The notes under the pieces were generated by a model. The model searched no databases and had not been told where the DNA came from. It was given only the letters and a program-made list of their open reading frames with translations. The translations under genes and the position numbers were made by a program. DNA of 64,000 bases from Polyangium fumosum (GTDB taxonomy: Bacteria; Myxococcota_A; Polyangia; Polyangiales; Polyangiaceae): NCBI RefSeq assembly GCF_005144585.1, contig NZ_SSMQ01000025.1:62001-126000 (forward strand), read 5' to 3'. Numbering within the stretch: position 1 is the first letter of the stretch; each line of letters begins with the position of its first letter. Shown here piece by piece: positions 1 through 64,000 of this stretch.

Positions 1-2
1 TC

Positions 3-524
3 GAGGTCGTGCGAGCGTCGACCGGACAGGGTGGTTATCGTGGCGCGGTGCTCGATGCGCACGATGGAACCCCGATCGCCGGCGCGCGTCTCGTCGTGGT
101 GGCGCCCGCGTTCCAAGGCGACGGTGTCGTCGCGCGCGCGACCGCCGACGAACGTGGAAGCTTCGTGCTGGATGTGCCCTACCGCAGCGATGCGCGTCTC
201 GTGATCGAAGCGGAGGAGCACAGCAGGTACGAGCAGGCGCTCCCTCCGCCGGGGGTGCTGCGCGTTGCCCTGATCACCCGCCGCCGCACGCTGCTCGAGC
301 GGCTCGTGAAGTGGGCGCGCCGCACCGGAGCGCCCTTCGACATGCAACCGGAGCCGACCCCCGGGCACGTACGGCGGGCGGCTTTCCGCGCGAACAACGC
401 GGAAATCGAGTCCTGGGCGCGAGCCCTCGAGCAAGCCGCCTACGGCTCCTCCGTCGTCGACGAGGGGGTCGAGGCGTCGCTCCTCAACGACGAACCCAGG
501 GGCGGCCGAAAGCCGGCGGCATGA
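3..524 (+). CDS. Carboxypeptidase-regulatory-like domain protein, 5' end outside window
   Basis: The frame is open to the left edge, so the N-terminus lies outside the window and no start can be chosen. The first ~90 visible residues have the beta-sandwich pattern of CarboxypepD_reg / CnaB-like folds: a Gly-x-Val-x-Asp opening, a DGTPIAGA turn, a second sheet half around ERGSFVLDVP, and a closing LRVALITRR strand. About 80 residues of helical, Arg/Ala-rich sequence with no recognised domain follow. Such domains usually sit in exported or surface proteins, but no signal peptide can be judged here. It ends 128 bases before ftsY and is separated from it by a clear promoter, so it belongs to another transcription unit. 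Function unknown. Confidence 0.6.
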   Translation, partial: EVVRASTGQGGYRGAVLDAHDGTPIAGARLVVVAPAFQGDGVVARATADERGSFVLDVPYRSDARLVIEAEEHSRYEQALPPPGVLRVALITRRRTLLERLVKWARRTGAPFDMQPEPTPGHVRRAAFRANNAEIESWARALEQAAYGSSVVDEGVEASLLNDEPRGGRKPAA

Positions 525-587
525 CATGAACCGCCCCCGAATCTTCACCCGTGCGCTGCCTTTGCCCTCGCGCGCAGAGCACACACG

Positions 588-615
588 TTGACGTACGGGT
601 ACCGTCCCATATAGT
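588..615 (+). promoter_or_regulatory. Sigma70-type promoter of ftsY
   Basis: TTGACG at 588-593, a 16-base spacer and TATAGT at 610-615, an AT-rich island in ~70 % GC sequence. Transcription would start near 622, about 30 bases before the GTG at 653. This argues against using the more upstream in-frame codon at 551. Confidence 0.6.
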
Positions 616-652
616 CGCGAACCAGTTCGCGGACCGCTGGAGAACGCACATC

Positions 653-2062
653 GTGGACCCCCTCTACATCGTCATCGGTCTCGTGGTCGTGGCGCTGGCC
701 GTCTACTTCCTGTTCATCAGGAAGCCGGAAGCGCCCAAGAAGCTCGAGACGCCGCCGGAGCCGAAGAAGCTCCCGGAGAAAAAGGCGCCCGAGCGTGAAG
801 AGCCGGCCAAGGCCGCGGGGAAACCCGCGAAGGAGGAGCCGAAGCAGGCTGCTCCTGCGAAGGCCAAGCCGGCCGAAGAGGCCAAGGAGGCCAAGAAGAA
901 GGAGGAGAAGCCGGCTGCCGAGCCTGCACCGGCCGTCGTGGAGAAGCAGCCCGAGCCTGCGCCCGTCGCGAAGGAGCCCGAGGCCAAGCAGCCCGAGGCC
1001 GCGCCCGTGCAAGCTCCCACGCCGGTGGCCGAGCCCGCGCCGAAGCCTGCGGAGGCTGGTGGGATCAAGCCCGTGTCGATCGCGGCGCGTGAGCCGCCTG
1101 CGCCTTCGGCTCCCCGCAAGAAGGACGTCGAGGGGCTGCGCCGTGGCCTCACGAAGGCGCGCGAGACCGAGGGCTTCTTCGGTCGCCTGAAGGCGCTCTT
1201 CGTTGGTCGCAGCGAGATCGATCCCGGGCTCGTCGATCAGATCGAGGAGGTGCTGCTCACCTCCGACGTCGGCGTGAAGACGACCGAAGCGCTGCTCGAA
1301 GAGATCCGCGCGGGCATCAAGGAGAAGAAGCTCGTCAAGGACGAGCAGGTTTGGGATGCCTTGCGTCGTCGCGCGCGTGAGCTGCTTGGTGGGAGTGGCG
1401 GCGGCATCAAGTACCCTGCGCGTCCCACGGTCGTGATGTTCGTGGGCGTCAACGGCGCAGGCAAGACGACGTCGATCGGCAAGCTCGCGACCAAGCTCAA
1501 GGCCGAAGGCAGGACCGTCGTGCTCGCCGCGGGCGACACGTTCCGCGCCGCGGCGGTGCAGCAGCTCGTCGTGTGGGGCAAGCGCGTCGGCTGCGAGGTC
1601 GTGAGCGGCAAGGATGGCGCGAACCCGGGCGCGGTCATCTACGACGCGATCCAGAAGGCTGCGGAGATCGGCGCGGACGTCGTGCTCGCCGACACGGCGG
1701 GTCGGTTGCACACGAAGACGAACCTGATGGACGAGCTCAAGAAGGTCGCGCGCACGATCGACAAGGCGCTGCCGGGAGCTCCGCACGAGACGCTCCTCGT
1801 GCTCGATGCGACGAACGGGCAGAACGCGCTGCAACAGGCGGCGATGTTCAAGGAGGCGCTGCCGCTCTCGGGCATCGTGCTGACGAAGCTCGATGGTACG
1901 GCGAAGGGCGGCGTGGTCCTCGGCATCTGCGCGGAGCACGCGCTCCCGGTGCGTTACATCGGCATCGGCGAGCGTCCCGACGAGCTGCGTGACTTCAACG
2001 CAGACGAGTTTGTCGAAGCGCTGCTCGGTCAAGCGGACGAGTCTACGGACGCGGCGGCGTGA
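653..2062 (+). CDS. ftsY: FtsY, signal recognition particle receptor GTPase
   Basis: Receptor that docks SRP-ribosome complexes at the inner membrane for co-translational insertion of membrane proteins. The 469-residue protein has an N-terminal membrane segment (about residues 4-22), a long Lys/Pro/Ala/Glu-rich linker to about residue 150 (the acidic A region, here almost alternating Lys-Pro and Glu), then the N domain and the GTPase G domain. The P-loop GVNGAGKTT is near residue 264, DTAGR near 346 and TKLDG near 410, all intact. The GTG at 653 is chosen because GGAG lies 10 bases upstream, the promoter overlaps the longer form, and the membrane segment then sits at the very N-terminus. A membrane-anchored FtsY with a repetitive linker is the typical arrangement in myxobacteria. 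It is monocistronic as far as can be seen. Confidence 0.95.
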   Translation: MDPLYIVIGLVVVALAVYFLFIRKPEAPKKLETPPEPKKLPEKKAPEREEPAKAAGKPAKEEPKQAAPAKAKPAEEAKEAKKKEEKPAAEPAPAVVEKQPEPAPVAKEPEAKQPEAAPVQAPTPVAEPAPKPAEAGGIKPVSIAAREPPAPSAPRKKDVEGLRRGLTKARETEGFFGRLKALFVGRSEIDPGLVDQIEEVLLTSDVGVKTTEALLEEIRAGIKEKKLVKDEQVWDALRRRARELLGGSGGGIKYPARPTVVMFVGVNGAGKTTSIGKLATKLKAEGRTVVLAAGDTFRAAAVQQLVVWGKRVGCEVVSGKDGANPGAVIYDAIQKAAEIGADVVLADTAGRLHTKTNLMDELKKVARTIDKALPGAPHETLLVLDATNGQNALQQAAMFKEALPLSGIVLTKLDGTAKGGVVLGICAEHALPVRYIGIGERPDELRDFNADEFVEALLGQADESTDAAA

Positions 2063-2292
2063 ACCACGGCGTCGGCGAGCACGAAGTGGGCGCGACGGGG
2101 CTCCGACCGGGATCGGTGACGGGGCCGCGTCGCGCACGTTTCGGACGGACGGCGCAAAAAACGTGGATTTCGTTTGATTTTCTTGCTCGCTCGCGAGCGT
2201 CTCGTGGTGGAATGGGCGTGGATCGTGTCGCTGCGCGAGCAGTCGGGACGGTCCTGCCCGGTCCAGATCCGAGAGAGAAACCGATTTGGTTG

Positions 2293-2322
2293 TTGATTCC
2301 CAGATTTTACGCGTGATATAGT
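2293..2322 (+). promoter_or_regulatory. Likely promoter for the tandem outer-membrane barrel genes
   Basis: TTGATT at 2293-2298, an 18-base spacer and TATAGT at 2317-2322 lie in an unusually AT-rich stretch of the 372-base gap after ftsY (2063-2434). The -10 is the same TATAGT seen before ftsY and before the gene at 35696. Nothing else was recognised in this gap. The leader to the ATG at 2435 would be about 105 bases. Confidence 0.5.
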
Positions 2323-2434
2323 CCGTCCCGCTTGTCGGTAGACCGTTTTTTTGAATGAAGTCGCGCAGTTAGACTTGTACGGACGGACCGGACCGATCGA
2401 TGCTCACGTCGCACGGACTGCGGAAGGGATGGCG

Positions 2435-3403
2435 ATGAACCAGGTTCGCGTGGGGCTCCTCGTGGCGGCTGCGCTGCTGGCCATGCCGTTGACGGCGGCA
2501 GCGCAACCGAAGAAGGATCAACCGAAGGAGATCAACCTCGACGAGGAGGGAGCCGAGAAGCCTGCTGAAGCCCCCACCGAGGGCGAGGGCGCCGGCGCCG
2601 AAGGCGAGGGCGAGACTCCTGGCGGCGAAGGCGAAGGTCTCGGGGACATCTGTAAGATCGACCCGTCGGCCTGCCCGAGCATCAACATGGATGAGGCCGC
2701 GAAGCGGGACATCAACGCAGAGATGTACGCGGTGCAGCAGATTTACGCGCTGCGCCGGTTCCGCTTCGAGATCACGCCCTACTTCGGGATCACGATGAAC
2801 GACCAGTTCGTCGCGCACCCCGCGCCCGGGCTCGGTCTCAACTTCTACATCACGAACGTGCTCGCGGTCGGGGTCAACGGCAACTTCTACGCCGGACTGA
2901 ACTCGCCCTCGAACTTCAACTTCCAGACGAGCCGCGCGGCGCGCGTCGGTATTCCGATCACGGAGTACGCCTGGAACGCGAACGCGAACTTCTCGTACGT
3001 GCCTGCGTACGGCAAGTTCGCCGGGTTCGGCGACTTCATCTTCCACTACGACTTCTACGTGCTCGGCGGCGTGGGTGCGATCGCGACGCGTCCGATCGCC
3101 GTCGTCGATCCCGACAACCGCACGTTCGAGTACAAGCCTCGGCTGTCGTTCCATGTCGGCGGTGGGCTCCGCATCTTCTTCAACCGCTGGTTTGCGGTCG
3201 TGGCGGAGCTCAGCGACTACATCTTCTTCGACGAGCTCGAGAACCCGGGCATCCCGATCGGCAACGACGCCAACGGCAATCCGAAGGCGCAGGATCCGAC
3301 GACCTGGACCGCGCCCGAGACGAGCTTCACCAACAACGTCCAGGCGCAGGTCGGCTTTTCGGTCTTCCTACCGTTTAGCTGGGAATACCGGCTGCCCAAG
3401 TGA
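2435..3403 (+). CDS. Outer-membrane beta-barrel protein with acidic N-terminal linker
   Basis: 322 residues. A signal peptide (about residues 1-23, hydrophobic core LLVAAALLAMPL, cut near TAAAQ) is followed by a strongly acidic Glu/Gly/Pro linker to about residue 65, a short segment with two Cys (CKIDPSAC), and a C-terminal barrel of alternating strands rich in Tyr, Phe, Asn and Gly. This is the layout of the outer-membrane beta-barrel domain family common in Myxococcales (TIGR04565-like). The ATG at 2435 has GGAAGGG six bases upstream; the ATG at 2429 would lie directly against that site. The next gene, 63 bases on, encodes a second barrel of similar plan, so the two probably form a pair in the outer membrane. 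GltA/GltB of the Myxococcus gliding machinery are also adjacent small barrels, but I cannot claim identity. Confidence 0.75.
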   Translation: MNQVRVGLLVAAALLAMPLTAAAQPKKDQPKEINLDEEGAEKPAEAPTEGEGAGAEGEGETPGGEGEGLGDICKIDPSACPSINMDEAAKRDINAEMYAVQQIYALRRFRFEITPYFGITMNDQFVAHPAPGLGLNFYITNVLAVGVNGNFYAGLNSPSNFNFQTSRAARVGIPITEYAWNANANFSYVPAYGKFAGFGDFIFHYDFYVLGGVGAIATRPIAVVDPDNRTFEYKPRLSFHVGGGLRIFFNRWFAVVAELSDYIFFDELENPGIPIGNDANGNPKAQDPTTWTAPETSFTNNVQAQVGFSVFLPFSWEYRLPK

Positions 3404-3466
3404 GCCGAGGGGCAGCGTGGCATGCAAGGAACATCCGGGACGATTCAGCCAAGTACGGGGACATGC

Positions 3467-4399
3467 ATGATGCGTCGATTCGTGAATAGCCTTTGCGCGT
3501 CTCGCCTGCTCCGCAGGGGCATGCTCGCGGCGCTCACAGGATGTGCAGCGCTTGCCATGAGCGCGGGCGCCGAAGCGCAGGAGATTCAGCTCACGGGTCC
3601 CCTCGCGGGGGCCCCGGCCGTGCGGAAGTTGCGCCTGCATCGCGCGGGTCGCATCGAGATTACGCCGAGCGCGTCCTTCACCCTGCTCGACGAGTACCAG
3701 CGCACGATCATGCCCGGTCTGCGCGTGATGTACCACCCGACCGACTGGCTCGGGTTCGGCGTCTGGGGCGGCTACGGCATCCAGACGACGACGTCGCTCA
3801 CCGACGAGCTGCAGGTGAAGGCGATCGACGAGCGGAACTGCCCCACGGACTCGAACACGGCGACCGACACAGCCTGCAAGCTGACGGCCGTCAACCTGAC
3901 CCGCGGCAACCTCGCCCAGGATCAGCTCGGCCGCATGCAGTGGGTCGCGGCCCCGCAGGTCACGGTCGTTCCGTTCCGCGGGAAGCTGGCGCTCTTCGCG
4001 ACGCTCTTCGTGGACACCGACATCAGCTTCTTCGTCGGTCCGGCGGTCATCGGCGTGCAGGAGCGTGCGCCCTGCGGCAAGGACAACGACGGCAACGCAC
4101 TCACCGACCGCCCCTGCGCGGCCCAGAGTTCGTTCCAGCTCGAGAGCCGCATCGCCATCGCGCCCACGTTCGGCGTCGGCTGGAACTTCTACCCGACGTC
4201 GTTCTTCGGCTTCGGCGCGGAGTGGAGGGCGCTGCCCTTCGCGTGGAACACGTCCGGCTTCGACAACGCTGGCTCGGGCAACGACGAGGCCTTCCCCGAC
4301 ACCGCGGTCAACAACCAAGACCGTCAGTTCCGCTTCAACAGCATGGTCTCCGTCAACCTGATGTTCTCCCTTCCGATGAAGGTGAAGAGCAGCGACTGA
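3467..4399 (+). CDS. Second outer-membrane beta-barrel protein of the tandem pair
   Basis: About 310 residues with a signal peptide (arginine-rich start, hydrophobic core around MLAALTGCAALAMSAG, cut near AEAQ) and a barrel-like body containing the strand pair RIEITPSASFTLLDEY, then alternating Gly/aromatic strands, two Cys-containing loops and a final strand near FNSMVSVNLMFSLP. The ATG at 3467 (or 3470) is preferred over the codon at 3422 because GGGG lies at 3457-3460 and the signal peptide then starts correctly. It lies 63 bases after a barrel of the same general class and shares its opening strand motif (FEITPYFGIT versus IEITPSASFT), suggesting an old duplication. The partner's acidic linker is missing here. 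Exported cargo or ligand unknown. Confidence 0.7.
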   Translation: MMRRFVNSLCASRLLRRGMLAALTGCAALAMSAGAEAQEIQLTGPLAGAPAVRKLRLHRAGRIEITPSASFTLLDEYQRTIMPGLRVMYHPTDWLGFGVWGGYGIQTTTSLTDELQVKAIDERNCPTDSNTATDTACKLTAVNLTRGNLAQDQLGRMQWVAAPQVTVVPFRGKLALFATLFVDTDISFFVGPAVIGVQERAPCGKDNDGNALTDRPCAAQSSFQLESRIAIAPTFGVGWNFYPTSFFGFGAEWRALPFAWNTSGFDNAGSGNDEAFPDTAVNNQDRQFRFNSMVSVNLMFSLPMKVKSSD

Positions 4400-4479
4400 C
4401 GAAGACGAAGCCGGCTGCACCCAAGCCGATGACACGCCCCGGGATGCGGGCGGGCGAGACGGAGACCAAGAGCTCCGCG

Positions 4480-4510
4480 ACGCCCCAGGCATCACGGGGC
4501 GTGGCGCTTT
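4480..4510 (+). terminator. Hairpin terminator after the barrel pair
   Basis: ACGCCCC (4480-4486) pairs with GGGGCGT (4496-4502) across a nine-base loop and is followed by GGCGCTTT. The T-run is short, as expected in high-GC DNA. It ends the unit of the two barrel genes. Confidence 0.45.
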
Positions 4511-4634
4511 CGAAGCCCCGCTGGCAGGGGCAGCGCGCTCGTCAACGGGGCCTTGCACTTGCTTTGTCCCTGGCGAGGGCCTATGCGAAGCCTGCTCCAG
4601 CCCCACCCCTGCCGGGCCGGAGCGCGAGGTAGAG

Positions 4635-5414
4635 GTGGGCATTTTCGACTTCCTCCGTAGCAAAGGCGCGAAGAGCGCGCCTCCGTCGGGCAACACGCCC
4701 GCCGTCGACAAGAAGATCGCCGGGCCGGCCAAGGTCGTCGCGGACAAACGCGCCCAGACCTACGACCGCCTGGAGGCCATCCAGGCCCTCGTCGACATGA
4801 AGACGCCGGAGGCGGCCGCCGCTCTCCTCAAGCGCTTCAACTTCACGATCGATCCGTCGATCACGGACGCAGAAGAGAAAGACCTCGCGTTCCGGGGCAT
4901 CGTCGCCGCCGGCAAGGACGTCGTCCCCGCGGTCATCGAGTTCTGCACGAGGGCCGAGGCGCTGACGTGGCCGCTCAAGGTTCTCGACGCCGTGCTCGAC
5001 GAGGACGGGTATCGCGAAGAGCTGCTCGATCTGCTCGAGGGCTTCGACACCGAGTACGCGCGCAACGTCGAGCCGAAGATCCAGATCATTCAGGCGCTCG
5101 AAGAGGTCGTCCACGACGACGTACGCGCGGCGGTGGAGCGCTTCTTCGAAGATGTCAACGAGACCGTGCGGTTCCACGCGGTGCAAACGACGTTCGCCCA
5201 GGCGATGTCCGAGAGCGTCAAGCCGATGATCGACTTGCTCGTGAACGAGGAGTCGGTCCGCGTAAAGAACAAGGTCGCCGAAGGCCTGCTCGTTCGCGGG
5301 TGGACGATCCCCGAGGATCGAAGGGATGCCGTCGCCGACGCGCTCGGCGATACCGGCGGCTACACGGTCGGCGAAGGTGGCAAGATCGTGAAGCGTTCGC
5401 TCCGGTTCGGCTGA
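4635..5414 (+). CDS. HEAT-repeat-like helical protein
   Basis: 259 residues, cytoplasmic, no signal peptide. After an N-terminal MGIFDFLRSKG segment and a short linker, the body is a run of paired helices whose hydrophobic spacing resembles HEAT/PBS-lyase repeats (for example around QALVDMKTPEAAAALLKRF, FRGIVAAGKDVVPAVIEFC, RVKNKVAEGLLVRGW). Such solenoids serve as scaffolds for protein binding. The start is GTG with GAGG at 4626-4629. The MGIFDFL opening also occurs in other small bacterial membrane-associated or scaffold proteins, but I do not recognise a specific family. It sits alone between the barrel terminator and the porin-cytochrome cluster. Partner unknown. Confidence 0.7.
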   Translation: MGIFDFLRSKGAKSAPPSGNTPAVDKKIAGPAKVVADKRAQTYDRLEAIQALVDMKTPEAAAALLKRFNFTIDPSITDAEEKDLAFRGIVAAGKDVVPAVIEFCTRAEALTWPLKVLDAVLDEDGYREELLDLLEGFDTEYARNVEPKIQIIQALEEVVHDDVRAAVERFFEDVNETVRFHAVQTTFAQAMSESVKPMIDLLVNEESVRVKNKVAEGLLVRGWTIPEDRRDAVADALGDTGGYTVGEGGKIVKRSLRFG

Positions 5415-5618
5415 TCGAAACGCGTAGCGGATTGCGCGCCGCCCTGGCGCGTTGTGAGCAGCAAGCTCTCCCCTCGTCCGTGTTGACAGCGCGGGCCACG
5501 CTGAAAGAGGATCCCTCCTGCCTCGACTTGTTCGAGGTGTGTCGACTGCCCCGCGGCAGCCGCGCGTGATCCGCGCAGGCTCCCCGGCACCACTCGACGG
5601 AAAGCGAGCATCCCAGGC

Positions 5619-7265
5619 GTGAGGGGACATCGATCGACGCGCCTTCCGCGCGTGGTTGCTTCCGGGCTCGCCGCTCTTGCCACGGCGATCACCGCGCATC
5701 CGCGTGACGCGCGCGCCCTCGACTTCGAGGTGCAGAGCGACACGGCAGCACAGGCGTACCAAGTCGCGAGCCCGTGGGGCGACACGATCCTCGATCGGCG
5801 TCGCCTCATGCAGACGTTGTCGCTCGGCGTGTACAACCTGCAGGGCGATCACGTCCCAGGGCGCGCCGACTTCGCGGTCGTCTTGCGCGTTCGCCTCGAC
5901 GCCGACTTCGGGATCAACGGCCACCTCGGCGACGCCGATCGCGGCGGCGAGACGAGCTACCTGACGGAGGCGGGGCCCGGCGTGCGCTTCGTGCCGGGCC
6001 TGCAGCAAGCGCCGGTCGATCTGATGTACGCGTACGTCGAGGGCCGCAACCTCTTGAACGGCTGGCTCGGCTTCCGCGCGGGCCGGCAGTACGTGGTCGA
6101 CTCGCTCGGCTGGTGGTCGTTCGACGGCGCGCTCGCGCGCGTGACGACGCCGTACTTCGTGCAGGCCGAGCTCTACGGCGGGCTCGAGCAACGCGGGGGG
6201 CTGCCGCTCTCGACGTCGCGGTACGAGCGACCAGGCGTTTGGCGTGGCAACCACGCAGGCTTCGGCACGGCGGGCGATCAGCCGAGCGTGACGGATTTCC
6301 CTTCGTACCAGTACACGCAGCCCGCGCCCGCGTTCGGCGTCTCGCTCGAGAGCAACGGCCCGAGCTGGATCCACGGGCGGCTCTCGTATCGACGCGTCTA
6401 CAACACGGGCACGTCGGTGACGCAGCAGTTCCCCGATCCGACGGGCGGCTATCGCACGGCGAAGGGGCTGCGCGTGTCGCAGGATCGGCTCGGGTATGCG
6501 CTCGATCTGAACAAGTCGGACCTCGGCGCGATCAAGGGCGGCGTCACGTACGACTTCTACAACCAGATCGTCGGCTCGTATTACGGCGGCGTCGAGGCGT
6601 ACCTGGGCAAACGTGCGACCGTCGGTGCGGACATCGACTACTTCGTGCCGACCTTCGACGCGGACTCGATCTTCAACTGGTTCACGAAGAGCCCCATCAC
6701 GACGGCGACGGCGCGCGTCTGGGTCGCGCCGACGCAACGCCTCGATCTCTCGGCGTACGGCGGCGTGCGGATCTGGATGGCCGACGGCGATCCCGAGACG
6801 TTCGGTACGGAGCAGTGCAGGGCCTCGGGCCTCTGCAGCGGCGACCAGGAGATCGATCCGTCGAACTCGAAGACGTTCACCCGCGATCCTGACAACCGCG
6901 AGATCTCCACGACGATTGACGCGCTCGCGAACGTGTCGGGTCGGTATCGCTTCGGCACGGGCGAGGTGGGACTGCGCGGCATGATGCAGGCCGGCGCGCG
7001 TGGGCACACCGGCGGCGCGGATCTCTCGGGCGAGAAGCGCTTCGACGGCGGGCGCTACCGCGTCGGCGGGCGCGTCTCGGTCTACGACTGGAACGACCCG
7101 CTGCGGCCCGATCGCGGCGCGACGTCGTTCGGCTACGTCCTCGGCGCGGGCGTCCGGCCCGTGCAACAGGCCGACCTGCGGATCGAGTGGGAGCACGACA
7201 TGAACCGGCTCGTGGGGCAGCGCTTCCGCATCGTGGCGCTCCTCAACTTGAGGCTCGGCGGATGA
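5619..7265 (+). CDS. Large outer-membrane beta-barrel, candidate porin of a porin-cytochrome conduit
   Basis: 548 residues. A signal peptide (basic start, hydrophobic GLAALATAITA, cut near ARA at residue 33) is followed by a protein with the alternating polar/hydrophobic pattern, Tyr/Trp/Phe girdles and Asp/Gly/Asn-rich turns of a large barrel (for example YAYVEGRNLLNGWLGFRAGRQ and DLSAYGGVRIWMADGD). No periplasmic domain was recognised. The gene overlaps the next one, a 13-haem cytochrome c, by four bases (ATGA), so the two are translationally coupled. In MtrAB-type conduits a barrel threads a multihaem cytochrome through the outer membrane; this pairing suggests the same role. MtrB-type barrels are usually longer, so homology is not claimed. 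The protein ends in LNLRLGG, without the terminal Phe typical of many barrels. Confidence 0.7.
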   Translation: MRGHRSTRLPRVVASGLAALATAITAHPRDARALDFEVQSDTAAQAYQVASPWGDTILDRRRLMQTLSLGVYNLQGDHVPGRADFAVVLRVRLDADFGINGHLGDADRGGETSYLTEAGPGVRFVPGLQQAPVDLMYAYVEGRNLLNGWLGFRAGRQYVVDSLGWWSFDGALARVTTPYFVQAELYGGLEQRGGLPLSTSRYERPGVWRGNHAGFGTAGDQPSVTDFPSYQYTQPAPAFGVSLESNGPSWIHGRLSYRRVYNTGTSVTQQFPDPTGGYRTAKGLRVSQDRLGYALDLNKSDLGAIKGGVTYDFYNQIVGSYYGGVEAYLGKRATVGADIDYFVPTFDADSIFNWFTKSPITTATARVWVAPTQRLDLSAYGGVRIWMADGDPETFGTEQCRASGLCSGDQEIDPSNSKTFTRDPDNREISTTIDALANVSGRYRFGTGEVGLRGMMQAGARGHTGGADLSGEKRFDGGRYRVGGRVSVYDWNDPLRPDRGATSFGYVLGAGVRPVQQADLRIEWEHDMNRLVGQRFRIVALLNLRLGG

Positions 7266-8677
7266 TGATGAACGCCTCCAAGCGAAGCTCCGTGAGCGCA
7301 CGCAAGACGCGCAGGCCGAGCGGCCGACCGCTGCCGGGATGGCTCGCCTTCGTGGCATGCCTGTCGGCCCTCGTGCTCGGCCTCGTGGGCCCCGACGCCT
7401 CCGCGCAGGCCGCCGACGACGCGCCGCCCGCGGAGTCCGCCGCGCCGCCGCCCGCGCCGCCTCCGGGTGGCTACAAGAGCGGCCTCTACCCGATGCCGAA
7501 CGACGCGGAGACGCCGCTCGCGTTCATGCCTCCGGGCAGCGCGGCGACCCCCGTGCCGAGCGAAGAGATCTACCCGCCGCAGACGATCACCATCCGCTTC
7601 AACCACAAGAAGCACACGAAGGATCTCAAGCAGACCTGCAAGTCGTGCCACGCGGCCGCGTTCACGAGCGACAAGGTCGCCGATCGGCTCATGCCGAAGG
7701 CCGAGCAGTGCGACGCCTGCCACGACGTCGATCACTCGGACCTGCACGACGTGAAGGCAGGCACGGACGCGAACGGGCAGTGCGTCTTCTGTCACATCGG
7801 CGACAAGGCGGGCGAGAAGGGCTCCGTCGCGCCGATGGTGCTGCCGAACGCGAACCTCGTGTTCACGCACAAGAAGCACCTCGATCGGAACATCCAGTGC
7901 GGGCAGTGCCACGGGCAGGTGGGTGAGCTCGAGCTCGCGACGCGGGATCAGCTCCCGCGCATGGCTGGCTGCTTCTCGTGCCACAACATGAGCGGCGCGG
8001 CGCAGGGGCAGGCGAAGGGCGCGTGCACGACGTGCCACACGGCGCGGAACGACGGCCGCATGATCACGAGCTTCACGACGGGCAACCTCGTGCCGCCGCA
8101 GTGGATGCACAACGCGGCGCACACGCCCGACTTCATCGAGCGGCACAAGAGCGTCGCGGCGAACGACAGCGCCTTCTGCGGGAGCTGCCACACGACGAAC
8201 GAGTGCACCGACTGCCACGACGGCCGCGTCCGTCCCCGCAAGGTCCACCCGAACGACTGGCTCTCGATCCACGCGCAGTCCGCGCGGCAGGACAACCCGC
8301 GCTGCGCGAGCTGCCATCAGGCCCAGACGTTCTGCGGCGACTGCCACCGCCGCGTCGGCGTCGCGCGCGACACCGGCAGCGGCAACCGCCTCACGGGCCG
8401 CCGCTTCCATCCGCCCGCCGCGGAGTTCACGACGGCGCCGCGCGGGCCGAACCACCACGCGTGGGAGGCGATGCGGAACCTGAACGCCTGCGTCTCCTGT
8501 CACACGGAGCGTGACTGCGCGACGTGCCACGCGACGAAAGGCCTCTCCGGCGGGCACGGCGTGAACCCGCACCCGATCGGCTTCCGGGACAAGTGTGGCG
8601 CGGCCTTCGCGAGAAACCCGCGTCCGTGCCTCGTCTGTCACCAGTCGAACGACCCGTTCGTGAGGGCGTGCCAATGA
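7262..8677 (+). CDS. Thirteen-haem c-type cytochrome
   Basis: 471 residues from the ATG at 7262, which overlaps the stop of the barrel gene. The N-terminus is a long signal peptide (basic to about residue 25, hydrophobic LAFVACLSALVLGLVG, cut near SAQA). After a Pro/Ala linker there are 13 CxxCH haem c sites: CKSCH (126), CDACH, CVFCH, CGQCH, CFSCH, CTTCH, CGSCH, CTDCH, CASCH, CGDCH, CVSCH, CATCH and CLVCH (456). Extra His, including FNHKKH (113) and FTHKKH (201), can act as distal ligands as in cytochrome c3/c7 domains. Several sites come as close pairs (CGSCH-CTDCH, CASCH-CGDCH, CVSCH-CATCH). No catalytic motif of nitrite, sulfite or hydroxylamine enzymes was noticed, so electron transfer is the likely role. 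It probably lies in the periplasm or within the adjacent barrel. Confidence 0.9.
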   Translation: MMMNASKRSSVSARKTRRPSGRPLPGWLAFVACLSALVLGLVGPDASAQAADDAPPAESAAPPPAPPPGGYKSGLYPMPNDAETPLAFMPPGSAATPVPSEEIYPPQTITIRFNHKKHTKDLKQTCKSCHAAAFTSDKVADRLMPKAEQCDACHDVDHSDLHDVKAGTDANGQCVFCHIGDKAGEKGSVAPMVLPNANLVFTHKKHLDRNIQCGQCHGQVGELELATRDQLPRMAGCFSCHNMSGAAQGQAKGACTTCHTARNDGRMITSFTTGNLVPPQWMHNAAHTPDFIERHKSVAANDSAFCGSCHTTNECTDCHDGRVRPRKVHPNDWLSIHAQSARQDNPRCASCHQAQTFCGDCHRRVGVARDTGSGNRLTGRRFHPPAAEFTTAPRGPNHHAWEAMRNLNACVSCHTERDCATCHATKGLSGGHGVNPHPIGFRDKCGAAFARNPRPCLVCHQSNDPFVRACQ

Positions 8678-8760
8678 GATCCCAGCATCGGTGCCGACCC
8701 ACGCTCGGAGCCTCTACGCAGGCGGACGGAGCAGCGCTCCCGAAACATCCTACATATTCC

Positions 8761-8790
8761 TTGCACACCCCTTCTGGCGACGGGTATAGC
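8761..8790 (+). promoter_or_regulatory. Likely promoter for the small helical protein and haem lipoprotein
   Basis: TTGCAC at 8761-8766, an 18-base spacer and TATAGC at 8785-8790, in the 174-base gap after the cytochrome gene. The leader to the GTG at 8852 would be about 55 bases. The local drop in GC supports it. Confidence 0.45.
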
Positions 8791-8851
8791 GAAGAGCGAC
8801 GGGGCGCTTCCTCTCCCGCGGTGGTCGCGCGCGTCGTCAAGGAGAACGGGT

Positions 8852-9106
8852 GTGAAGGAGCTGATCAAGTACCTGCTCGACAATCTTTACCTCGACTTCC
8901 AGGGCGAAATCACGCTGGAGACCGTGCGGGGCTTCCTCCGAGAGGACGACGGCCGGGAAGCGCGGCAATTGCTCGCGAAGCTCATCGAGGAGAAGGGGGT
9001 CGAGGACCTGCTCATCACCCTGGCCGATTGTTTGAAAGAGCACATCCAGACCGGCATCAACGAGAAGGTCGTCCGCGAACAGCTCTCGACCTACGCCGAG
9101 AGCTGA
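8852..9106 (+). CDS. Small conserved-looking helical protein
   Basis: 84 residues, acidic, entirely helical by pattern, no signal peptide and no Cys pair. It starts at GTG with GGAG at 8841-8844, seven bases away. The sequence opens MKELIKYLLDNLYLDFQGEI and has the heptad-like spacing of a compact helical bundle. I do not recognise the family. Its stop (TGA 9104-9106) overlaps the probable start of the haem lipoprotein that follows, which suggests coupling, although one product looks cytoplasmic and the other exported. Confidence 0.7.
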   Translation: MKELIKYLLDNLYLDFQGEITLETVRGFLREDDGREARQLLAKLIEEKGVEDLLITLADCLKEHIQTGINEKVVREQLSTYAES

Positions 9107-10230
9107 TCGGCCCGAGAGGCCTTTCTTTCGCCCCGCGCGCCCTCCGCGCCGCTCTGCTCGCCGCCTCCCTGCCCCTCGTCGGTTGTGACGTGGGCAGCCC
9201 CGAGCGCGAGGCCATCGACGCCCCCCCTGTTCACCTGGTCGAAGTCGAGCTGTCCGGGCTCGACGCCGGCGGTCAGCCGACGACGCTGACGCTGACGCCG
9301 AGCGCGCCCGCGCCCACCGATGGGAGCGTCGCGCTCTCGACGACGAGCGTGCGCGTCACGTTCGATCGGTTCCTTCTGCCCGGCGAGGCGGTCCGGCAAG
9401 CGATCTGCCTGCAGCCGAGCTCCGAGCCCGTGCCGACGCTGCAGCAGTGCAGGCTTCAGGTGTTCATGGAGCCCAGCTACGACCCGGTGCATCGGCGCAT
9501 CACGTACCGGCTGCCGGCGATGACGGCGCTCGCGCCCAACACGAAGTACTGGCTAACGGTGCTCGCGCCGACGGAGGCGTCGCCGTTCGGCGTACGCGCG
9601 TTCGACGGCGCGCCGTTCGAGGCGAACGTGGTCCTGCAGTTCACGACGGCCGCGATGGATCCGGCCGGCGGGCCCGTGGATCCGGCGCTCGACGAGGCGG
9701 CGCGGCGCGCGGCGTCCGAGGAGCTGTTCTGCACGGCGAGCGCGTGCGTGGCGTCGTGCGCCGTGGATGATCAGCTCTGCATCGACAAGTGCCCCGTCTC
9801 GAAGAGCCTGATCGTCGGCTGCGGCGGCTGCCATGGGCCGCTCGAGATCGGCGCCGCCGCGATGGGGCTCGATCTCTCGGGCGTGGAGCGGATCCCGGCG
9901 ATGATCGGGCGCGTCGCGAACCAGACGCAGACGGGCGAGCAAGCCGACGAGCCGGATCTCAAGCCGCGCCGCTTCGGGCGGGCAATGCCGCACGTCGATC
10001 CGGGCAACGCGGGCAACAGCTACCTGCTCTACAAGATGCTGGCGGGCCCGATCTATACGCGCATGGATGCCGCGAAGGGGCTCGCGCCGGGCGAGATCGA
10101 CAGGCTCCGCGCGTCGGTCGTGGTGGGCTTGCCGATGCCCCCGTACGACCTCTACGCCGCCCCCGAGGCGAGCCTGGAGGCGCTCAGCGCGTGGATCACC
10201 ACGGGCGCCGAGACGCCGGCCTGCCCCTGA
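9103..10230 (+). CDS. Mono-haem c-type lipoprotein with an Ig-like N-terminal domain
   Basis: About 375 residues. The start is uncertain: no ATG or GTG lies in a sensible place, and the best fit is CTG at 9103, overlapping the previous stop. It gives a lipoprotein signal peptide ending in the lipobox LVGC (Cys28). The only upstream alternative, TTG at 9028, would add 25 residues before the signal. A first domain (about 35-185) has the strand pattern of a bacterial Ig-like (Big_5-type) fold, with TLTPSAPAPTDG and ALAPNTKYWLTVLAP. A Cys-rich stretch then leads into one CGGCH site at 240-244, and a GLPMPP segment near 345 could give the distal Met ligand. This is a cytochrome-c-like domain on a membrane-anchored arm, probably passing electrons to or from the 13-haem protein. 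Confidence 0.7.
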   Translation: MIGPRGLSFAPRALRAALLAASLPLVGCDVGSPEREAIDAPPVHLVEVELSGLDAGGQPTTLTLTPSAPAPTDGSVALSTTSVRVTFDRFLLPGEAVRQAICLQPSSEPVPTLQQCRLQVFMEPSYDPVHRRITYRLPAMTALAPNTKYWLTVLAPTEASPFGVRAFDGAPFEANVVLQFTTAAMDPAGGPVDPALDEAARRAASEELFCTASACVASCAVDDQLCIDKCPVSKSLIVGCGGCHGPLEIGAAAMGLDLSGVERIPAMIGRVANQTQTGEQADEPDLKPRRFGRAMPHVDPGNAGNSYLLYKMLAGPIYTRMDAAKGLAPGEIDRLRASVVVGLPMPPYDLYAAPEASLEALSAWITTGAETPACP

Positions 10231-10261
10231 GAGACCACCTTCGGCGTGGTAGGTTCACGCC

Positions 10262-10930
10262 ATGTCTTCCGAGTTCTTTTCGCGTGACGCGCTGACTTGC
10301 GCGCTGGTCCTGGTGTCGCTTGGTATCGCGGGGTGCGGCGAGGACGCGCAGCCGGTGGGGCCCACGGGCCCGGCGCAAACCGAGGTGCTGACGCCCGACG
10401 CGCCTCCGCTGCCCGGGGAGACGGCGTGCCGCGTGGTGAAGACGACGAACATCCCCGTCTCGTCGGCGAGCCACGTCGAGCTCTGCACGGACGTCTCGTA
10501 CGAGACGAACCCGCCGAGCGGAGGGAATCACTGGGGCCAGTGGGCGGCGTTCAAGAAGTACACGACGCCCGTGCCGCGCGAGATGTACGTCCACGACCTG
10601 GAGCACGGCGCGGTCGTGCTTGCGTATCGCTGCGATGGGGCGTGCCCGGAGGTCGTGGAGGCGCTCGAGGAGGTGTTCGACGAGGCCGCAGCGGATCCGC
10701 TGTGCCTGTCGGCAGGCGCGGGGCCGAAAGCGCGGCTCGTGCTCACGCCCGACGCGGATCTCGACACGCCGATCGCGGCGGCCGCGTGGGGCGCGACATA
10801 CACGGCGACGTGCATCGACAAGGCGTCGCTCGCGGCGTTCGTGGCGGATGTATACGGTAAGGGGCCCGAGGACATCTGTTACGCCGGCGTCGACATCGAG
10901 GCCGCCCCGCCGAATTGCGGGGGGAGCTGA
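10262..10930 (+). CDS. DUF3105 lipoprotein
   Basis: 222 residues. The lipoprotein signal ends at Cys25 (SLGIAGC). After a Pro-rich spacer the mature part carries the DUF3105 hallmark NPPSGGNHW (about 82-90), followed by HDLEHGAVVLAY with two conserved His, and five further Cys. The family is exported and of unknown biochemical role; the conserved His and Cys hint at metal or redox chemistry, but this is inference. It lies 31 bases after the haem lipoprotein on the same strand and may be the last gene of the redox cluster. Confidence 0.8.
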   Translation: MSSEFFSRDALTCALVLVSLGIAGCGEDAQPVGPTGPAQTEVLTPDAPPLPGETACRVVKTTNIPVSSASHVELCTDVSYETNPPSGGNHWGQWAAFKKYTTPVPREMYVHDLEHGAVVLAYRCDGACPEVVEALEEVFDEAAADPLCLSAGAGPKARLVLTPDADLDTPIAAAAWGATYTATCIDKASLAAFVADVYGKGPEDICYAGVDIEAAPPNCGGS

Positions 10931-11004
10931 GCTTCCGTTCGTGGTCCCCGGCCTCCCCTCCCCTGCCCCTGCGGCCCTTCGATGAAGCGCCCGTGCCACC
11001 AGCG

Positions 11005-11033
11005 TTGACACCTGAGGGCAGAGATCGAAGACT
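11005..11033 (+). promoter_or_regulatory. Possible promoter of the kinase-sigma54 activator gene
   Basis: TTGACA at 11005-11010, a 17-base spacer and AAGACT at 11028-11033. The -35 is perfect and the -10 poor; the leader would be only a few bases before the ATG at 11043. Tentative. Confidence 0.3.
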
Positions 11034-11042
11034 CGATTCCCG

Positions 11043-14000
11043 ATGAACGAGCACGGATCGTCATCGGAGTTGACGGAGCGAAGCTTCGAGTTCCTCGCCC
11101 CGGCCGGGAGCGGCGGCGCAGGCGAGGTGTGGAGGGCGCGCGCGCGGCGCGATGGAACCCTCGTGGCGCTGAAGGTCGCGCGCGACGCGGCGGCGCGGGA
11201 GGCGATCGCGCGGGAAGCGAGGCACGCGATCTTCGCGCTCTCGCCACGTTTGCCCGAGCTCGTCGACGTCGGGTGGTTCGTACGGGAAGGCGACGTCGCG
11301 CGCGCGATCGAGGCGGACGACGAGGGAATCGGCGAGCGCTTCGCGTTCGTGGCGCTGCGCTGGGTCGAAGGCGCGACGCTGCGGGAGCGGGCGCGCGAGG
11401 CAGGCGTGGATCGAACGACGCTCGCGCTCGCCGTGGCGCGCGACGCGGGCGAGGCGCTCTCGGATCTGCACGAGGTCGGGCTCGCGCACGGCGACATCAA
11501 GCCGGAGAACGTGCTGCTCGGCTGGGGCGGGCGCGCGCACGTGATCGATCTCGGGCTCGCGTGCCCGGTGTTCACGGCGCGCATTGAAGGAGGGACGCCG
11601 CGTTATCTGGCGCGCGGAGACTCCGACTTGGGCGACGCGCGCGCGCGGGATCTCGTGGCGCTCGGCGCGCTGCTCGCGGAGCTCGTGGACGACGCGGTGG
11701 CAGCCGCCGAGCATCCGATCGAGGCCGCGCGGGCGGCGCGCCTCCCAGAGCCGATCGCGCTGCTCTGCGCGGCGCTGCTCTCGCCGAGCCCGGGCGCGCG
11801 TCCGCCGGCATCGTGGGTCGCGGAGACGGCGCGGGCCGCGCTCGCCGCGCGGGATGCGGGGTCGGGCCGCGAGCGGGAAGAGCGTGGAGAGCGCGACGCG
11901 CGGCGCGTGCGTGCGGCGTATCTGTCTGCGCGCCGCGATGAGCTCGCGACGCGCGCCTCGGCAGGCGCGGCGACGGCGCCATGGCTCGGCGACGCGCTCG
12001 CATGGGCGCGACGCGCGCGATCGCTCGTCGACGAGGAGACGTCGTCCTCCGCGAACACGGGCGCAGGCGAGATCGGTCCCCTCGGCCCGGAGGGGATCGC
12101 GCGGTGGATGACGTCGCTCGTCGGGAGCCCGGCCGCGGCATGGCCGACGGGTCCGCTCGGAAAGATCGGAGAAGCGTCGCTCGCCGCGGCGCTCGTGGAT
12201 CTCGCGCGGAAGCTTCCGCCCGCGGCATGGACGTTCGCAGACGTGGAGGGCGCTGCGCTCGGACGAACCCCCACGGCGACGACGCCCGAGCGTCCGACGT
12301 CGGCGCCGTTCGACATCGAGGAGGTGGCGCGGCTGTCGATCGCGATCGCCGCCGTGCCGCCGGATCCGATGGCGATCGAGCGCGTGGAGCGAGGGGAAAA
12401 CGTGCCCGCGTCGCTGCTCGTGGCGGCCGCGGACGCGCTGCGCCTGTCGGGCGAGCTCGGCCGCGCGAGGAGCCTCGCGCTCCGGGCGCGGGAGCGCCGC
12501 GCGAAGGGATCGGATGCGCTGGCGGCGGAGATTTTGCGGCGCGCAGGAGAGCTCGGCGCAGCGCGGGAGATCGCGGCGGATGCGGATCGACGCGGCGAGG
12601 ATCCCGACGGGAAAGCGCGCGCGATCCTGGCGCGGATCGCGTTCGACGAGCGGCGCTACGAGGAGGCCGATACGCTCGTGCAAGGCGCGACGATCGTGCC
12701 CGCGTACGAGGTCGCGGCGCTCGTCGCGGCCACGAAGGGTGACACGGAGCGCGCGCTCGCCGCGATCACGCGCGGCGAGGCGATCGCACGTCGCGCCGAG
12801 GAGCACGCGCGGATCGCGGCGCTCCGGGGCTACGTGGAGCACGGGGGGGATCCGGCGCGCACGCGGAGCGCGTTCGCCGCGGCGGTCGAGCACGCGACGC
12901 GGGCAGGGGCCGTCGTCGAGGAGGCGACGTACCGGACGGGCGAGGCGGCGGCCGCAGTGGATCTCGGCGATCTCGGCGGCGCGATCGCGACGGCGCGGCG
13001 CGCGGCGCTCTTGTGGGAGCACCTCGGCAGGCCGGCGCTCGCAGCCCGCGCGCTGCTCGCGCGCGCCGCGGCCCACGCGACGGCGGGCGTGGCGCATGAA
13101 GCAGAACGAATCGCGCGGGAGGCAATCGCGCGGGCGCGGGAAGGTCGTGACACGCGGGCGGAGGCGTACGCGCTCTGGGCCATCGCGGACGTGTCGACGC
13201 GCGGCGCGGCCGAAGGGAAGCGCGCCGCCGAGCAAGCCCGAGCGCTGCTCGCAGACGCGGGTGGTGACGACAAGTTGCGCGCCTCCGCGCGGCTGCTGCG
13301 GCATGCGGAAGGGGCGATCGATCTGGAGACGTGCGTCGATCTCGATCGGCTCGCGGACACGCCGAGCCTCACCGCGGGCGCGCGGCTCGACTGGTGGCGC
13401 GCGCGCGCTGAGGTGCTGCTCGTGGCGTCGGGCGAGCTCGAAACGCGCACCGCCGAGCACGTGCTCAGCGCGATCGTGGCGCTCGCGGATGCACGCGCGC
13501 CCGTCTCGGCGCGAGGCCCCTCGATCGCGGCAGGATATGCGCTCGCGGCGCGCCTCGGCCGAGGCGATGTCGCCGTCCGGCTCCTCTCGTCCCTCGGAGA
13601 CGCGGCGCGTGATCTGCTCGCGCGCGCCTCCCCCGAGCTCGCGCCGTCGATCCGCGCGCTCCCGTGGGTCGCGCAGGCCGCCGCCGCGCCGCAGGAAGGT
13701 ATGCGCGCGGAGCAGGCGCGGGAGCTCGAGCAGCTCATCGTCTCGCTGAGCGATCGCGAGCGGCTCCGCTCGCTGCTCGATCGCGTGGTCGACGCGCTCG
13801 TCCTGTGGACAGGCGTCGAGCGAGGCTTGCTCCTCTTGCGCGCGCCGGACGGGCGGCTCGTGGCACGCGCGGCGCGCAACCTCGCGCGGGCCGATCTTCG
13901 CGACGAGCAGCTCTCGCTCTCGCAGACGCTCGCGCGGCGCGCGCTCGCGGCGCTCGAGCCCGTCGTCGCCGTGGACGCAGCGGGCGAGATGCCCGCGGTG

Positions 14001-15254
14001 CACGTCAGCGTGCATGCGCTCAAGCTGCGAAGCGTGCTCGTCGTGCCGCTCGTCGCGCGCGGCGAGGCGCTCGGGGTCGTCTACCTCGATGATCGCGTGC
14101 GGCGTGGCGCGTTTGGTCCACGCGAGCTCGCGTGGACACGCACGGTGGCGACGCTCGCGGCGCTGGCGATCGCGGACGCGCGGGATCAGACGCTCCTCCG
14201 GCGCGCCGCGCGCAAAGCGAAACGGGCGAGCGCGGCGCTCGAGGAGACGCTGGCGAAGCGGGAGGCCGCGCTCGACGTGGCGGAGCGCGAGCTCAACCGC
14301 ACCCGCGGCACGCGCGAGACCCGCTTCGAGTACGACTCCATCATCGGCGACAGCGAGCCCGTCCGCGCGATGCTGCGGCTCGTGGATCGCGTAACGATCG
14401 CCGACGTCCCCGTCCTCGTCCACGGCGAGTCGGGCAGCGGCAAGGAGCTCGTCGCGCGCGCGATCCACGACAACGGCCCCCGCGCGGGGCGCCCGTTCGT
14501 GGGCGAGAACTGCGGCGCGATCCCGGAGGGCCTGCTCGAATCGACGCTCTTCGGCCACGTGCGCGGCGCGTTCACGGGCGCCGATCGACCGCGCTCCGGC
14601 CTCTTCGAAGCGGCCGATCGCGGCACGTTGTTCCTCGATGAGATCGGCGAGATGAGCCTCGGCATGCAGGCCAAGCTCCTGCGTGTCCTCCAGGACGGCA
14701 TGGTGCGACCGCTCGGCACCGAGCGCGCGCGCAAGGTCGACGTGCGCATCGTCGCCGCGACCCACCGCGACCTCGACGCCATGGTCCGCGCGCGCACGTT
14801 CCGCGAGGACCTCTACTACCGCCTCAACATCATCACGATCCGGATCCCGCCGCTCCGCGAACGCGCGAGCGACGTCCCTCTCCTCGTGAAGCACATGCTC
14901 GCCAAGTACAGCCGTCCCGAGGTCCGCGTCACGCGCGCGGCCATGGATCGGCTCATGGCGTTCCCCTGGCCCGGCAACATCCGCCAGCTCGAAAACGAGG
15001 TCCGCCGCGCGCTCCTGCTCTGCGACGGCGTCATCGAGCGCGAGCACCTCTCGCCGGACATCGCGAACGTCACGCCGCCGGTCCCTGCGGATCTCGGCTT
15101 GCGCGTGCGCCCGCGCGTCGACGCCCTCGAAGCGCAGCTCGTGCGCGAGGCGCTCGAACGCACGAAGGGCAACCAGACCCAGGCCGCGAAGCTCCTCGGC
15201 CTCTCGCGCTTCGGCCTGCAGAAGATGATGAAGCGGCTCGCGGTCTCGACTTGA
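11043..15254 (+). CDS. Ser/Thr kinase-TPR-GAF-sigma54 activator fusion
   Basis: 1403 residues with four parts. (1) Protein kinase domain, about 18-250: glycine loop GSGGAGEVW (22-30), Lys44, catalytic loop HGDIKPEN near 149 (His-Gly-Asp, so the usual Arg is missing) and DLG near 168. (2) A long Ala/Arg-rich helical region, about 400-860, with TPR-like repeats. (3) GAF domain, about 897-1043. (4) AAA+ sigma54-interaction domain with Walker A GESGSGKE near 1127, an intact GAFTGA loop near 1174 (the RNA polymerase contact) and Walker B LFLDEIGE near 1196, followed by a Fis-type helix-turn-helix near 1355-1395. It would sense a signal through GAF/TPR and open sigma54 promoters; the kinase may phosphorylate itself or a partner. 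Kinase-sigma54 fusions of this kind are typical of large myxobacterial genomes. Confidence 0.9.
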
Positions 15255-15255
15255 T

Positions 15256-15942
15256 TCAGCGGTCCAAGACGAGCCGCGCGTCCCGCACGATCGCCTCGAT
15301 CCCCGCGTCGTCTGCGTCGTAAAAGCCGCGGATCTTGCCTTCGCCGTCAACGAGCACGAGGCGCTCGCCATGGAAGATCTCGAGGATGCCCTCGGGCGTC
15401 TCCTTCTTGCCCATCGCGATCTTGAATCCGCGCAGCACCACGGTCTCCACCTCGCCGAGCGGGCCCGTGAGGAACGTCCAGCGCGTGTCGTCCGCGCCGT
15501 ACTTGCGCCCGTACGCGGCCAGCACCTCGGGCGTGTCGGTCTCCGGATCGACCGAGAACGTCACGAGGTGAAGCTTCTCGCCGAGATCCGCCGTGCGCTT
15601 CTGCACCTCGACCATCCGCTTCGTGAGGCGCGGGCAGACGCTCGGGCAGCTCGTGAACACGAAGTCCGCGATGTACGGCTTGCCGCGCAGATCGGCTGCG
15701 CCGAACGGCTTTCCGTGATGATCGGTGAGCGTGTACGCCGGCAGATCCAGCACTGGCTTCGGCGCCGTCGGGCGCGGCGTGATCACGATCCGCGTGATCA
15801 GCACCAGGGCGAACACGATCCCGAAGACGAGCCACGGGAACCGCTTCGCACGCTGCGGGGGCGGCGCAGGTCGAGCTTCTTGCGGGGGAGCGGCCCCCGC
15901 GTCCGTTCCGCCCTCGTCTCGGTTCTCCACGCGCGACGTCAC
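15256..15942 (-). CDS. SCO1/SenC copper chaperone
   Basis: 228 residues. A Pro/Ala-rich cytoplasmic start, one membrane anchor (about 37-54) and a thioredoxin-like SCO domain facing the periplasm. The copper ligands are present: CPSVC (Cys99, Cys103) and His191 in FHGERLVLVDG. SCO proteins deliver copper to the CuA centre of cytochrome c oxidase. The start is GTG. It is the third gene of a minus-strand run behind haem O synthase and a DUF420 protein, the usual oxidase-assembly neighbourhood. It converges with the kinase gene, ending one base from it. A TTGACC-N17-TACACC pair at 15952-15980 could be an internal promoter. Confidence 0.93.
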   Translation of the reverse strand: MTSRVENRDEGGTDAGAAPPQEARPAPPPQRAKRFPWLVFGIVFALVLITRIVITPRPTAPKPVLDLPAYTLTDHHGKPFGAADLRGKPYIADFVFTSCPSVCPRLTKRMVEVQKRTADLGEKLHLVTFSVDPETDTPEVLAAYGRKYGADDTRWTFLTGPLGEVETVVLRGFKIAMGKKETPEGILEIFHGERLVLVDGEGKIRGFYDADDAGIEAIVRDARLVLDR

Positions 15943-15976
15943 GACGAGCGTGGTGTAGGCGCCGCTCCGCGCAGGG

Positions 15977-16435
15977 TCAAGGCGCGTGCGCCGCGCCCGC
16001 GAGCATCGGCGCGAGGTGGTAGAGCATGAGATACACGACGATGCCCGTGACCGAGACGTACGCCCAGATCGGGAACGTGATCTTCGCGAGCTTGCGGTGC
16101 GCCTCGAAGCGCCCCTGACGACCGAGCCGGAGCGTCACGATCACGAGCGGCAGCGCCACCATCGCGAGCAGCGTGTGGGTCGAGAGGACCACGAGGTAGA
16201 TCGTCCGCGCGAGCCCGACATCCGGGAACCGATGCGTCCCCGTGAGCGCGAAGCGCGCCACGTAGCTCACGAGGAAGACGCCCGACGCGATGAACGCGCC
16301 CTGCATCCGCCACCGGTGCGCCGCGATGTTGCGCTGCTTGATCGCGACGAAGCCGGCGAAGAGCAGCGTCGCGCTCGTCGCGTTGAGCAGCGCGTTCAGC
16401 GGCGCGAGCAGACGACCGATGCTTTCGGCGCTCAT
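15977..16435 (-). CDS. DUF420 membrane protein, oxidase-assembly type
   Basis: 152 residues with four membrane segments. It matches the DUF420 (CtaM-like) pattern: conserved His at HRWRM near the end of the first loop, in THTLLAM, in EAHRKLAKITFPIW and in LMLYHLAP near the C-terminus. DUF420 proteins of Gram-positive bacteria are needed for aa3-type oxidase maturation. It lies ten bases after haem O synthase and 34 bases before SCO1, which supports the same role here. Confidence 0.85.
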   Translation of the reverse strand: MSAESIGRLLAPLNALLNATSATLLFAGFVAIKQRNIAAHRWRMQGAFIASGVFLVSYVARFALTGTHRFPDVGLARTIYLVVLSTHTLLAMVALPLVIVTLRLGRQGRFEAHRKLAKITFPIWAYVSVTGIVVYLMLYHLAPMLAGAAHAP

Positions 16436-16445
16436 GGGATCGTAC

Positions 16446-17402
16446 TCAGGCGCCGATGAGCAGCGCGGCTTGCAGCAGCATCAGGTACACGATCGAGATC
16501 GCAAAGAGCCTGCGCGCCCATCGTGTCCCGAGCACCGTCGGGCGGAGCCCCCACGCGCCGAAGCCGAGGAAGCCGAGGCCGAGCAGCGCGGCCGAGGCGA
16601 GATACACCGGACCCGCGACGCCGAGCGGGACGAGCAGGAGCGAGACCAGCACGAGCGCCACGAGGTAACCGACGATGTGGTGCCGCGTGTGGCGATCCCC
16701 GCGCTCGATCGGGAGCACCTTGAGGCCCGCGCGCTGGTAGTCGCGGCTGCGGAACATGGAGATCGCCAGGAAATGCGGCACCTGCCAGAGGAACAGGATG
16801 CCGAAGAGCGCCGCGCCGGGGCCGTCGATGCGATCGGTCACCGTCGTCCAGCCGAGCAGCGGCGGGATCGCCCCGGGCACCGAACCGATGAGCAGCGCCA
16901 GCGTCGTCTTCCGCTTCAGCGGCGTGTAGATGAGCACGTACGAGAACAAGGCGAACGCCGCGAGCAGCGTCGTCGTCATGTTCACCACGAGCCCGAACAA
17001 GACGAGCGAGAGCGCGGAGATCGCAAGGCCGAACCAGAGCGCGAGCTGCGGCGAGATCCGCCCCGCGGGCAGCGGCCGGTTCTTCGTCCGGGCCATGAAC
17101 CCGTCCGTGTCCCGCTCCAGGTACATGTTCAGCGTGTTCGCGCCGCCGACGACGAGCACCGTCGCGAGGAGCGAGAGCATCACGACCGCCGGAGATACCC
17201 CGGGGCGTCCTTGCTCGTGCGCGAAGCGGTTCGCGACCCACGCCCCGCCGAGCATCGTCGCGACCACGATGACCGTGACGCGAGGCTTCGTCAGCGCGAC
17301 GAGATCTCGCGCGACGGCACCGAACGGAGGCTCGCGCTGCTCGTAGCCGGAATCGCGGCGGTTCACGTGCACGTCGCCGAGTGGCTCCGCGGGGATCGTC
17401 AT
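16446..17402 (-). CDS. cyoE: Haem O synthase (protohaem IX farnesyltransferase)
   Basis: 318 residues, about nine membrane segments, UbiA superfamily. It attaches a farnesyl group to haem b to give haem O, the precursor of haem A for haem-copper oxidases. The prenyl-diphosphate/Mg site NMYLERDTDGFM and the downstream TKNRPLPAGRI are intact, as is YTPLKRKT. The ATG at 17402 is chosen over the one at 17432 because GAGG lies just upstream and the longer form adds an odd Cys-rich stub. First gene of the cyoE-DUF420-SCO1 run; the oxidase subunits themselves are not in the window. Confidence 0.95.
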   Translation of the reverse strand: MTIPAEPLGDVHVNRRDSGYEQREPPFGAVARDLVALTKPRVTVIVVATMLGGAWVANRFAHEQGRPGVSPAVVMLSLLATVLVVGGANTLNMYLERDTDGFMARTKNRPLPAGRISPQLALWFGLAISALSLVLFGLVVNMTTTLLAAFALFSYVLIYTPLKRKTTLALLIGSVPGAIPPLLGWTTVTDRIDGPGAALFGILFLWQVPHFLAISMFRSRDYQRAGLKVLPIERGDRHTRHHIVGYLVALVLVSLLLVPLGVAGPVYLASAALLGLGFLGFGAWGLRPTVLGTRWARRLFAISIVYLMLLQAALLIGA

Positions 17403-17592
17403 GCGCGCACCTCGATAGCAGACACCGCACACGGGGGCACGCGCGTGGGGCCAGGAAACACGGCAGGAGCAGGAGCGACCATACAGGACGACGTCATGAA
17501 GCGGGGGGAGCCTAGCTCTGGGGCGCGGCGCGCGGGAGGAAAGCCCAGCGCGATCGTGGGGTCAACCCAGGTTCGAGACAACGGGGTCGGGC

Positions 17593-18408
17593 CTACCAAA
17601 GTCCCTGGAGCTCGCCCTGGTTTTCGGTGGGCTCCGGCTCGGTGCCGTCGAACGAGAAGACGACCTCGAGCGTCTGCCCGTCGGTCACCGTCACCTCCTG
17701 CGTCTTCAGGCCGTACCGGGCGTGAAACGCCTCCAGCCGAACCTTGCCGGCCGGCACGCGATCGATACGAAACGCCCCATCCGCGCCGCTCACCGCGAAG
17801 AACGGATGATCGGTGACCACGACGAAGCTCCGCATCCAGGGGTGGATGTCGCATCCGAACCGTACGATGCCGGAGGGCGGCAAGCGCTTCGCGATCGGCG
17901 GCGATCCCATCGCCGTCGCCTCGTTGAAGACCGTCTCCGCGCCGAGGTACGTGTGCACGTTGTGCAGCGTCCGGTCGCTGTTCTTCACGACGATCTCCTG
18001 CCCGCTGAGCACGCCCTGGATCCGCGGCACGTACATGCAGTCTTGCTGATCCACGGTCGCGGCCGGCGGCACCTCGTAGCGCCCCTCGAAACTCTTCGGC
18101 GCGATGCGGACGAGCACGTCCTTCAGCTTGCCCCCCTGGACGATCACGGCGTCGTGGACGAGCTGTTTGTCCTTGCAGACGTCGGTCGCCTGCGCGCGCT
18201 TCGCGGGCACCTTCATCTCGGGCGGCGCGCCCGTGAAGCGCACTTCGCCGCGCAGCGTCGCGCTGCCGAGCTTGCCCGCCGGGGCCGCGCTCGCCGTCGC
18301 GGACGCCGCGGGCGATGACGAGCTCCCCGTCTCCTTCTGACATCCCGCCGCGAAGGCGAGCAGAGCCACGACCGAAGGGACGATCCAGGCTGTTCGATGG
18401 GTGGTCAT
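17593..18408 (-). CDS. Cupredoxin-like / carboxypeptidase-regulatory lipoprotein
   Basis: 271 residues. Lipoprotein signal ending at Cys23 (FAAGC), then a Ser/Ala linker. The middle has the plastocyanin-like pattern of methylamine-utilisation-type proteins: LHNVHTYL supplies one His, and CDIHPWM near 186-192 gives the Cys-x-x-His-x-x-Met set of a type 1 copper site. The C-terminal part (GADGAFRIDRVPAGKVRLEAF) is a carboxypeptidase-regulatory-like beta-sandwich. A periplasmic or membrane-tethered blue-copper electron carrier is likely. It lies 190 bases upstream of cyoE on the same strand, so it may feed the oxidase that these genes help assemble. Confidence 0.75.
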   Translation of the reverse strand: MTTHRTAWIVPSVVALLAFAAGCQKETGSSSSPAASATASAAPAGKLGSATLRGEVRFTGAPPEMKVPAKRAQATDVCKDKQLVHDAVIVQGGKLKDVLVRIAPKSFEGRYEVPPAATVDQQDCMYVPRIQGVLSGQEIVVKNSDRTLHNVHTYLGAETVFNEATAMGSPPIAKRLPPSGIVRFGCDIHPWMRSFVVVTDHPFFAVSGADGAFRIDRVPAGKVRLEAFHARYGLKTQEVTVTDGQTLEVVFSFDGTEPEPTENQGELQGLW

Positions 18409-18531
18409 GTTCGCCGTGTGCGCCGCGGGAGGGGCCGAGCGAGCGCTCCCCGCGTCCTAGTGAACGCCTCGCGGCACGTCAACGGCAGGGCGCGGGTTCG
18501 TCCCGCTGGTTTCGCAAGAAAAGCGAAGACC

Positions 18532-19638
18532 TCAGCTCGGCCGCGCGCCCTTCGCCTCCCCGCTCGCCCCGGGGCCTTCCTCCGGCGTCGACTCCGCGCG
18601 TGTGATCGCGGCCCAGAGCCCCCGATGATCCCGCGACGCGAGCACCGTCGCGAGCGACGCGAGCACGAGCGCGAGCGCGCAAAGCGGCACGTCCGGCGCG
18701 CCCCGCGCCACGAGCAGGAGCGCGATCGCCCCCGAGAGCGCCGGCGTCAGCGTGCGCGTCGCGAGCGCCGCGACCGCGAGCGCAGGCGCCGCGAAGGCGA
18801 CGAACGTCGCGACCACGGGCGAAGCCAACGGCTCGGGCCGCAACACCAGGTTCTTCGCGGCGCGCGCGAGCAGCACACTCACCGCGGCCGCCTCGTCGGA
18901 CGTCCCCGCCAGCGCTTGCCGCGTCGCGAAGAGCGCGACCGCGAGCGCCGCGAGCGTGGCCGGACTCGTGAGCTTCTTCCCGCGCGACGCGACGAACCCC
19001 ACGGCCACGGCCATCGCCGCGCCGTCGAGCAAAAGCCCCACCGTCGAGACCCCACGCGCGATCCGCGCGAGCGACTCCGGCGCCGCGCCGCCCCGCATCA
19101 CGAGGAGCACCGACGCAACCCGCGCGAGCCCGCCGAGCCCGAGAAGCCCCAGCATCACGGCCGTCGCCCGCGCGAACGGCGTCCGCATCGTGTCCCAGGC
19201 CGCGAGGAGCGCGAGCGCGCATGCGACGCCCCCGACGAGCACGAGCGACGCCTCCGGCACGCGCGACGCCGACGCCGAGAGCGTCACGAGCACGACGAGC
19301 CCGCTCGCGAAGACGGCGCCGAAACGCACCACCGCTGGCAGCCCTGCGCGCAGCGCGGAGAGGCCGAGCGCCATGGCGCCCACGGTCGCGAGGATCAGGA
19401 AAAACTGCGACATCGCCGCGCCCGCGAGCTCGAGGTAGTCGCCCGCCTTGCCGAGCCCGACGGCCAGGCCTCGCACCGAGGGGCCGAACGCACGTCCGAG
19501 CAGCATCGCGAGCACCCCGAACGCCGCGAGCGGCCGGACGAACGCGAGCACGCCCAAGCTCGCCTTGGGCTCGGGACGCGCAGGCGGGGCGGCTCGGGGC
19601 GCTTCGGGGGCTTCGGTGCTTTCGCCTTCCGTGCTCAT
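18532..19638 (-). CDS. Polytopic membrane protein of unknown function
   Basis: 368 residues. A Pro/Glu/Ala-rich cytoplasmic start of about 25 residues is followed by roughly nine or ten hydrophobic segments with short, Arg-containing loops. No motif of a known transporter or enzyme was found. Composition is extreme (Ala, Leu, Val) even for this genome, so weak similarity would be hard to see. It lies between the cupredoxin lipoprotein and a YbjN/CesT-like protein on the same strand, with gaps of 123 and 43 bases, so it may be cotranscribed with the latter. Confidence 0.65.
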   Translation of the reverse strand: MSTEGESTEAPEAPRAAPPARPEPKASLGVLAFVRPLAAFGVLAMLLGRAFGPSVRGLAVGLGKAGDYLELAGAAMSQFFLILATVGAMALGLSALRAGLPAVVRFGAVFASGLVVLVTLSASASRVPEASLVLVGGVACALALLAAWDTMRTPFARATAVMLGLLGLGGLARVASVLLVMRGGAAPESLARIARGVSTVGLLLDGAAMAVAVGFVASRGKKLTSPATLAALAVALFATRQALAGTSDEAAAVSVLLARAAKNLVLRPEPLASPVVATFVAFAAPALAVAALATRTLTPALSGAIALLLVARGAPDVPLCALALVLASLATVLASRDHRGLWAAITRAESTPEEGPGASGEAKGARPS

Positions 19639-19681
19639 CGAGGTCGGGCTCGCCGCGAGCGGCTCCCTGCAAGATGCAGGC

Positions 19682-20185
19682 TCACGCGTCGCTCCAGTCG
19701 CGTGGGTGGACCGTATCGTCGAAGAACTCCGACGCCGCGGAGGCGTCGATCAGGTCCTGCATGCGATGCCCGCCGAACTCCTCGAAGATCCGGTCGTCGT
19801 ACTCGTCGGCGATGACTGACATGTCGCGCAGCGCGGCGAGGATCTCGTCCGGATCGAGCGTCTCGCCGCCGAGCAGCGTGTGCACGAGGACCACGCACGC
19901 GCCCTGCGCGACGTAGCCGAAGGCCCCGAACCGGAGGCGCGCGTTCATGCGCAGGAGCTTCATCGCGAGGTCGGGCGTCATCTCGACCCCGCGGACGAGC
20001 TGCGCCACGAACCGCACGACGGCGCGGTCGGGCTCCCACGGGAGGATCTGGATGTAGATGTACGCCGTCCCCTGCCGGACCACGTAAAAGCGCGGCTCGA
20101 CACGGACGAAAGCCGGCGAGTCCGCGAGCGTTTGCTCTATCCGCGCGATGCTCACGCGAGCGGCGGATGCAGCGTCCTTGGACAT
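19682..20185 (-). CDS. YbjN/CesT-like chaperone-fold protein
   Basis: 167 residues, cytoplasmic, acidic C-terminus. The pattern (helix with SIARIEQTLADSP, strands FYVVRQGTAYIYIQIL and AVVRFVAQLVRG, then ALRDMSVIADEYDDRIFEEFGG) fits the YbjN / type III secretion chaperone-like fold, which binds peptides or regulates envelope processes in other bacteria. The assignment is by fold pattern only. No type III secretion gene is in the window, so the YbjN side of the family is more likely than a secretion chaperone. Upstream lies the structured repeat region at 20.2-20.5 kb. Confidence 0.6.
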   Translation of the reverse strand: MSKDAASAARVSIARIEQTLADSPAFVRVEPRFYVVRQGTAYIYIQILPWEPDRAVVRFVAQLVRGVEMTPDLAMKLLRMNARLRFGAFGYVAQGACVVLVHTLLGGETLDPDEILAALRDMSVIADEYDDRIFEEFGGHRMQDLIDASAASEFFDDTVHPRDWSDA

Positions 20186-20247
20186 CGGGGGCGATGCTAC
20201 CAGCTTCGGGGCGGGCCGTCTCGCGTTGTCCTAGACAAACCTGCATC

Positions 20248-20320
20248 GCTTGGGGCTGCGCTCGGCAAGCCGAGCTACGCCCCAAACCCCGTCCACGCTT
20301 GGGGCTACGCTCGGCAAGCC
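20248..20320. repeat. Direct repeat with an inverted half: paired 24-base units
   Basis: A 24-base unit beginning GCTTGGGGCT and ending CGGCAAGCC occurs at 20248-20271 and again at 20297-20320 with one difference (G/A). The first unit runs into an inverted half, so 20251-20284 can fold into a 16-pair-long hairpin (TGGGGC and GCTCGGC arms, three mismatched pairs inside, AA loop). Both lie in the 278-base gap before the TonB-like gene's stop. It looks like a small palindromic intergenic element or terminator. Confidence 0.6.
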
Positions 20321-20337
20321 CCCTTGCCGCCCCGCGT

Positions 20338-20468
20338 GCTCAGAGGGTGTTCCACAGGCGTCGCGAGCGGCTCGAGGCTAGGGAGGCCGAGCGAGGCGTA
20401 CTCTGTACGTCGAGCGAGGCCGACTGACGCATCGAGCCGCGCAGCAGCCTGGGGAACACCCTCTCAGC
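20338..20468. repeat. Large hairpin element with 22-base terminal arms
   Basis: Arms 20338-20359 and 20447-20468 are complementary at 20 of 22 positions (core AGAGGGTGTTCC / GGAACACCCTCT). Inside, CGGCTCGA (20368-20375) pairs with TCGAGCCG (20432-20439), and the centre carries two CGAGCGAGGC direct copies around a GTAC...GTAC palindrome. The right arm overlaps the last codons and stop of the TonB-like gene (20464). It could be a terminator, a structured RNA or a non-autonomous mobile element. No transposase is near. Confidence 0.7.
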
Positions 20469-22260
20469 GAGTCGGGACAGGAAGGAGCGGCGGTGGGCCG
20501 CGTCGCTCATCCGAGGGCGTCAGCGTCGGCGCGCGCGGCGGACCGACCGGGGAGACGCTGCCGCCGCCCTTCGGGTTGGGCAGGATGTACGGGAACGCAT
20601 TGCGCGTGCTGCATGCATCCACCGGATCGCGGTGGAACTCCCAGTGCAGGTACACCCTGCCGTCGTGCGAGACGATCGCCTCGGGCGCCTTCCCGAACGG
20701 CGACGAGCGGTTCATCGAGTTCAGCGCGACGATGTCGAAGGCCGTCATCCCGCTCGCCTTCGTCACGCCCATCTTCACGATCTTCCCCTCGTCCTTGCTC
20801 AGCACGATCTCGAGGTGCGTGACGAGGTTCTTGTTCAGCGCGTGCTCCTGCGGGAGGTTGTCGAGCGACGCGAGGAACTCCTCGGCGAAGATCGGGTGCA
20901 GGCGGTTGTGGATCGTGTTCAGGTACGTCGCGAACGCGGACTGCGCGGCGTTCAGCGCCGTCTGGTTGCCGACCTTCACCGTCGGCTCGTAGTTCTCGAT
21001 CGCCGCCTTGTACTTGCCGAAGTTGTTCTTCTCCCACTTGCCGCGGTGCGCGCTGCGCCGCGCCGCACCGTCGGCCGCGCGCTCGGCTTCGAGTTTTTCC
21101 CGACCGACCGAGGCCTCGAAGCCCGCGTGCGAGAGGTTCAGGTTTGGCCCGCCCGCGATCCCGGGCGCGCCGAGGCCCACGGAGCCGACCTTCACCGGAG
21201 CCTGGTAAGGCGCCGGTTGCCGCTTCTTTCCGGCCCTTCGGCTCTTGCCGTCGCCGCCGGGGTTCGCCGGATCCATCGTGAAGCCGCCGGGGCCCGCGCC
21301 TGCGACGACCTCGGGTGACGCGGGGCCCGCGCCGCCGGGGCTCGGGGGCGGACCTGCGGGCGCCTTCGGCGTGTTCGCACCTCCACCGCCGGTCGTTCCG
21401 CCGGGCGCCATGGGCGGCGGCGACGTCCGCGCGATCGCCGCGGGCGGCGCCGGCCTCGCCGTGTGGTGATGCTCGGCGCTCTCGCTGTGATCCCTCGACT
21501 CGCCCGGCGCCTTGTTCGAGCCGGCCTTCTGCTCGCTGTCGGCGACCTTCTCGTGGTCGTCGTTCCCCTCGCCGGACGTCGCGGGCTTCTTCATTGCGCC
21601 CGCGTTCGGGTTCGCATGATCCTGATCATGCGACCGGAGACGCGCGACCGTCTCCTCCTTCACGGTATTCGCCTGATCCGCGATGCGGCTCGCGTCGGGG
21701 TTGTCCTTCTGGTTCGGATCGACGTGCTGGCGCACGGCGATCCGACGATCCGGCTCGATCGGCTTCGGCGGCTCCTGCTTCGCGACCTCTTCGGTCGGCG
21801 GCGGAGGCGGCGGCGGCGGAGGTGGCGGTGGAGGCGGCGGCGCCACGAGCGGAGGCGGCGGCGGGACCACCTTCGGCTCCACCTTCGGAGGTTCGACCTT
21901 GGGCGGTTCGACCTTGGGCGGCTCGACCTTCTTCTCCGGCGGAGGTGGCTTGATCTTGGGCGGCTTCGGCGGCTCCGGCACGGCGTCCGGATCCGGCTTC
22001 TCTTCGTCCTTGGTGTCGTCGGCCTTGTCCTCGGGCGCCTCCGCTTCCTGCGGCGAAGGCGTCGCGGGCGTATCCACGAGGATCTCGAACTGCGTGTCCT
22101 GGGGACGAAGCCCTGTGCGGACCGCATCGACGAGCGAACGGATCTGCGCGCGATCCTCGACGACCTGCGCCACCTCCACCGCGCCATTGCCGCCTGCCCA
22201 GTGGACGACGATGGCCGCAGAGATCCAGAGCAGCAGGGGGATGTGGGCTTCGCGCGACAT
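20464..22260 (-). CDS. TonB-like protein with a long proline-rich periplasmic spacer
   Basis: 598 residues from the ATG at 22260, which places a membrane anchor at residues 5-24 (the longer frame adds 46 Arg/Ser-rich residues before it). The periplasmic part has a Glu/Asp-rich stretch, three PPKVE repeats, a nearly uninterrupted proline run of about 24 residues, Gln/Asn/His-rich linker and Gly/Ala/Pro sequence. The C-terminal ~130 residues are TonB-C-like: HLEIVLSKDEGKIVKMGV, TASGMTAFDIVALNSMNR and YLHWEFHRDP. TonB proteins carry inner-membrane energy to outer-membrane barrels. No ExbB/ExbD or TonB-dependent receptor lies nearby, so its energiser and target must be elsewhere. Confidence 0.8.
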   Translation of the reverse strand: MSREAHIPLLLWISAAIVVHWAGGNGAVEVAQVVEDRAQIRSLVDAVRTGLRPQDTQFEILVDTPATPSPQEAEAPEDKADDTKDEEKPDPDAVPEPPKPPKIKPPPPEKKVEPPKVEPPKVEPPKVEPKVVPPPPPLVAPPPPPPPPPPPPPPPTEEVAKQEPPKPIEPDRRIAVRQHVDPNQKDNPDASRIADQANTVKEETVARLRSHDQDHANPNAGAMKKPATSGEGNDDHEKVADSEQKAGSNKAPGESRDHSESAEHHHTARPAPPAAIARTSPPPMAPGGTTGGGGANTPKAPAGPPPSPGGAGPASPEVVAGAGPGGFTMDPANPGGDGKSRRAGKKRQPAPYQAPVKVGSVGLGAPGIAGGPNLNLSHAGFEASVGREKLEAERAADGAARRSAHRGKWEKNNFGKYKAAIENYEPTVKVGNQTALNAAQSAFATYLNTIHNRLHPIFAEEFLASLDNLPQEHALNKNLVTHLEIVLSKDEGKIVKMGVTKASGMTAFDIVALNSMNRSSPFGKAPEAIVSHDGRVYLHWEFHRDPVDACSTRNAFPYILPNPKGGGSVSPVGPPRAPTLTPSDERRGPPPLLPVPTR

Positions 22261-22571
22261 GCCGGTTCGTGAGGCTCCCGGGGCGGAAGGGGCAGATCGT
22301 GGGGACGAACCCAGCACCCACCCATTCGACGTGGCCGGGACACTTCCCCCGGCAAAACGACGAGTTACCCAGCGACGAAGTCCTGAGCGAAAGCCCACGA
22401 CGACGGCCGCCGAACATCGAAACTAGCATTCGTGTCCGAGCCCAGCAACGACCGGGATGGTCGAAACGGGCTGTTCCGGGCGGGATTTGGCCGAAGAACG
22501 GGCGGCGTTCGTGAGCCTCGGCGCAGAGCACGGGCGGAAACCAGCGAAGAACGTCGGCCGCCCGCCCGTCG
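22261..22571. other. Gene-free 311-base gap
   Basis: Lies between the start of the TonB-like gene and the stop of the SDR gene, both on the minus strand. It should hold the TonB-like promoter, but no convincing -35/-10 pair, hairpin or small gene was found. Confidence 0.5.
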
Positions 22572-23417
22572 TCAGACCTTCGTGATCGCCTCCCAGTGAT
22601 CGGCGATCTCCTGGGCCGTCCACGCGGCGCCCTCGTCTTTGAACTTTCCCGCGCTTTGCACGACCTTGTAGGCGAAGACCTGCGAGCCCGTCACGGCGAG
22701 GACGTGCCCCGTCCGATCCGCACAAAGGTCCGAGCCCAAAAAGAGCGCCGCGGGCGCGATGTGCTCGGGCGTGAGCGACTCCATGCCGGCCTGGAACATC
22801 GGGAGATCCTCGGTCATGCGCGTCTTCGCCACCGGCGCGAGCGCGTTCACCGTGATGCGATGCTTCTGCAGCTCGATCGCGGCGGTGCGCGTAAAGCCGT
22901 AAATGCCGGCCTTCGCGGCCGCGTAGTTCGATTGCCCGAAGTTGCCGACCATGCCCGACACGCTCGTCGTGTTGACGACGCGCCCGCCGCCGCCCTGCGC
23001 GATCATCTGCTTCACCACCGCCTGCGTGACGAGGAACGTGCCCCGGAGGTGCACGGCGATGACGCTGTCCCACTGCTCCTCGTCGAGCTTGAGCAACGTC
23101 TTGTCCCGCAGGATGCCCGCGTTGTTGACGAGGACGTCGATGCGGCCGAACGCGTCGAGCGCGGTCTTCACGATGCCCGCTGCGCCCGCGGCCGTCGCCA
23201 CCGTGTCGAAGTTCGCGACCGCGACGCCGCCCGCGGCCGTGATCTCCTCCACGACCTTGCGCGCCATGGCGTCACTTCCGCCGGTTCCGTCGCGCGCGCC
23301 GCCGACGTCGTTGACGACCACCTTCGCGCCTTCCTGGGCGAAGAGAAGCGCCTCGGCGCGGCCGATCCCGCCGCCTGCGCCCGTGATGATTGCCACCTTG
23401 CCGTCGAGCAGACCCAT
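22572..23417 (-). CDS. Short-chain dehydrogenase/reductase, MFE-2 / 3-hydroxyacyl-CoA-like
   Basis: 281 residues, classical SDR. The nucleotide site TGAGGGIG is at 12-19, NNAG at 98-101, and the catalytic Ser152, Tyr165 and Lys169 are in place. The VNDVGGARDGTGGS segment after the second strand and the C-terminal SLTPEHIAPAALFLGSDL are reminiscent of the hydroxyacyl-CoA dehydrogenase part of MFE-2 (17-beta-hydroxysteroid dehydrogenase type 4), so a fatty-acyl or steroid-like substrate is plausible. An AAGGAGG ribosome site precedes the ATG. It stands alone, divergent from the 56-residue membrane peptide gene. Confidence 0.9.
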   Translation of the reverse strand: MGLLDGKVAIITGAGGGIGRAEALLFAQEGAKVVVNDVGGARDGTGGSDAMARKVVEEITAAGGVAVANFDTVATAAGAAGIVKTALDAFGRIDVLVNNAGILRDKTLLKLDEEQWDSVIAVHLRGTFLVTQAVVKQMIAQGGGGRVVNTTSVSGMVGNFGQSNYAAAKAGIYGFTRTAAIELQKHRITVNALAPVAKTRMTEDLPMFQAGMESLTPEHIAPAALFLGSDLCADRTGHVLAVTGSQVFAYKVVQSAGKFKDEGAAWTAQEIADHWEAITKV

Positions 23418-23494
23418 CCTCGTTCCTCCTTATCGACGCGCGAACAATACCGCTTCTTGCCCTTCCCCCTAGGCCCGTGTAACGACGAGCCCGC

Positions 23495-23665
23495 GTGAGC
23501 TCGCTGCAGACGAGAACCGAGCGCCCCCCCGAGGGCCTCGCCCGTGGAGTCGTGGTCGCGCCCAAGTGGGCCGTCGCCGCGCTCGGCGCCGCCGTCGTGC
23601 TCGGCGCGATCATCTACCTCGTCGTGCGCGTCCGCCGCGCGCGGAAAAGCCTGAGATCGCCTTGA
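23495..23665 (+). CDS. 56-residue single-span membrane peptide
   Basis: Open frame GTG...TGA encoding a basic N-terminal arm (about 24 residues, TRTERPPEGLARG), one hydrophobic span (about 27-46: VAALGAAVVLGAIIYLVV) and a very basic tail (RVRRARKS). Third-position GC is high across the frame, as in real genes here. It ends 13 bases before the next gene on the same strand, an LPG-synthase-type membrane protein, so the two are probably cotranscribed. It may be an accessory subunit of that protein; function unknown. Confidence 0.55.
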   Translation: MSSLQTRTERPPEGLARGVVVAPKWAVAALGAAVVLGAIIYLVVRVRRARKSLRSP

Positions 23666-23678
23666 TCGGAGCGGAGAC

Positions 23679-24704
23679 TTGAACAAGCTGGTCCGCCGCG
23701 TCGTGGCGGTGATGCTGCTCGGCGTCGTCCTCTACGGCGGCCTCGTCCTCTACCGTGACGCGAACCTCATCGCCGCGCGCCTCTCGACCTACGCCTGGTC
23801 CACGTTCGCCCTCGCCTGCGCGCTCGCCCTCGGCAACTACCTCCTGCGTTACCTCAAGTGGGAGTACTACCTCGCGCGGCTCGACATCCGCGGCGTACCC
23901 AAGCTCGAGAGCTTGCTCGTCTACCTCTCGGGCTTCGTCCTGACGGTCACGCCGGGCAAGGTCGGCGAGGTCTTCAAGTCGCTGATCCTGTTCCAGCTCC
24001 GCAAGGTGCCGATCGAGCGCACCGCGCCCATCGTCATCGCCGAGCGCGTGACCGATCTCATCGGCGTGATCGCGATCATCGCGATCGGCAGCGCGAGCTT
24101 CCCCGGCGGCGCGCTCTGGGCCGGCCTCGGCGCGGCGACCGTCGTCGTGCTCCTCGTCTTCGTCTCGGTCCCCGCCGTGAGCGGGGCCGTCATGCGCCTC
24201 CTGCCCAAGCTCCCCGGGCCGCTCGGGCGCGTGGGCGGCAAGGTCGCGCCGAAGATCAACGAGGCGCTCCACGGCCTGCGCACGATCGTCTCGCCCGCGC
24301 AGCTCGTGTGGCCGACGCTCCTCTCGATCGTCGCGTGGTCGCTCGAAGGCGTGGCGCTTTGGGTGATCCTGCGCGGCTTCGGCGAGCAGGCGTCCATGTC
24401 GCTCGCGATGTTCTTCTACTCGACGGCGACGCTCGCGGGCGCGCTCGTGCCGGTCCCGGGCGGGCTCGGCGTGACGGAAAAGCTGCTCGAAGAGCAGATG
24501 GCGCGGCTCGGCGGCGTGGAGGCGGCGACGGCGACGGCGGCGATGATCCTCGTGCGCTTTGCCACCTTGTGGTTTGCCGTCGCGGTCGGTTTCGCCGCGC
24601 TCGGGCTGCTCCGGGCCAAACACGGCGCGGCCGTGCTCGGCGGCGAACCCGCGCCCGAAGACCCGGAAGCACAACGGAAACTCTTGACAGAACGCACGCC
24701 TTGA
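23679..24704 (+). CDS. Lysylphosphatidylglycerol synthase TM-region family protein (UPF0104)
   Basis: 341 residues with about eight membrane segments and no catalytic transferase domain. The pattern (RYLKWEYYLARLDI, then LLVYLSGFVLTVTPGKVGEVFKSL, and VPVPGGLGVTEKLL towards the C-terminus) is that of the LPG_synthase_TM / UPF0104 family. MprF-type members flip lipids; stand-alone members are poorly defined and often sit near glycosyltransferase or isoprenoid-lipid genes. The start is TTG with GGAG seven bases upstream. Preceded by the 56-residue membrane peptide and followed after 19 bases by an SMI1/KNR4-like gene. Confidence 0.85.
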   Translation: MNKLVRRVVAVMLLGVVLYGGLVLYRDANLIAARLSTYAWSTFALACALALGNYLLRYLKWEYYLARLDIRGVPKLESLLVYLSGFVLTVTPGKVGEVFKSLILFQLRKVPIERTAPIVIAERVTDLIGVIAIIAIGSASFPGGALWAGLGAATVVVLLVFVSVPAVSGAVMRLLPKLPGPLGRVGGKVAPKINEALHGLRTIVSPAQLVWPTLLSIVAWSLEGVALWVILRGFGEQASMSLAMFFYSTATLAGALVPVPGGLGVTEKLLEEQMARLGGVEAATATAAMILVRFATLWFAVAVGFAALGLLRAKHGAAVLGGEPAPEDPEAQRKLLTERTP

Positions 24705-24723
24705 CGGTCGGCTACGCGGAGAC

Positions 24724-25323
24724 ATGGCGACCATCGAACGAGGCATCGGGCTTGTCCAGCGCGTCATCGCGGAGCTTTCGAAGCACCCGGAGGGGGCAGA
24801 CGTGGTCGGCGCGAGCGCGGCTGCGCTCGACGCGCTCGAGTCCAAGCTGATGGTGGAGCTGCCGCCCTCCTTGCGGACGTTCCTCGCCTACGACTTCACC
24901 TTCGCGAGCTTCGGCAAGCGCTTCAAAGGCCGGCACCGCTTCGGCGAGGACCCGCGCGCGCCGCAGCCGAAGATCACCTCGGTCCGCAAGCTCGCGGAGT
25001 CGATGGTCGAGCTCGGATGGACCGACGCGCGCATCCGCGGCAAGGTCGTGCGCCTGCCGAACAAGCCGGGCCAGCCCTGGAACGCGCTCTACCTCGGCGA
25101 GGCGCGGCGCGACGGCGAGCTCGTCATCCTGGGCCTGGATCACGACGAGACGAACGTGCGCGTCTTCCCGCGGTACACGGCCTTCGACCTCTACCTCGGG
25201 CACCAGCTCGGCTTGCTCAAGCTCCGCCAGAGCATGATGCTCGACGATCTCGACTCGCACCTCGCGCACAACCCCGAGCTCGTGTCGCGCGACGAGGACG
25301 AGGACGAGAGCACGGACTACTGA
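24724..25323 (+). CDS. SMI1/KNR4 (SUKH)-like protein
   Basis: 199 residues, cytoplasmic. The segment LESKLMVELPPSLRTFLAYDF is the signature opening of SMI1/KNR4 (SUKH) domains, in which a helix precedes L-P-x-x-(Y/L)-x-x-F. Later HNALYLGEARRDGELVILGLD-like strands and a VFPRYTAFDLYLGHQL helix are consistent. The C-terminus is acidic (DEDEDES). SUKH proteins often act as immunity proteins against polymorphic toxins, but no toxin gene is adjacent here; non-immunity scaffolding roles also exist. It lies 19 bases after the LPG-synthase-type gene and ten before an rluD-type gene. Confidence 0.65.
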   Translation: MATIERGIGLVQRVIAELSKHPEGADVVGASAAALDALESKLMVELPPSLRTFLAYDFTFASFGKRFKGRHRFGEDPRAPQPKITSVRKLAESMVELGWTDARIRGKVVRLPNKPGQPWNALYLGEARRDGELVILGLDHDETNVRVFPRYTAFDLYLGHQLGLLKLRQSMMLDDLDSHLAHNPELVSRDEDEDESTDY

Positions 25324-25332
25324 TTCGCTCTC

Positions 25333-26322
25333 GTGATGCGACGCGCGCCCGAGCCCCTCGTCACCTCGTCGTTCGAAGCGAGCGCGACCGATCCGCGCGA
25401 CCGGCTGGACAAGCTCGTCGTATGCCTGCTGGAAAAATCAGGCACGGCCGCGTCCCGTGCCGCGGTGCAGCGCTGGATCGAACACGGGCGTGTGCTCGTC
25501 GACGGAAAACCCGCCCGCGCGTCGATGGCCGTCGCCGCGGGCGCGCGGATCGACGTGACGCCGGAGCCGCCGGAGCCGACGCGCGCCGAGCCGGACGCGT
25601 CGATCCCGCTCGCCGTGGTGTACGAGGACGCGCACCTCGTCGTGATCGACAAGCCCGCGGGGCTCGTGGTGCATCCGGCGAAGGGGCACGCGAGCGGGAC
25701 GCTGGTCAACGCGCTGCTCGGCCGCGGCGGCTTCGAACGTGCGGGCGCCGATCCGCTCGATCCCGCGGGGCATTTGCGGCCCGGGATCGTGCATCGCCTC
25801 GACAAGGACACGAGCGGGCTGCTCGTCGTGGCGAAGGACGCGGAGACACGCGAGGCGCTGAAGGCGCGCTTCGCGAAACACGACATCGAGCGCGAGTACG
25901 TGGCCGTCGTCGTGGGCGAGGCGAAGGAGGCGACGTTCGAGTCGCTCCACGGCCGTCACCCGACGGATCGGCTGCGCTTCACGACGCACGTGCAGGAGGG
26001 CAAGCGCGCGGTGACACGTGTGCACGTGCTCGAGCGGCTCGGGCCGGCGACGCTCGTCGCGTGCCGTCTGGAGACGGGGCGCACGCACCAGATCCGCGTG
26101 CACCTCGCGGAGCGGGGGAAGACGCCGATCCTCGGCGATGCGTTGTACGGCAAGACGCCCCGGGATCCGGGGCTGCGGACGCTCGCGGCGTCGCTCGGGC
26201 GTCAGGCGTTGCATGCGCGGGTGCTCGGCTTCGAGCACCCGGCGACGGGCAACCGTCTGCACTTCGAAAGCCCGATCCCCGCGGACATGGCCCGCGTGAT
26301 CGAGGCGCTGCGCAAGCGCTGA
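25333..26322 (+). CDS. rluD: RluA/RluD-type 23S rRNA pseudouridine synthase
   Basis: 329 residues. An N-terminal S4-like RNA-binding part (about 22-75: RLDKLVV...AAVQRWIEHGRVLVDG) precedes the RluA catalytic domain. The catalytic Asp157 is in HRLDKDTSGLLV, and the later GRTHQIRVHL and LHA motifs are intact. The enzyme isomerises uridine in 23S rRNA. The gene starts GTG-ATG (25333/25336); either gives nearly the same protein. The rluD name is by family layout, not by tested specificity. Confidence 0.88.
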   Translation: MMRRAPEPLVTSSFEASATDPRDRLDKLVVCLLEKSGTAASRAAVQRWIEHGRVLVDGKPARASMAVAAGARIDVTPEPPEPTRAEPDASIPLAVVYEDAHLVVIDKPAGLVVHPAKGHASGTLVNALLGRGGFERAGADPLDPAGHLRPGIVHRLDKDTSGLLVVAKDAETREALKARFAKHDIEREYVAVVVGEAKEATFESLHGRHPTDRLRFTTHVQEGKRAVTRVHVLERLGPATLVACRLETGRTHQIRVHLAERGKTPILGDALYGKTPRDPGLRTLAASLGRQALHARVLGFEHPATGNRLHFESPIPADMARVIEALRKR

Positions 26323-26329
26323 GCGACGG

Positions 26330-26593
26330 CTACCAGATCTTCGACTTCACGTGCCCCTTCGACTTCACGAGGATGTCGACGATGGCACGGTCGTAAAAAT
26401 TCTTGGCGTAGAGGTCGGGGGAGACGCGGCTCTTGTAGAGGGCGCGTCCCTCCTCGATCTCTTCGGCGAGGACGGTGAAGAGATCGTCGTTCTGGATCCC
26501 CTGGACGATCTTCTCTTCGTTGTAGAGCGAGAGGTCGCTCGCGATGGCGCGCGCCAAACGGCGGGCGGCCTCCTCGGTCTCGATCAGCGGCAT
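26330..26593 (-). CDS. Small conserved-looking protein of unknown function
   Basis: 87 residues from the ATG at 26593 (the frame stays open further upstream but that part is Arg/Pro-rich and unlike protein). It is helical and mixed-charge: EEAARRLARAIASDLSLYNEEKIVQGIQNDDLFTVLAEEIEEG, then a basic C-terminus KSKGHVKSKIW. No motif recognised. It converges with the pseudouridine synthase gene, eight bases apart. Confidence 0.6.
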   Translation of the reverse strand: MPLIETEEAARRLARAIASDLSLYNEEKIVQGIQNDDLFTVLAEEIEEGRALYKSRVSPDLYAKNFYDRAIVDILVKSKGHVKSKIW

Positions 26594-27101
26594 CGGGTCG
26601 TCTCCTCCGAACCTCGAACTGGGGGCGTCTCGGTAGAGCCCACGGGCGCAAGAATGCTCGGGTTTGCCGAGCGTGTCAAAGTCGCGGTGATCCGGCCGCC
26701 GGGGGCGAACCCCGAGAGGCGACGGCGCGGCGCAGAAGCGTAAGGCATCCCACGGGGATCGGGATCTGGACGATGCAGAGGTGCATCGAGGGTTGACGGC
26801 GGGCACCTCGGCGAGGCGCGGAGGTCCCGCCGATCGGGACGGGCCCCGCGTCCGCGCGTTGCGGAGGGTCGATCGTGCGCGCCTGGAAGGAGGTCTGCGC
26901 GGCGCAGGAGGGGATCCCGGCGCGGCGGCGAGGGGATCTGCGGGTCGCGGAGGTGCTTTCGTGCGTGGTTGCTCACATGTCTGCACGGGCCAGATGCGTC
27001 TCCGATCGCGCGGGGGTCCTCACCTGCGTGCGCGGGGATGGTGTGGGGACCTTGTCAGACAGAACCCGCATGGTTAAGCCCTTCTGTCCTTGGAGGCGCG
27101 T
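26594..27101. other. Gene-free 508-base divergent gap with a hairpin
   Basis: Lies between the divergently transcribed genes at 26593 (minus) and 27102 (plus). GGCGGGCACCTC (26798-26809) can pair with GAGGTCCCGCC (26821-26831) with one bulge. TTGTCA-N16-TTAAGC at 27052-27079 is a weak promoter candidate for the next gene. No coding frame with normal codon bias was found. Confidence 0.45.
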
Positions 27102-27815
27102 ATGACGGATCGGCACATCGACGATGGCGAGGTCAGCGAATACGGCAGGCACTTCGTGACGGAGGCGAAGAAGCTCGTGGGGGCTTCGGATCTCGTCGAC
27201 ATCGAGAAGGTGGTCGCGCGGGTGCTCGGCGCGGTGGAGGGGGTGGAGACCGAGCTCGCGAAGGCGAGGAGCCTGCGGAGCGAGGTGCGCACGGAGCGCG
27301 GAGGGACAGGCGAGGCGGAAGAGGCGGTGCGCGAGGTGGTGACGCGGTTTCACGCGTATCTGCGGTCTCTCCCGAAGGGGACGAGCTTCGACTTCGAGGC
27401 ATTTTTCCCGGGGAAGAAGCTCGGCGAGGTCGCGGCGCTGAAGCCGGCGGATCTCGGGGCCAAGGCGGCGGACGTGATGCGCGGGTTCGATGTCGCGCGG
27501 AACGCGGGGCTCGATGCGTTCGCGCCGTGGAAGCAGGAGATCGCCGGGGCACGCGCGGCGCTCGACGGGGCGCTGTCGGGCAAGAGCGGCGCGGCGAATC
27601 GATCGATGACGGCGACGGCAGGGCTCAGCGCGGCGCGGGCGCACTTTCTGAAGGTGTACAACCAGGTGGCGAAGCCGATCGTGCGCGGGGTTTTGAATGA
27701 GCTCGGCCGGGGAGACGAATACAAGCTGTTCTTCAAGGATTTGACGGTGCAGGAGGGGCGGGGGCGCGGAGGGAATGGGAGCGAAGCGAACGCGGAGGAG
27801 GAACAAGCGCCATGA
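27102..27815 (+). CDS. Helical protein of unknown function
   Basis: 237 residues from the ATG at 27102, with GGAGG at 27092-27096 (the TTG at 27090 would sit on the ribosome site). No signal peptide. The sequence is almost all helix with a coiled-coil stretch (about 30-65, VARVLGAVEGVETELAKARSL) and a Gly/Glu-rich tail. No conserved motif recognised. It precedes a toxin-antitoxin pair by 117 bases. Confidence 0.6.
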   Translation: MTDRHIDDGEVSEYGRHFVTEAKKLVGASDLVDIEKVVARVLGAVEGVETELAKARSLRSEVRTERGGTGEAEEAVREVVTRFHAYLRSLPKGTSFDFEAFFPGKKLGEVAALKPADLGAKAADVMRGFDVARNAGLDAFAPWKQEIAGARAALDGALSGKSGAANRSMTATAGLSAARAHFLKVYNQVAKPIVRGVLNELGRGDEYKLFFKDLTVQEGRGRGGNGSEANAEEEQAP

Positions 27816-27931
27816 GCCACGTCCATGTGCACGAAATCATGCGCAGCGATGAGGACGGCAGGCGGCTCGGGCTCCAGGGGGGCACGCATGAGGGGGACGG
27901 CGGGGGACCCGCGCCGTGCTACCTTTTCGGC

Positions 27932-28183
27932 ATGTCCACGCAAGAGATGCTCGCCTACATGCTGAAGCTCCCTCGCGAAGAGCGGGTGCAGGTCACACAG
28001 GCGCTCCTCCTCAGCTTGGAAATCCTCGATGAAGAGGAGATCGCGGCGACGTGGGCACCCGAGCTGGAGCGCCGGTCGCGCGAGGTCGCAGAGGGAACGG
28101 CCCAGACGATCGAATGGGGCGGCGTGCAGACGGAACTTCTGAACGAGCTCGCGGAGCGTCGTGCGCGTCGAGCTACACCCTGA
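27932..28183 (+). CDS. Antitoxin of the addiction-module (PF09720-like) family
   Basis: 83 residues from the ATG at 27932; 40 further in-frame upstream residues look unlike protein. The pattern LKLPREERVQVTQALLLSLE, then EEIAATWAPELERRSREVAEGTAQTIEWGGV is that of putative addiction-module (Unstab_antitox) proteins: a short N-terminal helix and a conserved ExxRR...E-G patch that occupies the toxin. It overlaps the toxin gene by 23 bases, the standard arrangement for translational coupling. Confidence 0.8.
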   Translation: MSTQEMLAYMLKLPREERVQVTQALLLSLEILDEEEIAATWAPELERRSREVAEGTAQTIEWGGVQTELLNELAERRARRATP

Positions 28184-28472
28184 AGCGCGCAACGACCTTC
28201 GCGCAGCAGCCCTCTGGTACGACGAGATGAACCCCGGGCTCGGGGTCGAGTTCGTCGGCGTTATCTCGCGGGTGCTCGAACGGATCGGAGCCGCCCCCGC
28301 GTCCTTTCCGGTTTGGCCCGGCACGGAAGGCGGGCCCTCGATCATTCGCAGAGCCCTCGTCGATCGCTTTCCTTACGCGGTCGGGTTCGAGGTTCACCCC
28401 GAGCACGTGCTCGTGCTCGCCATCCCCCACACACGGCGTCGCCCCCTGGAGTGGCTCAGGCACGCGTTCTGA
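28161..28472 (+). CDS. ParE/RelE-family toxin
   Basis: 103 residues. The opening VELHPEARNDLRAAALWYDEMNPGLG and the later RRALVDRFPYAVGFEV and VLVLAIPHTRRRPLEWL are typical of the ParE/RelE superfamily, a small basic fold acting on ribosome-bound mRNA (RelE) or gyrase (ParE). Which target applies cannot be told from the sequence. GTG start inside the antitoxin gene. Its last 17 bases overlap the 3' end of the convergent GT39-type gene, so the two transcripts could be antisense to each other there. Confidence 0.85.
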   Translation: MRVELHPEARNDLRAAALWYDEMNPGLGVEFVGVISRVLERIGAAPASFPVWPGTEGGPSIIRRALVDRFPYAVGFEVHPEHVLVLAIPHTRRRPLEWLRHAF

Positions 28473-29856
28473 AGCCCGCCAACACGAGCCCCGCCATCCC
28501 CGCCAGCAGCGGAAACGTCACGAGCCCATAACGGCCCGCGCCGAAAAAGACGGCGTGGGTCAAGAGCGTCGCGCCGAGGACGGTCACCGCGGCCGCAGGC
28601 AGGACGGGGCCTCGAAGCAGGGTTCGGCCGCCGAAGAGCGCCGCGACGACGAGCGCGGCGTAGGCGACCCACGCGTGCACCAGGAACAGGAAGACGAGCC
28701 CGACCCCCACGACGGCGCGCGTCGCGATGCGTCGGGCGCGGCTCTCCGCCGACGCGCGCGCGAGGCCGAGGAGCGCGAGGCCGAGGACGCCGCGCTCATA
28801 CACGGTCTCGACCACGCCGAGGCCGAGCTTGCAGCGGTCGCCGCAAGCCGCGCCGTTCGATTCGTGCAGGTACCAGCCGGCGGCGCCGCAGTAGTCGAAG
28901 GTCGCGGCGAGTTTTCTCGGGACGAGCGAGAGCCACGCGCCCGGGTGCTCGGTGATGTAGAGCGTGGCCGCGCGGCCGAAACAGGCGTCCTTGCCGGCCT
29001 CGTCCCAGACCTCGCGGCACGCGTCCGGGACCTTGATCGGCGACCACGCGCCGGTGGACGCGGGATCCGCACCGATGAGCAGGTTCCAGCCGCCGTTGAC
29101 GCTGACGAGCGCGCACCGGTTCATGCGCTCGCAGTTGCGGATCGTCCACGGCGCGCACACGGCGAGGGCGCAGGCCGTCGCGAGCGCGGCGAAGCCGAGC
29201 GTGGCCCGACGCGCGCGGGGGCCCGCGAGGGGCGCGAGCGCGAGGAGCGCGAAGAGCGGCGCGAAGACGAGGCTCTGCGGACGAACGAGCGTGGCGAGGC
29301 CAACGACGACGCCGAGGAGAGCCGTACGTGCCGCGATCGTACGTCGCGCGCCGAGCGGCACGGCGTCGCGCACCCACGCGGCCGCCCACGCGGCGCACGC
29401 GACGAGCGAGGCCGTGACGCCTTCGCTCATGAGCGCAGGCGTGTACGCGACGAGGCCAGGATGCAGCGCGGCGAGCAGGCCCGCGGCGAGCGCCGCGCCA
29501 GGGGGAGCCGCGCGCGCGGCCAGGCGATGGACGGCGACGGCCGCGAGCGCGCCGAGCAGAGCGTTGAGCGTCATGGCGACGCCCGGATGCGCGCCGAAGA
29601 TCGCGTACGCCCCGCCGAGGAGCGCGGGGTATCCGACGGGGTAATGCGCGGCGTACGTGACGACGCCGTCGGGCCAGAGCCACGTGTAGCCGAGGCCCGC
29701 GGCGACACGCTCGGCGATGCGGTGATAGAAGGTGCCGTCCGCGGTCGGCGGGAACCGCGACGCGGCCCAGGCGACGACGGCGAGACGCGCGAGCAGCGCA
29801 GCCGCGAGCACGATCCAGGTGTCCCGGCGGCGGGGCGAGGCGCGCTCGGACGTCAC
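28456..29856 (-). CDS. GT39-type membrane glycosyltransferase
   Basis: 466 residues, about ten membrane segments. It has the ArnT/PMT-like (GT-C fold) layout: an early periplasmic loop with acidic residues (FPPTADGTFYHRIAER, the Asp being the usual catalytic position) after the first span, then GYPALLGGAYAIFG, and late Cys-containing periplasmic loops (NCERMNRC, DACF, CGAAG, CGDRC) that may form disulfides. Such enzymes transfer sugars from polyprenyl-phosphate donors to protein or lipid at the outer face of the inner membrane. It starts with GTG inside the maf stop codon (GTGA), so it is coupled to maf. Acceptor unknown. Confidence 0.8.
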   Translation of the reverse strand: MTSERASPRRRDTWIVLAAALLARLAVVAWAASRFPPTADGTFYHRIAERVAAGLGYTWLWPDGVVTYAAHYPVGYPALLGGAYAIFGAHPGVAMTLNALLGALAAVAVHRLAARAAPPGAALAAGLLAALHPGLVAYTPALMSEGVTASLVACAAWAAAWVRDAVPLGARRTIAARTALLGVVVGLATLVRPQSLVFAPLFALLALAPLAGPRARRATLGFAALATACALAVCAPWTIRNCERMNRCALVSVNGGWNLLIGADPASTGAWSPIKVPDACREVWDEAGKDACFGRAATLYITEHPGAWLSLVPRKLAATFDYCGAAGWYLHESNGAACGDRCKLGLGVVETVYERGVLGLALLGLARASAESRARRIATRAVVGVGLVFLFLVHAWVAYAALVVAALFGGRTLLRGPVLPAAAVTVLGATLLTHAVFFGAGRYGLVTFPLLAGMAGLVLAGFRTRA

Positions 29857-30470
29857 GCGATCGGGGGGCGCGGGAAACGCCCGAGCAGGCCCGCGGCGCG
29901 CAAGGCGACGATCACCTCGCACGCAGGCAGTCCCACGACGTTGGAGTACGAACCTTCGATGCGCTCCACGGCAAAACTCCCGATGCCCTGGATCGCGTAC
30001 GCGCCCGCCTTGTCGAGGCCCTCGCCGGTCGCGGCGTAGGCCTTGATCTCGTCCGCGTCGAGCGCGCGAAAAAAGACACGCGTGCGCACCGTCTCCGCGT
30101 GGACGGCCCGCGTAAGATCCGCGCCGGAGGCGATGGCGAAGCGGGTCCAGACCTCGTGCTCGCGCCCCGATAGGGCCGTGAGCATGGCCCGTGCTTCCGC
30201 GTCGTCCGCAGGCTTGCCGAGCGCGGTCTCGCCGAGGATCACCGACGTGTCGGCCACGAGCACCGCGCCCACGGCGACCGCGTGCGGCGTCGCGGCGGCG
30301 AGCTTGTCCGCCACGATCCGCTCGAGGTAGGGCCGCGGCCCCTCCCCCGGCCGCAGGCGCTCGTCGACGTCGAGGGAGACGACCCGCAAGGGCAGGCCAA
30401 ACGTCGCCAGGATCTCGCGGCGCCGCGGCGACGCCGAGCCCAGCAGCAAGGGGTGCGTTTCGTCGATCAT
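29853..30470 (-). CDS. maf: Maf family nucleoside triphosphate pyrophosphatase
   Basis: 205 residues. Typical Maf start LLLGSASPRRREIL with the substrate-binding Ser and Arg-Arg pair, then VADTSV and the YAIQGIGSFAVERIEGSYSNVVGLP motif near the C-terminus, all intact. The family hydrolyses dTTP/UTP or modified nucleotides, acts as a house-cleaning enzyme and is linked to septum formation in Bacillus. The ADTSV in place of ADT(V/I)V is conservative. It is translationally coupled to the downstream GT39-type gene. Confidence 0.93.
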   Translation of the reverse strand: MIDETHPLLLGSASPRRREILATFGLPLRVVSLDVDERLRPGEGPRPYLERIVADKLAAATPHAVAVGAVLVADTSVILGETALGKPADDAEARAMLTALSGREHEVWTRFAIASGADLTRAVHAETVRTRVFFRALDADEIKAYAATGEGLDKAGAYAIQGIGSFAVERIEGSYSNVVGLPACEVIVALRAAGLLGRFPRPPIA

Positions 30471-30548
30471 GGCGAGGTTCGGGGCCTTCGTTGCGTGCCT
30501 GTCCTACCACGGCTTTCTCGCCGTGACAGGCCCGCCGCGTTTGCCGTT

Positions 30549-30576
30549 TTGACTCCGGACGGGAAAGGAGTAGACG
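30549..30576 (+). promoter_or_regulatory. Likely promoter of the OmpA/TSP3 gene
   Basis: TTGACT at 30549-30554, a 16-base spacer and TAGACG at 30571-30576, in the 186-base divergent gap between maf and the OmpA-type gene. The leader would be about 75 bases to the ATG at 30657. Confidence 0.4.
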
Positions 30577-30656
30577 TGCTGCGCGCGCCGTACGCCGGAC
30601 GCGTCCGCTTTTGCGGGCACGGTAGGCGCTGGGACCGGGCCCGGATTCGACTTGCC

Positions 30657-32647
<1,991 letters not shown>

Positions 32648-32651
<4 letters not shown>

Positions 32652-33526
32652 ACGTCGTCGAATCGAGGGGGATTCGCCATCTGGTCGTCAGGGCCGAGAA
32701 TGGCGAGGAAGTACCGCGCGGGCTGGCCCGCGCGCTCGAAGAGGCGTCTGCCAAGGCTGGCCGACTGTCGGGAACGGGCGTGCTCGACAGCGTCGAGCTC
32801 GCGAGCGTCGGCGCGGAAGGCGCGCGCGTGACGCGGCGGATCGAAGCGCCCGTGATGGCCGTCTCGATCACGGGCAACATCGCGCAGGAGGGCGCGGCCG
32901 TGAGCGTGCGGCTTTATGCCACGCTCGTGCAGGAGAGCCCGTTCGGCCTCCAGACGGTCGCCGGCGAGATCGTCTCGGCGCGCGCGCTCTCGCTGGAGAT
33001 CTTCGCGACCGCGCTCGACGACGTCGCGCTCGTGCGGCAGGGCGACGATCGCTCCTTCACCGCTTCCGCCTCGGCGCAGCCGCAGGTGCAAGCGCAACCG
33101 CAAGCGCAAGCGCAGGCCCCTGCCCCTGCCCCTGCTCCGGCTCCGGCTCCGGCCCCCGCGCCTGCTCCGGCGCGCACCGCGGCGCCCGCACCGCGCATCA
33201 CGCACCCGGAGTCGCCGCGCGCGCCCTCCCCATTCCCTGCGGCCGCGCCGGCCGCGCCGGCCGATCTCCCGACGGCACCGACGCCGCTCACGCGGCCGAC
33301 GCAGCAGCGCGACGATGTCGAGATCTACCCGGACACGGGGGACCTCGTGAACCACTTCCACTTCGGCGAGTGCGAGATCATCAGCTCCGACGGCGAGCGC
33401 ATCCGGCTGCGGCAGGAGAAGGACAGTCGCGTGCGCGAGGTCGCGCTCGGCATGCTCAAGATCGAAGCGCCGACGACCGATCCCGCCACGGGCAAGCGCC
33501 ACTTCCGCCTGTCCCGCAAGCACTGA
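32648..33526 (+). CDS. PPC/DUF296-domain protein with Ala/Pro linker
   Basis: 292 residues. The N-terminal ~130 residues match the PPC (DUF296) fold: GEEVPRGLARALEEASAKAGRLSGTGVLDSVEL, then PVMAVSITGNI and a closing ALDDVALVRQGDDRSF. PPC domains form trimers and are found in plant AT-hook DNA-binding proteins and in bacterial proteins of unknown role. A Gln/Ala/Pro linker follows (about 138-225, a long Ala-Pro run), then a short C-terminal module (GDLVNHFHFGECEIISSDGERIRLRQ) of beta strands. No AT-hook is seen. It is translationally coupled to the OmpA/TSP3 gene, an unexpected partner for a cytoplasmic protein. Confidence 0.75.
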
Positions 33527-33594
33527 CCCGCCACGAAAAACAGCAGCCCCCACGCCGAGTAGGCCCGAACGCAGCGAAGCGGCGTGAGGGCCTT

Positions 33595-33622
33595 AGGGTG
33601 CGCCCCGTCGAGGGCGCACCCT
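33595..33622. terminator. Bidirectional hairpin terminator
   Basis: AGGGTGCGCCC (33595-33605) pairs with GGGCGCACCCT (33612-33622) across a six-base loop, an 11-pair stem between convergent genes ending at 33526 and 33632. A weaker TAGGCCC / GGGCCTTA pairing lies just upstream. Confidence 0.65.
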
Positions 33623-33631
33623 CCCCAAACC

Positions 33632-34222
33632 TCACCACACACGCTGCGGAATGTTGATCGAGTCGCCCGCCTGGAGGGGGACGTTGGGGATCGTGTTGTC
33701 GATGATGTCCTCGACGCTCACGGTGACGACACGTGTCTTGTCCCCGATCTGACGGCGGATCGTGACCCTGTCGCGGGCGGCCATCTGGTTGAAGCCGCCC
33801 GCGAGCGAGATCGCGCGGAGCAACGTCATGCCGGGCTCGAAGCGCAACGAGCCCGCGCGCTGCACCTCGCCGAGCACCTCGACGCGCTTGGAGTTGTACT
33901 CCTTCACGCTCACGCTCACGATCGGGTCGGTCAGGATCTCGCCCTCGATGAGCCGCTTGCGCACGGCCTCGGCGATCTGCTGCGGCTCGAGCCCCCCGAC
34001 CTTGAGGCGCTTGATGTAGGGCAGATCGACGGTGCCGTCGGGCGCGACCGTGAACGTCGTGGGCAGGTTGTCCTCGCGCACGATGCGCATCTCGAACACG
34101 TCGCCCGCGCCCACGGTCTCGTTGCTCACGGGGGCTGGCAGATCTGCGGGGCGTGGACGCCCGCCGCAGGCGACGAACGCGGCGCCGAGCGCGAGCGTCG
34201 CGAGGAGGTCGCGCCTCCGCAT
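33632..34222 (-). CDS. Short OPX protein (Wza-like polysaccharide export)
   Basis: 196 residues from the ATG at 34222, which overlaps the stop of the barrel gene (TGATG). Signal sequence with MRRRDLL at the start and a possible lipobox ending FVAC (Cys19). The mature part is the Poly_export (PES) domain, NETVGAGDVFEMRIVRE...VDLPYIKRLKVGGLEPQQIAEAVRKRL, followed by a single SLBB-like domain (VEVLGEVQRAGSLRFEPGMTLLRAISLAGG). It ends there: the C-terminal helix that forms the outer-membrane pore in E. coli Wza is missing. OPX proteins of this length are known in Myxococcus to work with a separate barrel, and the coupled upstream gene encodes one. Confidence 0.85.
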   Translation of the reverse strand: MRRRDLLATLALGAAFVACGGRPRPADLPAPVSNETVGAGDVFEMRIVREDNLPTTFTVAPDGTVDLPYIKRLKVGGLEPQQIAEAVRKRLIEGEILTDPIVSVSVKEYNSKRVEVLGEVQRAGSLRFEPGMTLLRAISLAGGFNQMAARDRVTIRRQIGDKTRVVTVSVEDIIDNTIPNVPLQAGDSINIPQRVW

Positions 34223-35658
34223 CACATGAGCCAGCGGGCGCCCAGGTAGGCCTCGAACTGCTGCCACTGGAGCTTGTCCTCGCCGATGCCGGGGATGGTG
34301 AGAGAGTTGTCGCTGATGCGCGAGTTGTAGTGCAGCGTCGTGTTGATGCCGAACGCGTCCTTGAAGCGATACTCGGCGAAGCCCGAGGCGTCGATGCGGA
34401 CGTCGGTCCAGGGGTTCTCCTGGATGCTCGGCGTGTTGATCGTCGGGTTGACGAGCGCGCCCACGCCGACGTCGACGATCACGACGAAACGGCCGCCGAA
34501 GAAATACGTGAGCTTCAGGTAGCCGCGATCGCGCTCGAAGTACGAGCCGATGTACGAGTCGTAGAAGTCACGCGTGAAGCCGAGCGAGACGGACGAGAGC
34601 GTCGTGCTCGCGGCTTGTGGATCGACGCTCGGGTTCGGCGTGAGGAAGTAACGGAGCTCGGCCTGGCCGATGAGGCTGTCGAAGTCCTGCACGGTCTCGG
34701 CTGTCTCGGTGGAGCTCGGGTCGTAGAAGCTCGCGCCCCAGCCGGCCATGATCAGCGCGCCGAAGTTTTTCGTGATGAGGCCGTTGTAGCCGAGCTGCAC
34801 GCGGAGCGGTGTCGAGCCCGTCTTCTCGCCTGCGTCGAGGTACTGAACGATGCCGATGCGGGCGTCGTAGAGGAGCGCGGAGCGCGGCAGGAAGCGCCAG
34901 CGGCCTCGCGTCTGGAAGGTGTGGTGGATGTTCGTCAGGCCGGAGAAACGGCCCGATTCGAAGACCGTGCCGGCGAAGTTGTAGCCGAGGCGCCAGTCGA
35001 GCAGGCCGCTGCCCGGGTTCCAGACGAGCTCGGCCCCCGCGGTCGGCGTGAAGCGGTTGTAGCTCTCGGAAAAATCGTCGCGGATTACGCCTTCCTGCGT
35101 GGGCTGGATAAGGCGCCCGACGCTCGCGTAGAGCGAGCCCGACCAGGGGCGCGTGGGCAGGATGTTGAGGCGCATGTCGAACAGGCCGCTGAAGTTGCGC
35201 TGCTGCCACATGCGCTCCTTGCCCTCGGCGGGGCCGGAGACCGGGAAAAACTCGTTGTAGGTGACCGAGAGACCGCCGGAGAACTCGGCCGTGGGCGGGG
35301 CCTGCGAGGCGCCGCCGGCCTTGCGTTGCGGTCCGAGGGTCGAGAACGAGAACGACGGCGTCACGCGCAGGCGCATCGCGCCCACGGGCTCGCCCGCCGC
35401 GTCGCCCTCGCTCGCACGCAGGAAGAAGTTCGAGTCGTAGCCGAACTCGAGGGCGACGCCCGGGTGCAGCTCGTAGTCGCCGACGCGGTAGCCCGGGCCC
35501 ACGGTGAAGCGGCGATCGGCGAGCCAGGGTTGGTCCTGCCCTGCCGCCGTCGTGGGCGCGAGGGTCGCGAGGGCGAGTGCTGCAGCCAGGGGCTTGGGGC
35601 GTAGGACGCCGGAGGCGATCCGTAGCCCCAAACGTTGAACGAGGCCGCGCTTCTTCAT
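34222..35658 (-). CDS. Outer-membrane beta-barrel, candidate partner of the OPX protein
   Basis: 478 residues from the ATG at 35658 (a longer frame begins at 35691). Signal peptide (KKRGLVQRLGLRIASGVLRPKPLAAALALATLAP..., cut near AAG). The body has repeated amphipathic strands with Tyr/Trp/Phe girdles, for example RDRGYLKLTYFFGGRFVVIVDVGVG, and ends in YLGARWLM. Coupled to the OPX gene (TGATG), so both products are made together. Two readings: a Wzp-type barrel of a composite OPX/barrel translocon for polysaccharide, which I favour; or a GltH-like barrel, since in Myxococcus gltH follows gltG and a GltG-like gene lies just upstream here. Confidence 0.75.
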   Translation of the reverse strand: MKKRGLVQRLGLRIASGVLRPKPLAAALALATLAPTTAAGQDQPWLADRRFTVGPGYRVGDYELHPGVALEFGYDSNFFLRASEGDAAGEPVGAMRLRVTPSFSFSTLGPQRKAGGASQAPPTAEFSGGLSVTYNEFFPVSGPAEGKERMWQQRNFSGLFDMRLNILPTRPWSGSLYASVGRLIQPTQEGVIRDDFSESYNRFTPTAGAELVWNPGSGLLDWRLGYNFAGTVFESGRFSGLTNIHHTFQTRGRWRFLPRSALLYDARIGIVQYLDAGEKTGSTPLRVQLGYNGLITKNFGALIMAGWGASFYDPSSTETAETVQDFDSLIGQAELRYFLTPNPSVDPQAASTTLSSVSLGFTRDFYDSYIGSYFERDRGYLKLTYFFGGRFVVIVDVGVGALVNPTINTPSIQENPWTDVRIDASGFAEYRFKDAFGINTTLHYNSRISDNSLTIPGIGEDKLQWQQFEAYLGARWLM

Positions 35659-35695
35659 GGGATCCGGTGAAGCTCCGTTGGTCCGGACCAACGCG

Positions 35696-36274
35696 TCACT
35701 TGATCACGCTCGCAGAGGGCGGCGGCTCCACGATGACGACGACAGGCGGGTAAAAGGCCGGATCGTCGGGGATGCCGGGATCGATCTGCGTGACGGTCGA
35801 CGTCTCGCCGAGGATGTCGGCGTCTTTCCCGATGCACTGGTTCGCCTCGGCCGTGATCTGCTCGACGCGCTGCCGGAGGACGCCGAGGATCGTGAACTCG
35901 TGGGACGACAGATCCGCGTCGTCGCGCTTCACCGCGAGATCGAGCGCCTGCCTGCGCTCACGCGCGCTGCGCAAGGTCACGTCGATCTGGTTGAGTTTGT
36001 CGTTCAGGCAGAGCGTCTTCACGACGTCGCGCTGCGCCCGCGCCTCTTCGAGCAGACGCCGCACGACGCTGCGCGCGCTTTCCATGCGCCCGATGTACGT
36101 ATCCGTCTCCTGGAGCTGCTGCGCCGGCGTCAGCGTGACCTGACGCTGAAGGCCCGCGTTCGTGTCAGGCGGCGCGGGCGGCGTGCCTTGCGCCTGCGCA
36201 GACGCGATGCCGGCCCCGACGAGCAGCGAAAGCGCGCAAAGCGCGCCGAAGCCGAGCATCCGTTCTCGCTGCAT
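35696..36274 (-). CDS. Periplasmic coiled-coil protein
   Basis: 192 residues from the ATG at 36274, with GGAGG upstream (longer in-frame sequence is unlike protein and lies across the promoter). Signal peptide (LCALSLLVGAGIASA, cut near AQAQ). The body is one long helical region, about 55-150, with heptad spacing (ETDTYIGRMESARSVVRRLLEEARAQRDVVK), and two Cys. A conserved-looking C-terminal tail ends FYPPVVVIVEPPP. First gene of a likely operon with the barrel (37 bases) and the OPX protein. It may act as a periplasmic adaptor for export. Family not recognised. Confidence 0.65.
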   Translation of the reverse strand: MQRERMLGFGALCALSLLVGAGIASAQAQGTPPAPPDTNAGLQRQVTLTPAQQLQETDTYIGRMESARSVVRRLLEEARAQRDVVKTLCLNDKLNQIDVTLRSARERRQALDLAVKRDDADLSSHEFTILGVLRQRVEQITAEANQCIGKDADILGETSTVTQIDPGIPDDPAFYPPVVVIVEPPPSASVIK

Positions 36275-36304
36275 CGAAGTCCTCCAAGGGGGCCAGACGG
36301 GGTC

Positions 36305-36334
36305 ACTATAGAAGCGGCCGAGCGCACCTGTCAA
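36305..36334 (-). promoter_or_regulatory. Near-consensus sigma70 promoter of the coiled-coil/barrel/OPX operon
   Basis: On the minus strand, TTGACA (36334-36329), an 18-base spacer and TATAGT (36310-36305). It is the best promoter in the window. Transcription would begin about 25 bases before the ATG at 36274, which supports that start and separates this unit from the Glt-like block upstream. Confidence 0.65.
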
Positions 36335-36471
36335 CGCGGGCAGGTGAAGAAACCCCGGGAAATCCAGCCGTTTGCGCGGCCAGGGCGGGACGGTCTCTCG
36401 GGGGGTTCTGTTGCGGCGCGCGGGAGGAACATTCACGCGCCCCGGACGCGAGCAGGATCAAAACGCGGACG

Positions 36472-37899
36472 TCACTGGCTGACGAAGGAGACGGGGATGA
36501 CGACCGTCGCGCCGCCGCCCTCGGGGGGCGAGAACTGCGCGCTCTGCACGCGCGCGACGACGCACGAGACGACCTCGCCCGAGAGGCCACCGCCGCCCGA
36601 GGGCGACGCGGAGAGGACCTCGCCGTTCGGGCCGATCTTCGCGGTGATGCGCACCGAGCCCTTCATCGTCGGGTCGGCCTGCAGGCCGCGGTTGTAACAA
36701 CGCCGGAAGCCCGCGGCCATGCCGGCCACGACGGACGATGCGTTCGCGACATTGCCGCCGGAGACCGCTGCGCCGCCGACGTTCGCGCTGCCCGTCGGAC
36801 CCTTGACCGTCTTCGCCGCGCCTTGTGCGCTCGACGCGGCCGCCGCCTGTGTGTCGCCGATGTTCGCGAGCCCGCCGCCGCCGGCCGCGCCGGGGCGCAC
36901 GGTGCCGCCGCCGGCCGCGCCGAGGTTCAAGCCCGCGATGCCGCCGAGGCCCGCGCCCGCGCCCGAGGCCGCCGCGTTGTCGAGCAGGCCGAGCGGGACG
37001 TCGCCGCGATCGAGGACGCCGGCCGTCGCGTTGCCCGCGGCGTTCAGGGCGCCGAGCATCTGCATGTCGAGCTGGTTCAGCTCGTTGGCGATCGCCGAGG
37101 CGCGCGTGTCGCTGATCTTGCCGCCCGCGCCCTTCGCCGCGGACGCGCCCGCCGAAGGCTTGGGCGCTTCGGCCGCCGCGGTCGAAGCCTGCGTCGGCTG
37201 ATCGTTCGTCTCCTTCGGCTGCTCGACCGGCGGCGGCGGGGGCAAGCTCCGCACGGTCTCGAGGATCTGCGCGACGTCCACCTCGTCGTTGACGAGCGGA
37301 TCCATCCAGTCCGAGTAGATGGTGCCGACCGCGCCGAAGTGCAGGAGGAACGAGAACGCCGCGATGATCGTGGTGGTCCAGTCGATCGACTGGACGAAGC
37401 CGCCGCGCACCGACGCGGGGAGCTGCGGCTTCGGCTGAGGCGGCGGCGCGGCGACGAACTGGAAGAGGAAGGTCGTGTCGCCGACGACGATCTTGCCGCG
37501 GGCGTCGTCGCTGAGCGGCACCTGGAAGGCCTGCACCTGGCCGAGGCTGACCTTCTTGGCCTGCGATTTCAGCGAGGCGAGGTCACTCACGCCGGTCTTC
37601 AGCGCGATGCGGCCGGCCATGCCATCGAGGAAGTTCAGCGCGTATTCGTTGCCGACGAGCTCGAAGAGCCGGAAGCTCGGCGGCACGTTCTTGTTCGGCG
37701 TGACGAACATGCTCTTTTCGCTGGGGCCGATGGTGACGTGGGTGCGCTGCTTGATGATGCGCTCCTCGATCACCTTGCCGCCCTGGACGACCCCGACGCG
37801 CAGGACCTTCGGGCCCGTCGCCTGGTTCATGGCCCGCATGACTGCGGTCATCTGACCGGGCTTCGTCCCGGACCCCGTCTGCGTCGTCGTCTGCGTCAT
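36472..37899 (-). CDS. GltG/PglI-like protein: FHA-like, membrane span, AgmX/PglI C-terminus
   Basis: 475 residues. N-terminal cytoplasmic FHA-like domain (about 30-155, VTIGPSEKS then LNFLDGMAGRIAL), one membrane span (about 177-197), a Pro-rich periplasmic stretch, a Gly/Ala/Asn-rich linker, and a C-terminal AgmX/PglI domain (about 395-475): FRRCYNRGLQADPTMKGSVRITAKIGPNGEVLSA, TonB-C-like in its fold pattern, with one Cys in CYNRG and another in SCVVA. This is the layout of GltG and GltJ of the Myxococcus gliding complex, where TonB-like periplasmic arms transmit force or contact to the outer membrane. Last gene of the minus-strand envelope block. It is the strongest indicator that the block is Glt-related. 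Confidence 0.85.
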   Translation of the reverse strand: MTQTTTQTGSGTKPGQMTAVMRAMNQATGPKVLRVGVVQGGKVIEERIIKQRTHVTIGPSEKSMFVTPNKNVPPSFRLFELVGNEYALNFLDGMAGRIALKTGVSDLASLKSQAKKVSLGQVQAFQVPLSDDARGKIVVGDTTFLFQFVAAPPPQPKPQLPASVRGGFVQSIDWTTTIIAAFSFLLHFGAVGTIYSDWMDPLVNDEVDVAQILETVRSLPPPPPVEQPKETNDQPTQASTAAAEAPKPSAGASAAKGAGGKISDTRASAIANELNQLDMQMLGALNAAGNATAGVLDRGDVPLGLLDNAAASGAGAGLGGIAGLNLGAAGGGTVRPGAAGGGGLANIGDTQAAAASSAQGAAKTVKGPTGSANVGGAAVSGGNVANASSVVAGMAAGFRRCYNRGLQADPTMKGSVRITAKIGPNGEVLSASPSGGGGLSGEVVSCVVARVQSAQFSPPEGGGATVVIPVSFVSQ

Positions 37900-37996
37900 G
37901 AAAAGGGCCTCCGCCTGGGGCGATGAAGACGCCCAGCCGACACGGAAGTTTCATCGGAAGGGTACACAACGGCGAGAGATCGGTAAAGCGCGCGGC

Positions 37997-38578
37997 TCAC
38001 GCGCCGCGTCTTCGGCCTGGACGAGGCGCTCGCGGAGGGGCGCCCGGGGCGAGCCGGTCGCGGAGGCCGAGGGTGTCGACGAGGGCGTCGACGGCCTTGC
38101 GCTGGTCGTCGGCGAGCTCGCGGGCGCGGCGACCGAGGGCGGCGCAGGTGGCCGCGGCGCCGAGCCCGAGGACGAGGAGCGCGGGCACGGCGAAGGAGAT
38201 CGAGCCGGGGCGGAGGAGGACGGTGATCACCGCGAGGAAGAGGCCTCCGTAGGCCGCGATGCGCGTGGCAGCGCCGGGCCAGGATGCGGTCGCGTCGAGG
38301 GCGAGCTCGATCTCGGCGAGGAGCTCGTCGACGGCGGCGCCGCGGGCGTCTTCGGAGGCGTCTTCGGAGGCCTCGATCAACGCGGCGAGGCGGCGCTCGG
38401 CGCTGCCCTCCGGCGCACGCGCGGCGAGGGCCGCAGCGCGTTCGTTCACGGGGACGCGCTTCAACGCGACGAGGAGCTCGGCGGCTTTGCCGGAGGTCGC
38501 GCGGCGAACGCGCGCGAGGTGCGCCCACGCGAGGAGCACGGAGGCGAACGTGATGAGGACGCCGAGCGCGAGAATCAA
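37997..38578 (-). CDS. Membrane protein with three predicted spans
   Basis: 193 residues with a hydrophobic start (ILALGVLITFASVLLAWA), a long helical middle (about 30-95, Arg/Ala/Glu-rich) and two further spans (about 106-122 and 127-148) before a basic tail. Start is TTG with no clear ribosome site; a GTG at residue 15 is the alternative. The span-long helical cytoplasmic loop-two span layout recalls TolQ/ExbB/MotA proteins, and its position beside a GltG-like gene would suit an energising subunit. But no motif was recognised and the length is short, so this is inference. Confidence 0.5.
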   Translation of the reverse strand: MILALGVLITFASVLLAWAHLARVRRATSGKAAELLVALKRVPVNERAAALAARAPEGSAERRLAALIEASEDASEDARGAAVDELLAEIELALDATASWPGAATRIAAYGGLFLAVITVLLRPGSISFAVPALLVLGLGAAATCAALGRRARELADDQRKAVDALVDTLGLRDRLAPGAPPRAPRPGRRRGA

Positions 38579-38600
38579 GCGTCGAGGCGAGATCGTTGGA

Positions 38601-38852
38601 TCAGAAAGGATCCTTGAAGATGGCCTCCTCGATGCGATCGAGGAAAGGCTGCCGGAGCTCCGCGAGCGTCAGCTTCGGCTGGATGCGGCTCACGTCGACG
38701 GCGGCGATCGGCTTCTCGATGCGGCCGGTGATCGTGACCTCCGACAGCGTGATCGCGCCGCGAGGTTTTTTGTCCTTTTCCTGCGCCTCGGCGGTTCGTA
38801 CCGACGAACCGAGGACCACGAGCCCGGCGAGGATCAGCATCGCTCTCCGCAT
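38601..38852 (-). CDS. Small periplasmic protein
   Basis: 83 residues. Signal peptide (MRRAMLILAGLVVLGSSVRT, cut near AEA, about residue 22), then a mature domain of about 60 residues containing ITLSEVTITGRIEKPIAAVDVSRI and a closing LAELRQPFLDRIEEAIFKDPF. Between the TPR lipoprotein and the membrane protein, in the position that gltF holds in the Myxococcus G1 cluster (a small periplasmic protein between gltE and gltG). Sequence identity with GltF is not claimed. Confidence 0.6.
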   Translation of the reverse strand: MRRAMLILAGLVVLGSSVRTAEAQEKDKKPRGAITLSEVTITGRIEKPIAAVDVSRIQPKLTLAELRQPFLDRIEEAIFKDPF

Positions 38853-38904
38853 GCGCGACCTCCGTTCCACAAGATGCCTCGTCTCGCGCGCGCCGTCCAT
38901 GTGC

Positions 38905-40509
38905 CTAGAAGCCCGGGGGCGGCGTGGCGAACGGCGCGACGATGGTGCTGGTCGGCGTGGGCGCTGGCGCTGGCGCGGGAGGCGGCGGCTCGGGCGTGGG
39001 CGCTGGCGCCGCGGACGGCGGCGGCGCTGGCGCGGCAGAGCTGTCCGAAGGCGCAGGCGCAGGCGGCGGGGCCGCGGAAGTCGCGGGCGGCGGGCCTGCG
39101 GGCGGCGGGCCCGGCGGGACCGCTGCGGCGTCCGGGGCGCCCCCATCCTCGGCGCTCGGCGTGCTCGGGAGGGGTGCGACGGGCGCGGGCGCCTCGGCGG
39201 CGGACGCAGCGGCGAGCTCGCCTTCCTTGAGCTTTGCGCGCTGCAGGAGCTCCTCGGAGTCGTCGCGCTCTCCCTTGCGACGGAGCTCCTGGTACTTCTT
39301 CAGCTCGGCGATCGCCTCGGCGACCTGCTGCTTGGCCGACATGCCGGGGACGCTCGGCGCGAAGAGGTACAAAAGGCCGAGGTCGTAGTGGACCTGCGGC
39401 ATCGATGCGTCCCGCGCGAGCACCCACTCGAACTCGCGCTTCGCGTCACCGTACCGGCCGAGCAAGCGGTACGTGTCGCCGAGCGCGAGGTGCGCGGGGA
39501 GGTTGTCGCCGTCGTAGCGGACCGCGCCTTCGAGAAGCGGGAGCGCCTCCTGGCCGTTGCCGGCTTCGAGCAGCATCGCGGCGAGCTGCACGCGCGCCTC
39601 GACGAGATCGGGCCTGCGCTGCACGGCGCGACGGAAGTTGTCCATGGCGCCCGCGCGCTGGGATTGCTCGCGCAGGATGAGGCCTCGCAGAAGCAACGCC
39701 TCGGGGTTCTCCTTGTCGCGCGGCGGGTTGTCCGCGCCGAACCCGTCGAGGATCGCCTGCAGCGCGTAGAGCGCGAGATCGAGCCTGCGGTTGCGGTAAT
39801 GATCGCGGGCGATCACGACCATCGCGGGCCGGTAATCCGGGTTGATCTTGAGCGCCTCCTGGGCGAGGCGTTGCGCCGATCCGGTGTCCTTCTGCAGGCT
39901 CTTCACCTCGGCGAGCGTGGCCGTGACGGCGGCCGATCGCGGCATGATCGCGCGTTTTTCCGTGAGGAGACGTTCGGCCTCGCCGAGGTTGCCCTTCCGC
40001 GCGAGCAGCATCGCGTAGGCGATGATCGCGGGCTCGTAGTCGGGCGTGATGGAGAGGGCCTTCTGGTAGCTCGCCGCGGCCTCGGGCTCGCGCAAGCGCT
40101 CCTGCACGGCGCCGAGCGAGTAGTGCGCGTGGGGGGCGCGCGCGTCGGCCTGGATGACCTGCTGGAAGAGGCCCTTCGCCGCCGTGAGATCCCCCGCGGC
40201 AAACGCGGCCATGCCTTGCTGGTAAGGCCCTGCCGCGGCGGGCGGGAGCGGCGCGGGCGGAGGCGCCGGGGGCGGGGTCGTGAGCGTCGGCGGCGCGCTC
40301 GGCGTGAGGCTCGGCGTCGGGCTCATGCCCACGATCGGCGCGGGCTGGCCCCACGGGTTCATCCCGTTCGGCCCATTCGGATACATGGCCGAAGGTTGCG
40401 GCGGCGTCTGCGGCTTCTGCTGCGAGGTCGTCTCCTCGCAGGAGGCCGCGAGGAGCGGCACGAGCGCGCATGCGAGAGCCGCGAAAACCAGAGGAGGCGA
40501 ACGCTTCAT
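38905..40509 (-). CDS. TPR lipoprotein, GltE/AglT-like by context
   Basis: 534 residues. Lipoprotein signal ending in LLAASC (Cys24). A Pro-rich linker (about 30-90) leads into tandem tetratricopeptide repeats from about 97 to 400 (for example GMAAFAAGDLTAAKGLFQQVIQ, HYSLGAVQERLREPEAAASYQKAL, RLLTEKRAIMPRSAAVTATL). The tail is extremely Pro/Ala-rich and ends in GF. TPR lipoproteins scaffold assemblies at the outer membrane. Its ATG overlaps the stop of the giant TPR gene (ATGA). In Myxococcus gltE (aglT) likewise encodes a TPR lipoprotein directly after gltD. Confidence 0.8.
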   Translation of the reverse strand: MKRSPPLVFAALACALVPLLAASCEETTSQQKPQTPPQPSAMYPNGPNGMNPWGQPAPIVGMSPTPSLTPSAPPTLTTPPPAPPPAPLPPAAAGPYQQGMAAFAAGDLTAAKGLFQQVIQADARAPHAHYSLGAVQERLREPEAAASYQKALSITPDYEPAIIAYAMLLARKGNLGEAERLLTEKRAIMPRSAAVTATLAEVKSLQKDTGSAQRLAQEALKINPDYRPAMVVIARDHYRNRRLDLALYALQAILDGFGADNPPRDKENPEALLLRGLILREQSQRAGAMDNFRRAVQRRPDLVEARVQLAAMLLEAGNGQEALPLLEGAVRYDGDNLPAHLALGDTYRLLGRYGDAKREFEWVLARDASMPQVHYDLGLLYLFAPSVPGMSAKQQVAEAIAELKKYQELRRKGERDDSEELLQRAKLKEGELAAASAAEAPAPVAPLPSTPSAEDGGAPDAAAVPPGPPPAGPPPATSAAPPPAPAPSDSSAAPAPPPSAAPAPTPEPPPPAPAPAPTPTSTIVAPFATPPPGF

Positions 40510-43500
40510 GGCAACGTCACCGGGAGCGGCGCGGGCAGACCGTCGGGCTGCAGCGCGGGCGCCATGCCGGGCCGCGTGCGCAGGAACATGCCGTCCTGGT
40601 ACTGGAAGGGCTGTCCCGTCTCGGGATCGATGATCCCCTGGCTCATGTCGCGGATCTTCGCGTCGCCGAGGATGTCGGTGAAGAACGCGAGCCTTTGAAT
40701 CGCGTGGTCGACCTCGGGGTTTCGCACGTTCCACGCGCGCGCATACACCACGGCCTGCACGTAGAACTTGATCATGGCGCGGTCGGCGTCGTTGAGGAGC
40801 CGCTCGCGCGCCTCGCGCCACTGCTCGCGGCGCTTCTGGCGGATGGCGTCCGCGGTCTCTTGCAGGTCCTCGCGATCGCTCGTCTCTGCGAGCTTGAGGA
40901 GCTTCTCCTCGCGGTCGGAGTAGAGCTTCAGGCCCGGCGGGCGCGTGTTGTAGAGGCCCGTGCGGCACGAGTCGTAGAGCGAGCCTTGCCGCGCGAACGA
41001 CGCGACGGACAAGGCGCGCGACTCGTACGTCTTGATCACGGACTGCAGGTCGTTGAAGTACGTGTCGCCCGCCTTCTTGAGGTCGTCGGAGTACGTCTTG
41101 ATGACCTTGTCGATGACGCCGGCGTAGCGGTGGTGGCCGGCGTCGTAGTCCCAGGACTGCCGGAGCTTGTCGTCGATCACGCCGTACGCGCACTCGGCGG
41201 CCATGTCGGCCTGCATCGTGCCAAGCGCCTTCTTGTTGTCCATCGCGGCGAACGCCTTGAACTTGTCGAAGGCGCCGATGGTGTTGCGGCACCACTCGAA
41301 CGCCTTCGGATCCGAGGCCGCCTTGCGCATCTTCGCCGCGTGGAAGGCCGCCTGGACGAGGAACGGCGTGGCCGCCGGCGTGAGGCGGTTCATCTCGTAG
41401 TAGTTCTCCATCGCGTCCATCGCCTTGACGCGCGCGGCCCTGTTCGCGCCCTCGTCGAGGCCCTTCTCGTCCCACGCCTTGAGGTCGGCCGACGCGACGA
41501 TGTAGTCGATCTCGGCCTTCTGCTCGACCGGGGCCTCGAGGTTCAGGAACGCATTGCGCGAGGCGATCATGCGATCACGCTCGCCCACGTTCGCGTAAAG
41601 GAGGACCGCGCCCCGGGCCGCCTCGCGCCGCGCGGGCTTTTCGAAGCGGCCGTTGCGCGAGATCGTGTCGTACGTCTCGGCGGCGGCGCGGTAGTTGAAG
41701 AAGAGCACGTACGCCGCGCTGAGCGCGTCGTAGGCCTGCTTCAGGTACCCCACGCGCTCGGCGTAGCGCTTCGGATCCGCGGGCTTCGGGGGCTTGCTGG
41801 CCTCGTCGCCCTTCTCCAGCTTCGAGAGGTTCGCCTCGCTCCCGTACTCCTTGATGAAGAGCGCGTACATCTCGATGGCCTGGTCGTAGTCGCCGACCTG
41901 CTTGTAGCAGTACGCGCCGTTCATCGCGGCCTCGGGCGCCTCGTCCCGCGCCGGGGCTTTTTCCAGCGCCACGCGGTAGAGCGCCGCCGCCTCGCGCCAC
42001 GCCTGCACGCGCTCCGGCCCGTCGGGCATCTTCTCGGCCTTCTCGAACTTCGCCGCGGCGTCGACGTAATAGCCGCGCGAGATCGTGGGCTGGGCGATGC
42101 CCGTCTCCTTGAGCTTCTGCTCCTCGCTGATGGCGCAGCTCTTCGTCATCGAGGCCTCGGCGAGCGCGCGCGAGCGCGGCACGTCGTTCTCGAGGTTCGC
42201 CATCGTCGTGAGCTTCTCCCACGCGAGGTAGCCGAACGGCGTCTTGCCGCACTGCTCGGCGTAGATCGGCTCGAGCCTGCGTCGCGCCTCGGCGAAGTTG
42301 CCGTACAGGAAGAAGAACTCCGCGGACTGGTAGGCGTAGAGATCGCTGTTCTTCTGATCCTGGTTCGTCTGCGGATCCCGCGTCGAGAGATCACTCGCCG
42401 GAGGCACGCGCTGGATGTACTCGTCGCGCGCCGCGACCGCGTCCTTGAGGACCTTCGGCAGCTCCTCGACGGCGACCTTCTGCTTGTCGTTCTCCGTGAC
42501 GATCTTGAGCCCCGTGCGCTGCTCGATCCCCTCTTGCCCGCCCGTGCGCTTGTAGAGCTTGTACTGGTCGAGCAGCGCTTGGTACGCGGTGTCGACGACC
42601 ATGAACGCGGCGGGCTGCAGGTGCTTGTCGTCCTCGTTCGAGTCGCGGACGTCGACGGCGGTGCGCCGCGCGGTCTCGATCTCGTCGACCGTCGGTGAGC
42701 GATCCATCGCCACCTGGATCACGAGCACCATGTGGTTCGCGTCCGCGAGCCAGTAGCGGCTGTCGTAAGCGTCGGGCGCGTTTTCGTCTTCCTGCAGCAC
42801 GCCCTGCCAGCCGAGCGCGGCCATGCGGTACTCGGAGAGCGCGCGTTCGAAGAGCTTGGTGCGCGTCTCCTGCTCGCCGCTCTGGATCGCCGCGTTCACG
42901 AGCGCGCTGCCCGCGTTCGTGTGATCGGCCGCGGCGCGACGCAGGCCGCCACGCACGAGGCGCTCGGCGGTCTGGATGGCCTCCGGATCGTCCTTGTTCG
43001 CCTCGACCCACGGCGTCTTGCCGACGTAGTTCGCGAGCTTCGTGCGCGCGTCGAGGGCCTTCGCCGCGTTCTCCGCCCGCTCGGCCGTCCCCTCGCGCGA
43101 CTGCCCGGTGAGCGTGTCGTAGATGTCCGCGATCTGCGCCTGCATGACCGGCGCGTCGCGGTGCATCGGCCACTTCTTGAGGATGAGCTCCGAGACCTCG
43201 ATCGTGTTCCGGTACTGGTTCAGCTCCTTGAACTCGACCGCGAGCGCTTTGTAGACCTCGACGGTCCACTTGCGATCCTGCGGGATGAGCGCCGCGTTCT
43301 GCACGCGATCGATCGCGATGCGCATCTTCTGCTCGCGGATCCGCGGGTCCTGCTCGAGGTCGAGGATGTCGCTGCGCGGGACGAAGGGCTCATCCGCGGC
43401 GGGCCCCGTGAAGTCGAGGAACGTGAGCGCGCCGGCGATGTACGTGTACGACTCGCCGCGGAAATCCGTGCCCGGATCCCCCGTGAGTTTCTCCTGTTCG

Positions 43501-44858
43501 TCGGTGTACTTGAGCAGCTCGACGAACTGCCGGACGCTCGTCTCGTAGCGGAGCTGCTTGAAGTACGTCCACGCGAGCTTGTACATCGCGACGCCGTAGA
43601 CGGGCGGCTTCTTGTACTGGAGCGATCGCGTGTACGCGACCTCGGCGCGGTTCAGGCTGAAGGGCCCGCCGCCCGGATCGATCTCGTTGAAGTGGTAGTC
43701 GCCGATGAGCCACCAGACCTCGGCGAGGTACCGCGGCTCCGCGCCCTCCGCGACCTTCTGCGGGATCGGCTTGCAGGCGTCGGGGTACGGATTGACGAAG
43801 ACGAGCTCGTCCTCGATCGCCGGCGCTTCCGGCTCGGGCTCGGGCTCCTTCCCTTTGCCCTTGGCGTTCGTCTTCTTCTTGGGCGGCGGCTGCGCGGCCT
43901 TGCGTTTCGCGGCCTCGCCGATGGGGATCGGGTGCCGCGACTCCCAGCCGAGCCAGTAGTCGCGATCGTGATCCTGCGGGAGCTTGCCGACCGTGTCCCG
44001 CGTCGGATCCTTCGGATCCGTAGGAACGGGGTACGGGTAGCGGTCGTGGCAGACGAAGGACCGGAAGACCTGCTGCGCCTCGAAGATCCGCGCCGAGTCG
44101 TTCAACGCGTGGCCGAGGTAGTAGTAGACGCCCGCGAGCTCCTTGTACTGCGGGAACTCGCGGATGATGCGCTTGTAGAGGGCGATCGCGGGCCGGAGGC
44201 CGATCGCGAGATCGTCGGCGAGGTCGGTGTCCTCGCGGGCGCGCTCCTCGTAGAGCGCCGCGAGGCGGAACATCGCCGTGGGCGTGCTCTCGGGGTGCGC
44301 GTTCCTGCCGCTGTACGTCTCGACGAACTTTTCGAGGCGGCGGATCGCCTCCTCGCGCGCCGACTTCAGGTCCTTCTGCTCGACGTCGATCTCGCGGTCG
44401 AGGGCGGCGATGACACGACGCCTGCGCTCTTCATAGTGCTGCTGGATGATCCGCGTGATCGACGAGCGGTAGTCGCGCGCGGCCTGCTCGTACGCCGCGG
44501 CCTCTTTCTCGAGCTCCGCGAGCACCGCGACCTGCTCGGGCGTGGGAGGCGGCGGCGGAGGCGCCTGCACGCGCGGCTTGAACGCAGGCGTGGGCGGCGG
44601 GATGGGCGGCGCGCTCGCGGACGGCGCCGGAGCCGTGGTCGTGGGCGCTGCACTCGGAGGCGCCGTGGGGATCACGCCGGGAGGCGCCGTGGGCGCTGCC
44701 GTCGGTGGTGCGGTCGGCGGCGCCGTCGGCGCTGCCGTCGGCGGAAAGGGCTGCGGCTGCGACGCGGCGCTGCCGGCGACGCACGTCGCGACGAGCAGCG
44801 CGAGGATCGACGACGCGCCGCGTCCCGACCGCGACGAGGAACGACGAAGCACGCTCAT
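40506..44858 (-). CDS. Giant periplasmic TPR protein, GltD/AgmU-like by context
   Basis: 1450 residues. Signal peptide (SSILALLVATCVAGSAA, cut near AAS), then a Pro/Ala/Thr linker of repeated APTAPP units (about 36-105). The rest is helical, with many TPR-like pairs (e.g. EYSKAIRR-type FRLAALYEERAREDTD, YLGHALNDSARIFEAQQVF, AYCYKQVGDYDQAIEMYALFIKEYG) and charged coiled-coil stretches (about 110-160, RDYRSSITRIIQQHYEERRRR). There is also a Lys/Glu/Pro-rich insertion (about 325-355). Very long secreted TPR proteins of this kind act as periplasmic scaffolds. It is coupled to both neighbours by ATGA overlaps, so three TPR proteins are made in series. Confidence 0.85.
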   Translation of the reverse strand: MSVLRRSSSRSGRGASSILALLVATCVAGSAASQPQPFPPTAAPTAPPTAPPTAAPTAPPGVIPTAPPSAAPTTTAPAPSASAPPIPPPTPAFKPRVQAPPPPPPTPEQVAVLAELEKEAAAYEQAARDYRSSITRIIQQHYEERRRRVIAALDREIDVEQKDLKSAREEAIRRLEKFVETYSGRNAHPESTPTAMFRLAALYEERAREDTDLADDLAIGLRPAIALYKRIIREFPQYKELAGVYYYLGHALNDSARIFEAQQVFRSFVCHDRYPYPVPTDPKDPTRDTVGKLPQDHDRDYWLGWESRHPIPIGEAAKRKAAQPPPKKKTNAKGKGKEPEPEPEAPAIEDELVFVNPYPDACKPIPQKVAEGAEPRYLAEVWWLIGDYHFNEIDPGGGPFSLNRAEVAYTRSLQYKKPPVYGVAMYKLAWTYFKQLRYETSVRQFVELLKYTDEQEKLTGDPGTDFRGESYTYIAGALTFLDFTGPAADEPFVPRSDILDLEQDPRIREQKMRIAIDRVQNAALIPQDRKWTVEVYKALAVEFKELNQYRNTIEVSELILKKWPMHRDAPVMQAQIADIYDTLTGQSREGTAERAENAAKALDARTKLANYVGKTPWVEANKDDPEAIQTAERLVRGGLRRAAADHTNAGSALVNAAIQSGEQETRTKLFERALSEYRMAALGWQGVLQEDENAPDAYDSRYWLADANHMVLVIQVAMDRSPTVDEIETARRTAVDVRDSNEDDKHLQPAAFMVVDTAYQALLDQYKLYKRTGGQEGIEQRTGLKIVTENDKQKVAVEELPKVLKDAVAARDEYIQRVPPASDLSTRDPQTNQDQKNSDLYAYQSAEFFFLYGNFAEARRRLEPIYAEQCGKTPFGYLAWEKLTTMANLENDVPRSRALAEASMTKSCAISEEQKLKETGIAQPTISRGYYVDAAAKFEKAEKMPDGPERVQAWREAAALYRVALEKAPARDEAPEAAMNGAYCYKQVGDYDQAIEMYALFIKEYGSEANLSKLEKGDEASKPPKPADPKRYAERVGYLKQAYDALSAAYVLFFNYRAAAETYDTISRNGRFEKPARREAARGAVLLYANVGERDRMIASRNAFLNLEAPVEQKAEIDYIVASADLKAWDEKGLDEGANRAARVKAMDAMENYYEMNRLTPAATPFLVQAAFHAAKMRKAASDPKAFEWCRNTIGAFDKFKAFAAMDNKKALGTMQADMAAECAYGVIDDKLRQSWDYDAGHHRYAGVIDKVIKTYSDDLKKAGDTYFNDLQSVIKTYESRALSVASFARQGSLYDSCRTGLYNTRPPGLKLYSDREEKLLKLAETSDREDLQETADAIRQKRREQWREARERLLNDADRAMIKFYVQAVVYARAWNVRNPEVDHAIQRLAFFTDILGDAKIRDMSQGIIDPETGQPFQYQDGMFLRTRPGMAPALQPDGLPAPLPVTLP

Positions 44859-47263
44859 TTGCCCTCCGTCCCGGGCGCGGCGCTGTCGTCGAGGACCTCG
44901 TCGAGCTCCTCCCGCAAGAGCTTCTCCTCGCGCGCCCGCTCGACGCGCAAGCTGCGCACGCGGGTCATCTGCTCCTCGCGCACCTCCCACGCCTCCTCGG
45001 TGATGCCCACATCCGCGCGCAGGACGATGTTCCGCAGCCGGTCGCGCACGAGGCCGAAGTTCCGCATCGCCACCTCGCCCACGACGCCACGCGCCTCCTT
45101 GTCGAGCCGCTCGAGCTCCACCTCGTACCCCACCACCGCGGCCGTCTCGCGCGCCAGGATCGCCCGCACGTCCGTCGTCCTCCGCGCGACCTCACGCTCG
45201 AGCTCGGAGAGCGCGGCGAAGACCTTCGCGTCCGTCTCGTCGCCCTTCTGCAGGAGCGGCGCGACACGCTTCGCGTACGTGGCGAGCGACGCGCCCCCCT
45301 GCCCCGCCATCGCGAGCTGGACCTCCCGCACGATCGCCTCGCGGTACGCCTGCCGCACCTGCGCATCATCGATGAAGCGCTGATCGCCGAAGCCGACCTG
45401 CATCTTGCCGGCGCCCACGAGCTTACGCAGATCCGTGATCTGCTTGCGGTACACCGCGAGATCACGCTCGTGCGCGGCGAGCTCCTGCTCGAACCGCGCG
45501 ACCGCCGCCGGATCCCGCACGACGCCCGCCTGCGGCGCCTCGCGCAGCATGCGCCGCAGGCCGTTCACCTGCGCCTGCAGCGAGTCCACTTCGAGCGTCA
45601 TGCGCTGGACCGACTGCGACGCGCCGTTCCACTGCTTCAGCGCCTGCCCCTCGCGCTCCTGGAAATCCGAGTCGTTGACGGGGATCATCCCGAGCCGCTT
45701 CTCCAGCGAGCGGCGACGCGCGCGCACCTGCCCGATCTCGCCGGAGAGCGACGAGGACTCGACCTCGTCCATGCCCTGCCCGATCGAGAGCCGCGCGATG
45801 CCCACGCGGTTGATGAGCCCGAGCGCCTTCTCCTCGCCCGCCTTGAGCTCGGGAAATGCGCGGACGCGGTTCGTCGAGGCCACGACCGCGTTCAGCTTCT
45901 CGATGAGATCGTTCGATTGCTGGATGAGCTCGCGGCACTGCGCGATGCCCTCGATCACGGCGAACGCGGCCGGGCCGTCCTCCGCGTCGCGCGCCCACTG
46001 GATCGCCAGCGTGGGCAGGCCGGAGCTCGAGTCGAGGACGTCGAGCTGCTCCTGGCTCAGCTTGTCGTAGTAGACGGCCGGATCGCTGGTCGCGCCGAGG
46101 AACGCATCGACACGCGCGCGCATCGGATCGTAGTTCGCGCGGACGCCCTCGTAGACCTTGAGCGATTTTTCGAACTGGCCCGCGCGCAGCATGAGGTCCG
46201 CGCGGAGCAACGAGCCATCCGCGATGTTCTGGCTGTTCGGATCCGCGACGGAGAGGACCTCGAGGGCCCGTTGCGCGCGCTCGACGTCGCCGAGGCGGAC
46301 GTACACCCAGCCGAGCTCGTAGAGCATCGTCCCGAACTCCGGCGACGATCGGTCGATGTGGTTGTACGCATCCACGGCCTGCGCCCACTGATCCGACTCG
46401 TAGAAGAGCCTTCCTATCGCGAGCCACGCCATGTCGATCACCCGCTCGTGCTCCTTCGAGTCGGGCGCGAGCTGCGTGACCTTGCGGAACTGATCGATCG
46501 CCACGACGTAACGGCTGCGCGGCGCGCGCGGCGGCACCTCGCCCTCGGCGAGCGGGACCGGCGGCGGCGTCGCCTCCTTCATGGCCACGACGCCGAGCAG
46601 GTAGCCGGCCTGATGCGCGTACTCGCTCTTCGGATCGACCGACGCGAGCGCCGCCTTCGCGCCCGCCCAGTCCTTCTTCACGACGAGGCCTTTGCCGCGT
46701 GCGTACGAAATTCCGCTCGTCACGGCCGCGGGCGGGAGGCGGTTCATCGCGGAGAAGACGTCGTCGAGGTGCCGGTAGTCCTTCGTCCGCAGCGCGATGT
46801 CGACGAGCCGCTCGAGCGCCTTGCCCTGGTAGGTCAAGAAGCGCGGCTCCTGCACGCGATCGGTGATCCTGAAGTAGACGCGCCGCGCCGAGAGGTACTG
46901 CCGCGACTGGAAGTACGTCTCGCCGAGGAGCGAGAGCGCGTCGGGGTACGCGGTCGGGTGGTCGGGGTACTTCTCGAGGATCTCGTTCAGCAGCGTCGCC
47001 GCGCGATCCCAGTCCCTCGAACCCACGAGCAGCACGGCGTCGGCGATGCGCTGCGCCGGCGTGCGCTCGCGGCCCTTCGACTTCTGGATCGCGTCCTCGA
47101 TCGCGCGCAGGCCATTGCCGGCGATCGTGATCTGCTGCGTGGCGGTCGAGATCGCCTGCTCGGCGTCGATCGCGTGCGCGAAGCTCGGCACGAGGGTGGC
47201 GCAGGCCGCGAGGAGGCCCGCGAGGAGCGCCTTCCGCGTGCGGGAACCGCGTGTGCTCTTCAT
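44855..47263 (-). CDS. Periplasmic TPR/coiled-coil protein, GltC-like by context
   Basis: 802 residues. Signal peptide (LLAGLLAACATLVPSFAHA). The N-terminal half (about 60-430) holds TPR-type repeats (WDRAATLLNEILEKYP, YLSARRVYFRITDRV, AVDAYNHIDRSSPEFGTMLYELGWVYVRLGDVERAQ). The C-terminal half is coiled coil (about 500-640 and 690-800) with SLEKRLGMIPV, KQWNGASQSVQRMTLEVDSLQAQV and an acidic end DEVLDDSAAPGTEGK. Its last bases overlap the start of the giant TPR gene. In Myxococcus GltC is a TPR periplasmic protein of similar size, but it lies in another cluster. Alternative: a general tol-type scaffold. Confidence 0.8.
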   Translation of the reverse strand: MKSTRGSRTRKALLAGLLAACATLVPSFAHAIDAEQAISTATQQITIAGNGLRAIEDAIQKSKGRERTPAQRIADAVLLVGSRDWDRAATLLNEILEKYPDHPTAYPDALSLLGETYFQSRQYLSARRVYFRITDRVQEPRFLTYQGKALERLVDIALRTKDYRHLDDVFSAMNRLPPAAVTSGISYARGKGLVVKKDWAGAKAALASVDPKSEYAHQAGYLLGVVAMKEATPPPVPLAEGEVPPRAPRSRYVVAIDQFRKVTQLAPDSKEHERVIDMAWLAIGRLFYESDQWAQAVDAYNHIDRSSPEFGTMLYELGWVYVRLGDVERAQRALEVLSVADPNSQNIADGSLLRADLMLRAGQFEKSLKVYEGVRANYDPMRARVDAFLGATSDPAVYYDKLSQEQLDVLDSSSGLPTLAIQWARDAEDGPAAFAVIEGIAQCRELIQQSNDLIEKLNAVVASTNRVRAFPELKAGEEKALGLINRVGIARLSIGQGMDEVESSSLSGEIGQVRARRRSLEKRLGMIPVNDSDFQEREGQALKQWNGASQSVQRMTLEVDSLQAQVNGLRRMLREAPQAGVVRDPAAVARFEQELAAHERDLAVYRKQITDLRKLVGAGKMQVGFGDQRFIDDAQVRQAYREAIVREVQLAMAGQGGASLATYAKRVAPLLQKGDETDAKVFAALSELEREVARRTTDVRAILARETAAVVGYEVELERLDKEARGVVGEVAMRNFGLVRDRLRNIVLRADVGITEEAWEVREEQMTRVRSLRVERAREEKLLREELDEVLDDSAAPGTEGK

Positions 47264-47285
47264 GCGTGTTCCTTCGGGAGATCGC

Positions 47286-48209
47286 TCACTTGGCGACGCC
47301 CTGCGGCGCCGGCGCGCCCGCAGGAGCGTTCGGATCCGAGAGCCCTTGCGTGACCTTCTCGACGAACCGCACCGCCGGGCGCTCCTCGATCGGCGTGGTC
47401 ACGCCGCCCTTCTCGAACGAGACGATCTGAAGCGTCATCGTCTTGCCTTCGAGCGCGGTGAACGAGTGGTTCGAGCGGACCTCGAGCCGATAACCGCGCA
47501 TGTACGAGAAGACGCCGTAGCCGTTGCCCTGCAGGTTCACGAGGACCTGCACGGTGTGATCACCGGGCGGGATCGAGCCGTTGAAGATCGGGATCTCGCC
47601 GGCCTCGGCGATCGCGCCCGTCTGATCGGTCTTGTTGTACTGGACGGCGCCGTCGAGGACGACGAGCAGGCGCGTGATCTTGAAGGCGCCCGAGAGCTCG
47701 TTCATGTACTTGAGGTTCGCGCGGGAGCCGGCGCCGCCGCTCGACAGGATCGTGTCGCTGAGCAGCGAGAGACGCGTGTGGCTGCGACGGATCTGCTCTT
47801 TCAGCTCGTCGATGCGCTGTTCGAGATCACGCAGGCGCACGGCGTACGTCTGTCCGTCCATGCCCGGCGGCGCCGCGGGCTGCGCTCCGGGGGCCGGCTG
47901 CGCGCCAGGCATGCCCGTGGGAGGCACGGGTTGCATGCCGGGCTGCGTCGGCGGCTGCGGCTGCATGCCCGGCTGTGGCTGCATGCCGGGTTGCATCGGC
48001 TGCGGCTGCATGCCGGGCTGCGTCGTTTGCGGCTGCATGCCGGGTTGCGTCGGCGCGGCGGCGGGCGGGGTTTGGCCCGTCGGAACGGCCTGCAACAAGC
48101 CGGGTCCGGCCGCCGGCGGAGGCGCCGTGGGGGCCTGAGCAAACGCCGGCGCCACGGTCAGCCAGGTTGCCGCAAAGGTCACGGCGAGCGTCTTCGGGAG
48201 CAATCGCAT
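47286..48209 (-). CDS. Secreted protein with GMQPQ repeats and a C-terminal domain
   Basis: 307 residues from the ATG at 48209; an ATG five codons upstream is possible. Signal peptide (ROOT: LLPKTLAVTFAATWLTVAPAFA, cut near AQA). A low-complexity zone (about 45-110) contains repeated QPGMQPQ units. A short coiled coil (about 128-160, RLRDLEQRIDELKEQIRRSHTRLSLL) precedes a beta-rich domain (about 165-280) with LLVVLDGAVQYNKTD, IPPGDHTVQVLVNLQGNGYG and FTALEGKTMTLQI. First gene of the minus-strand block, 22 bases before the TPR gene. Unknown family; possibly a periplasmic or outer-membrane associated assembly factor. Confidence 0.65.
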   Translation of the reverse strand: MRLLPKTLAVTFAATWLTVAPAFAQAPTAPPPAAGPGLLQAVPTGQTPPAAAPTQPGMQPQTTQPGMQPQPMQPGMQPQPGMQPQPPTQPGMQPVPPTGMPGAQPAPGAQPAAPPGMDGQTYAVRLRDLEQRIDELKEQIRRSHTRLSLLSDTILSSGGAGSRANLKYMNELSGAFKITRLLVVLDGAVQYNKTDQTGAIAEAGEIPIFNGSIPPGDHTVQVLVNLQGNGYGVFSYMRGYRLEVRSNHSFTALEGKTMTLQIVSFEKGGVTTPIEERPAVRFVEKVTQGLSDPNAPAGAPAPQGVAK

Positions 48210-48587
48210 GAAGACCAACCCCATCGTCGAAGGAAGGCGGAAGGACGCGCTGTCGCCCGGCCATGCTTGCCGGCCTTCGCCAAGTGTACGTTCCGGGAGC
48301 GCGCCGATGCAACCGAGGACCCCGCGCGACACGGGAACGTGACGTGCCGTGAATTTGCTGGCGCTTCGTGTCCGCCCCGGCGCGAGGTCTTTCCGAGCGC
48401 CCTCGCCATCCAAACTTCGCGGCTCCGCCCTGGTCCCGATCCGGTAAGGTGGCGTCGTGCAGCGACGCCCCCATCCGATCAGAACTTCGGGCCCCGTCGC
48501 GCGTCCCATGGACCCGTTCAACGGTCGTCACGACCCCCTTTCGCCTGCATCCGCCCCCGCGGACGCGCAGGAAACGAGGAGGTGACG
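48210..48587. other. Gene-free 378-base divergent gap
   Basis: Separates the minus-strand envelope block from the plus-strand sigma factor gene, so it must carry promoters for both. No pair close to the TTGAC/TATAGT type seen elsewhere was found, which would fit control by an alternative sigma factor. No hairpin or small gene was recognised. Confidence 0.45.
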
Positions 48588-49214
48588 GTGGCGAGCATCT
48601 CTCGCGAGGAGGTGACCGACGAGGTCCTGATGATGCGGTTCCAGGGTGGTGACCGAGCGGCGTTCGCCGGTCTCGTCCGCAGGCACAAGACGAACGTCTA
48701 CAACTTCATCCTTCGCCAGGTCCGCGCGCCTCAAATCGCCGAGGATCTCGTGCAGGACGTGTTCGTCAAAATCGTGCAGAACGCGGCCGACTTCAAGCAC
48801 GAGGCCCGCTTCTCCACGTGGGCCTACGCCATCGCCCGGAACGTGTGCATCGACCACCTGCGGAAGGCCGCGCTCCGGCGGCATCCGTCGCTGGATCAGG
48901 CCACCAGCACGAGCAGCGGCGAGGAAGGACCGACGCTCGCCGAGCGCACGGCCGACGCGCACCCCACGGCCTCGGTCGAGCGGGTCGCGATCGGCGCCGA
49001 GCTCGGACATCGGATCACCCACGCCGTCGAGCGGCTGCCCGCCGAACAACGCGAGGTCTTTCTCCTGCGGGAGATCGGCCACGTGCCGTTCAAGGACATC
49101 GCCGAGATCACCGGGGTACCGGAAAATACCGTCAAGAGCCGGATGCGTTACGCCCTCGAGCGCTTGCAGGAAGCACTCGCCGAGTACGAGGACTACGCTC
49201 GAGCCCTGCGATAA
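48588..49214 (+). CDS. ECF-type sigma factor
   Basis: 208 residues. Region 2 (about 13-80: RRHKTNVYNFILRQVRAPQIAEDLVQDVFVKI, then FSTWAYAIARNVCIDHLRK) and region 4 (about 145-200: LPAEQREVFLLREIGHVPFKDIAEITGVPENTVKSRMRYALERL) are complete, joined by a Ser/Thr-rich linker. The GTG at 48588 is used because GAGGAGG lies five bases before it. It directs RNA polymerase to an alternative promoter class. The gene that follows 18 bases later is a zinc-finger anti-sigma factor, the usual partner. The divergent envelope block may be part of its regulon. Confidence 0.92.
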   Translation: MASISREEVTDEVLMMRFQGGDRAAFAGLVRRHKTNVYNFILRQVRAPQIAEDLVQDVFVKIVQNAADFKHEARFSTWAYAIARNVCIDHLRKAALRRHPSLDQATSTSSGEEGPTLAERTADAHPTASVERVAIGAELGHRITHAVERLPAEQREVFLLREIGHVPFKDIAEITGVPENTVKSRMRYALERLQEALAEYEDYARALR

Positions 49215-49232
49215 CGCCGGGCAAGGTGCTGC

Positions 49233-50303
49233 ATGGATTGCCAGAAGTTCGACCAGGTCGTGATGGACGCGCTGTACGAGGAGCTCGACGAGCTCACGTA
49301 CGCAGCGCTCCGCCGGCACGTGGAGTCCTGCGCGCGCTGCGGTGAAGCCTGGAACGGGCTCCGCGCGACACGCGAGGTCGCGATGCTGCCGCTCGAAGAG
49401 CCAAGCCCCGGCCTCGAAGACCGCATCCTCGCCGCCGTCACGGACGCGCAACGCACGACGCCCTGGCATCGCAAAGCGCTGCGCGCCCTGGCCTGGGCGG
49501 GCAGCCACGCGATGCGGCCGCAGCTCGCGATGGCCGCGTTGTTCTTCCTGGTGATCGGGTCGAGCCTGCTCCTGCTCCGCGCCAAACCCGGCACGGTCGG
49601 GATCACGCCGGTGCGCGTGACCGAGCGTGGCGTGCCCGCGCCGGACGAGGGCGATCTCCAGGCCCCCGCGCAGGCCCCTCCCCCGCCGATCGCCGCAGCG
49701 CCCATGGCCGCGGCCGCAGCCGACGTCGCCGAGGGCGCGAAGAAGAGCAAGGACGACGCAGCGGACAAGGGCGCGGCGAAGGAGACGGAAGGCGCGGGCA
49801 AAGCGCTCGCCGAGGCACGCGCCACGCGCGACGGCTCGGGCTGCGACGCGTCGCTCCGCCTGTACGACGATATCGGCGCCCGTTACCCGGGCACGCCACA
49901 AGCCGCCGACGCGATGTGGGAAGCGGCGCAGTGCCAGCGGAGCCTCGGCAACACGGATCGCGCGCGGGAGCTCTACTCGGCGCTCAAGCAGAGCGACGGG
50001 TACAAGGCGCGCGCCGAGGAAGCGCTGCAGGAGAGCGAAACGGCGAACCAGACGAACAACGCAGGCGGTGGCCTCGTGGCCAACCGCGCCGCGGCGCCGG
50101 CCCCTGCGCCGCCTCCAGCCGCGACGTCGACGGTCGCAGCCGCAGGCAAGCCCGCGGGCAAGCCCGCCCCCGCGACGCCGACGGCGGAGGAAGAAGCGCA
50201 AAGGGCGAAGGCCGCGCCGGGGGGTGGTCCCGGCCGGAACGTGAACGCCGCGCCGAAGCGCGCAGCAGAGCAGCACCCCGCCCCCGCCAACGCCGCGTAC
50301 TGA
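49233..50303 (+). CDS. Membrane anti-sigma factor with zf-HC2 domain and periplasmic repeat tail
   Basis: 356 residues. The N-terminus is a zinc-binding anti-sigma domain (zf-HC2): His29, Cys33 and Cys36 in HVESCARC, with Cys3 as a likely fourth ligand. It would bind the sigma factor of the preceding gene. One membrane span (about 97-115) leads to a periplasmic part with Pro/Ala stretches, a TPR-like pair (about 190-250, CDASLRLYDDIGARYPGTPQAADAMWEAAQCQRSLGNTDRARELYSALK region) and an Ala/Pro/Lys-rich tail. A long periplasmic domain suggests that it senses envelope state or a partner protein, releasing the sigma factor when disturbed. Confidence 0.88.
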   Translation: MDCQKFDQVVMDALYEELDELTYAALRRHVESCARCGEAWNGLRATREVAMLPLEEPSPGLEDRILAAVTDAQRTTPWHRKALRALAWAGSHAMRPQLAMAALFFLVIGSSLLLLRAKPGTVGITPVRVTERGVPAPDEGDLQAPAQAPPPPIAAAPMAAAAADVAEGAKKSKDDAADKGAAKETEGAGKALAEARATRDGSGCDASLRLYDDIGARYPGTPQAADAMWEAAQCQRSLGNTDRARELYSALKQSDGYKARAEEALQESETANQTNNAGGGLVANRAAAPAPAPPPAATSTVAAAGKPAGKPAPATPTAEEEAQRAKAAPGGGPGRNVNAAPKRAAEQHPAPANAAY

Positions 50304-50355
50304 CGGGCCCATCAACGGCCTGCGAAACCGGGCCGTGACCCGCTAGACTCGGCCC

Positions 50356-52128
50356 ATGCGCCGATCACGCCTTTTCTTGGGCCTCGTCCCTGCCCTGCCC
50401 GTGGCCATCGTCGTGGGCGCCTGCACCGAGGCGCCCATCCACGTAGGCCTCGTCATGCAGGCGCCCCTCGGGCTGCTCGACACGGCGACGCGCGTCACGC
50501 TGCGCGTCTTCGACAAGGGCAACGCGACCTGCACGCCCGCGACGGGCCGCGTGGAGAACGCACCCACGGGCGACGCCGTGCAGACGTTCGATCTGCACAA
50601 GGACGGCTGCGGCGAGGGCGTCACCTGGTGCAGGGACATCGAGCTCGATCGCGACGGCGCCGAGAAGGTCTTCGCGATCATGGCCGAAGGCGGCGCGGGC
50701 GTCCTCGCCGAAGGTTGCGCCGTGGAGAAGGTCGATCAGGACCCGCTCGAGGTGACGATCAAGGTGCAGCGGTACACGCCGCCCGCATGCTGCAACGACG
50801 GCGCCGTCGGCACCGGCGAGCAGTGCGATCTCGGCCCCGAGGCAGCACGCGCGTGCGACGGGAGCCCCGCCGAGACGTGCGGCGGCATCGCGCCGGACGC
50901 AGTTTGTCGGTGCGACTGCACCGCGCAGGAGATCCTGCTCTCCGTGAAGAACAACGTGCCCCCGGCGCTCGACAACGACGGCCCGGGCACGAAGACGCAC
51001 CTCGCGATGGAGTTCTGCCCGGGCGTCGACGCGACGAAAAACGCGCTGCGCACCGCCTACACGAGCACCACGGGCGGCGGCGGCGGCGACATCCTGATGC
51101 GCTTCCTCGGCGCGGATCTCTACCCGATCGAGAAGCCCTACCCGCTCTCGCAGCAGATCCAGCTCCCCGCGCGCTGCACCAGTTTGCCCGGGTCAGGCCC
51201 CGCGCTCGTGCAACGTGATCCGTCCCTCGCCCCCGTCGGCCTGAACCACGTCGCGATCGTCTACGCGAGTGATCAAGAGGCGACGAACAACTACCACATC
51301 TACCTGAACGCCCAGAACGAGTGGGGCTGCGCAGACGCGCCGCCGCTGAAGGTCAGCACGCAGGTCGGCGACGTGCAGATCCGGCCCGACGTCGCAGGCG
51401 GGCCGGAGGACGCCGCACTCGTCGTATGGAACCGCGGCACCGGCGTGTTCGGTCGCATCTGGAAAAAGACGGGCGCACTCGAGCCAGCGATGGGCGAGAT
51501 CCCGATCGCCACGAACGGCTCCGCGCCGCGCGTCGCAGGCAACAAGGACGGCTGGGTGGTCGTCTACCAAGGCGCCGGCGACGGCGACGGCAACGGGATC
51601 GTCATGGTGACAGTCAAACCCAACGGTGAAGTCGGCACGCCCAAGCTCGTGAACGACGCGACAACAGGCCTGCAAGACGCCCCCGACGTCGCGATGCTCC
51701 CCGACGGTCGCTACATCATCGTGTGGCACGCGAGCGGCGACATCTTCTTCCAGCGCTACGACAAGGACTTCACGCGTGTCCCCGGCACCGAGGACCAGAA
51801 GACCGTAAACACGCAGACCGCCGGCCTGCAGCAGATGCCGAAGGTGGCCGCAGGACTCGGCTTCTTCACGGTCGTCTGGCAAGACGAGCGCGGGACGATC
51901 GGCGCGCGCTTCATCGGAGGCACCTCAGGCTTCGGCTACAACAGCGTGACCGGCCAGAACGACGCCTTCCTCGCAAACATCCCCGACCCCGAAGGCACAA
52001 ACGGCGCCCGCAGCGGGCCCGCCGTAGCCATCGGCGGCGCAGGCTTCGTCGCCATCGGCTGGCAAGACGACAGCACGAACCACTTCGGCGTCTACGTACG
52101 TCGCTTCCCGTTGCCGATCGGGCTGTAG
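50356..52128 (+). CDS. Cys-rich lipoprotein with a myxobacterial disulfide repeat
   Basis: 590 residues. Lipoprotein signal ending VVGAC (Cys23). The N-terminal part has a Cys-rich segment (about 145-200) containing CCNDGAVGTGEQCDLG, the pattern of the Myxococcus cysteine-rich repeat (TIGR02232-like), then CRCDCTAQE. The C-terminal ~400 residues are a beta-rich domain of repeating blades with VVWNRGTGVFGRIW, VVYQGAGDGDGNGIVMV and FVAIGWQDD, reminiscent of a beta-propeller. Surface-exposed and of unknown binding function. It lies 52 bases after the anti-sigma gene on the same strand and could be a target or co-member of that unit. Confidence 0.75.
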   Translation: MRRSRLFLGLVPALPVAIVVGACTEAPIHVGLVMQAPLGLLDTATRVTLRVFDKGNATCTPATGRVENAPTGDAVQTFDLHKDGCGEGVTWCRDIELDRDGAEKVFAIMAEGGAGVLAEGCAVEKVDQDPLEVTIKVQRYTPPACCNDGAVGTGEQCDLGPEAARACDGSPAETCGGIAPDAVCRCDCTAQEILLSVKNNVPPALDNDGPGTKTHLAMEFCPGVDATKNALRTAYTSTTGGGGGDILMRFLGADLYPIEKPYPLSQQIQLPARCTSLPGSGPALVQRDPSLAPVGLNHVAIVYASDQEATNNYHIYLNAQNEWGCADAPPLKVSTQVGDVQIRPDVAGGPEDAALVVWNRGTGVFGRIWKKTGALEPAMGEIPIATNGSAPRVAGNKDGWVVVYQGAGDGDGNGIVMVTVKPNGEVGTPKLVNDATTGLQDAPDVAMLPDGRYIIVWHASGDIFFQRYDKDFTRVPGTEDQKTVNTQTAGLQQMPKVAAGLGFFTVVWQDERGTIGARFIGGTSGFGYNSVTGQNDAFLANIPDPEGTNGARSGPAVAIGGAGFVAIGWQDDSTNHFGVYVRRFPLPIGL

Positions 52129-52162
52129 GCGTCCTCCAGCTCATGCGCACGCGAAGGCGAAG

Positions 52163-52280
52163 GCGCGGAGCTGGGGCTTTGCCCCAGACCCCACCGGGGC
52201 TGTCCGCCCCTGGACCCGGACCAGCGAGGCGCTGGACCCGGGGTCGATGAACTGCGCGATGCGCAGTTCATCGAACAGGC
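52163..52280 (+). repeat. Four-hairpin repeat, copy 1
   Basis: About 118 bases starting GCGCGGAGCTGGGGC. Four stems in order: CTGGGGC/GCCCCAG, a GGGGC/GCCCC stem, CCAGCG/CGCTGG, and a perfect 14-pair stem TCGATGAACTGCGC (52244-52257) with GCGCAGTTCATCGA (52261-52274). Begins 34 bases after the lipoprotein gene. Matches copies 2 and 3 in order and spacing. Confidence 0.85.
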
Positions 52281-52891
52281 GAAGACAAGGCCGGCGACAA
52301 GCCTGCCCATCAAGGCAGCAGCGCTGACGGTTCCACGGGGTACGTGCCCGTCGTCGGTTTGAAAGAGCAACAGGTAGGCTCGTTCGTTCAGGCGAGGTGA
52401 CGCAGGGCGTGATCACCACGCCCGCCGTCCTCGTGTTGCCCGATCGCATCCTCGACAGGCGACATCGATCCTCGTCCTCGTCGGTTCCGCGCCGCGACAA
52501 GCGACGTCCCAGCAGCAGGACATCAGGCACGAAGCGGAACAAGGTGCATCGGCGCGACCGGGTACGTGTCCTGCCGCCAGACACGTGGCGACACGCGTGC
52601 CCCTGGGGAAGGTCGAGCCTGACACCACAGCCGGAGGCAACCGAGGCTCCGTGTCGAGCTGCCAAACATCACGCGTCCACCGTCGAGGGTCCATGTCACG
52701 GAGGACGACCGGTCAGCGCCAAACCCAAACGCACGTGGTGGGCAGCGTGCCGCGCGCCGTCCCTCAGCGAAGGGATCCGTCGCGCCGCCGAACACGCACC
52801 GTCGAGGGACGACAACACGTGTTCAGCCGGATTTCAGGCATCCTCCGCCCTCTCCACCACATGGTCGCGCATGCGTCTCCGCGTGGAGCGT
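52281..52891. other. Gene-free stretch between repeat copies 1 and 2
   Basis: About 610 bases with no frame showing the codon bias of this genome, lower GC than the genes around it, and scattered small palindromes (for example around 52320-52345 and 52570-52590). It could be a decayed mobile element or a cluster of old repeats. No transposase, gene or promoter was recognised. Confidence 0.5.
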
Positions 52892-53005
52892 CGCGCCGGG
52901 GCGCTGCCCCGGACCCCGCGGGGGCTCTCCGCCCCTCGACCCGGACCAGGCACGGCCTGGACCGAGGGGGAAGAACTGCGCAACGCGCAGTTCTTCCCAC
53001 GAGCC
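52892..53005 (+). repeat. Four-hairpin repeat, copy 2
   Basis: About 114 bases, same orientation as copy 1. Stems: CCGGGGC/GCCCCGG, a GGGGC/GCCCC stem, CCAGGC/GCCTGG, and a 14-pair stem GGGAAGAACTGCGC (52968-52981) with GCGCAGTTCTTCCC (52985-52998). The loop sequences and several stem bases differ from the other copies while pairing is kept. Confidence 0.85.
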
Positions 53006-53110
53006 GGTGGCAAGACCATGGAGGTGGGTCTCCACCTGGCGACGGGCACGCTGCCCGTGGAGCCCGCAGCGCCGCTGTCTTGGTTGGCAGGATCGTGGAG
53101 GGTCTTGACC

Positions 53111-53230
53111 CTGGCTGTTCGAGGAACTGCGCGGAGCGCAGTTCCTCGACCCCGGTCCAGGCCGTGCCTGGTCCGGGTCCAGGGGTGGACAACCCCTGGT
53201 GGGGCCTGGGGCAACGCCCCAGCTCCGCGC
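53111..53230 (-). repeat. Four-hairpin repeat, copy 3 (inverted)
   Basis: About 120 bases, in the opposite orientation, ending one base before the stop codon of the PilZ gene. Stems in element order: CTGGGGC/GCCCCAG, CCAGGGGT/ACCCCTGG, CCAGGC/GCCTGG and the 14-pair TCGAGGAACTGCGC/GCGCAGTTCCTCGA (53119-53132 with 53136-53149). Placed here it may also terminate the PilZ transcript. Confidence 0.85.
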
Positions 53231-53231
53231 T

Positions 53232-53714
53232 TCAGTTGGAAACGGGTCCCGCGTTCTCGCGCAGGTACGCGATGGTGCGGATTGTGTCGACGAGCCGCTC
53301 GCGCTCGGCGGCTGTGATCCGCACGAAGCGTACGCCCATGCCGGGGTTTGGGTTGTCGTGGAGGGGGCGGACCACGTTGACCCACTGCACCGTGCCTTCG
53401 AGCACGAAGGAATCGTTGCTGTTCGGCGGGGCGAATCGGAGCGTGAGGCTTGTGCCGATGGGCAACGGGTCTGTTGTCCGTACGAAGATGCCGAGCTCTG
53501 AGATGTTCGTGATCGCGGCGTAGAGGAACGTCTCCTCGGTCTCGCAATCCACCGACCAGGTCACGTCGTATCGCTCCGAGGAACGGCGCTCGAGCCAGCT
53601 TGGACGGCTTGCAGGCGCTGCTTCGTTCTCGCGCGTCGACGACGGAGGTTTGTCCGCTGTCGCGGCCTCGTCGACCGCTCCGTGCTCCGGATCGCTCCTG
53701 CGACGCTCAGCCAT
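53232..53714 (-). CDS. PilZ-domain protein
   Basis: 160 residues from the ATG at 53714 (GGAAGG upstream; longer frame is unlike protein). A disordered start is followed by one PilZ domain: the arginine pair of ERRSSERYDV and the turn NISELGIFV (N-x-S-x-x-G) form the cyclic di-GMP pocket, and GTVQWVNVV and GMGVRFVRI are the later strands typical of the myxobacterial PilZ subgroup (TIGR02266-like). It would change partner contacts when cyclic di-GMP binds. Encoded 61 bases after a GT39-type glycosyltransferase on the same strand, so the two may be cotranscribed. Confidence 0.88.
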   Translation of the reverse strand: MAERRRSDPEHGAVDEAATADKPPSSTRENEAAPASRPSWLERRSSERYDVTWSVDCETEETFLYAAITNISELGIFVRTTDPLPIGTSLTLRFAPPNSNDSFVLEGTVQWVNVVRPLHDNPNPGMGVRFVRITAAERERLVDTIRTIAYLRENAGPVSN

Positions 53715-53775
53715 TGAACCTTCCGCGTAGCCGCTTTCCACACGGGCGCCAAGGGATCCGACAGGTGCGCATTGC

Positions 53776-56367
53776 TCAACGCACGTGGAGCGCTCCGCCG
53801 ATGACGCGATTCTCGTGGTTCGGGCCACGCGTCACCCGGAAACGCGTGTCTCCGGAGAAGAAGCCGAAATAGATGGTGTAGTCGCCTGGCGTGAAGTTCG
53901 GCTCGAGCTCGAACACGTAATCGTCCACCACGATGTCGTTCGGCTGCCACAGGTTCATCGCATATTTGCCATCGAGGACGGTGTGATCGCCGTTGTATCG
54001 GCGCTGGTAGCCGTCGATGTGCAGGAACGCCTTCCAGGTGCCGGTGATGGGATTCACGACCCGGTAGTAGAAACGCATGTGGTACTTGCGCTGCGGGACC
54101 ACGCTGTCCACGGCTTGGCCGGTGCCGTCGCGGACCTCCCAGCCGAGCACCTCGATCTGATCCTCGAATGCGGCGTCGACCTCGTGGAGGCGGGGCAGCG
54201 GCGCGTCGAGCACCTGCGCGCCGAGGGGATTTTCGTTGGGCTGGCCTCCGAGATCACTCGACACGAGCAGGATCTGGCTTGAACGCGCGTCGAGCACGGG
54301 CAGGTTCGAGCCCTTGTTCTTGCGGTGGAGTGAGTTGAGGCGCGGGAGCTCTTCGGCGCGGACGATGAGCCAGCGACGATCTGTGCCCTCGGTGAGCCAC
54401 TTGAACGCTTCGGCGGGATCGTTGAACTGCGCGACTTCGCCGCCGTGGTGGTAGTAGGCGATCGAGCGGGCGCGCACGCCGAGCAGGCCGAGGGGCTCGC
54501 CGGGCTTCTGGAGCCGCGCGTAGGCGTCGAAGACCTCCTTCGGTGAGAGCTGCGCGGCGAGCGCTGGGTAGTAGCCGAACGAGAGCACCGCGCCGGCGGC
54601 GAGCGCGGCGAGGAGCACGCCGGCGCCGCGGGGCAGGCGCGTGAGGCCGAGCGCTGCGCGGAAGCCGTCGCGCACGGCGGCGAAGGAGAGCGGCAGGGTC
54701 GCGAGGAGGAGCGGCAACGCCCACCAGAGGTTCAGGCCGGCGTCGATGAAGTTGCGCGGCAGCCTCAGCACGGAGGCCCAGCCGAGCCGCGTGCCGAGGA
54801 AGAGCATTGCGCCGAGGCCGACGAGCGCGGCCTCGACGACGACGGCGGCGAAGAACAGGTTGCCGTTCCAGATCGTGGCGAGCTCGCGGCTCACCTTGCG
54901 GTAGTCCTCGACGAGGCCGTCGGCCCACGCGGCGATCGAGCTGGGCTTGTCGGTGCGCCCCTCGAACCACGCGATCGCCACGAGCGCCGCGAAGGCCGCG
55001 GCGGAGAGGCGCATCAGCGCTGCCGCGTCCTGCTCGAAGCTCTTCGGGAACGAGGGCTTGTCCACCTCGAACACGCTGAACATGCGCCCCGGCTCGAGCA
55101 CCATGTCGCGGTAGAGCACGAACGCGAGCAACGCGACGCCGAGCGCGAGGGCCCGTGACGGAGGCGCGCCGCGATCGAAGTCGGCCACCGCGAGCCCTGC
55201 GACGCCTGCGAGCAGCGCGACGCCGCTCCACGGGAGAAACGTGACGTGTGGCGTGAGCGCGGCGTAGACGGCGTATGCGACGGCTGCGCCGACGAGCAAC
55301 GCGACGCGCAGGCCCACCTCGCGCCTGCGGGCGGGCACGTCGAGCTCCACGGGCGCGCGGAACAACCTTCCGATCGCGAACGGCAGGAACGCGCTCCACG
55401 GGAAGAGCGCGTGGCCGAGGTGCCGGATCGTCCGATCGAACGTCGCATCCACGCTCGCCTTCTTGGTGAGCGCGACGCCGAGCGCGCGCGGCAGCGCCGC
55501 GTCGGGCGAGGTGCGGGCCAGGAGCGAGATCCCGACGCCCAGGGCCATGAGCCCGAAGAGGAGCGAGAGCGCGCCGATCGCGTGCTCGCCGAGGGTTCGC
55601 CCCGCGGAGAACCCTCCGAGCTCGAGGACGAGCCAGGCGAGACCCGCGGCGAGCGCAGGCACCGCGACGCCGATCAGGAGCCCGCGCGACATGTATCCGG
55701 CCACGAGGCCGAGGGCCCCGACGAGCAGCCAGACGCCCTTCACGAGCCACGTGCGCGCGCCTGGGACCTCGACCTCGGCGCCCTCTTTCGTGCCGCGCGC
55801 GCGGTCAAAAAGCGCGCCGACGAGGCCCGCGAACGCGAGCGAGAGCGAGGACATCGTGACGATGTCGCCGAGCATCGTCCGCGCCTGCATGAAGTAGAGC
55901 GGCGTCGTGGCGAGCGCGACGGCGCCGTAGAGCGCGGCTCGTTTTCCCGAGAGACGCGCGAGGATCTCGTGCAGCGCGACGACGCCGACGAACGCCCAGA
56001 TCGCGAGCGGCAGGCGTCCCGTCCAGTCCGCGAGCCCGAAGAGCCGGAAGCCGAGGGCCATCGAGGTGAACGGCAGCTCGCCCATGCGCAGATCGCTCAG
56101 CGTGGGCATCTGGTTCACGGCGTCGGGGAGCGCGAGCTTGTCCGCGTGGAAGACGTGGATCGCGATGCGGCGCGAGAGATCGGCTGCGTCGAGCTCGTAC
56201 GGATCCCAGATCCCGCTCTTGCCGAGGGTCGAGAAGAGCACGAGGGCCGCGACCGCGAGCGCCAGCGGTCGGGACCACGCGGCGAAGGAAGGCGCGCGGG
56301 CGCTCGCAGGGGTTCGAGCATCCTCACGGGTCGTACCGCCTTGGGCGCTCTCGGGGACGGCTTCCAT
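53776..56367 (-). CDS. Large GT39-type membrane glycosyltransferase with periplasmic C-terminal domain
   Basis: 863 residues. About eleven or twelve membrane spans make up the first 570 residues in the GT-C/PMT layout: first span near 33-50, then the acidic loop GIWDPYELDAADLSRRIAIH with the expected Asp-Glu catalytic position, and RLPLAIWAFVGVVALHEILARL. The last ~300 residues are soluble: a Rossmann-like part near 600-700 (LLGVRARSIAYYHHGGEVAQF, RRWLIVRAEELPRL) and a beta-sandwich end (about 730-863, with KYHMRFYYRVVN and YTIYFGFFSGDTRF) that resembles a carbohydrate-binding module. It probably transfers sugar from a polyprenyl carrier. Followed by a PilZ gene. Confidence 0.8.
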   Translation of the reverse strand: MEAVPESAQGGTTREDARTPASARAPSFAAWSRPLALAVAALVLFSTLGKSGIWDPYELDAADLSRRIAIHVFHADKLALPDAVNQMPTLSDLRMGELPFTSMALGFRLFGLADWTGRLPLAIWAFVGVVALHEILARLSGKRAALYGAVALATTPLYFMQARTMLGDIVTMSSLSLAFAGLVGALFDRARGTKEGAEVEVPGARTWLVKGVWLLVGALGLVAGYMSRGLLIGVAVPALAAGLAWLVLELGGFSAGRTLGEHAIGALSLLFGLMALGVGISLLARTSPDAALPRALGVALTKKASVDATFDRTIRHLGHALFPWSAFLPFAIGRLFRAPVELDVPARRREVGLRVALLVGAAVAYAVYAALTPHVTFLPWSGVALLAGVAGLAVADFDRGAPPSRALALGVALLAFVLYRDMVLEPGRMFSVFEVDKPSFPKSFEQDAAALMRLSAAAFAALVAIAWFEGRTDKPSSIAAWADGLVEDYRKVSRELATIWNGNLFFAAVVVEAALVGLGAMLFLGTRLGWASVLRLPRNFIDAGLNLWWALPLLLATLPLSFAAVRDGFRAALGLTRLPRGAGVLLAALAAGAVLSFGYYPALAAQLSPKEVFDAYARLQKPGEPLGLLGVRARSIAYYHHGGEVAQFNDPAEAFKWLTEGTDRRWLIVRAEELPRLNSLHRKNKGSNLPVLDARSSQILLVSSDLGGQPNENPLGAQVLDAPLPRLHEVDAAFEDQIEVLGWEVRDGTGQAVDSVVPQRKYHMRFYYRVVNPITGTWKAFLHIDGYQRRYNGDHTVLDGKYAMNLWQPNDIVVDDYVFELEPNFTPGDYTIYFGFFSGDTRFRVTRGPNHENRVIGGALHVR

Positions 56368-56484
56368 GGGGGGCTTCTACCGCTGCTCGGGCCGGCAGCC
56401 AAAGGCGTTTGGAGAGGCGGTCAGCTTGGAGAACGTTGAGAAGCCGTTTGAGGCCTCCCCCTCTGTCTGCTATCGCGCCGCGCT

Positions 56485-58263
56485 GTGAAGAGCCGTAGAG
56501 CCGAACCCCGCGCCGAGCGACCTGGCCGGGAGCCCGAAGCCGCGCGTGAACGACCGTCCCATGACGAACGAGCCGGCGCGTCCCCGCAAAGGGAGTCGCG
56601 CGGGCCGAGGCCCGAGCGGGGTCGCGGCGGAGGTCGGCCGGGCGAGGCGACGCGCGGCGCGAAGGGAAAACCGCGTGTGGAGGAAGGGCGAGGGCAAGGG
56701 CCCGGCCCGCGCGGGAAGGGCCCTGCGACGAAGGGGGCGCCTCCCGGGCGCGGCGAGAGGGGCGCACGACCCGACACCCGCGGCGAGAGGGGCGCACGAC
56801 CCGACACGCGCGGCGAGAGGGGCGCACGACCCGACACCCGCGGCGAGAGGGGCGCACGACCCGACACCCGCGGCGAGAAGGGCGCACGACCGGACGCTCG
56901 CGGCGAGAGGGGTGCACGACCGGACGCTCGCGGCGAGAGGGGTGCACGACCCGACACCCGCGGCGCGGCGGCGCGACCGGGAGCACCCGCGCGTGGCGGG
57001 AGGCCCGCGACGACGGACGATCTCACGCGTGGTCCGCGGGGTGGAACGGGCGCCGGGCGCCGCACAGATGCCCCACGCCCGAGGCCCGTGCCGCGCCCCG
57101 CGCCGGAGGCCATCGGCCCCTCGCGGAGCGGCACCGTCGCGCTCATCGGCAGGCCGAACGTCGGCAAATCCACGCTGCTCAACGCGGCGCTCCAGCAGCC
57201 GCTCTCCATCGTGTCGAAGACGCCGCAGACCACGCGCGACGCGCTGCTCGGCGTGGTGCACCACGGCTCCGCGGAGCTCGCGCTGCTCGACACGCCGGGC
57301 CTGCACCGGCCCCGCACGCAGCTCGGCCGCGTGATGAACGAAGCCGCGCGGGACGCGGCGCGCCGCGCCGACGTCGTCGTCTTCGTGACGGACGTGTCGC
57401 CGCGCCCCGTGAAGCACAAGGAAGACGGGACGCCCATCGCGCCACGCCCGCTCCTGCCGCACCCCGGGGATCTCGTCCTGCTCTCGGATCTCGCGCCGGA
57501 TCGGCCCGTGCTCCTGGTCGTGAACAAGGTCGATGTGCTCCGGGACAAACGGCACCTCTTGCCGCTGCTCGAAGCGTACGGGAAGGTGCGGAACTTCGAC
57601 GCGGTCGTGCCCGTGTCGGCGCAACGCGAGGACGGCATCACGCTCGTGCTCGACGAGATCGCGCGCTTCTTGCCCGAGGGCCCGTTCCGGTACGGCGTCG
57701 ACGACGTGACCGACAAACCCGCGCGTTACTTCGCGGCGGAGTACGTGCGCGAGCAGATCCTCCGCGCCACGCAGGACGAGGTGCCGCACGCCGCGGCCGT
57801 GAGCATCGACCGGTACGCCGAGCCACGAGCGCCGGGGCAGGCAGTCCAGATCGACGCGACGATCCACGTCGAGCGGCAAGGCCAGAAGCGGATCCTGATC
57901 GGCACGGCCGGGGCCATGATGAAGCGCATCGGCATCGCCGCGCGCGAGCGCATCGAGGAGCTCGTCGGCGGCAAGGTGGTCCTGCGCCTCTGGGTGGCCG
58001 TGACGCCGGACTGGCGCGAGTCTGTGCCGCGCCTGGAGGAGCTCGGCTACGGCAGGGCGCGTGGCGGCGCGACGGACGCGACCGAGTACATGATCGTCGC
58101 CGAGCGCGACGCCGAAGCGGACGAGGCCGACGATACGGCCGACGACGAAGGCGACGAAGGCGACGAAGACCTCGACGCCGAGGGCGAAGAGGACGAAGAC
58201 CTGGACGAGGAGGACCTCGACGACGACGACGAGGGCACGCTCGACGAGGACGAGGAGGAATGA
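56485..58263 (+). CDS. era: Era GTPase with arginine-rich repeat N-terminus and acidic tail
   Basis: 592 residues, about twice the usual ~300. Residues 1-210 are disordered, Arg/Gly/Pro-rich and include seven tandem GERGARPDTR-like decapeptides (about 90-159). The Era GTPase follows: GRPNVGKST near 218-226, switch TTRDALLG, DTPG near 270, NKVD near 350. Then the KH domain (about 430-510, GQKRILIGTAGAMMKRIGIAARERIEE), which binds 16S rRNA 3' end during 30S assembly. About 60 acidic residues end the chain. The insertion PVKHKEDGTPIAPRPLLPHPGD after G3 is unusual. Start is GTG at 56485 with a weak site; a later start inside the disordered part cannot be excluded. Coupled to der. Confidence 0.88.
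   Translation: MKSRRAEPRAERPGREPEAARERPSHDERAGASPQRESRGPRPERGRGGGRPGEATRGAKGKPRVEEGRGQGPGPRGKGPATKGAPPGRGERGARPDTRGERGARPDTRGERGARPDTRGERGARPDTRGEKGARPDARGERGARPDARGERGARPDTRGAAARPGAPARGGRPATTDDLTRGPRGGTGAGRRTDAPRPRPVPRPAPEAIGPSRSGTVALIGRPNVGKSTLLNAALQQPLSIVSKTPQTTRDALLGVVHHGSAELALLDTPGLHRPRTQLGRVMNEAARDAARRADVVVFVTDVSPRPVKHKEDGTPIAPRPLLPHPGDLVLLSDLAPDRPVLLVVNKVDVLRDKRHLLPLLEAYGKVRNFDAVVPVSAQREDGITLVLDEIARFLPEGPFRYGVDDVTDKPARYFAAEYVREQILRATQDEVPHAAAVSIDRYAEPRAPGQAVQIDATIHVERQGQKRILIGTAGAMMKRIGIAARERIEELVGGKVVLRLWVAVTPDWRESVPRLEELGYGRARGGATDATEYMIVAERDAEADEADDTADDEGDEGDEDLDAEGEEDEDLDEEDLDDDDEGTLDEDEEE
56751..56960 (+). repeat. Seven tandem 30-base repeats inside era
   Basis: Exact 30-base period, units starting at 56751, 56781, 56811, 56841, 56871, 56901 and 56931, each beginning CGGCGAGAGG (AAG in unit 5) and differing by a few bases. 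Ten codons per unit, so length change keeps the frame. Coding, not a CRISPR array: the units are contiguous and have no spacers. Confidence 0.95.
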
Positions 58264-58265
58264 CG

Positions 58266-59666
58266 ATGCAAGAAGACCAAATCGAGCAGCCGGACGGGGG
58301 CGTAACGCCCGCGCGGGTGATGAGCGCTCCGCTGCCGATCGTCGCGATCGTCGGCCGCCCCAACGTCGGCAAGAGCACCCTGTTCAACCGCCTCGTCGGC
58401 AAAAAGACCGCGATCGTGCACGACGAGCCCGGCGTCACGCGCGACCGTCACTACAGCGACGTCACGTCCCGCGGCCGCAGGTACACGCTCGTCGACACGG
58501 GCGGCTTCGATCCGGAGAGCGACGATCCCATGCGGCAAGGGATCAAGCGCCAGATCGACGTCGCGATCACCGAGGCCGACGTCATCGTGTGCGTGCTCGA
58601 CGCGAGCCTGCCGCCGACGCCGGCCGATCACGCCGAGCTCGATCTGCTCCGCCGCGCGGGCAAACCCGTCATCTACTGCGCGAACAAGGCCGACTCGCAG
58701 CGCGCCGAGCTCGAGCTCACCGAGCTCTACCGCCTCGGCGCGCGTGACCTCATCCCCTTCTCCGCCCTCCACGGCCGCCGCATCGACGAGCTCGAGGGGG
58801 CGATCGTGGCCGCGCTGCCGCCGCCTCCGCCCGAGCCGGAGGAAGGCGCGGCGCCGGACGAGGCCATCCGCGTCGCGATCGTGGGCCGCCCGAACGCGGG
58901 CAAGTCCTCGCTCATCAACCGCCTGCTCGGCGAGGAGCGCCTGCTCGTCGACTCGCGTCCCGGCACCACGCGTGACGCCATCGACACGCGCATCACCAAG
59001 GGCAAGCACTCGTTCCTGTTCATCGACACGGCCGGCATCCGGCGCAAGGCGAAGGTCACGAAGGAGGACAGCGTCGTCGAGGCGGTGAGCGTGCTCCACG
59101 CGATCCGCGCGATGGAGCGCGCCGAGGTCGTGGTCCTCCTGAGCGACGCGTTCGAAGGCGTGGCGGAGCAGGACGCGAAGATCCTGGGCCTCGCCGTCGA
59201 TCGCGCCCGCGCCGTCGTCATCGGCCTCAACAAGGCCGACCTGCTCGACAAGAAGGCCTTCGGGAAGGCCGAGGAGAACGCGCGGGACAAGCTCTCGTTC
59301 GTGCCGTGGGCGCCCATCGTGCCCATGAGCGCGAAGACAGGCCGCGGCGTGGGCAACCTGCTCTCCACGATCACGCGTATCGCCAAGGCCTTCCGCACGC
59401 GCGTGCCCACCGGCGAGCTCAACCGCTTCTTCGAGCAGGTCCTCGAGCACCGCCCGCCGCCCACGTCCGGCGGCCGCGCGCCGCGCCTCTACTACATCAC
59501 GCAGGCCGAGACCTCACCGCCGCTCTTCGTGGTCATGGCGAGCGCGCCCGAGCAGATCCACTTCAGCTACCAGCGCTACGTCCAGAACCAGCTCCGCAAG
59601 AACTTCGGCTTCGAGGGCGTGCCGGTCCGCGTGAAGTACAAGCCGAGGCGTCGCCGCGGCGATTGA
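58266..59666 (+). CDS. der: Der (EngA), tandem-GTPase ribosome assembly factor
   Basis: 466 residues. Two GTPase domains in tandem: GRPNVGKST near 30 with DTGG and NKAD, and GRPNAGKSS near 210 with DTAG and NKADL, followed by the KH-like C-terminal domain (FVPWAPIVPMSAKTGRG, then SYQRYVQNQLRKNFGFEGVPVRVKYKPRRRRG). Der is essential for 50S subunit assembly. The ATG at 58266 is chosen because GGAGG at 58254-58258 is seven bases away; the ATG at 58260, overlapping the era stop (ATGA), has only one base of spacing. The acidic tail codons of era thus carry der's ribosome site. Confidence 0.95.
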   Translation: MQEDQIEQPDGGVTPARVMSAPLPIVAIVGRPNVGKSTLFNRLVGKKTAIVHDEPGVTRDRHYSDVTSRGRRYTLVDTGGFDPESDDPMRQGIKRQIDVAITEADVIVCVLDASLPPTPADHAELDLLRRAGKPVIYCANKADSQRAELELTELYRLGARDLIPFSALHGRRIDELEGAIVAALPPPPPEPEEGAAPDEAIRVAIVGRPNAGKSSLINRLLGEERLLVDSRPGTTRDAIDTRITKGKHSFLFIDTAGIRRKAKVTKEDSVVEAVSVLHAIRAMERAEVVVLLSDAFEGVAEQDAKILGLAVDRARAVVIGLNKADLLDKKAFGKAEENARDKLSFVPWAPIVPMSAKTGRGVGNLLSTITRIAKAFRTRVPTGELNRFFEQVLEHRPPPTSGGRAPRLYYITQAETSPPLFVVMASAPEQIHFSYQRYVQNQLRKNFGFEGVPVRVKYKPRRRRGD

Positions 59667-59672
59667 CGCGAC

Positions 59673-61421
59673 TCACTCCCCGCGGGGGGACGGCCGCCCC
59701 ACCGGGGGGCGGCCCTCGTTCACGGGGAGCTCGACGCGCGGCACCTCGTCGCGCACGTGCTCGGTCCCCGCGTCTTTCCACACCGGCACCGAGCGGCTGA
59801 ACACCTCGAGCCGCTCGATCTCCTCGTCGTCGACGAGGCACCGCAAGCCGAGCACCGCCTGGTTGATCCCCGTGAAGCCGAGCGCCTTCGCCAGCGCGCG
59901 GAGCCTGTCCCGCTCGTCCTCCTGCGGCTCCGAGGGGACCGAGATCGGCTCGCCCGACCACGACTCCGTGGGCCCCCGCAACGCCGAGCTCGCGCTCCGC
60001 GACGGGCCCACGATCTCACGCGCGAGCTGCCGCGCCGCGATCGCGCCCCGCACGAGGTACTGCTCGCGCAGGAGCTGCGCGTTCGTCCGGCCGACCCGCG
60101 CGATGAGCAGCGCTTGATCCTGCCAATCGCAGATCCGCTGCAGGCTGTAGGTCGTGTTGAAGAAGATGCGCGGCGTCGGCATGAACGCGAGCGCGTGCGC
60201 CGAGTCGATCCGCTCCTCCGCGAGGCGCGCCACGTCGTCGTCGTTCAGCCCGTCGATGAGGCCGAGATCGCTGCCCCGGATCGGCGCCGTGGTCCCCACG
60301 CCGAGTATCGTCGCGGCCCGATCCGTCACGGCGCGCAGCACCCGCTCGCCGAGCAGCGCGACGGCCACGCCCACGATCAGCGCGCCCTTGTAGCCCTGGA
60401 ACAGGTAGCCCTTGTCCGTGTTGGTCGCTTCCTCCGGGCCGGAGAGCAGCGCCACGCCGAGGAACACCGTCGCCACGCTCACGATGAGCAGCGTGCGCGC
60501 CGCGAACGCCATCATGCGCGCGGTCGAATCGTTGCTGGCCGAACGAAACAGGATTTGCCCGAGGTTCAGGGTGAAGGACACCGTGCACGCCGCGCCCACG
60601 GAGAGCGCGACGAGGTGCCGCAGCTCGTTCTCGGTCCGCGCGTACCGGAGCAGGATCACGCCGCAGGCGATGAGGATCGCCGACGCGATGAACCCGAGGA
60701 TCGTCGCGTGCCGCGCCATGCGTTGCACCGACTCGCGCATGAGCTCGTTCTCGTAGGCCCACATGCGCTCGACCTTTTCGCGCAGCTCGATCCGATCCCG
60801 CATGGCCGTGCCCGCCCCGTACCCCACCTTCAGCCGGAAATCGCCGCGCGCAAAACGCCGCTCGACCAGCATCGCCGAGCACACCGCGAGGATCACCGGC
60901 ATCACGCACGCGCCGAGCACCCGCAGCCGCGCGATCGACGACTGGCTCCACTCCCCGAGGTCCTGGTAGGCGACGACGAGCATCCCGCCGAGGCAGGCGA
61001 AGAGGATCCACCGCACGAACGACGGCGCGATGAGCGCGAGGAACCCGAGCAGCGCGCGGAAACGCTCCTCGCCGATCTGCATCGACTCCGCGACGGATCC
61101 GCCGACGAGCGTGTGCAGGAAGAACACCACGATCCCGATCGCGAGCCCGGCCCCGATCTCCGCCACGTATTGCGGCCGGTTCGGCGCGACATACCGGAAG
61201 AACAACAATGCGCCGGCGTAGGCCACGATCACGAGGACCGCGACGAGGAGCGCGCCGCGGACCGCCGAGCGGGCCTCGGTCGGGCGGGCCGGGGTGGATC
61301 CCTCGACGATGCGGGGCGGCGGCGCGGCGAGGGATCGGGCCGTGTCGGCGCTCTTGCCGGGCACGTGCCGCAGGGTCGGCGGCGACACCGACGATTCGGC
61401 GGGGGGCGCGGGATCGGTCAA
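59673..61421 (-). CDS. Polytopic membrane protein with soluble C-terminal domain
   Basis: 582 residues. A Pro/Arg-rich cytoplasmic start (about 50 residues) is followed by about eight spans grouped in pairs, with charged cytoplasmic loops (for example LREKVERMWAYENELMRESVQRM). The C-terminal ~190 residues are soluble and contain GSDLGLIDGLNDDDVARLAEERIDSAHALAF, which has helix-hairpin-helix-like spacing, and a terminal segment ending RPPVGRPSPRGE. Start is TTG with a strong GGAGG at 61428-61432. No family recognised. It converges with der. Confidence 0.65.
   Translation of the reverse strand: MTDPAPPAESSVSPPTLRHVPGKSADTARSLAAPPPRIVEGSTPARPTEARSAVRGALLVAVLVIVAYAGALLFFRYVAPNRPQYVAEIGAGLAIGIVVFFLHTLVGGSVAESMQIGEERFRALLGFLALIAPSFVRWILFACLGGMLVVAYQDLGEWSQSSIARLRVLGACVMPVILAVCSAMLVERRFARGDFRLKVGYGAGTAMRDRIELREKVERMWAYENELMRESVQRMARHATILGFIASAILIACGVILLRYARTENELRHLVALSVGAACTVSFTLNLGQILFRSASNDSTARMMAFAARTLLIVSVATVFLGVALLSGPEEATNTDKGYLFQGYKGALIVGVAVALLGERVLRAVTDRAATILGVGTTAPIRGSDLGLIDGLNDDDVARLAEERIDSAHALAFMPTPRIFFNTTYSLQRICDWQDQALLIARVGRTNAQLLREQYLVRGAIAARQLAREIVGPSRSASSALRGPTESWSGEPISVPSEPQEDERDRLRALAKALGFTGINQAVLGLRCLVDDEEIERLEVFSRSVPVWKDAGTEHVRDEVPRVELPVNEGRPPVGRPSPRGE
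59692..59714. terminator. Hairpin terminator candidate between convergent genes
   Basis: GGCCGCCCC (59692-59700) pairs with GGGGCGGCC (59706-59714) across a five-base loop. It lies within the last codons of the minus-strand gene ending at 59673 and 26 bases after the der stop, so it could stop transcription from der. Confidence 0.4.
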
Positions 61422-61480
61422 GGCAGAACCTCCGCCTGCATGGTACCTGCCCGCGCCTCCCCTCCCGCCTCGAAATTGCG

Positions 61481-61864
61481 TCAGCGCCGCATCGTCGCCA
61501 TCGTCCGGCGCGAGCCGCGGTGGGCCTGCGTGCGGTCGCTCGGCTCGTCGATCTCGTAGATCTCGGCGTCCGGCGGCGGGCGAACGGCCTTGCCGTGCAG
61601 GCCGCCCGGATGCTCACCGCTCTCGTAGCGAGCGTCGCTCTCCTGGCTGCTGATGCCACCCGCCTGCGCCTCGGCGATGCGCCGTATCGTGCGCTCGTCG
61701 GCTTGCTTCGGCCTCTTGCGGACCACGCGCCTGCCGGAGGCGCCGAGGCGCCCCTTTTGAACGAGCCACACCGCCGCGGCCACGGCCGAGAGGAGCCCGG
61801 CCGCGCGCTGGATGCCGCGCCAGGCTCCCCGGACGCGGCGCTGCCACCTGCGAGGAATGTTCAT
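61481..61864 (-). CDS. Small basic protein with one hydrophobic segment
   Basis: 127 residues from the ATG at 61864 (longer in-frame sequence is Arg-rich and unlike protein; the ribosome site is weak). Basic start (MNIPRRWQRRVRGAWRG), one hydrophobic segment (about 19-36, AAGLLSAVAAAVWLV), then a charged, probably disordered remainder with RTIRRIAEAQAGGISSQE and a polar tail. Unknown. It precedes the 582-residue membrane protein by 59 bases on the same strand. Confidence 0.5.
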   Translation of the reverse strand: MNIPRRWQRRVRGAWRGIQRAAGLLSAVAAAVWLVQKGRLGASGRRVVRKRPKQADERTIRRIAEAQAGGISSQESDARYESGEHPGGLHGKAVRPPPDAEIYEIDEPSDRTQAHRGSRRTMATMRR

Positions 61865-61991
61865 GCGTGAAAGGGTGGGGAGACGGGCCGCGATCGTAAA
61901 GCGTCCGCGACGCTCGCGGCCCGCGGCTCGAAACGACGCGCGGCGGGAACGAGCTACCCGTTCCCGCCGCAATGCCCTCTCGGGCGCTCGG

Positions 61992-62678
61992 TCATTTCTG
62001 CGTCGCCTTGCGCATCTGGCACATGAGATCACAGACCTCGAGCGGCAAGGTCTCGCGCTTCGGCGGATCCTTCACGACCGGATCCGTCTTCTTGGGATCG
62101 GTCGATTTCGCGTTCGTGTTCCCGCTCGTCCGCGGGGAGGGCTTCGTCTTCTCGGGCGCGGTCGCCTCCTTCGCGGGCGGCGTTGTCGTCTTCACCTCGG
62201 CGGGCGGCGAAGGCAGCGTCGCGACGCGCTTCAGGGCCACCTCGAAATGGGGCGACACGCGGCCGCCCAGCGTCATCGGCTCGGCCTTCGGGCGCGCGCT
62301 CGCCGCGCCGATCGCCATGGCCGAGACCAGGATGGCGCCCACGGCGGCGACCAGCCATGGCCCTCGGCGGGCCTGCGTCGCGACCACCTCGGCGCTCGGC
62401 TCGGGGGCCGGGAGCGGCGCCGGCTCCGGCGCGCCGAAGGGGAAGATCGGCGCGTGCGGGAGCACGGGCTCGACCGGCTTTTGCGCCTCGGCGGCGAGGG
62501 CCTTCAGATCGATGAGGCCGGAGTCGTCTCGGCGTGCGCTCGGCTCCTTCGTCGTGGGTGCGTCGTTCGAGGCCTGGGCCACGAGGGAGCTCAGCGAAAA
62601 CACCACCGAGCCGTCCTCACGCGTTCCCGGGGCTCCCCTCGAGGACATCGTTGCATTGGATCGAGGAATGCTCTTCAT
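61992..62678 (-). CDS. Single-span membrane protein with Thr/Pro-rich tail
   Basis: 228 residues from the ATG at 62678. The cytoplasmic part contains EDGSVVFSLSSLVAQA and DSGLIDLKALAAEA, short helical motifs that appear as a repeated theme in the protein, then a Pro-rich stretch, one membrane span (about 104-122, WLVAAVGAILVSAMAIGAA) and an exposed Thr/Pro/Lys-rich linker ending in a conserved-looking LPLEVCDLMCQMRKATQK with two Cys. The ...SLxxL repeats resemble short docking motifs. Function unknown. It is divergent from the lipoprotein at the right edge. Confidence 0.6.
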   Translation of the reverse strand: MKSIPRSNATMSSRGAPGTREDGSVVFSLSSLVAQASNDAPTTKEPSARRDDSGLIDLKALAAEAQKPVEPVLPHAPIFPFGAPEPAPLPAPEPSAEVVATQARRGPWLVAAVGAILVSAMAIGAASARPKAEPMTLGGRVSPHFEVALKRVATLPSPPAEVKTTTPPAKEATAPEKTKPSPRTSGNTNAKSTDPKKTDPVVKDPPKRETLPLEVCDLMCQMRKATQK

Positions 62679-62933
62679 GGCTCGTTTTCTCGCTTTCTCC
62701 ACGTTCACGGGTCCGGCGGTATTGCGCCGGCCCGAAGGGCGACGGTCACTGCATTCGACGCACGGCCGCGATGGAAGTTTTGGGGACCAGGCAAAAGTGA
62801 ACGAAGGCTGAAATCGATCCGTGGGGGACGGGGGCCAAGCGCCCGGCTTGGTCCGGGGCGGGGCCCGTGGTAGCTGTGCCGGCTCGCGTGGACGGCCGGT
62901 GTTCCCGGGCGGACGCGGCATGTTTCGCCTTCG

Positions 62934-64000
62934 ATGCGCCCTCGGCTCCTCCTCCCGCTCGTGCTCGCCGGCCTCGCCGGGCCCTCGGCCTGCCGCCCGC
63001 CGGCCGAACATGGCGTCGAGCAGCGCCCGCCTCCGCGCGCCGAGCCCTCCGCGCAGGCCCCCGCGATCCCTACCGACGCCGCGCCGGGCGCCGTCTGCAC
63101 GCCCGGCGAGGGTCGATGCACCTCCGACGAGGTCGCGCTCGTTTGCCAGGGCGGCGAACGCTGGGTCGAGGAGCGCTGCGGCGAGGGGTCGACCTGCCTC
63201 GGCGCCGGCTGCGTCTCGCTCCGCGCCGAGGGACATCCGCCGGTCGGGCTCGCGCGGGAGGCGCTCCTCGCGCCCCAGGGGGAAGGCTGGCTCGACGCGT
63301 GGAGCGCCGTCGGTCCGCTCCCGGGCCCCTTGCCCGAGGGCGACGCGACGACGCCCCCCGACGCCGGCGCCCCGCCCGCCCCGCGCCCGATCTGCGCGAA
63401 GGACGGCTACGTCGAGGTCCACGAGAAGGCCGATTCGAAAAAAGGCCCGAAGCCGCCCACCCATTTCGTCCTTTCGGGCCAGCTCGTCTCCGGCCGCGCC
63501 CAGCGCGTCCTCCTCGCCGCGGGCGTGTCTGGCCGCGTGCGGATCTCCGTGGCCGGAAAACGAGTCCTCGACGCCACGCGCGAAGCCGATCCCGCGCCCT
63601 TCCGCGACGAGACGCGGGTCCCGCTCGACCTCGATCGTGGCGTCCATCGCATCGTCGTCGAGGTCGAACAGCCAACCCCTGCGCCCACGGGCTTCTGGCT
63701 CCGCGCCCGCTCCCCTTCCGGCGGCCCAGCGCCCGACCTGCTCTTCGCCACGGCCCCCGAGGCCACGTGCACGCCGGCCGAGCTCCTGCGCGCCGAGATC
63801 CAGAAAAAGCCCACCGCCACGGGGTTCGACGTCTCCGTGCGGCCGGGCTGGATCGGCCTCGGCCCGCGCAACCTCGTGGATCTCCCCCACCGCGCGGAGC
63901 TCGCGTCCGAAAAAGGCCCGGCCCGCCCGCTGGTCGAGGGCACCTTGCCCGCCGCCTCGCTCGGCAGCCCCGAGGGCGCGATCTCCCTCTCGATTCCCTT
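62934..64000 (+). CDS. Lipoprotein, 3' end outside window
   Basis: At least 355 residues; no stop before the right edge. Lipoprotein-type signal (MRPRLLLPLVLAGLAG) ending at SAC (Cys20), a Pro/Ala/Gln linker, a Cys-rich module (about 55-95, VCTPGEGRCTSDEVALVCQGGERWVEERCGEGSTC region, six Cys in a small disulfide fold) and a beta-sandwich domain (about 155-260) with GQLVSGRAQRVLLAAGVSGRVRISVAG and HRIVVEVEQP, similar in pattern to PA14/GLEYA-like carbohydrate-binding folds. Likely exposed at the cell surface. Family not recognised; the rest lies outside the window. Confidence 0.65.
   Translation, partial: MRPRLLLPLVLAGLAGPSACRPPAEHGVEQRPPPRAEPSAQAPAIPTDAAPGAVCTPGEGRCTSDEVALVCQGGERWVEERCGEGSTCLGAGCVSLRAEGHPPVGLAREALLAPQGEGWLDAWSAVGPLPGPLPEGDATTPPDAGAPPAPRPICAKDGYVEVHEKADSKKGPKPPTHFVLSGQLVSGRAQRVLLAAGVSGRVRISVAGKRVLDATREADPAPFRDETRVPLDLDRGVHRIVVEVEQPTPAPTGFWLRARSPSGGPAPDLLFATAPEATCTPAELLRAEIQKKPTATGFDVSVRPGWIGLGPRNLVDLPHRAELASEKGPARPLVEGTLPAASLGSPEGAISLSIP

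Follow-up and report, generated by a model that had tools for sequence, protein, structure and literature searches.

A Glt-type gene row linked to an exporter in Polyangium fumosum: a probable role in polysaccharide secretion and not in motility

Among the closest known relatives of the gene row presented here are the Glt gliding complex (G1/G2) and the Nfs sporulation complex (G3) of Myxococcus, in which AglR is thought to pull through contact with GltG and NfsG. The biosurfactant polysaccharide (BPS) of Myxococcus xanthus has its own export pair, wzpB/wzaB; a BPS linkage is also reported for Sandaracinus. Wartel et al. in 2013 reportedly speculated that Glt core complexes without a role in motility handle sugar polymers. 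According to a published account (PMC3858216), Agl-Nfs moves the spore-coat polymer after its export by ExoA, nfs mutants still export, and the Wza homologue is encoded apart, in the exo locus. The G4 cluster has been interrupted by a polar mutation in MXAN_1922, for which no motility defect was reported (PMC3169522), and a wzaB mutant has the phenotype of other mutants in the BPS pathway (PMC7310880). Numbering from MXAN_1922 to MXAN_1915 requires eight genes from the giant TPR protein to the OPX protein (PMC3169522; PMC9603273), with a porin of 421 aa encoded by wzpB (MXAN_1916) and with wzaB as MXAN_1915 (PMC9603273). Our literature search found no paper joining the G4 cluster to wzpB/wzaB.

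Here we describe a row of ten genes from Polyangium fumosum (assembly GCF_005144585.1, contig NZ_SSMQ01000025.1), found in a window of 64,000 nt, which is the whole stretch of DNA analysed (positions 62,001-126,000 of the forward strand). In the reading that we prefer, and to which we give a probability of roughly two in three, the row codes for a trans-envelope scaffold of the G4 type within the Glt/Nfs superfamily, one that serves polysaccharide export in place of gliding. The row begins with rep312 and continues with GltC-, GltD-, GltE- and GltF-like genes, a membrane protein and a GltG-like gene, followed by p246, an 18-stranded porin and a Wza-like OPX protein (Table 1). A preliminary description had listed the first seven as minus-strand genes, and these are indeed co-directional from 48224 to 36472, with gaps that are tiny or overlapping (rep312 has an alternative start at 48209); the row is longer than that description had it, however, and runs on past the GltG-like gene through p246, porin and OPX down to 33632. 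Terminator-like consensus matches such as the one that follows the OPX gene number 13 in the region against 7.0 expected, and neighbouring genes were annotated by codon bias, which is rough. In the 34 loci whose flanks suffice on either side, the genes found keep their order without exception, which is more than chance. Relatives of rep312 occur in 83 of the 96 loci with enough upstream sequence, and across 96 loci the GltC-like gene is present in 92, the GltD-like in 95, the GltE-like in 94 and the GltF-like in 69.

Table 1. Features of the gene row in window coordinates
Feature	Position	Strand	Basis or remark
rep312, secreted; Pro/Gln repeats at the N-terminus, C-terminal domain conserved; operon gene 1	47286..48224	-	
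GltC-like TPR/coiled-coil protein, 802 aa	44855..47263	-	NCBIfam GltC; signal peptide judged by eye
GltD-like giant TPR protein, 1450 aa	40506..44858	-	Position and orthologue model; signal peptide judged by eye
GltE-like TPR lipoprotein, 534 aa	38905..40509	-	NCBIfam GltE
GltF-like small secreted protein, 83 aa	38601..38852	-	Position; by-eye likeness
Putative decayed TolQ/ExbB-like stator subunit, 193 aa	37997..38578	-	Other families have TolQ-ExbD-ExbD in this slot
GltG-like transducer with a single TM span, a Pro-rich linker and a C-terminal AgmX/PglI domain	36472..37899	-	NCBIfam GltG, myxo_SS_tail
Sigma-70-like promoter before p246, TTGACA-18-TATAGT	36305..36334	-	Same place in many relatives
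p246, secreted, coiled-coil-like, 192 aa from likely start	35696..36274	-	No family found
Wzp-type porin of the outer membrane, predicted to have 18 long strands	34222..35658	-	
Short OPX (Wza-like) protein, Poly_export + SLBB	33632..34222	-	
Terminator-like hairpin and T-run, 3' of OPX gene	33541..33557	-	Consensus match only

The order C-D-E-F-G had been taken as that of a Glt-like complex, and both the conserved order and the profile searches uphold this, as kinship and at a distance. Among NCBIfam models, GltE is the best match of the GltE-like protein (90 bits against an equivalog cut-off of 225) and GltG that of the GltG-like protein (81 against 650), while GltC (56 against 450) comes second for the GltC-like protein, behind the generic ybgF model; all three scores lie far under the cut-offs. 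The giant TPR protein matched no GltD model in the NCBIfam search, and it joins the homologues of GltC, GltE and GltG in this one row by position and by a weak model match: a model made from its orthologues scored 144 and 72 bits on the genes that occupy the GltD and NfsD positions in a Myxococcus-like genome and 27 bits on the GltD-position gene of the own genome. Relatives of the GltF-like protein resemble, by eye only, the NfsF-position protein of the Myxococcus-like genome. Of the FHA-span-AgmX/PglI architecture previously assigned to the GltG-like protein, the C-terminal domain stood (myxo_SS_tail, 51.8 bits against its own cut-off of 40) and the FHA part was not confirmed, as no Pfam family matches at E<=0.1 and the NCBIfam GltG match begins at model position 192.

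The row is not the closest Glt machine of its genome, since a cluster about 40 kb away scores 305 bits for GltG and 265 for GltC, values that are also below the equivalog cut-offs. The GltG cut-off was passed in both Myxococcus-like genomes searched (1094 and 1083 bits) and was reached in none of 235 sampled genomes of the phylum. In a quick, unrooted tree the window-type GltG stands apart from Glt/Nfs GltG with a branch support of 95 and falls together with one from M. xanthus AM003; the row is a separate conserved lineage within the Glt/Nfs superfamily. It had further been proposed that paired barrels at 2.4-4.4 kb (2351-3403 and 3422-4399) might be of the GltA/B type. This was rejected, because none of the ten cluster proteins matches the GltA/GltB-type model TIGR04565 and phmmer found no relative of the barrels in the operon loci read; they do not belong to the row, and one of them has a phmmer match (2.5e-9) to a barrel encoded next to the Nfs cluster.

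The slot before GltG exists in three states. Across 122 distinct loci, with twelve operon loci without a readable slot left out, a complete TolQ-ExbD-ExbD motor is found in 50, a TolQ-like gene without ExbD in 31, the window among them, and neither TolQ nor ExbD in 40 operon slots and in the own-genome Glt cluster. Co-occurrence with an Agl-type motor, which had been suggested for examination, is seen within the operon in those 50 loci and is reduced in the window to a 193-aa TolQ-like remnant with no ExbD. All 50 complete motors have both motor threonines (T/T, in the second and third transmembrane helices); the remnants keep them in one and in none of 31 (replaced in 30 and 31), and the window protein has A and L at these positions. 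In the alignments, first ExbD copies have Asn at the position of the membrane aspartate in 38 of 50 and Asp in 6, and second copies have Asp in 46 of 50; the pair is asymmetric, with usually one copy alone keeping the aspartate.

A slot profile of five distant orthologues aligned with MotA/TolQ/ExbB (hhalign 95.9%, E 5.5e-9, score 65, 183 columns), as did one of 20 members including the window's (93%, E 3.4e-7, 180 columns), against about 1% for the reversed controls and 63% with a score of 38 for the best of 30 block shuffles. Taken singly, just 2 of 20 slot proteins match Pfam MotA_ExbB (best 1.2e-4). The protein model aligns with ExbB/TolQ at Z 9.6 (rmsd 5.4, 183 aligned), a range (Z under 13) in which helical bundles can match unspecifically, and its Foldseek E-values are weak, the best being 0.048. 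Within the genus of the window, purifying selection acts on the slot gene (dN/dS 0.18-0.28). The profile match with its controls and the dN/dS values argue against the gene being a pseudogene or coding for a random membrane protein, and the 193-aa protein is, as judged from its profile, a homologue of TolQ and most likely what is left of the operon motor. It is the gene formerly called simply a membrane protein. The word ancestral, which had also been used, holds for the lineage only, because the complete motor is kept in operon loci of at least twelve families other than the window's, and the copy in the window appears derived, its motor having decayed, a direction of change that we infer, the tree being unrooted.

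Past GltG, 105 loci could be read for at least 5 kb downstream, and these contain p246 in 94, the porin in 99 and OPX in 85, which agrees with the export pair of the preliminary description; OPX was not found in the other 20, where models made from window relatives may miss distant copies. The porin model has 18 long strands, and the PgaA barrel ranks third in the structure comparison. The OPX protein ends after SLBB, the missing Wza_C helix being judged from length and last residues only. With no transmembrane aspartate by eye and no model match, p246 was ruled out as an ExbD. Polysaccharide genes adjoin the operon in the four relatives looked at. In the own genome, PF02706 gave no Wzc-type co-polymerase and PF13807 gave one, so the idea of a genome without a polysaccharide co-polymerase was rejected; this Wzc-like gene, the only one detected, is on another contig in a sugar-gene region, of which about 35 kb were read with no OPX match; its place on another contig counts against the export reading.

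Three readings compete with ours. In one, the row spreads an already exported polymer over the surface and stays outside the export step itself, as Agl-Nfs does in acting after ExoA in mutants that still export (PMC3858216); the two gene sets are paralogous, but the Nfs Wza homologue is in the separate exo locus (PMC3858216) whereas the window OPX is in the same row, and we hold this reading to be doubtful. Still less likely, in our estimate, is that the Glt-like genes and the exporter form two independent machines that happen to be encoded side by side, the former being a generic envelope-stabilising (Tol-like) complex. It would account for the near-consensus promoter of p246-porin-OPX, which recurs in 51 of 107 loci with 10 or more matches out of 12 (24 of 4,740 control segments) and leaves co-regulation with the Glt-like genes uncertain, because the export genes often have a promoter of their own. 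It would also suit four loci with several kb between GltG and p246 (L164, L165, L173, L203) and five, among the 20 in which OPX was not found, with neither p246, porin nor OPX found beside GltG (L080, L104, L123, L180, L189). Because of these 20, and of OPX being found in 30 of 39 loci with a complete motor, the scaffold can probably exist without this exporter next door. Against two machines stand the linkage of porin and OPX to the row in most loci, including those without a motor (porin 29 of 31, OPX 23 of 31), and the window's porin stop, which overlaps the OPX start. A second Agl-Glt machine for gliding or surface motility is highly improbable: it would explain the homology and order of GltC-D-E-F-G and the Agl-type motor genes in the operons of other families, but the equivalog cut-offs are missed, ExbD and the motor threonines are gone here, the polar MXAN_1922 mutant is motile (PMC3169522), and the genome contains another cluster that is closer to Glt. 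The earlier suggestion of a non-motility form used for export is probably right.

In the scaffold reading, GltG in the inner membrane and GltC, GltD, GltE and GltF in the periplasm would span the envelope and serve an OPX/beta-barrel translocon. The exported polymer would be a polysaccharide of the Wzx/Wzy type that most likely corresponds to the biosurfactant polysaccharide of Myxococcus. Since many other families of the phylum carry TolQ-ExbD-ExbD in the operon, where proton flow would let it pull on GltG, the ancestor was probably a device that exported polysaccharide, or distributed it over the surface, with the help of a motor. The window's order lacks the ExbD pair, and its TolQ-like subunit is kept by selection although neither motor threonine is left; for these reasons the complex here probably serves the exporter as a docking scaffold without power, or else borrows a motor encoded elsewhere; the machine would thus be proton-driven by ancestry and de-energised in the window. 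Because the row is linked to an exporter in many relatives and its motor has decayed here, it suggests polysaccharide secretion rather than motility. Perhaps, and we put this forward tentatively, export by a proton-driven TolQ-ExbD-ExbD/GltC-G device with its OPX and porin was what the Agl-Glt family in Myxococcota did first and still does most widely, with gliding and spore-coat assembly as later re-uses and with several lineages, the window's included, uncoupling exporter from motor stepwise. The reading offers a concrete and testable candidate function for the G4 cluster, listed as of unknown function in 2011, would give a genomic home to wzaB, which has been described as an orphan gene, and suggests sugar-polymer handling as the job of non-motility Glt core complexes, while the complete, remnant and absent motors in like-ordered operons form a natural series in which the contribution of the proton motor could be tested.

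Compared with the known systems, the row probably corresponds to the G4 cluster of M. xanthus (MXAN_1922) running into wzpB/wzaB, in order, gene count and porin length, the locus tags being assigned from gene number and porin length in a relative and not from the DK1622 sequence: this Myxococcus-like genome has the order of the window from the GltC-like gene through OPX, with eight genes from giant TPR protein to OPX and a porin of 421 aa. No motor remnant occurs in the Myxococcaceae loci that were read, of which the single one covered in full has a cNMP-binding gene between GltG and p246; the window, by contrast, retains a decayed TolQ. The Glt and Nfs complexes have GltC, GltE and GltG homologous to those of the window, and the order C-D-E-F-G is shared by the own-genome Glt cluster and by the Nfs clusters; in a comparison that covered GltA to GltG, the window row differs from them in having no detectable FHA and no GltA/B-type barrel and in its attached exporter. 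All seven members of the Group B core complex (GltC, GltD, GltE and GltG with AglR, AglQ and AglS) have relatives in the operons of other Myxococcota families, which add a GltF-like protein, rep312, p246, porin and OPX, and of which the window has lost two motor genes. Finally, the window shares a short OPX and an adjacent 18-stranded barrel with the translocons of class 3 OPX proteins and 18-stranded porins (EpsY/EpsX, ExoA/ExoB, WzaB/WzpB), and differs from them in that its translocon is genetically joined to a Glt-like scaffold.

The window cluster is a conserved operon. The preliminary description had placed seven Glt-like genes here on the minus strand and joined them to export genes, and both features are present in the order claimed, with intergenic gaps of 22, -4, -4, 52, 22 and 97 bases along the row and three further genes continuing in the same direction. 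From this conserved linkage, we favor the reading, at odds of roughly two in three, that the cluster encodes a Glt-superfamily scaffold dedicated to polysaccharide export. The kinship proposed to Glt proteins was recovered by NCBIfam models, with GltE (90 bits) and GltG (81 bits) as the top matches of the 534-aa lipoprotein and the AgmX/PglI-tail protein, and GltC (56 bits) narrowly second to the generic ybgF model for the 802-aa protein, but all three fall far below their equivalog cut-offs. The FHA domain ascribed to the PglI-type protein was not detected in a domain search of the window's GltG-like protein.

Genes of the window cluster and other features located in this analysis (L, numbered locus; C, contig of the window's own genome, G000)
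Feature	Location	Strand	Length	Remark
Gene 1, rep312, secreted repeat protein	window, start of row 48224-36472	minus		
Gene 2, TPR/coiled-coil protein		minus	802 aa	GltC-like by NCBIfam
Gene 3, giant TPR protein		minus	1450 aa	
Gene 4, TPR lipoprotein		minus	534 aa	GltE-like by NCBIfam
Gene 5, secreted protein		minus	83 aa	
Gene 6, membrane protein		minus	193 aa	slot protein
Gene 7, TM protein, AgmX/PglI tail		minus		GltG-like by NCBIfam
Genes 8-10, p246, barrel protein, OPX protein	window, end 33632	minus		OPX: Poly_export and SLBB domains
Whole cluster	C118:95.6-110.2 kb			
Two consecutive beta-barrel genes	window 2351-4399			
Zinc-finger anti-sigma-like TPR protein and lipoprotein-like secreted protein	window 49233-52128	plus		point away from operon
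Second C-D-E-F-G cluster (L035)	C118:45803-56960			
Two divergent TolQ-ExbD-ExbD sets (L041)	C167:274257-278911			possible AglRQS and second motor
Cyclic-nucleotide-binding gene	L170:11374-11826; L165:12448-12924			between GltG and p246; L170 Myxococcus-like, L165 a relative
Very large open frame	L164:13014-17690; L165:12993-16802; L203:12779-18490		1269-1903 aa	ahead of p246
Wzc-like kinase	L149			operon flank
Wzy-like polymerases	L185, L195			operon flank
Sugar-nucleotide genes	L160, L185			operon flank

The GltG-like protein was matched in 38 of 39 close genomes, the window's own included (E<=1e-10), and, across the phylum, in 143 of the 235 genomes sampled (E<=1e-20), a search that by itself cannot separate operon copies from paralogues. 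Loci were therefore compared directly: 75 stretches at GltG matches, picked for long contigs and spread, and the best 80 of 181 named relatives, giving 133 counted loci after exclusion of ten same-contig repeats, the own-genome Glt and motor loci, and twelve other GltG loci, most of them second copies lacking the operon. A GltD-like gene was found in 95 of the 96 loci with sufficient upstream sequence. Downstream, the porin, p246 and OPX genes were present in 49, 45 and 44 of the 51 loci with at least 6 kb, and in 99, 94 and 85 of the 105 with at least 5 kb; OPX is thus missing in 20 of the 105, which slightly reduces the weight of the export reading, and none of the three was found beside GltG in five of them (L080, L104, L123, L180 and L189). 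The genes found kept their order in all 34 loci flanked on both sides. Twenty of these carry all eight core genes, and 12 of the other 14 have no rep312 or GltC-like match, the stretch ending there in ten.

In the window, the OPX start overlaps the porin stop. The barrel protein was modeled with 18 long strands (pLDDT 78.9), and its structural matches place the polysaccharide secretin PgaA third among assorted outer-membrane barrels, at modest TM-scores. Polysaccharide genes adjoin the operon in four relatives, picked from fifteen loci whose flanks were listed; in the window's own genome, the one Wzc-like gene detected sits on a different contig, accompanied by glycosyltransferases, a GT4 initiator and a deacetylase. 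Between GltG and p246 the window has a TTGACA-18-TATAGT promoter (11/12 consensus). Of 107 loci, 51 have a site of at least 10/12 at this position, compared with 24 of 4,740 control segments taken from those loci; because the loci are related, these counts are not independent. By motor state, the site is found in 7 of 34 loci with a complete motor, 23 of 29 with a remnant, and 21 of 44 others, a class that also covers loci with an unread slot. It is therefore likely that the operon comprises two transcription units, the clearest case being loci with a decayed motor.

What lies between the GltE-like gene and GltG, here called the slot, bears on the motor. The operons show a graded series of motor states. 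Of the 122 distinct slots, 50 contain a single TolQ gene with exactly two ExbD genes (1987-5473 bp), and 31, the window's included, a TolQ-like gene but no ExbD (907-2109 bp); the remaining 41, among them that of the own-genome Glt cluster, contain neither type. Complete motors were seen in at least twelve other families of the phylum, and also in named relatives, Lujinxingia vulgaris and a Bdellovibrionales genome among them.

By profile and model, the 193-aa membrane protein appears to be a motor leftover. Five distant TolQ-like slot proteins of the window's order matched TolQ profiles at 95.9% (E 5.5e-9, score 65, 183 columns) and all twenty slot proteins at 93% (E 3.4e-7, score 52), against 0.1-1.4% for reversed alignments and best scores of 38 (63%) and 35 (50%) from 30 block shuffles. 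Searched singly, 2 of the 20 matched Pfam MotA_ExbB, and the window's own protein was not reached by the TolQ model. An AlphaFold model with remnant proteins as sole input (mean pLDDT 71.8, pTM 0.45) had ExbB and TolQ as its top matches in the set of solved structures, the best Foldseek E being 0.048 and none below 0.001; VIA-align gave Z 9.6 (rmsd 5.4, 183 aligned), whereas helical proteins unrelated to these scored under Z 7. Two threonines, which we take to be the proton-path threonines of ExbB/TolQ, are each invariant in the 50 complete motors and present in 1 and 0 of the 31 remnants, which are hard to align. Despite this replacement, the slot gene shows purifying selection within the genus of the window, with dN/dS of 0.18-0.28 in four comparisons (GltG 0.12-0.21; OPX 0.19-0.37). 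In alignments of the complete motors, the membrane-aspartate site is Asn in 38 and Asp in 6 of 50 first ExbD proteins, and Asp in 46 of 50 second ones.

We infer the contacts, the energy coupling and the direction of change as follows. A GltG transducer would span the inner membrane, pulled by TolQ-ExbD-ExbD in the motor-bearing form, while GltC, GltD, GltE and GltF would bridge the periplasm to OPX and porin, through which the polymer would exit. The motor of the window's lineage seems to have lost the ability to conduct protons, and the retained TolQ-like subunit may hold GltG; alternatively, GltG may borrow a motor, for example from the two sets on C167.

That the window cluster is its genome's closest Glt machine is ruled out by the second cluster, which stops about 5 kb ahead of the window and scores 305 bits for GltG and 265 for GltC, likewise under equivalog cut-offs. 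In a quick, unrooted GltG tree of 69 rows, a branch with support 95 separates 56 window-type rows, including a Myxococcus xanthus copy, from 13 rows of Glt, Nfs, G5 and own-genome paralogues. Two contig pairs, C137/C141 (L036, L037) and C114/C116, show duplicated genes, with the same GltG and neighbors and the same OmpA score, so redundancy in the assembly is likely. Of the paired barrels, the first exceeds the TIGR04565 cut-off (87.5 bits) and is similar to one located beside Nfs genes in a Myxococcus-like genome.

M. xanthus has three additional GltD homologues according to Luciano et al. 2011 (PMC3169522), who describe G4 (MXAN_1922) as having no known function, its polar mutant moving normally. 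MXAN_1915, encoding the OPX protein WzaB, is described as an orphan (Islam et al. 2020, PMC7310880; Perez-Burgos et al. 2020, PMC7484181). It lies roughly 1 Mb away from the biosurfactant polysaccharide genes, and its mutant resembles other biosurfactant-pathway mutants in behavior (Islam et al. 2020, PMC7310880). Its partner porin is WzpB (MXAN_1916; Saidi et al. 2022, PMC9603273; Schwabe et al. 2022, PMC9601211), which ends at residue 421 (PMC9603273). Within the portions of open PMC papers searched, no paper tying a Glt-like cluster to WzaB was found. The record Comamonas sp. KCTC 72670 (L170, G262; 9.0 Mb), Myxococcus-like by content and with GltG at 1083 bits, carries a window-type operon with eight genes from a GltD homologue (1112 aa) to OPX and a porin of 421 aa; this gene count and porin length fit MXAN_1922-MXAN_1915. 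According to Wartel et al. 2013 (PMC3858216), AglRQS moves Nfs with a spore-coat polymer that is exported by a Wza homologue, AglR binds GltG and NfsG in two-hybrid assays, and Glt-type systems are suggested to carry sugar polymers.
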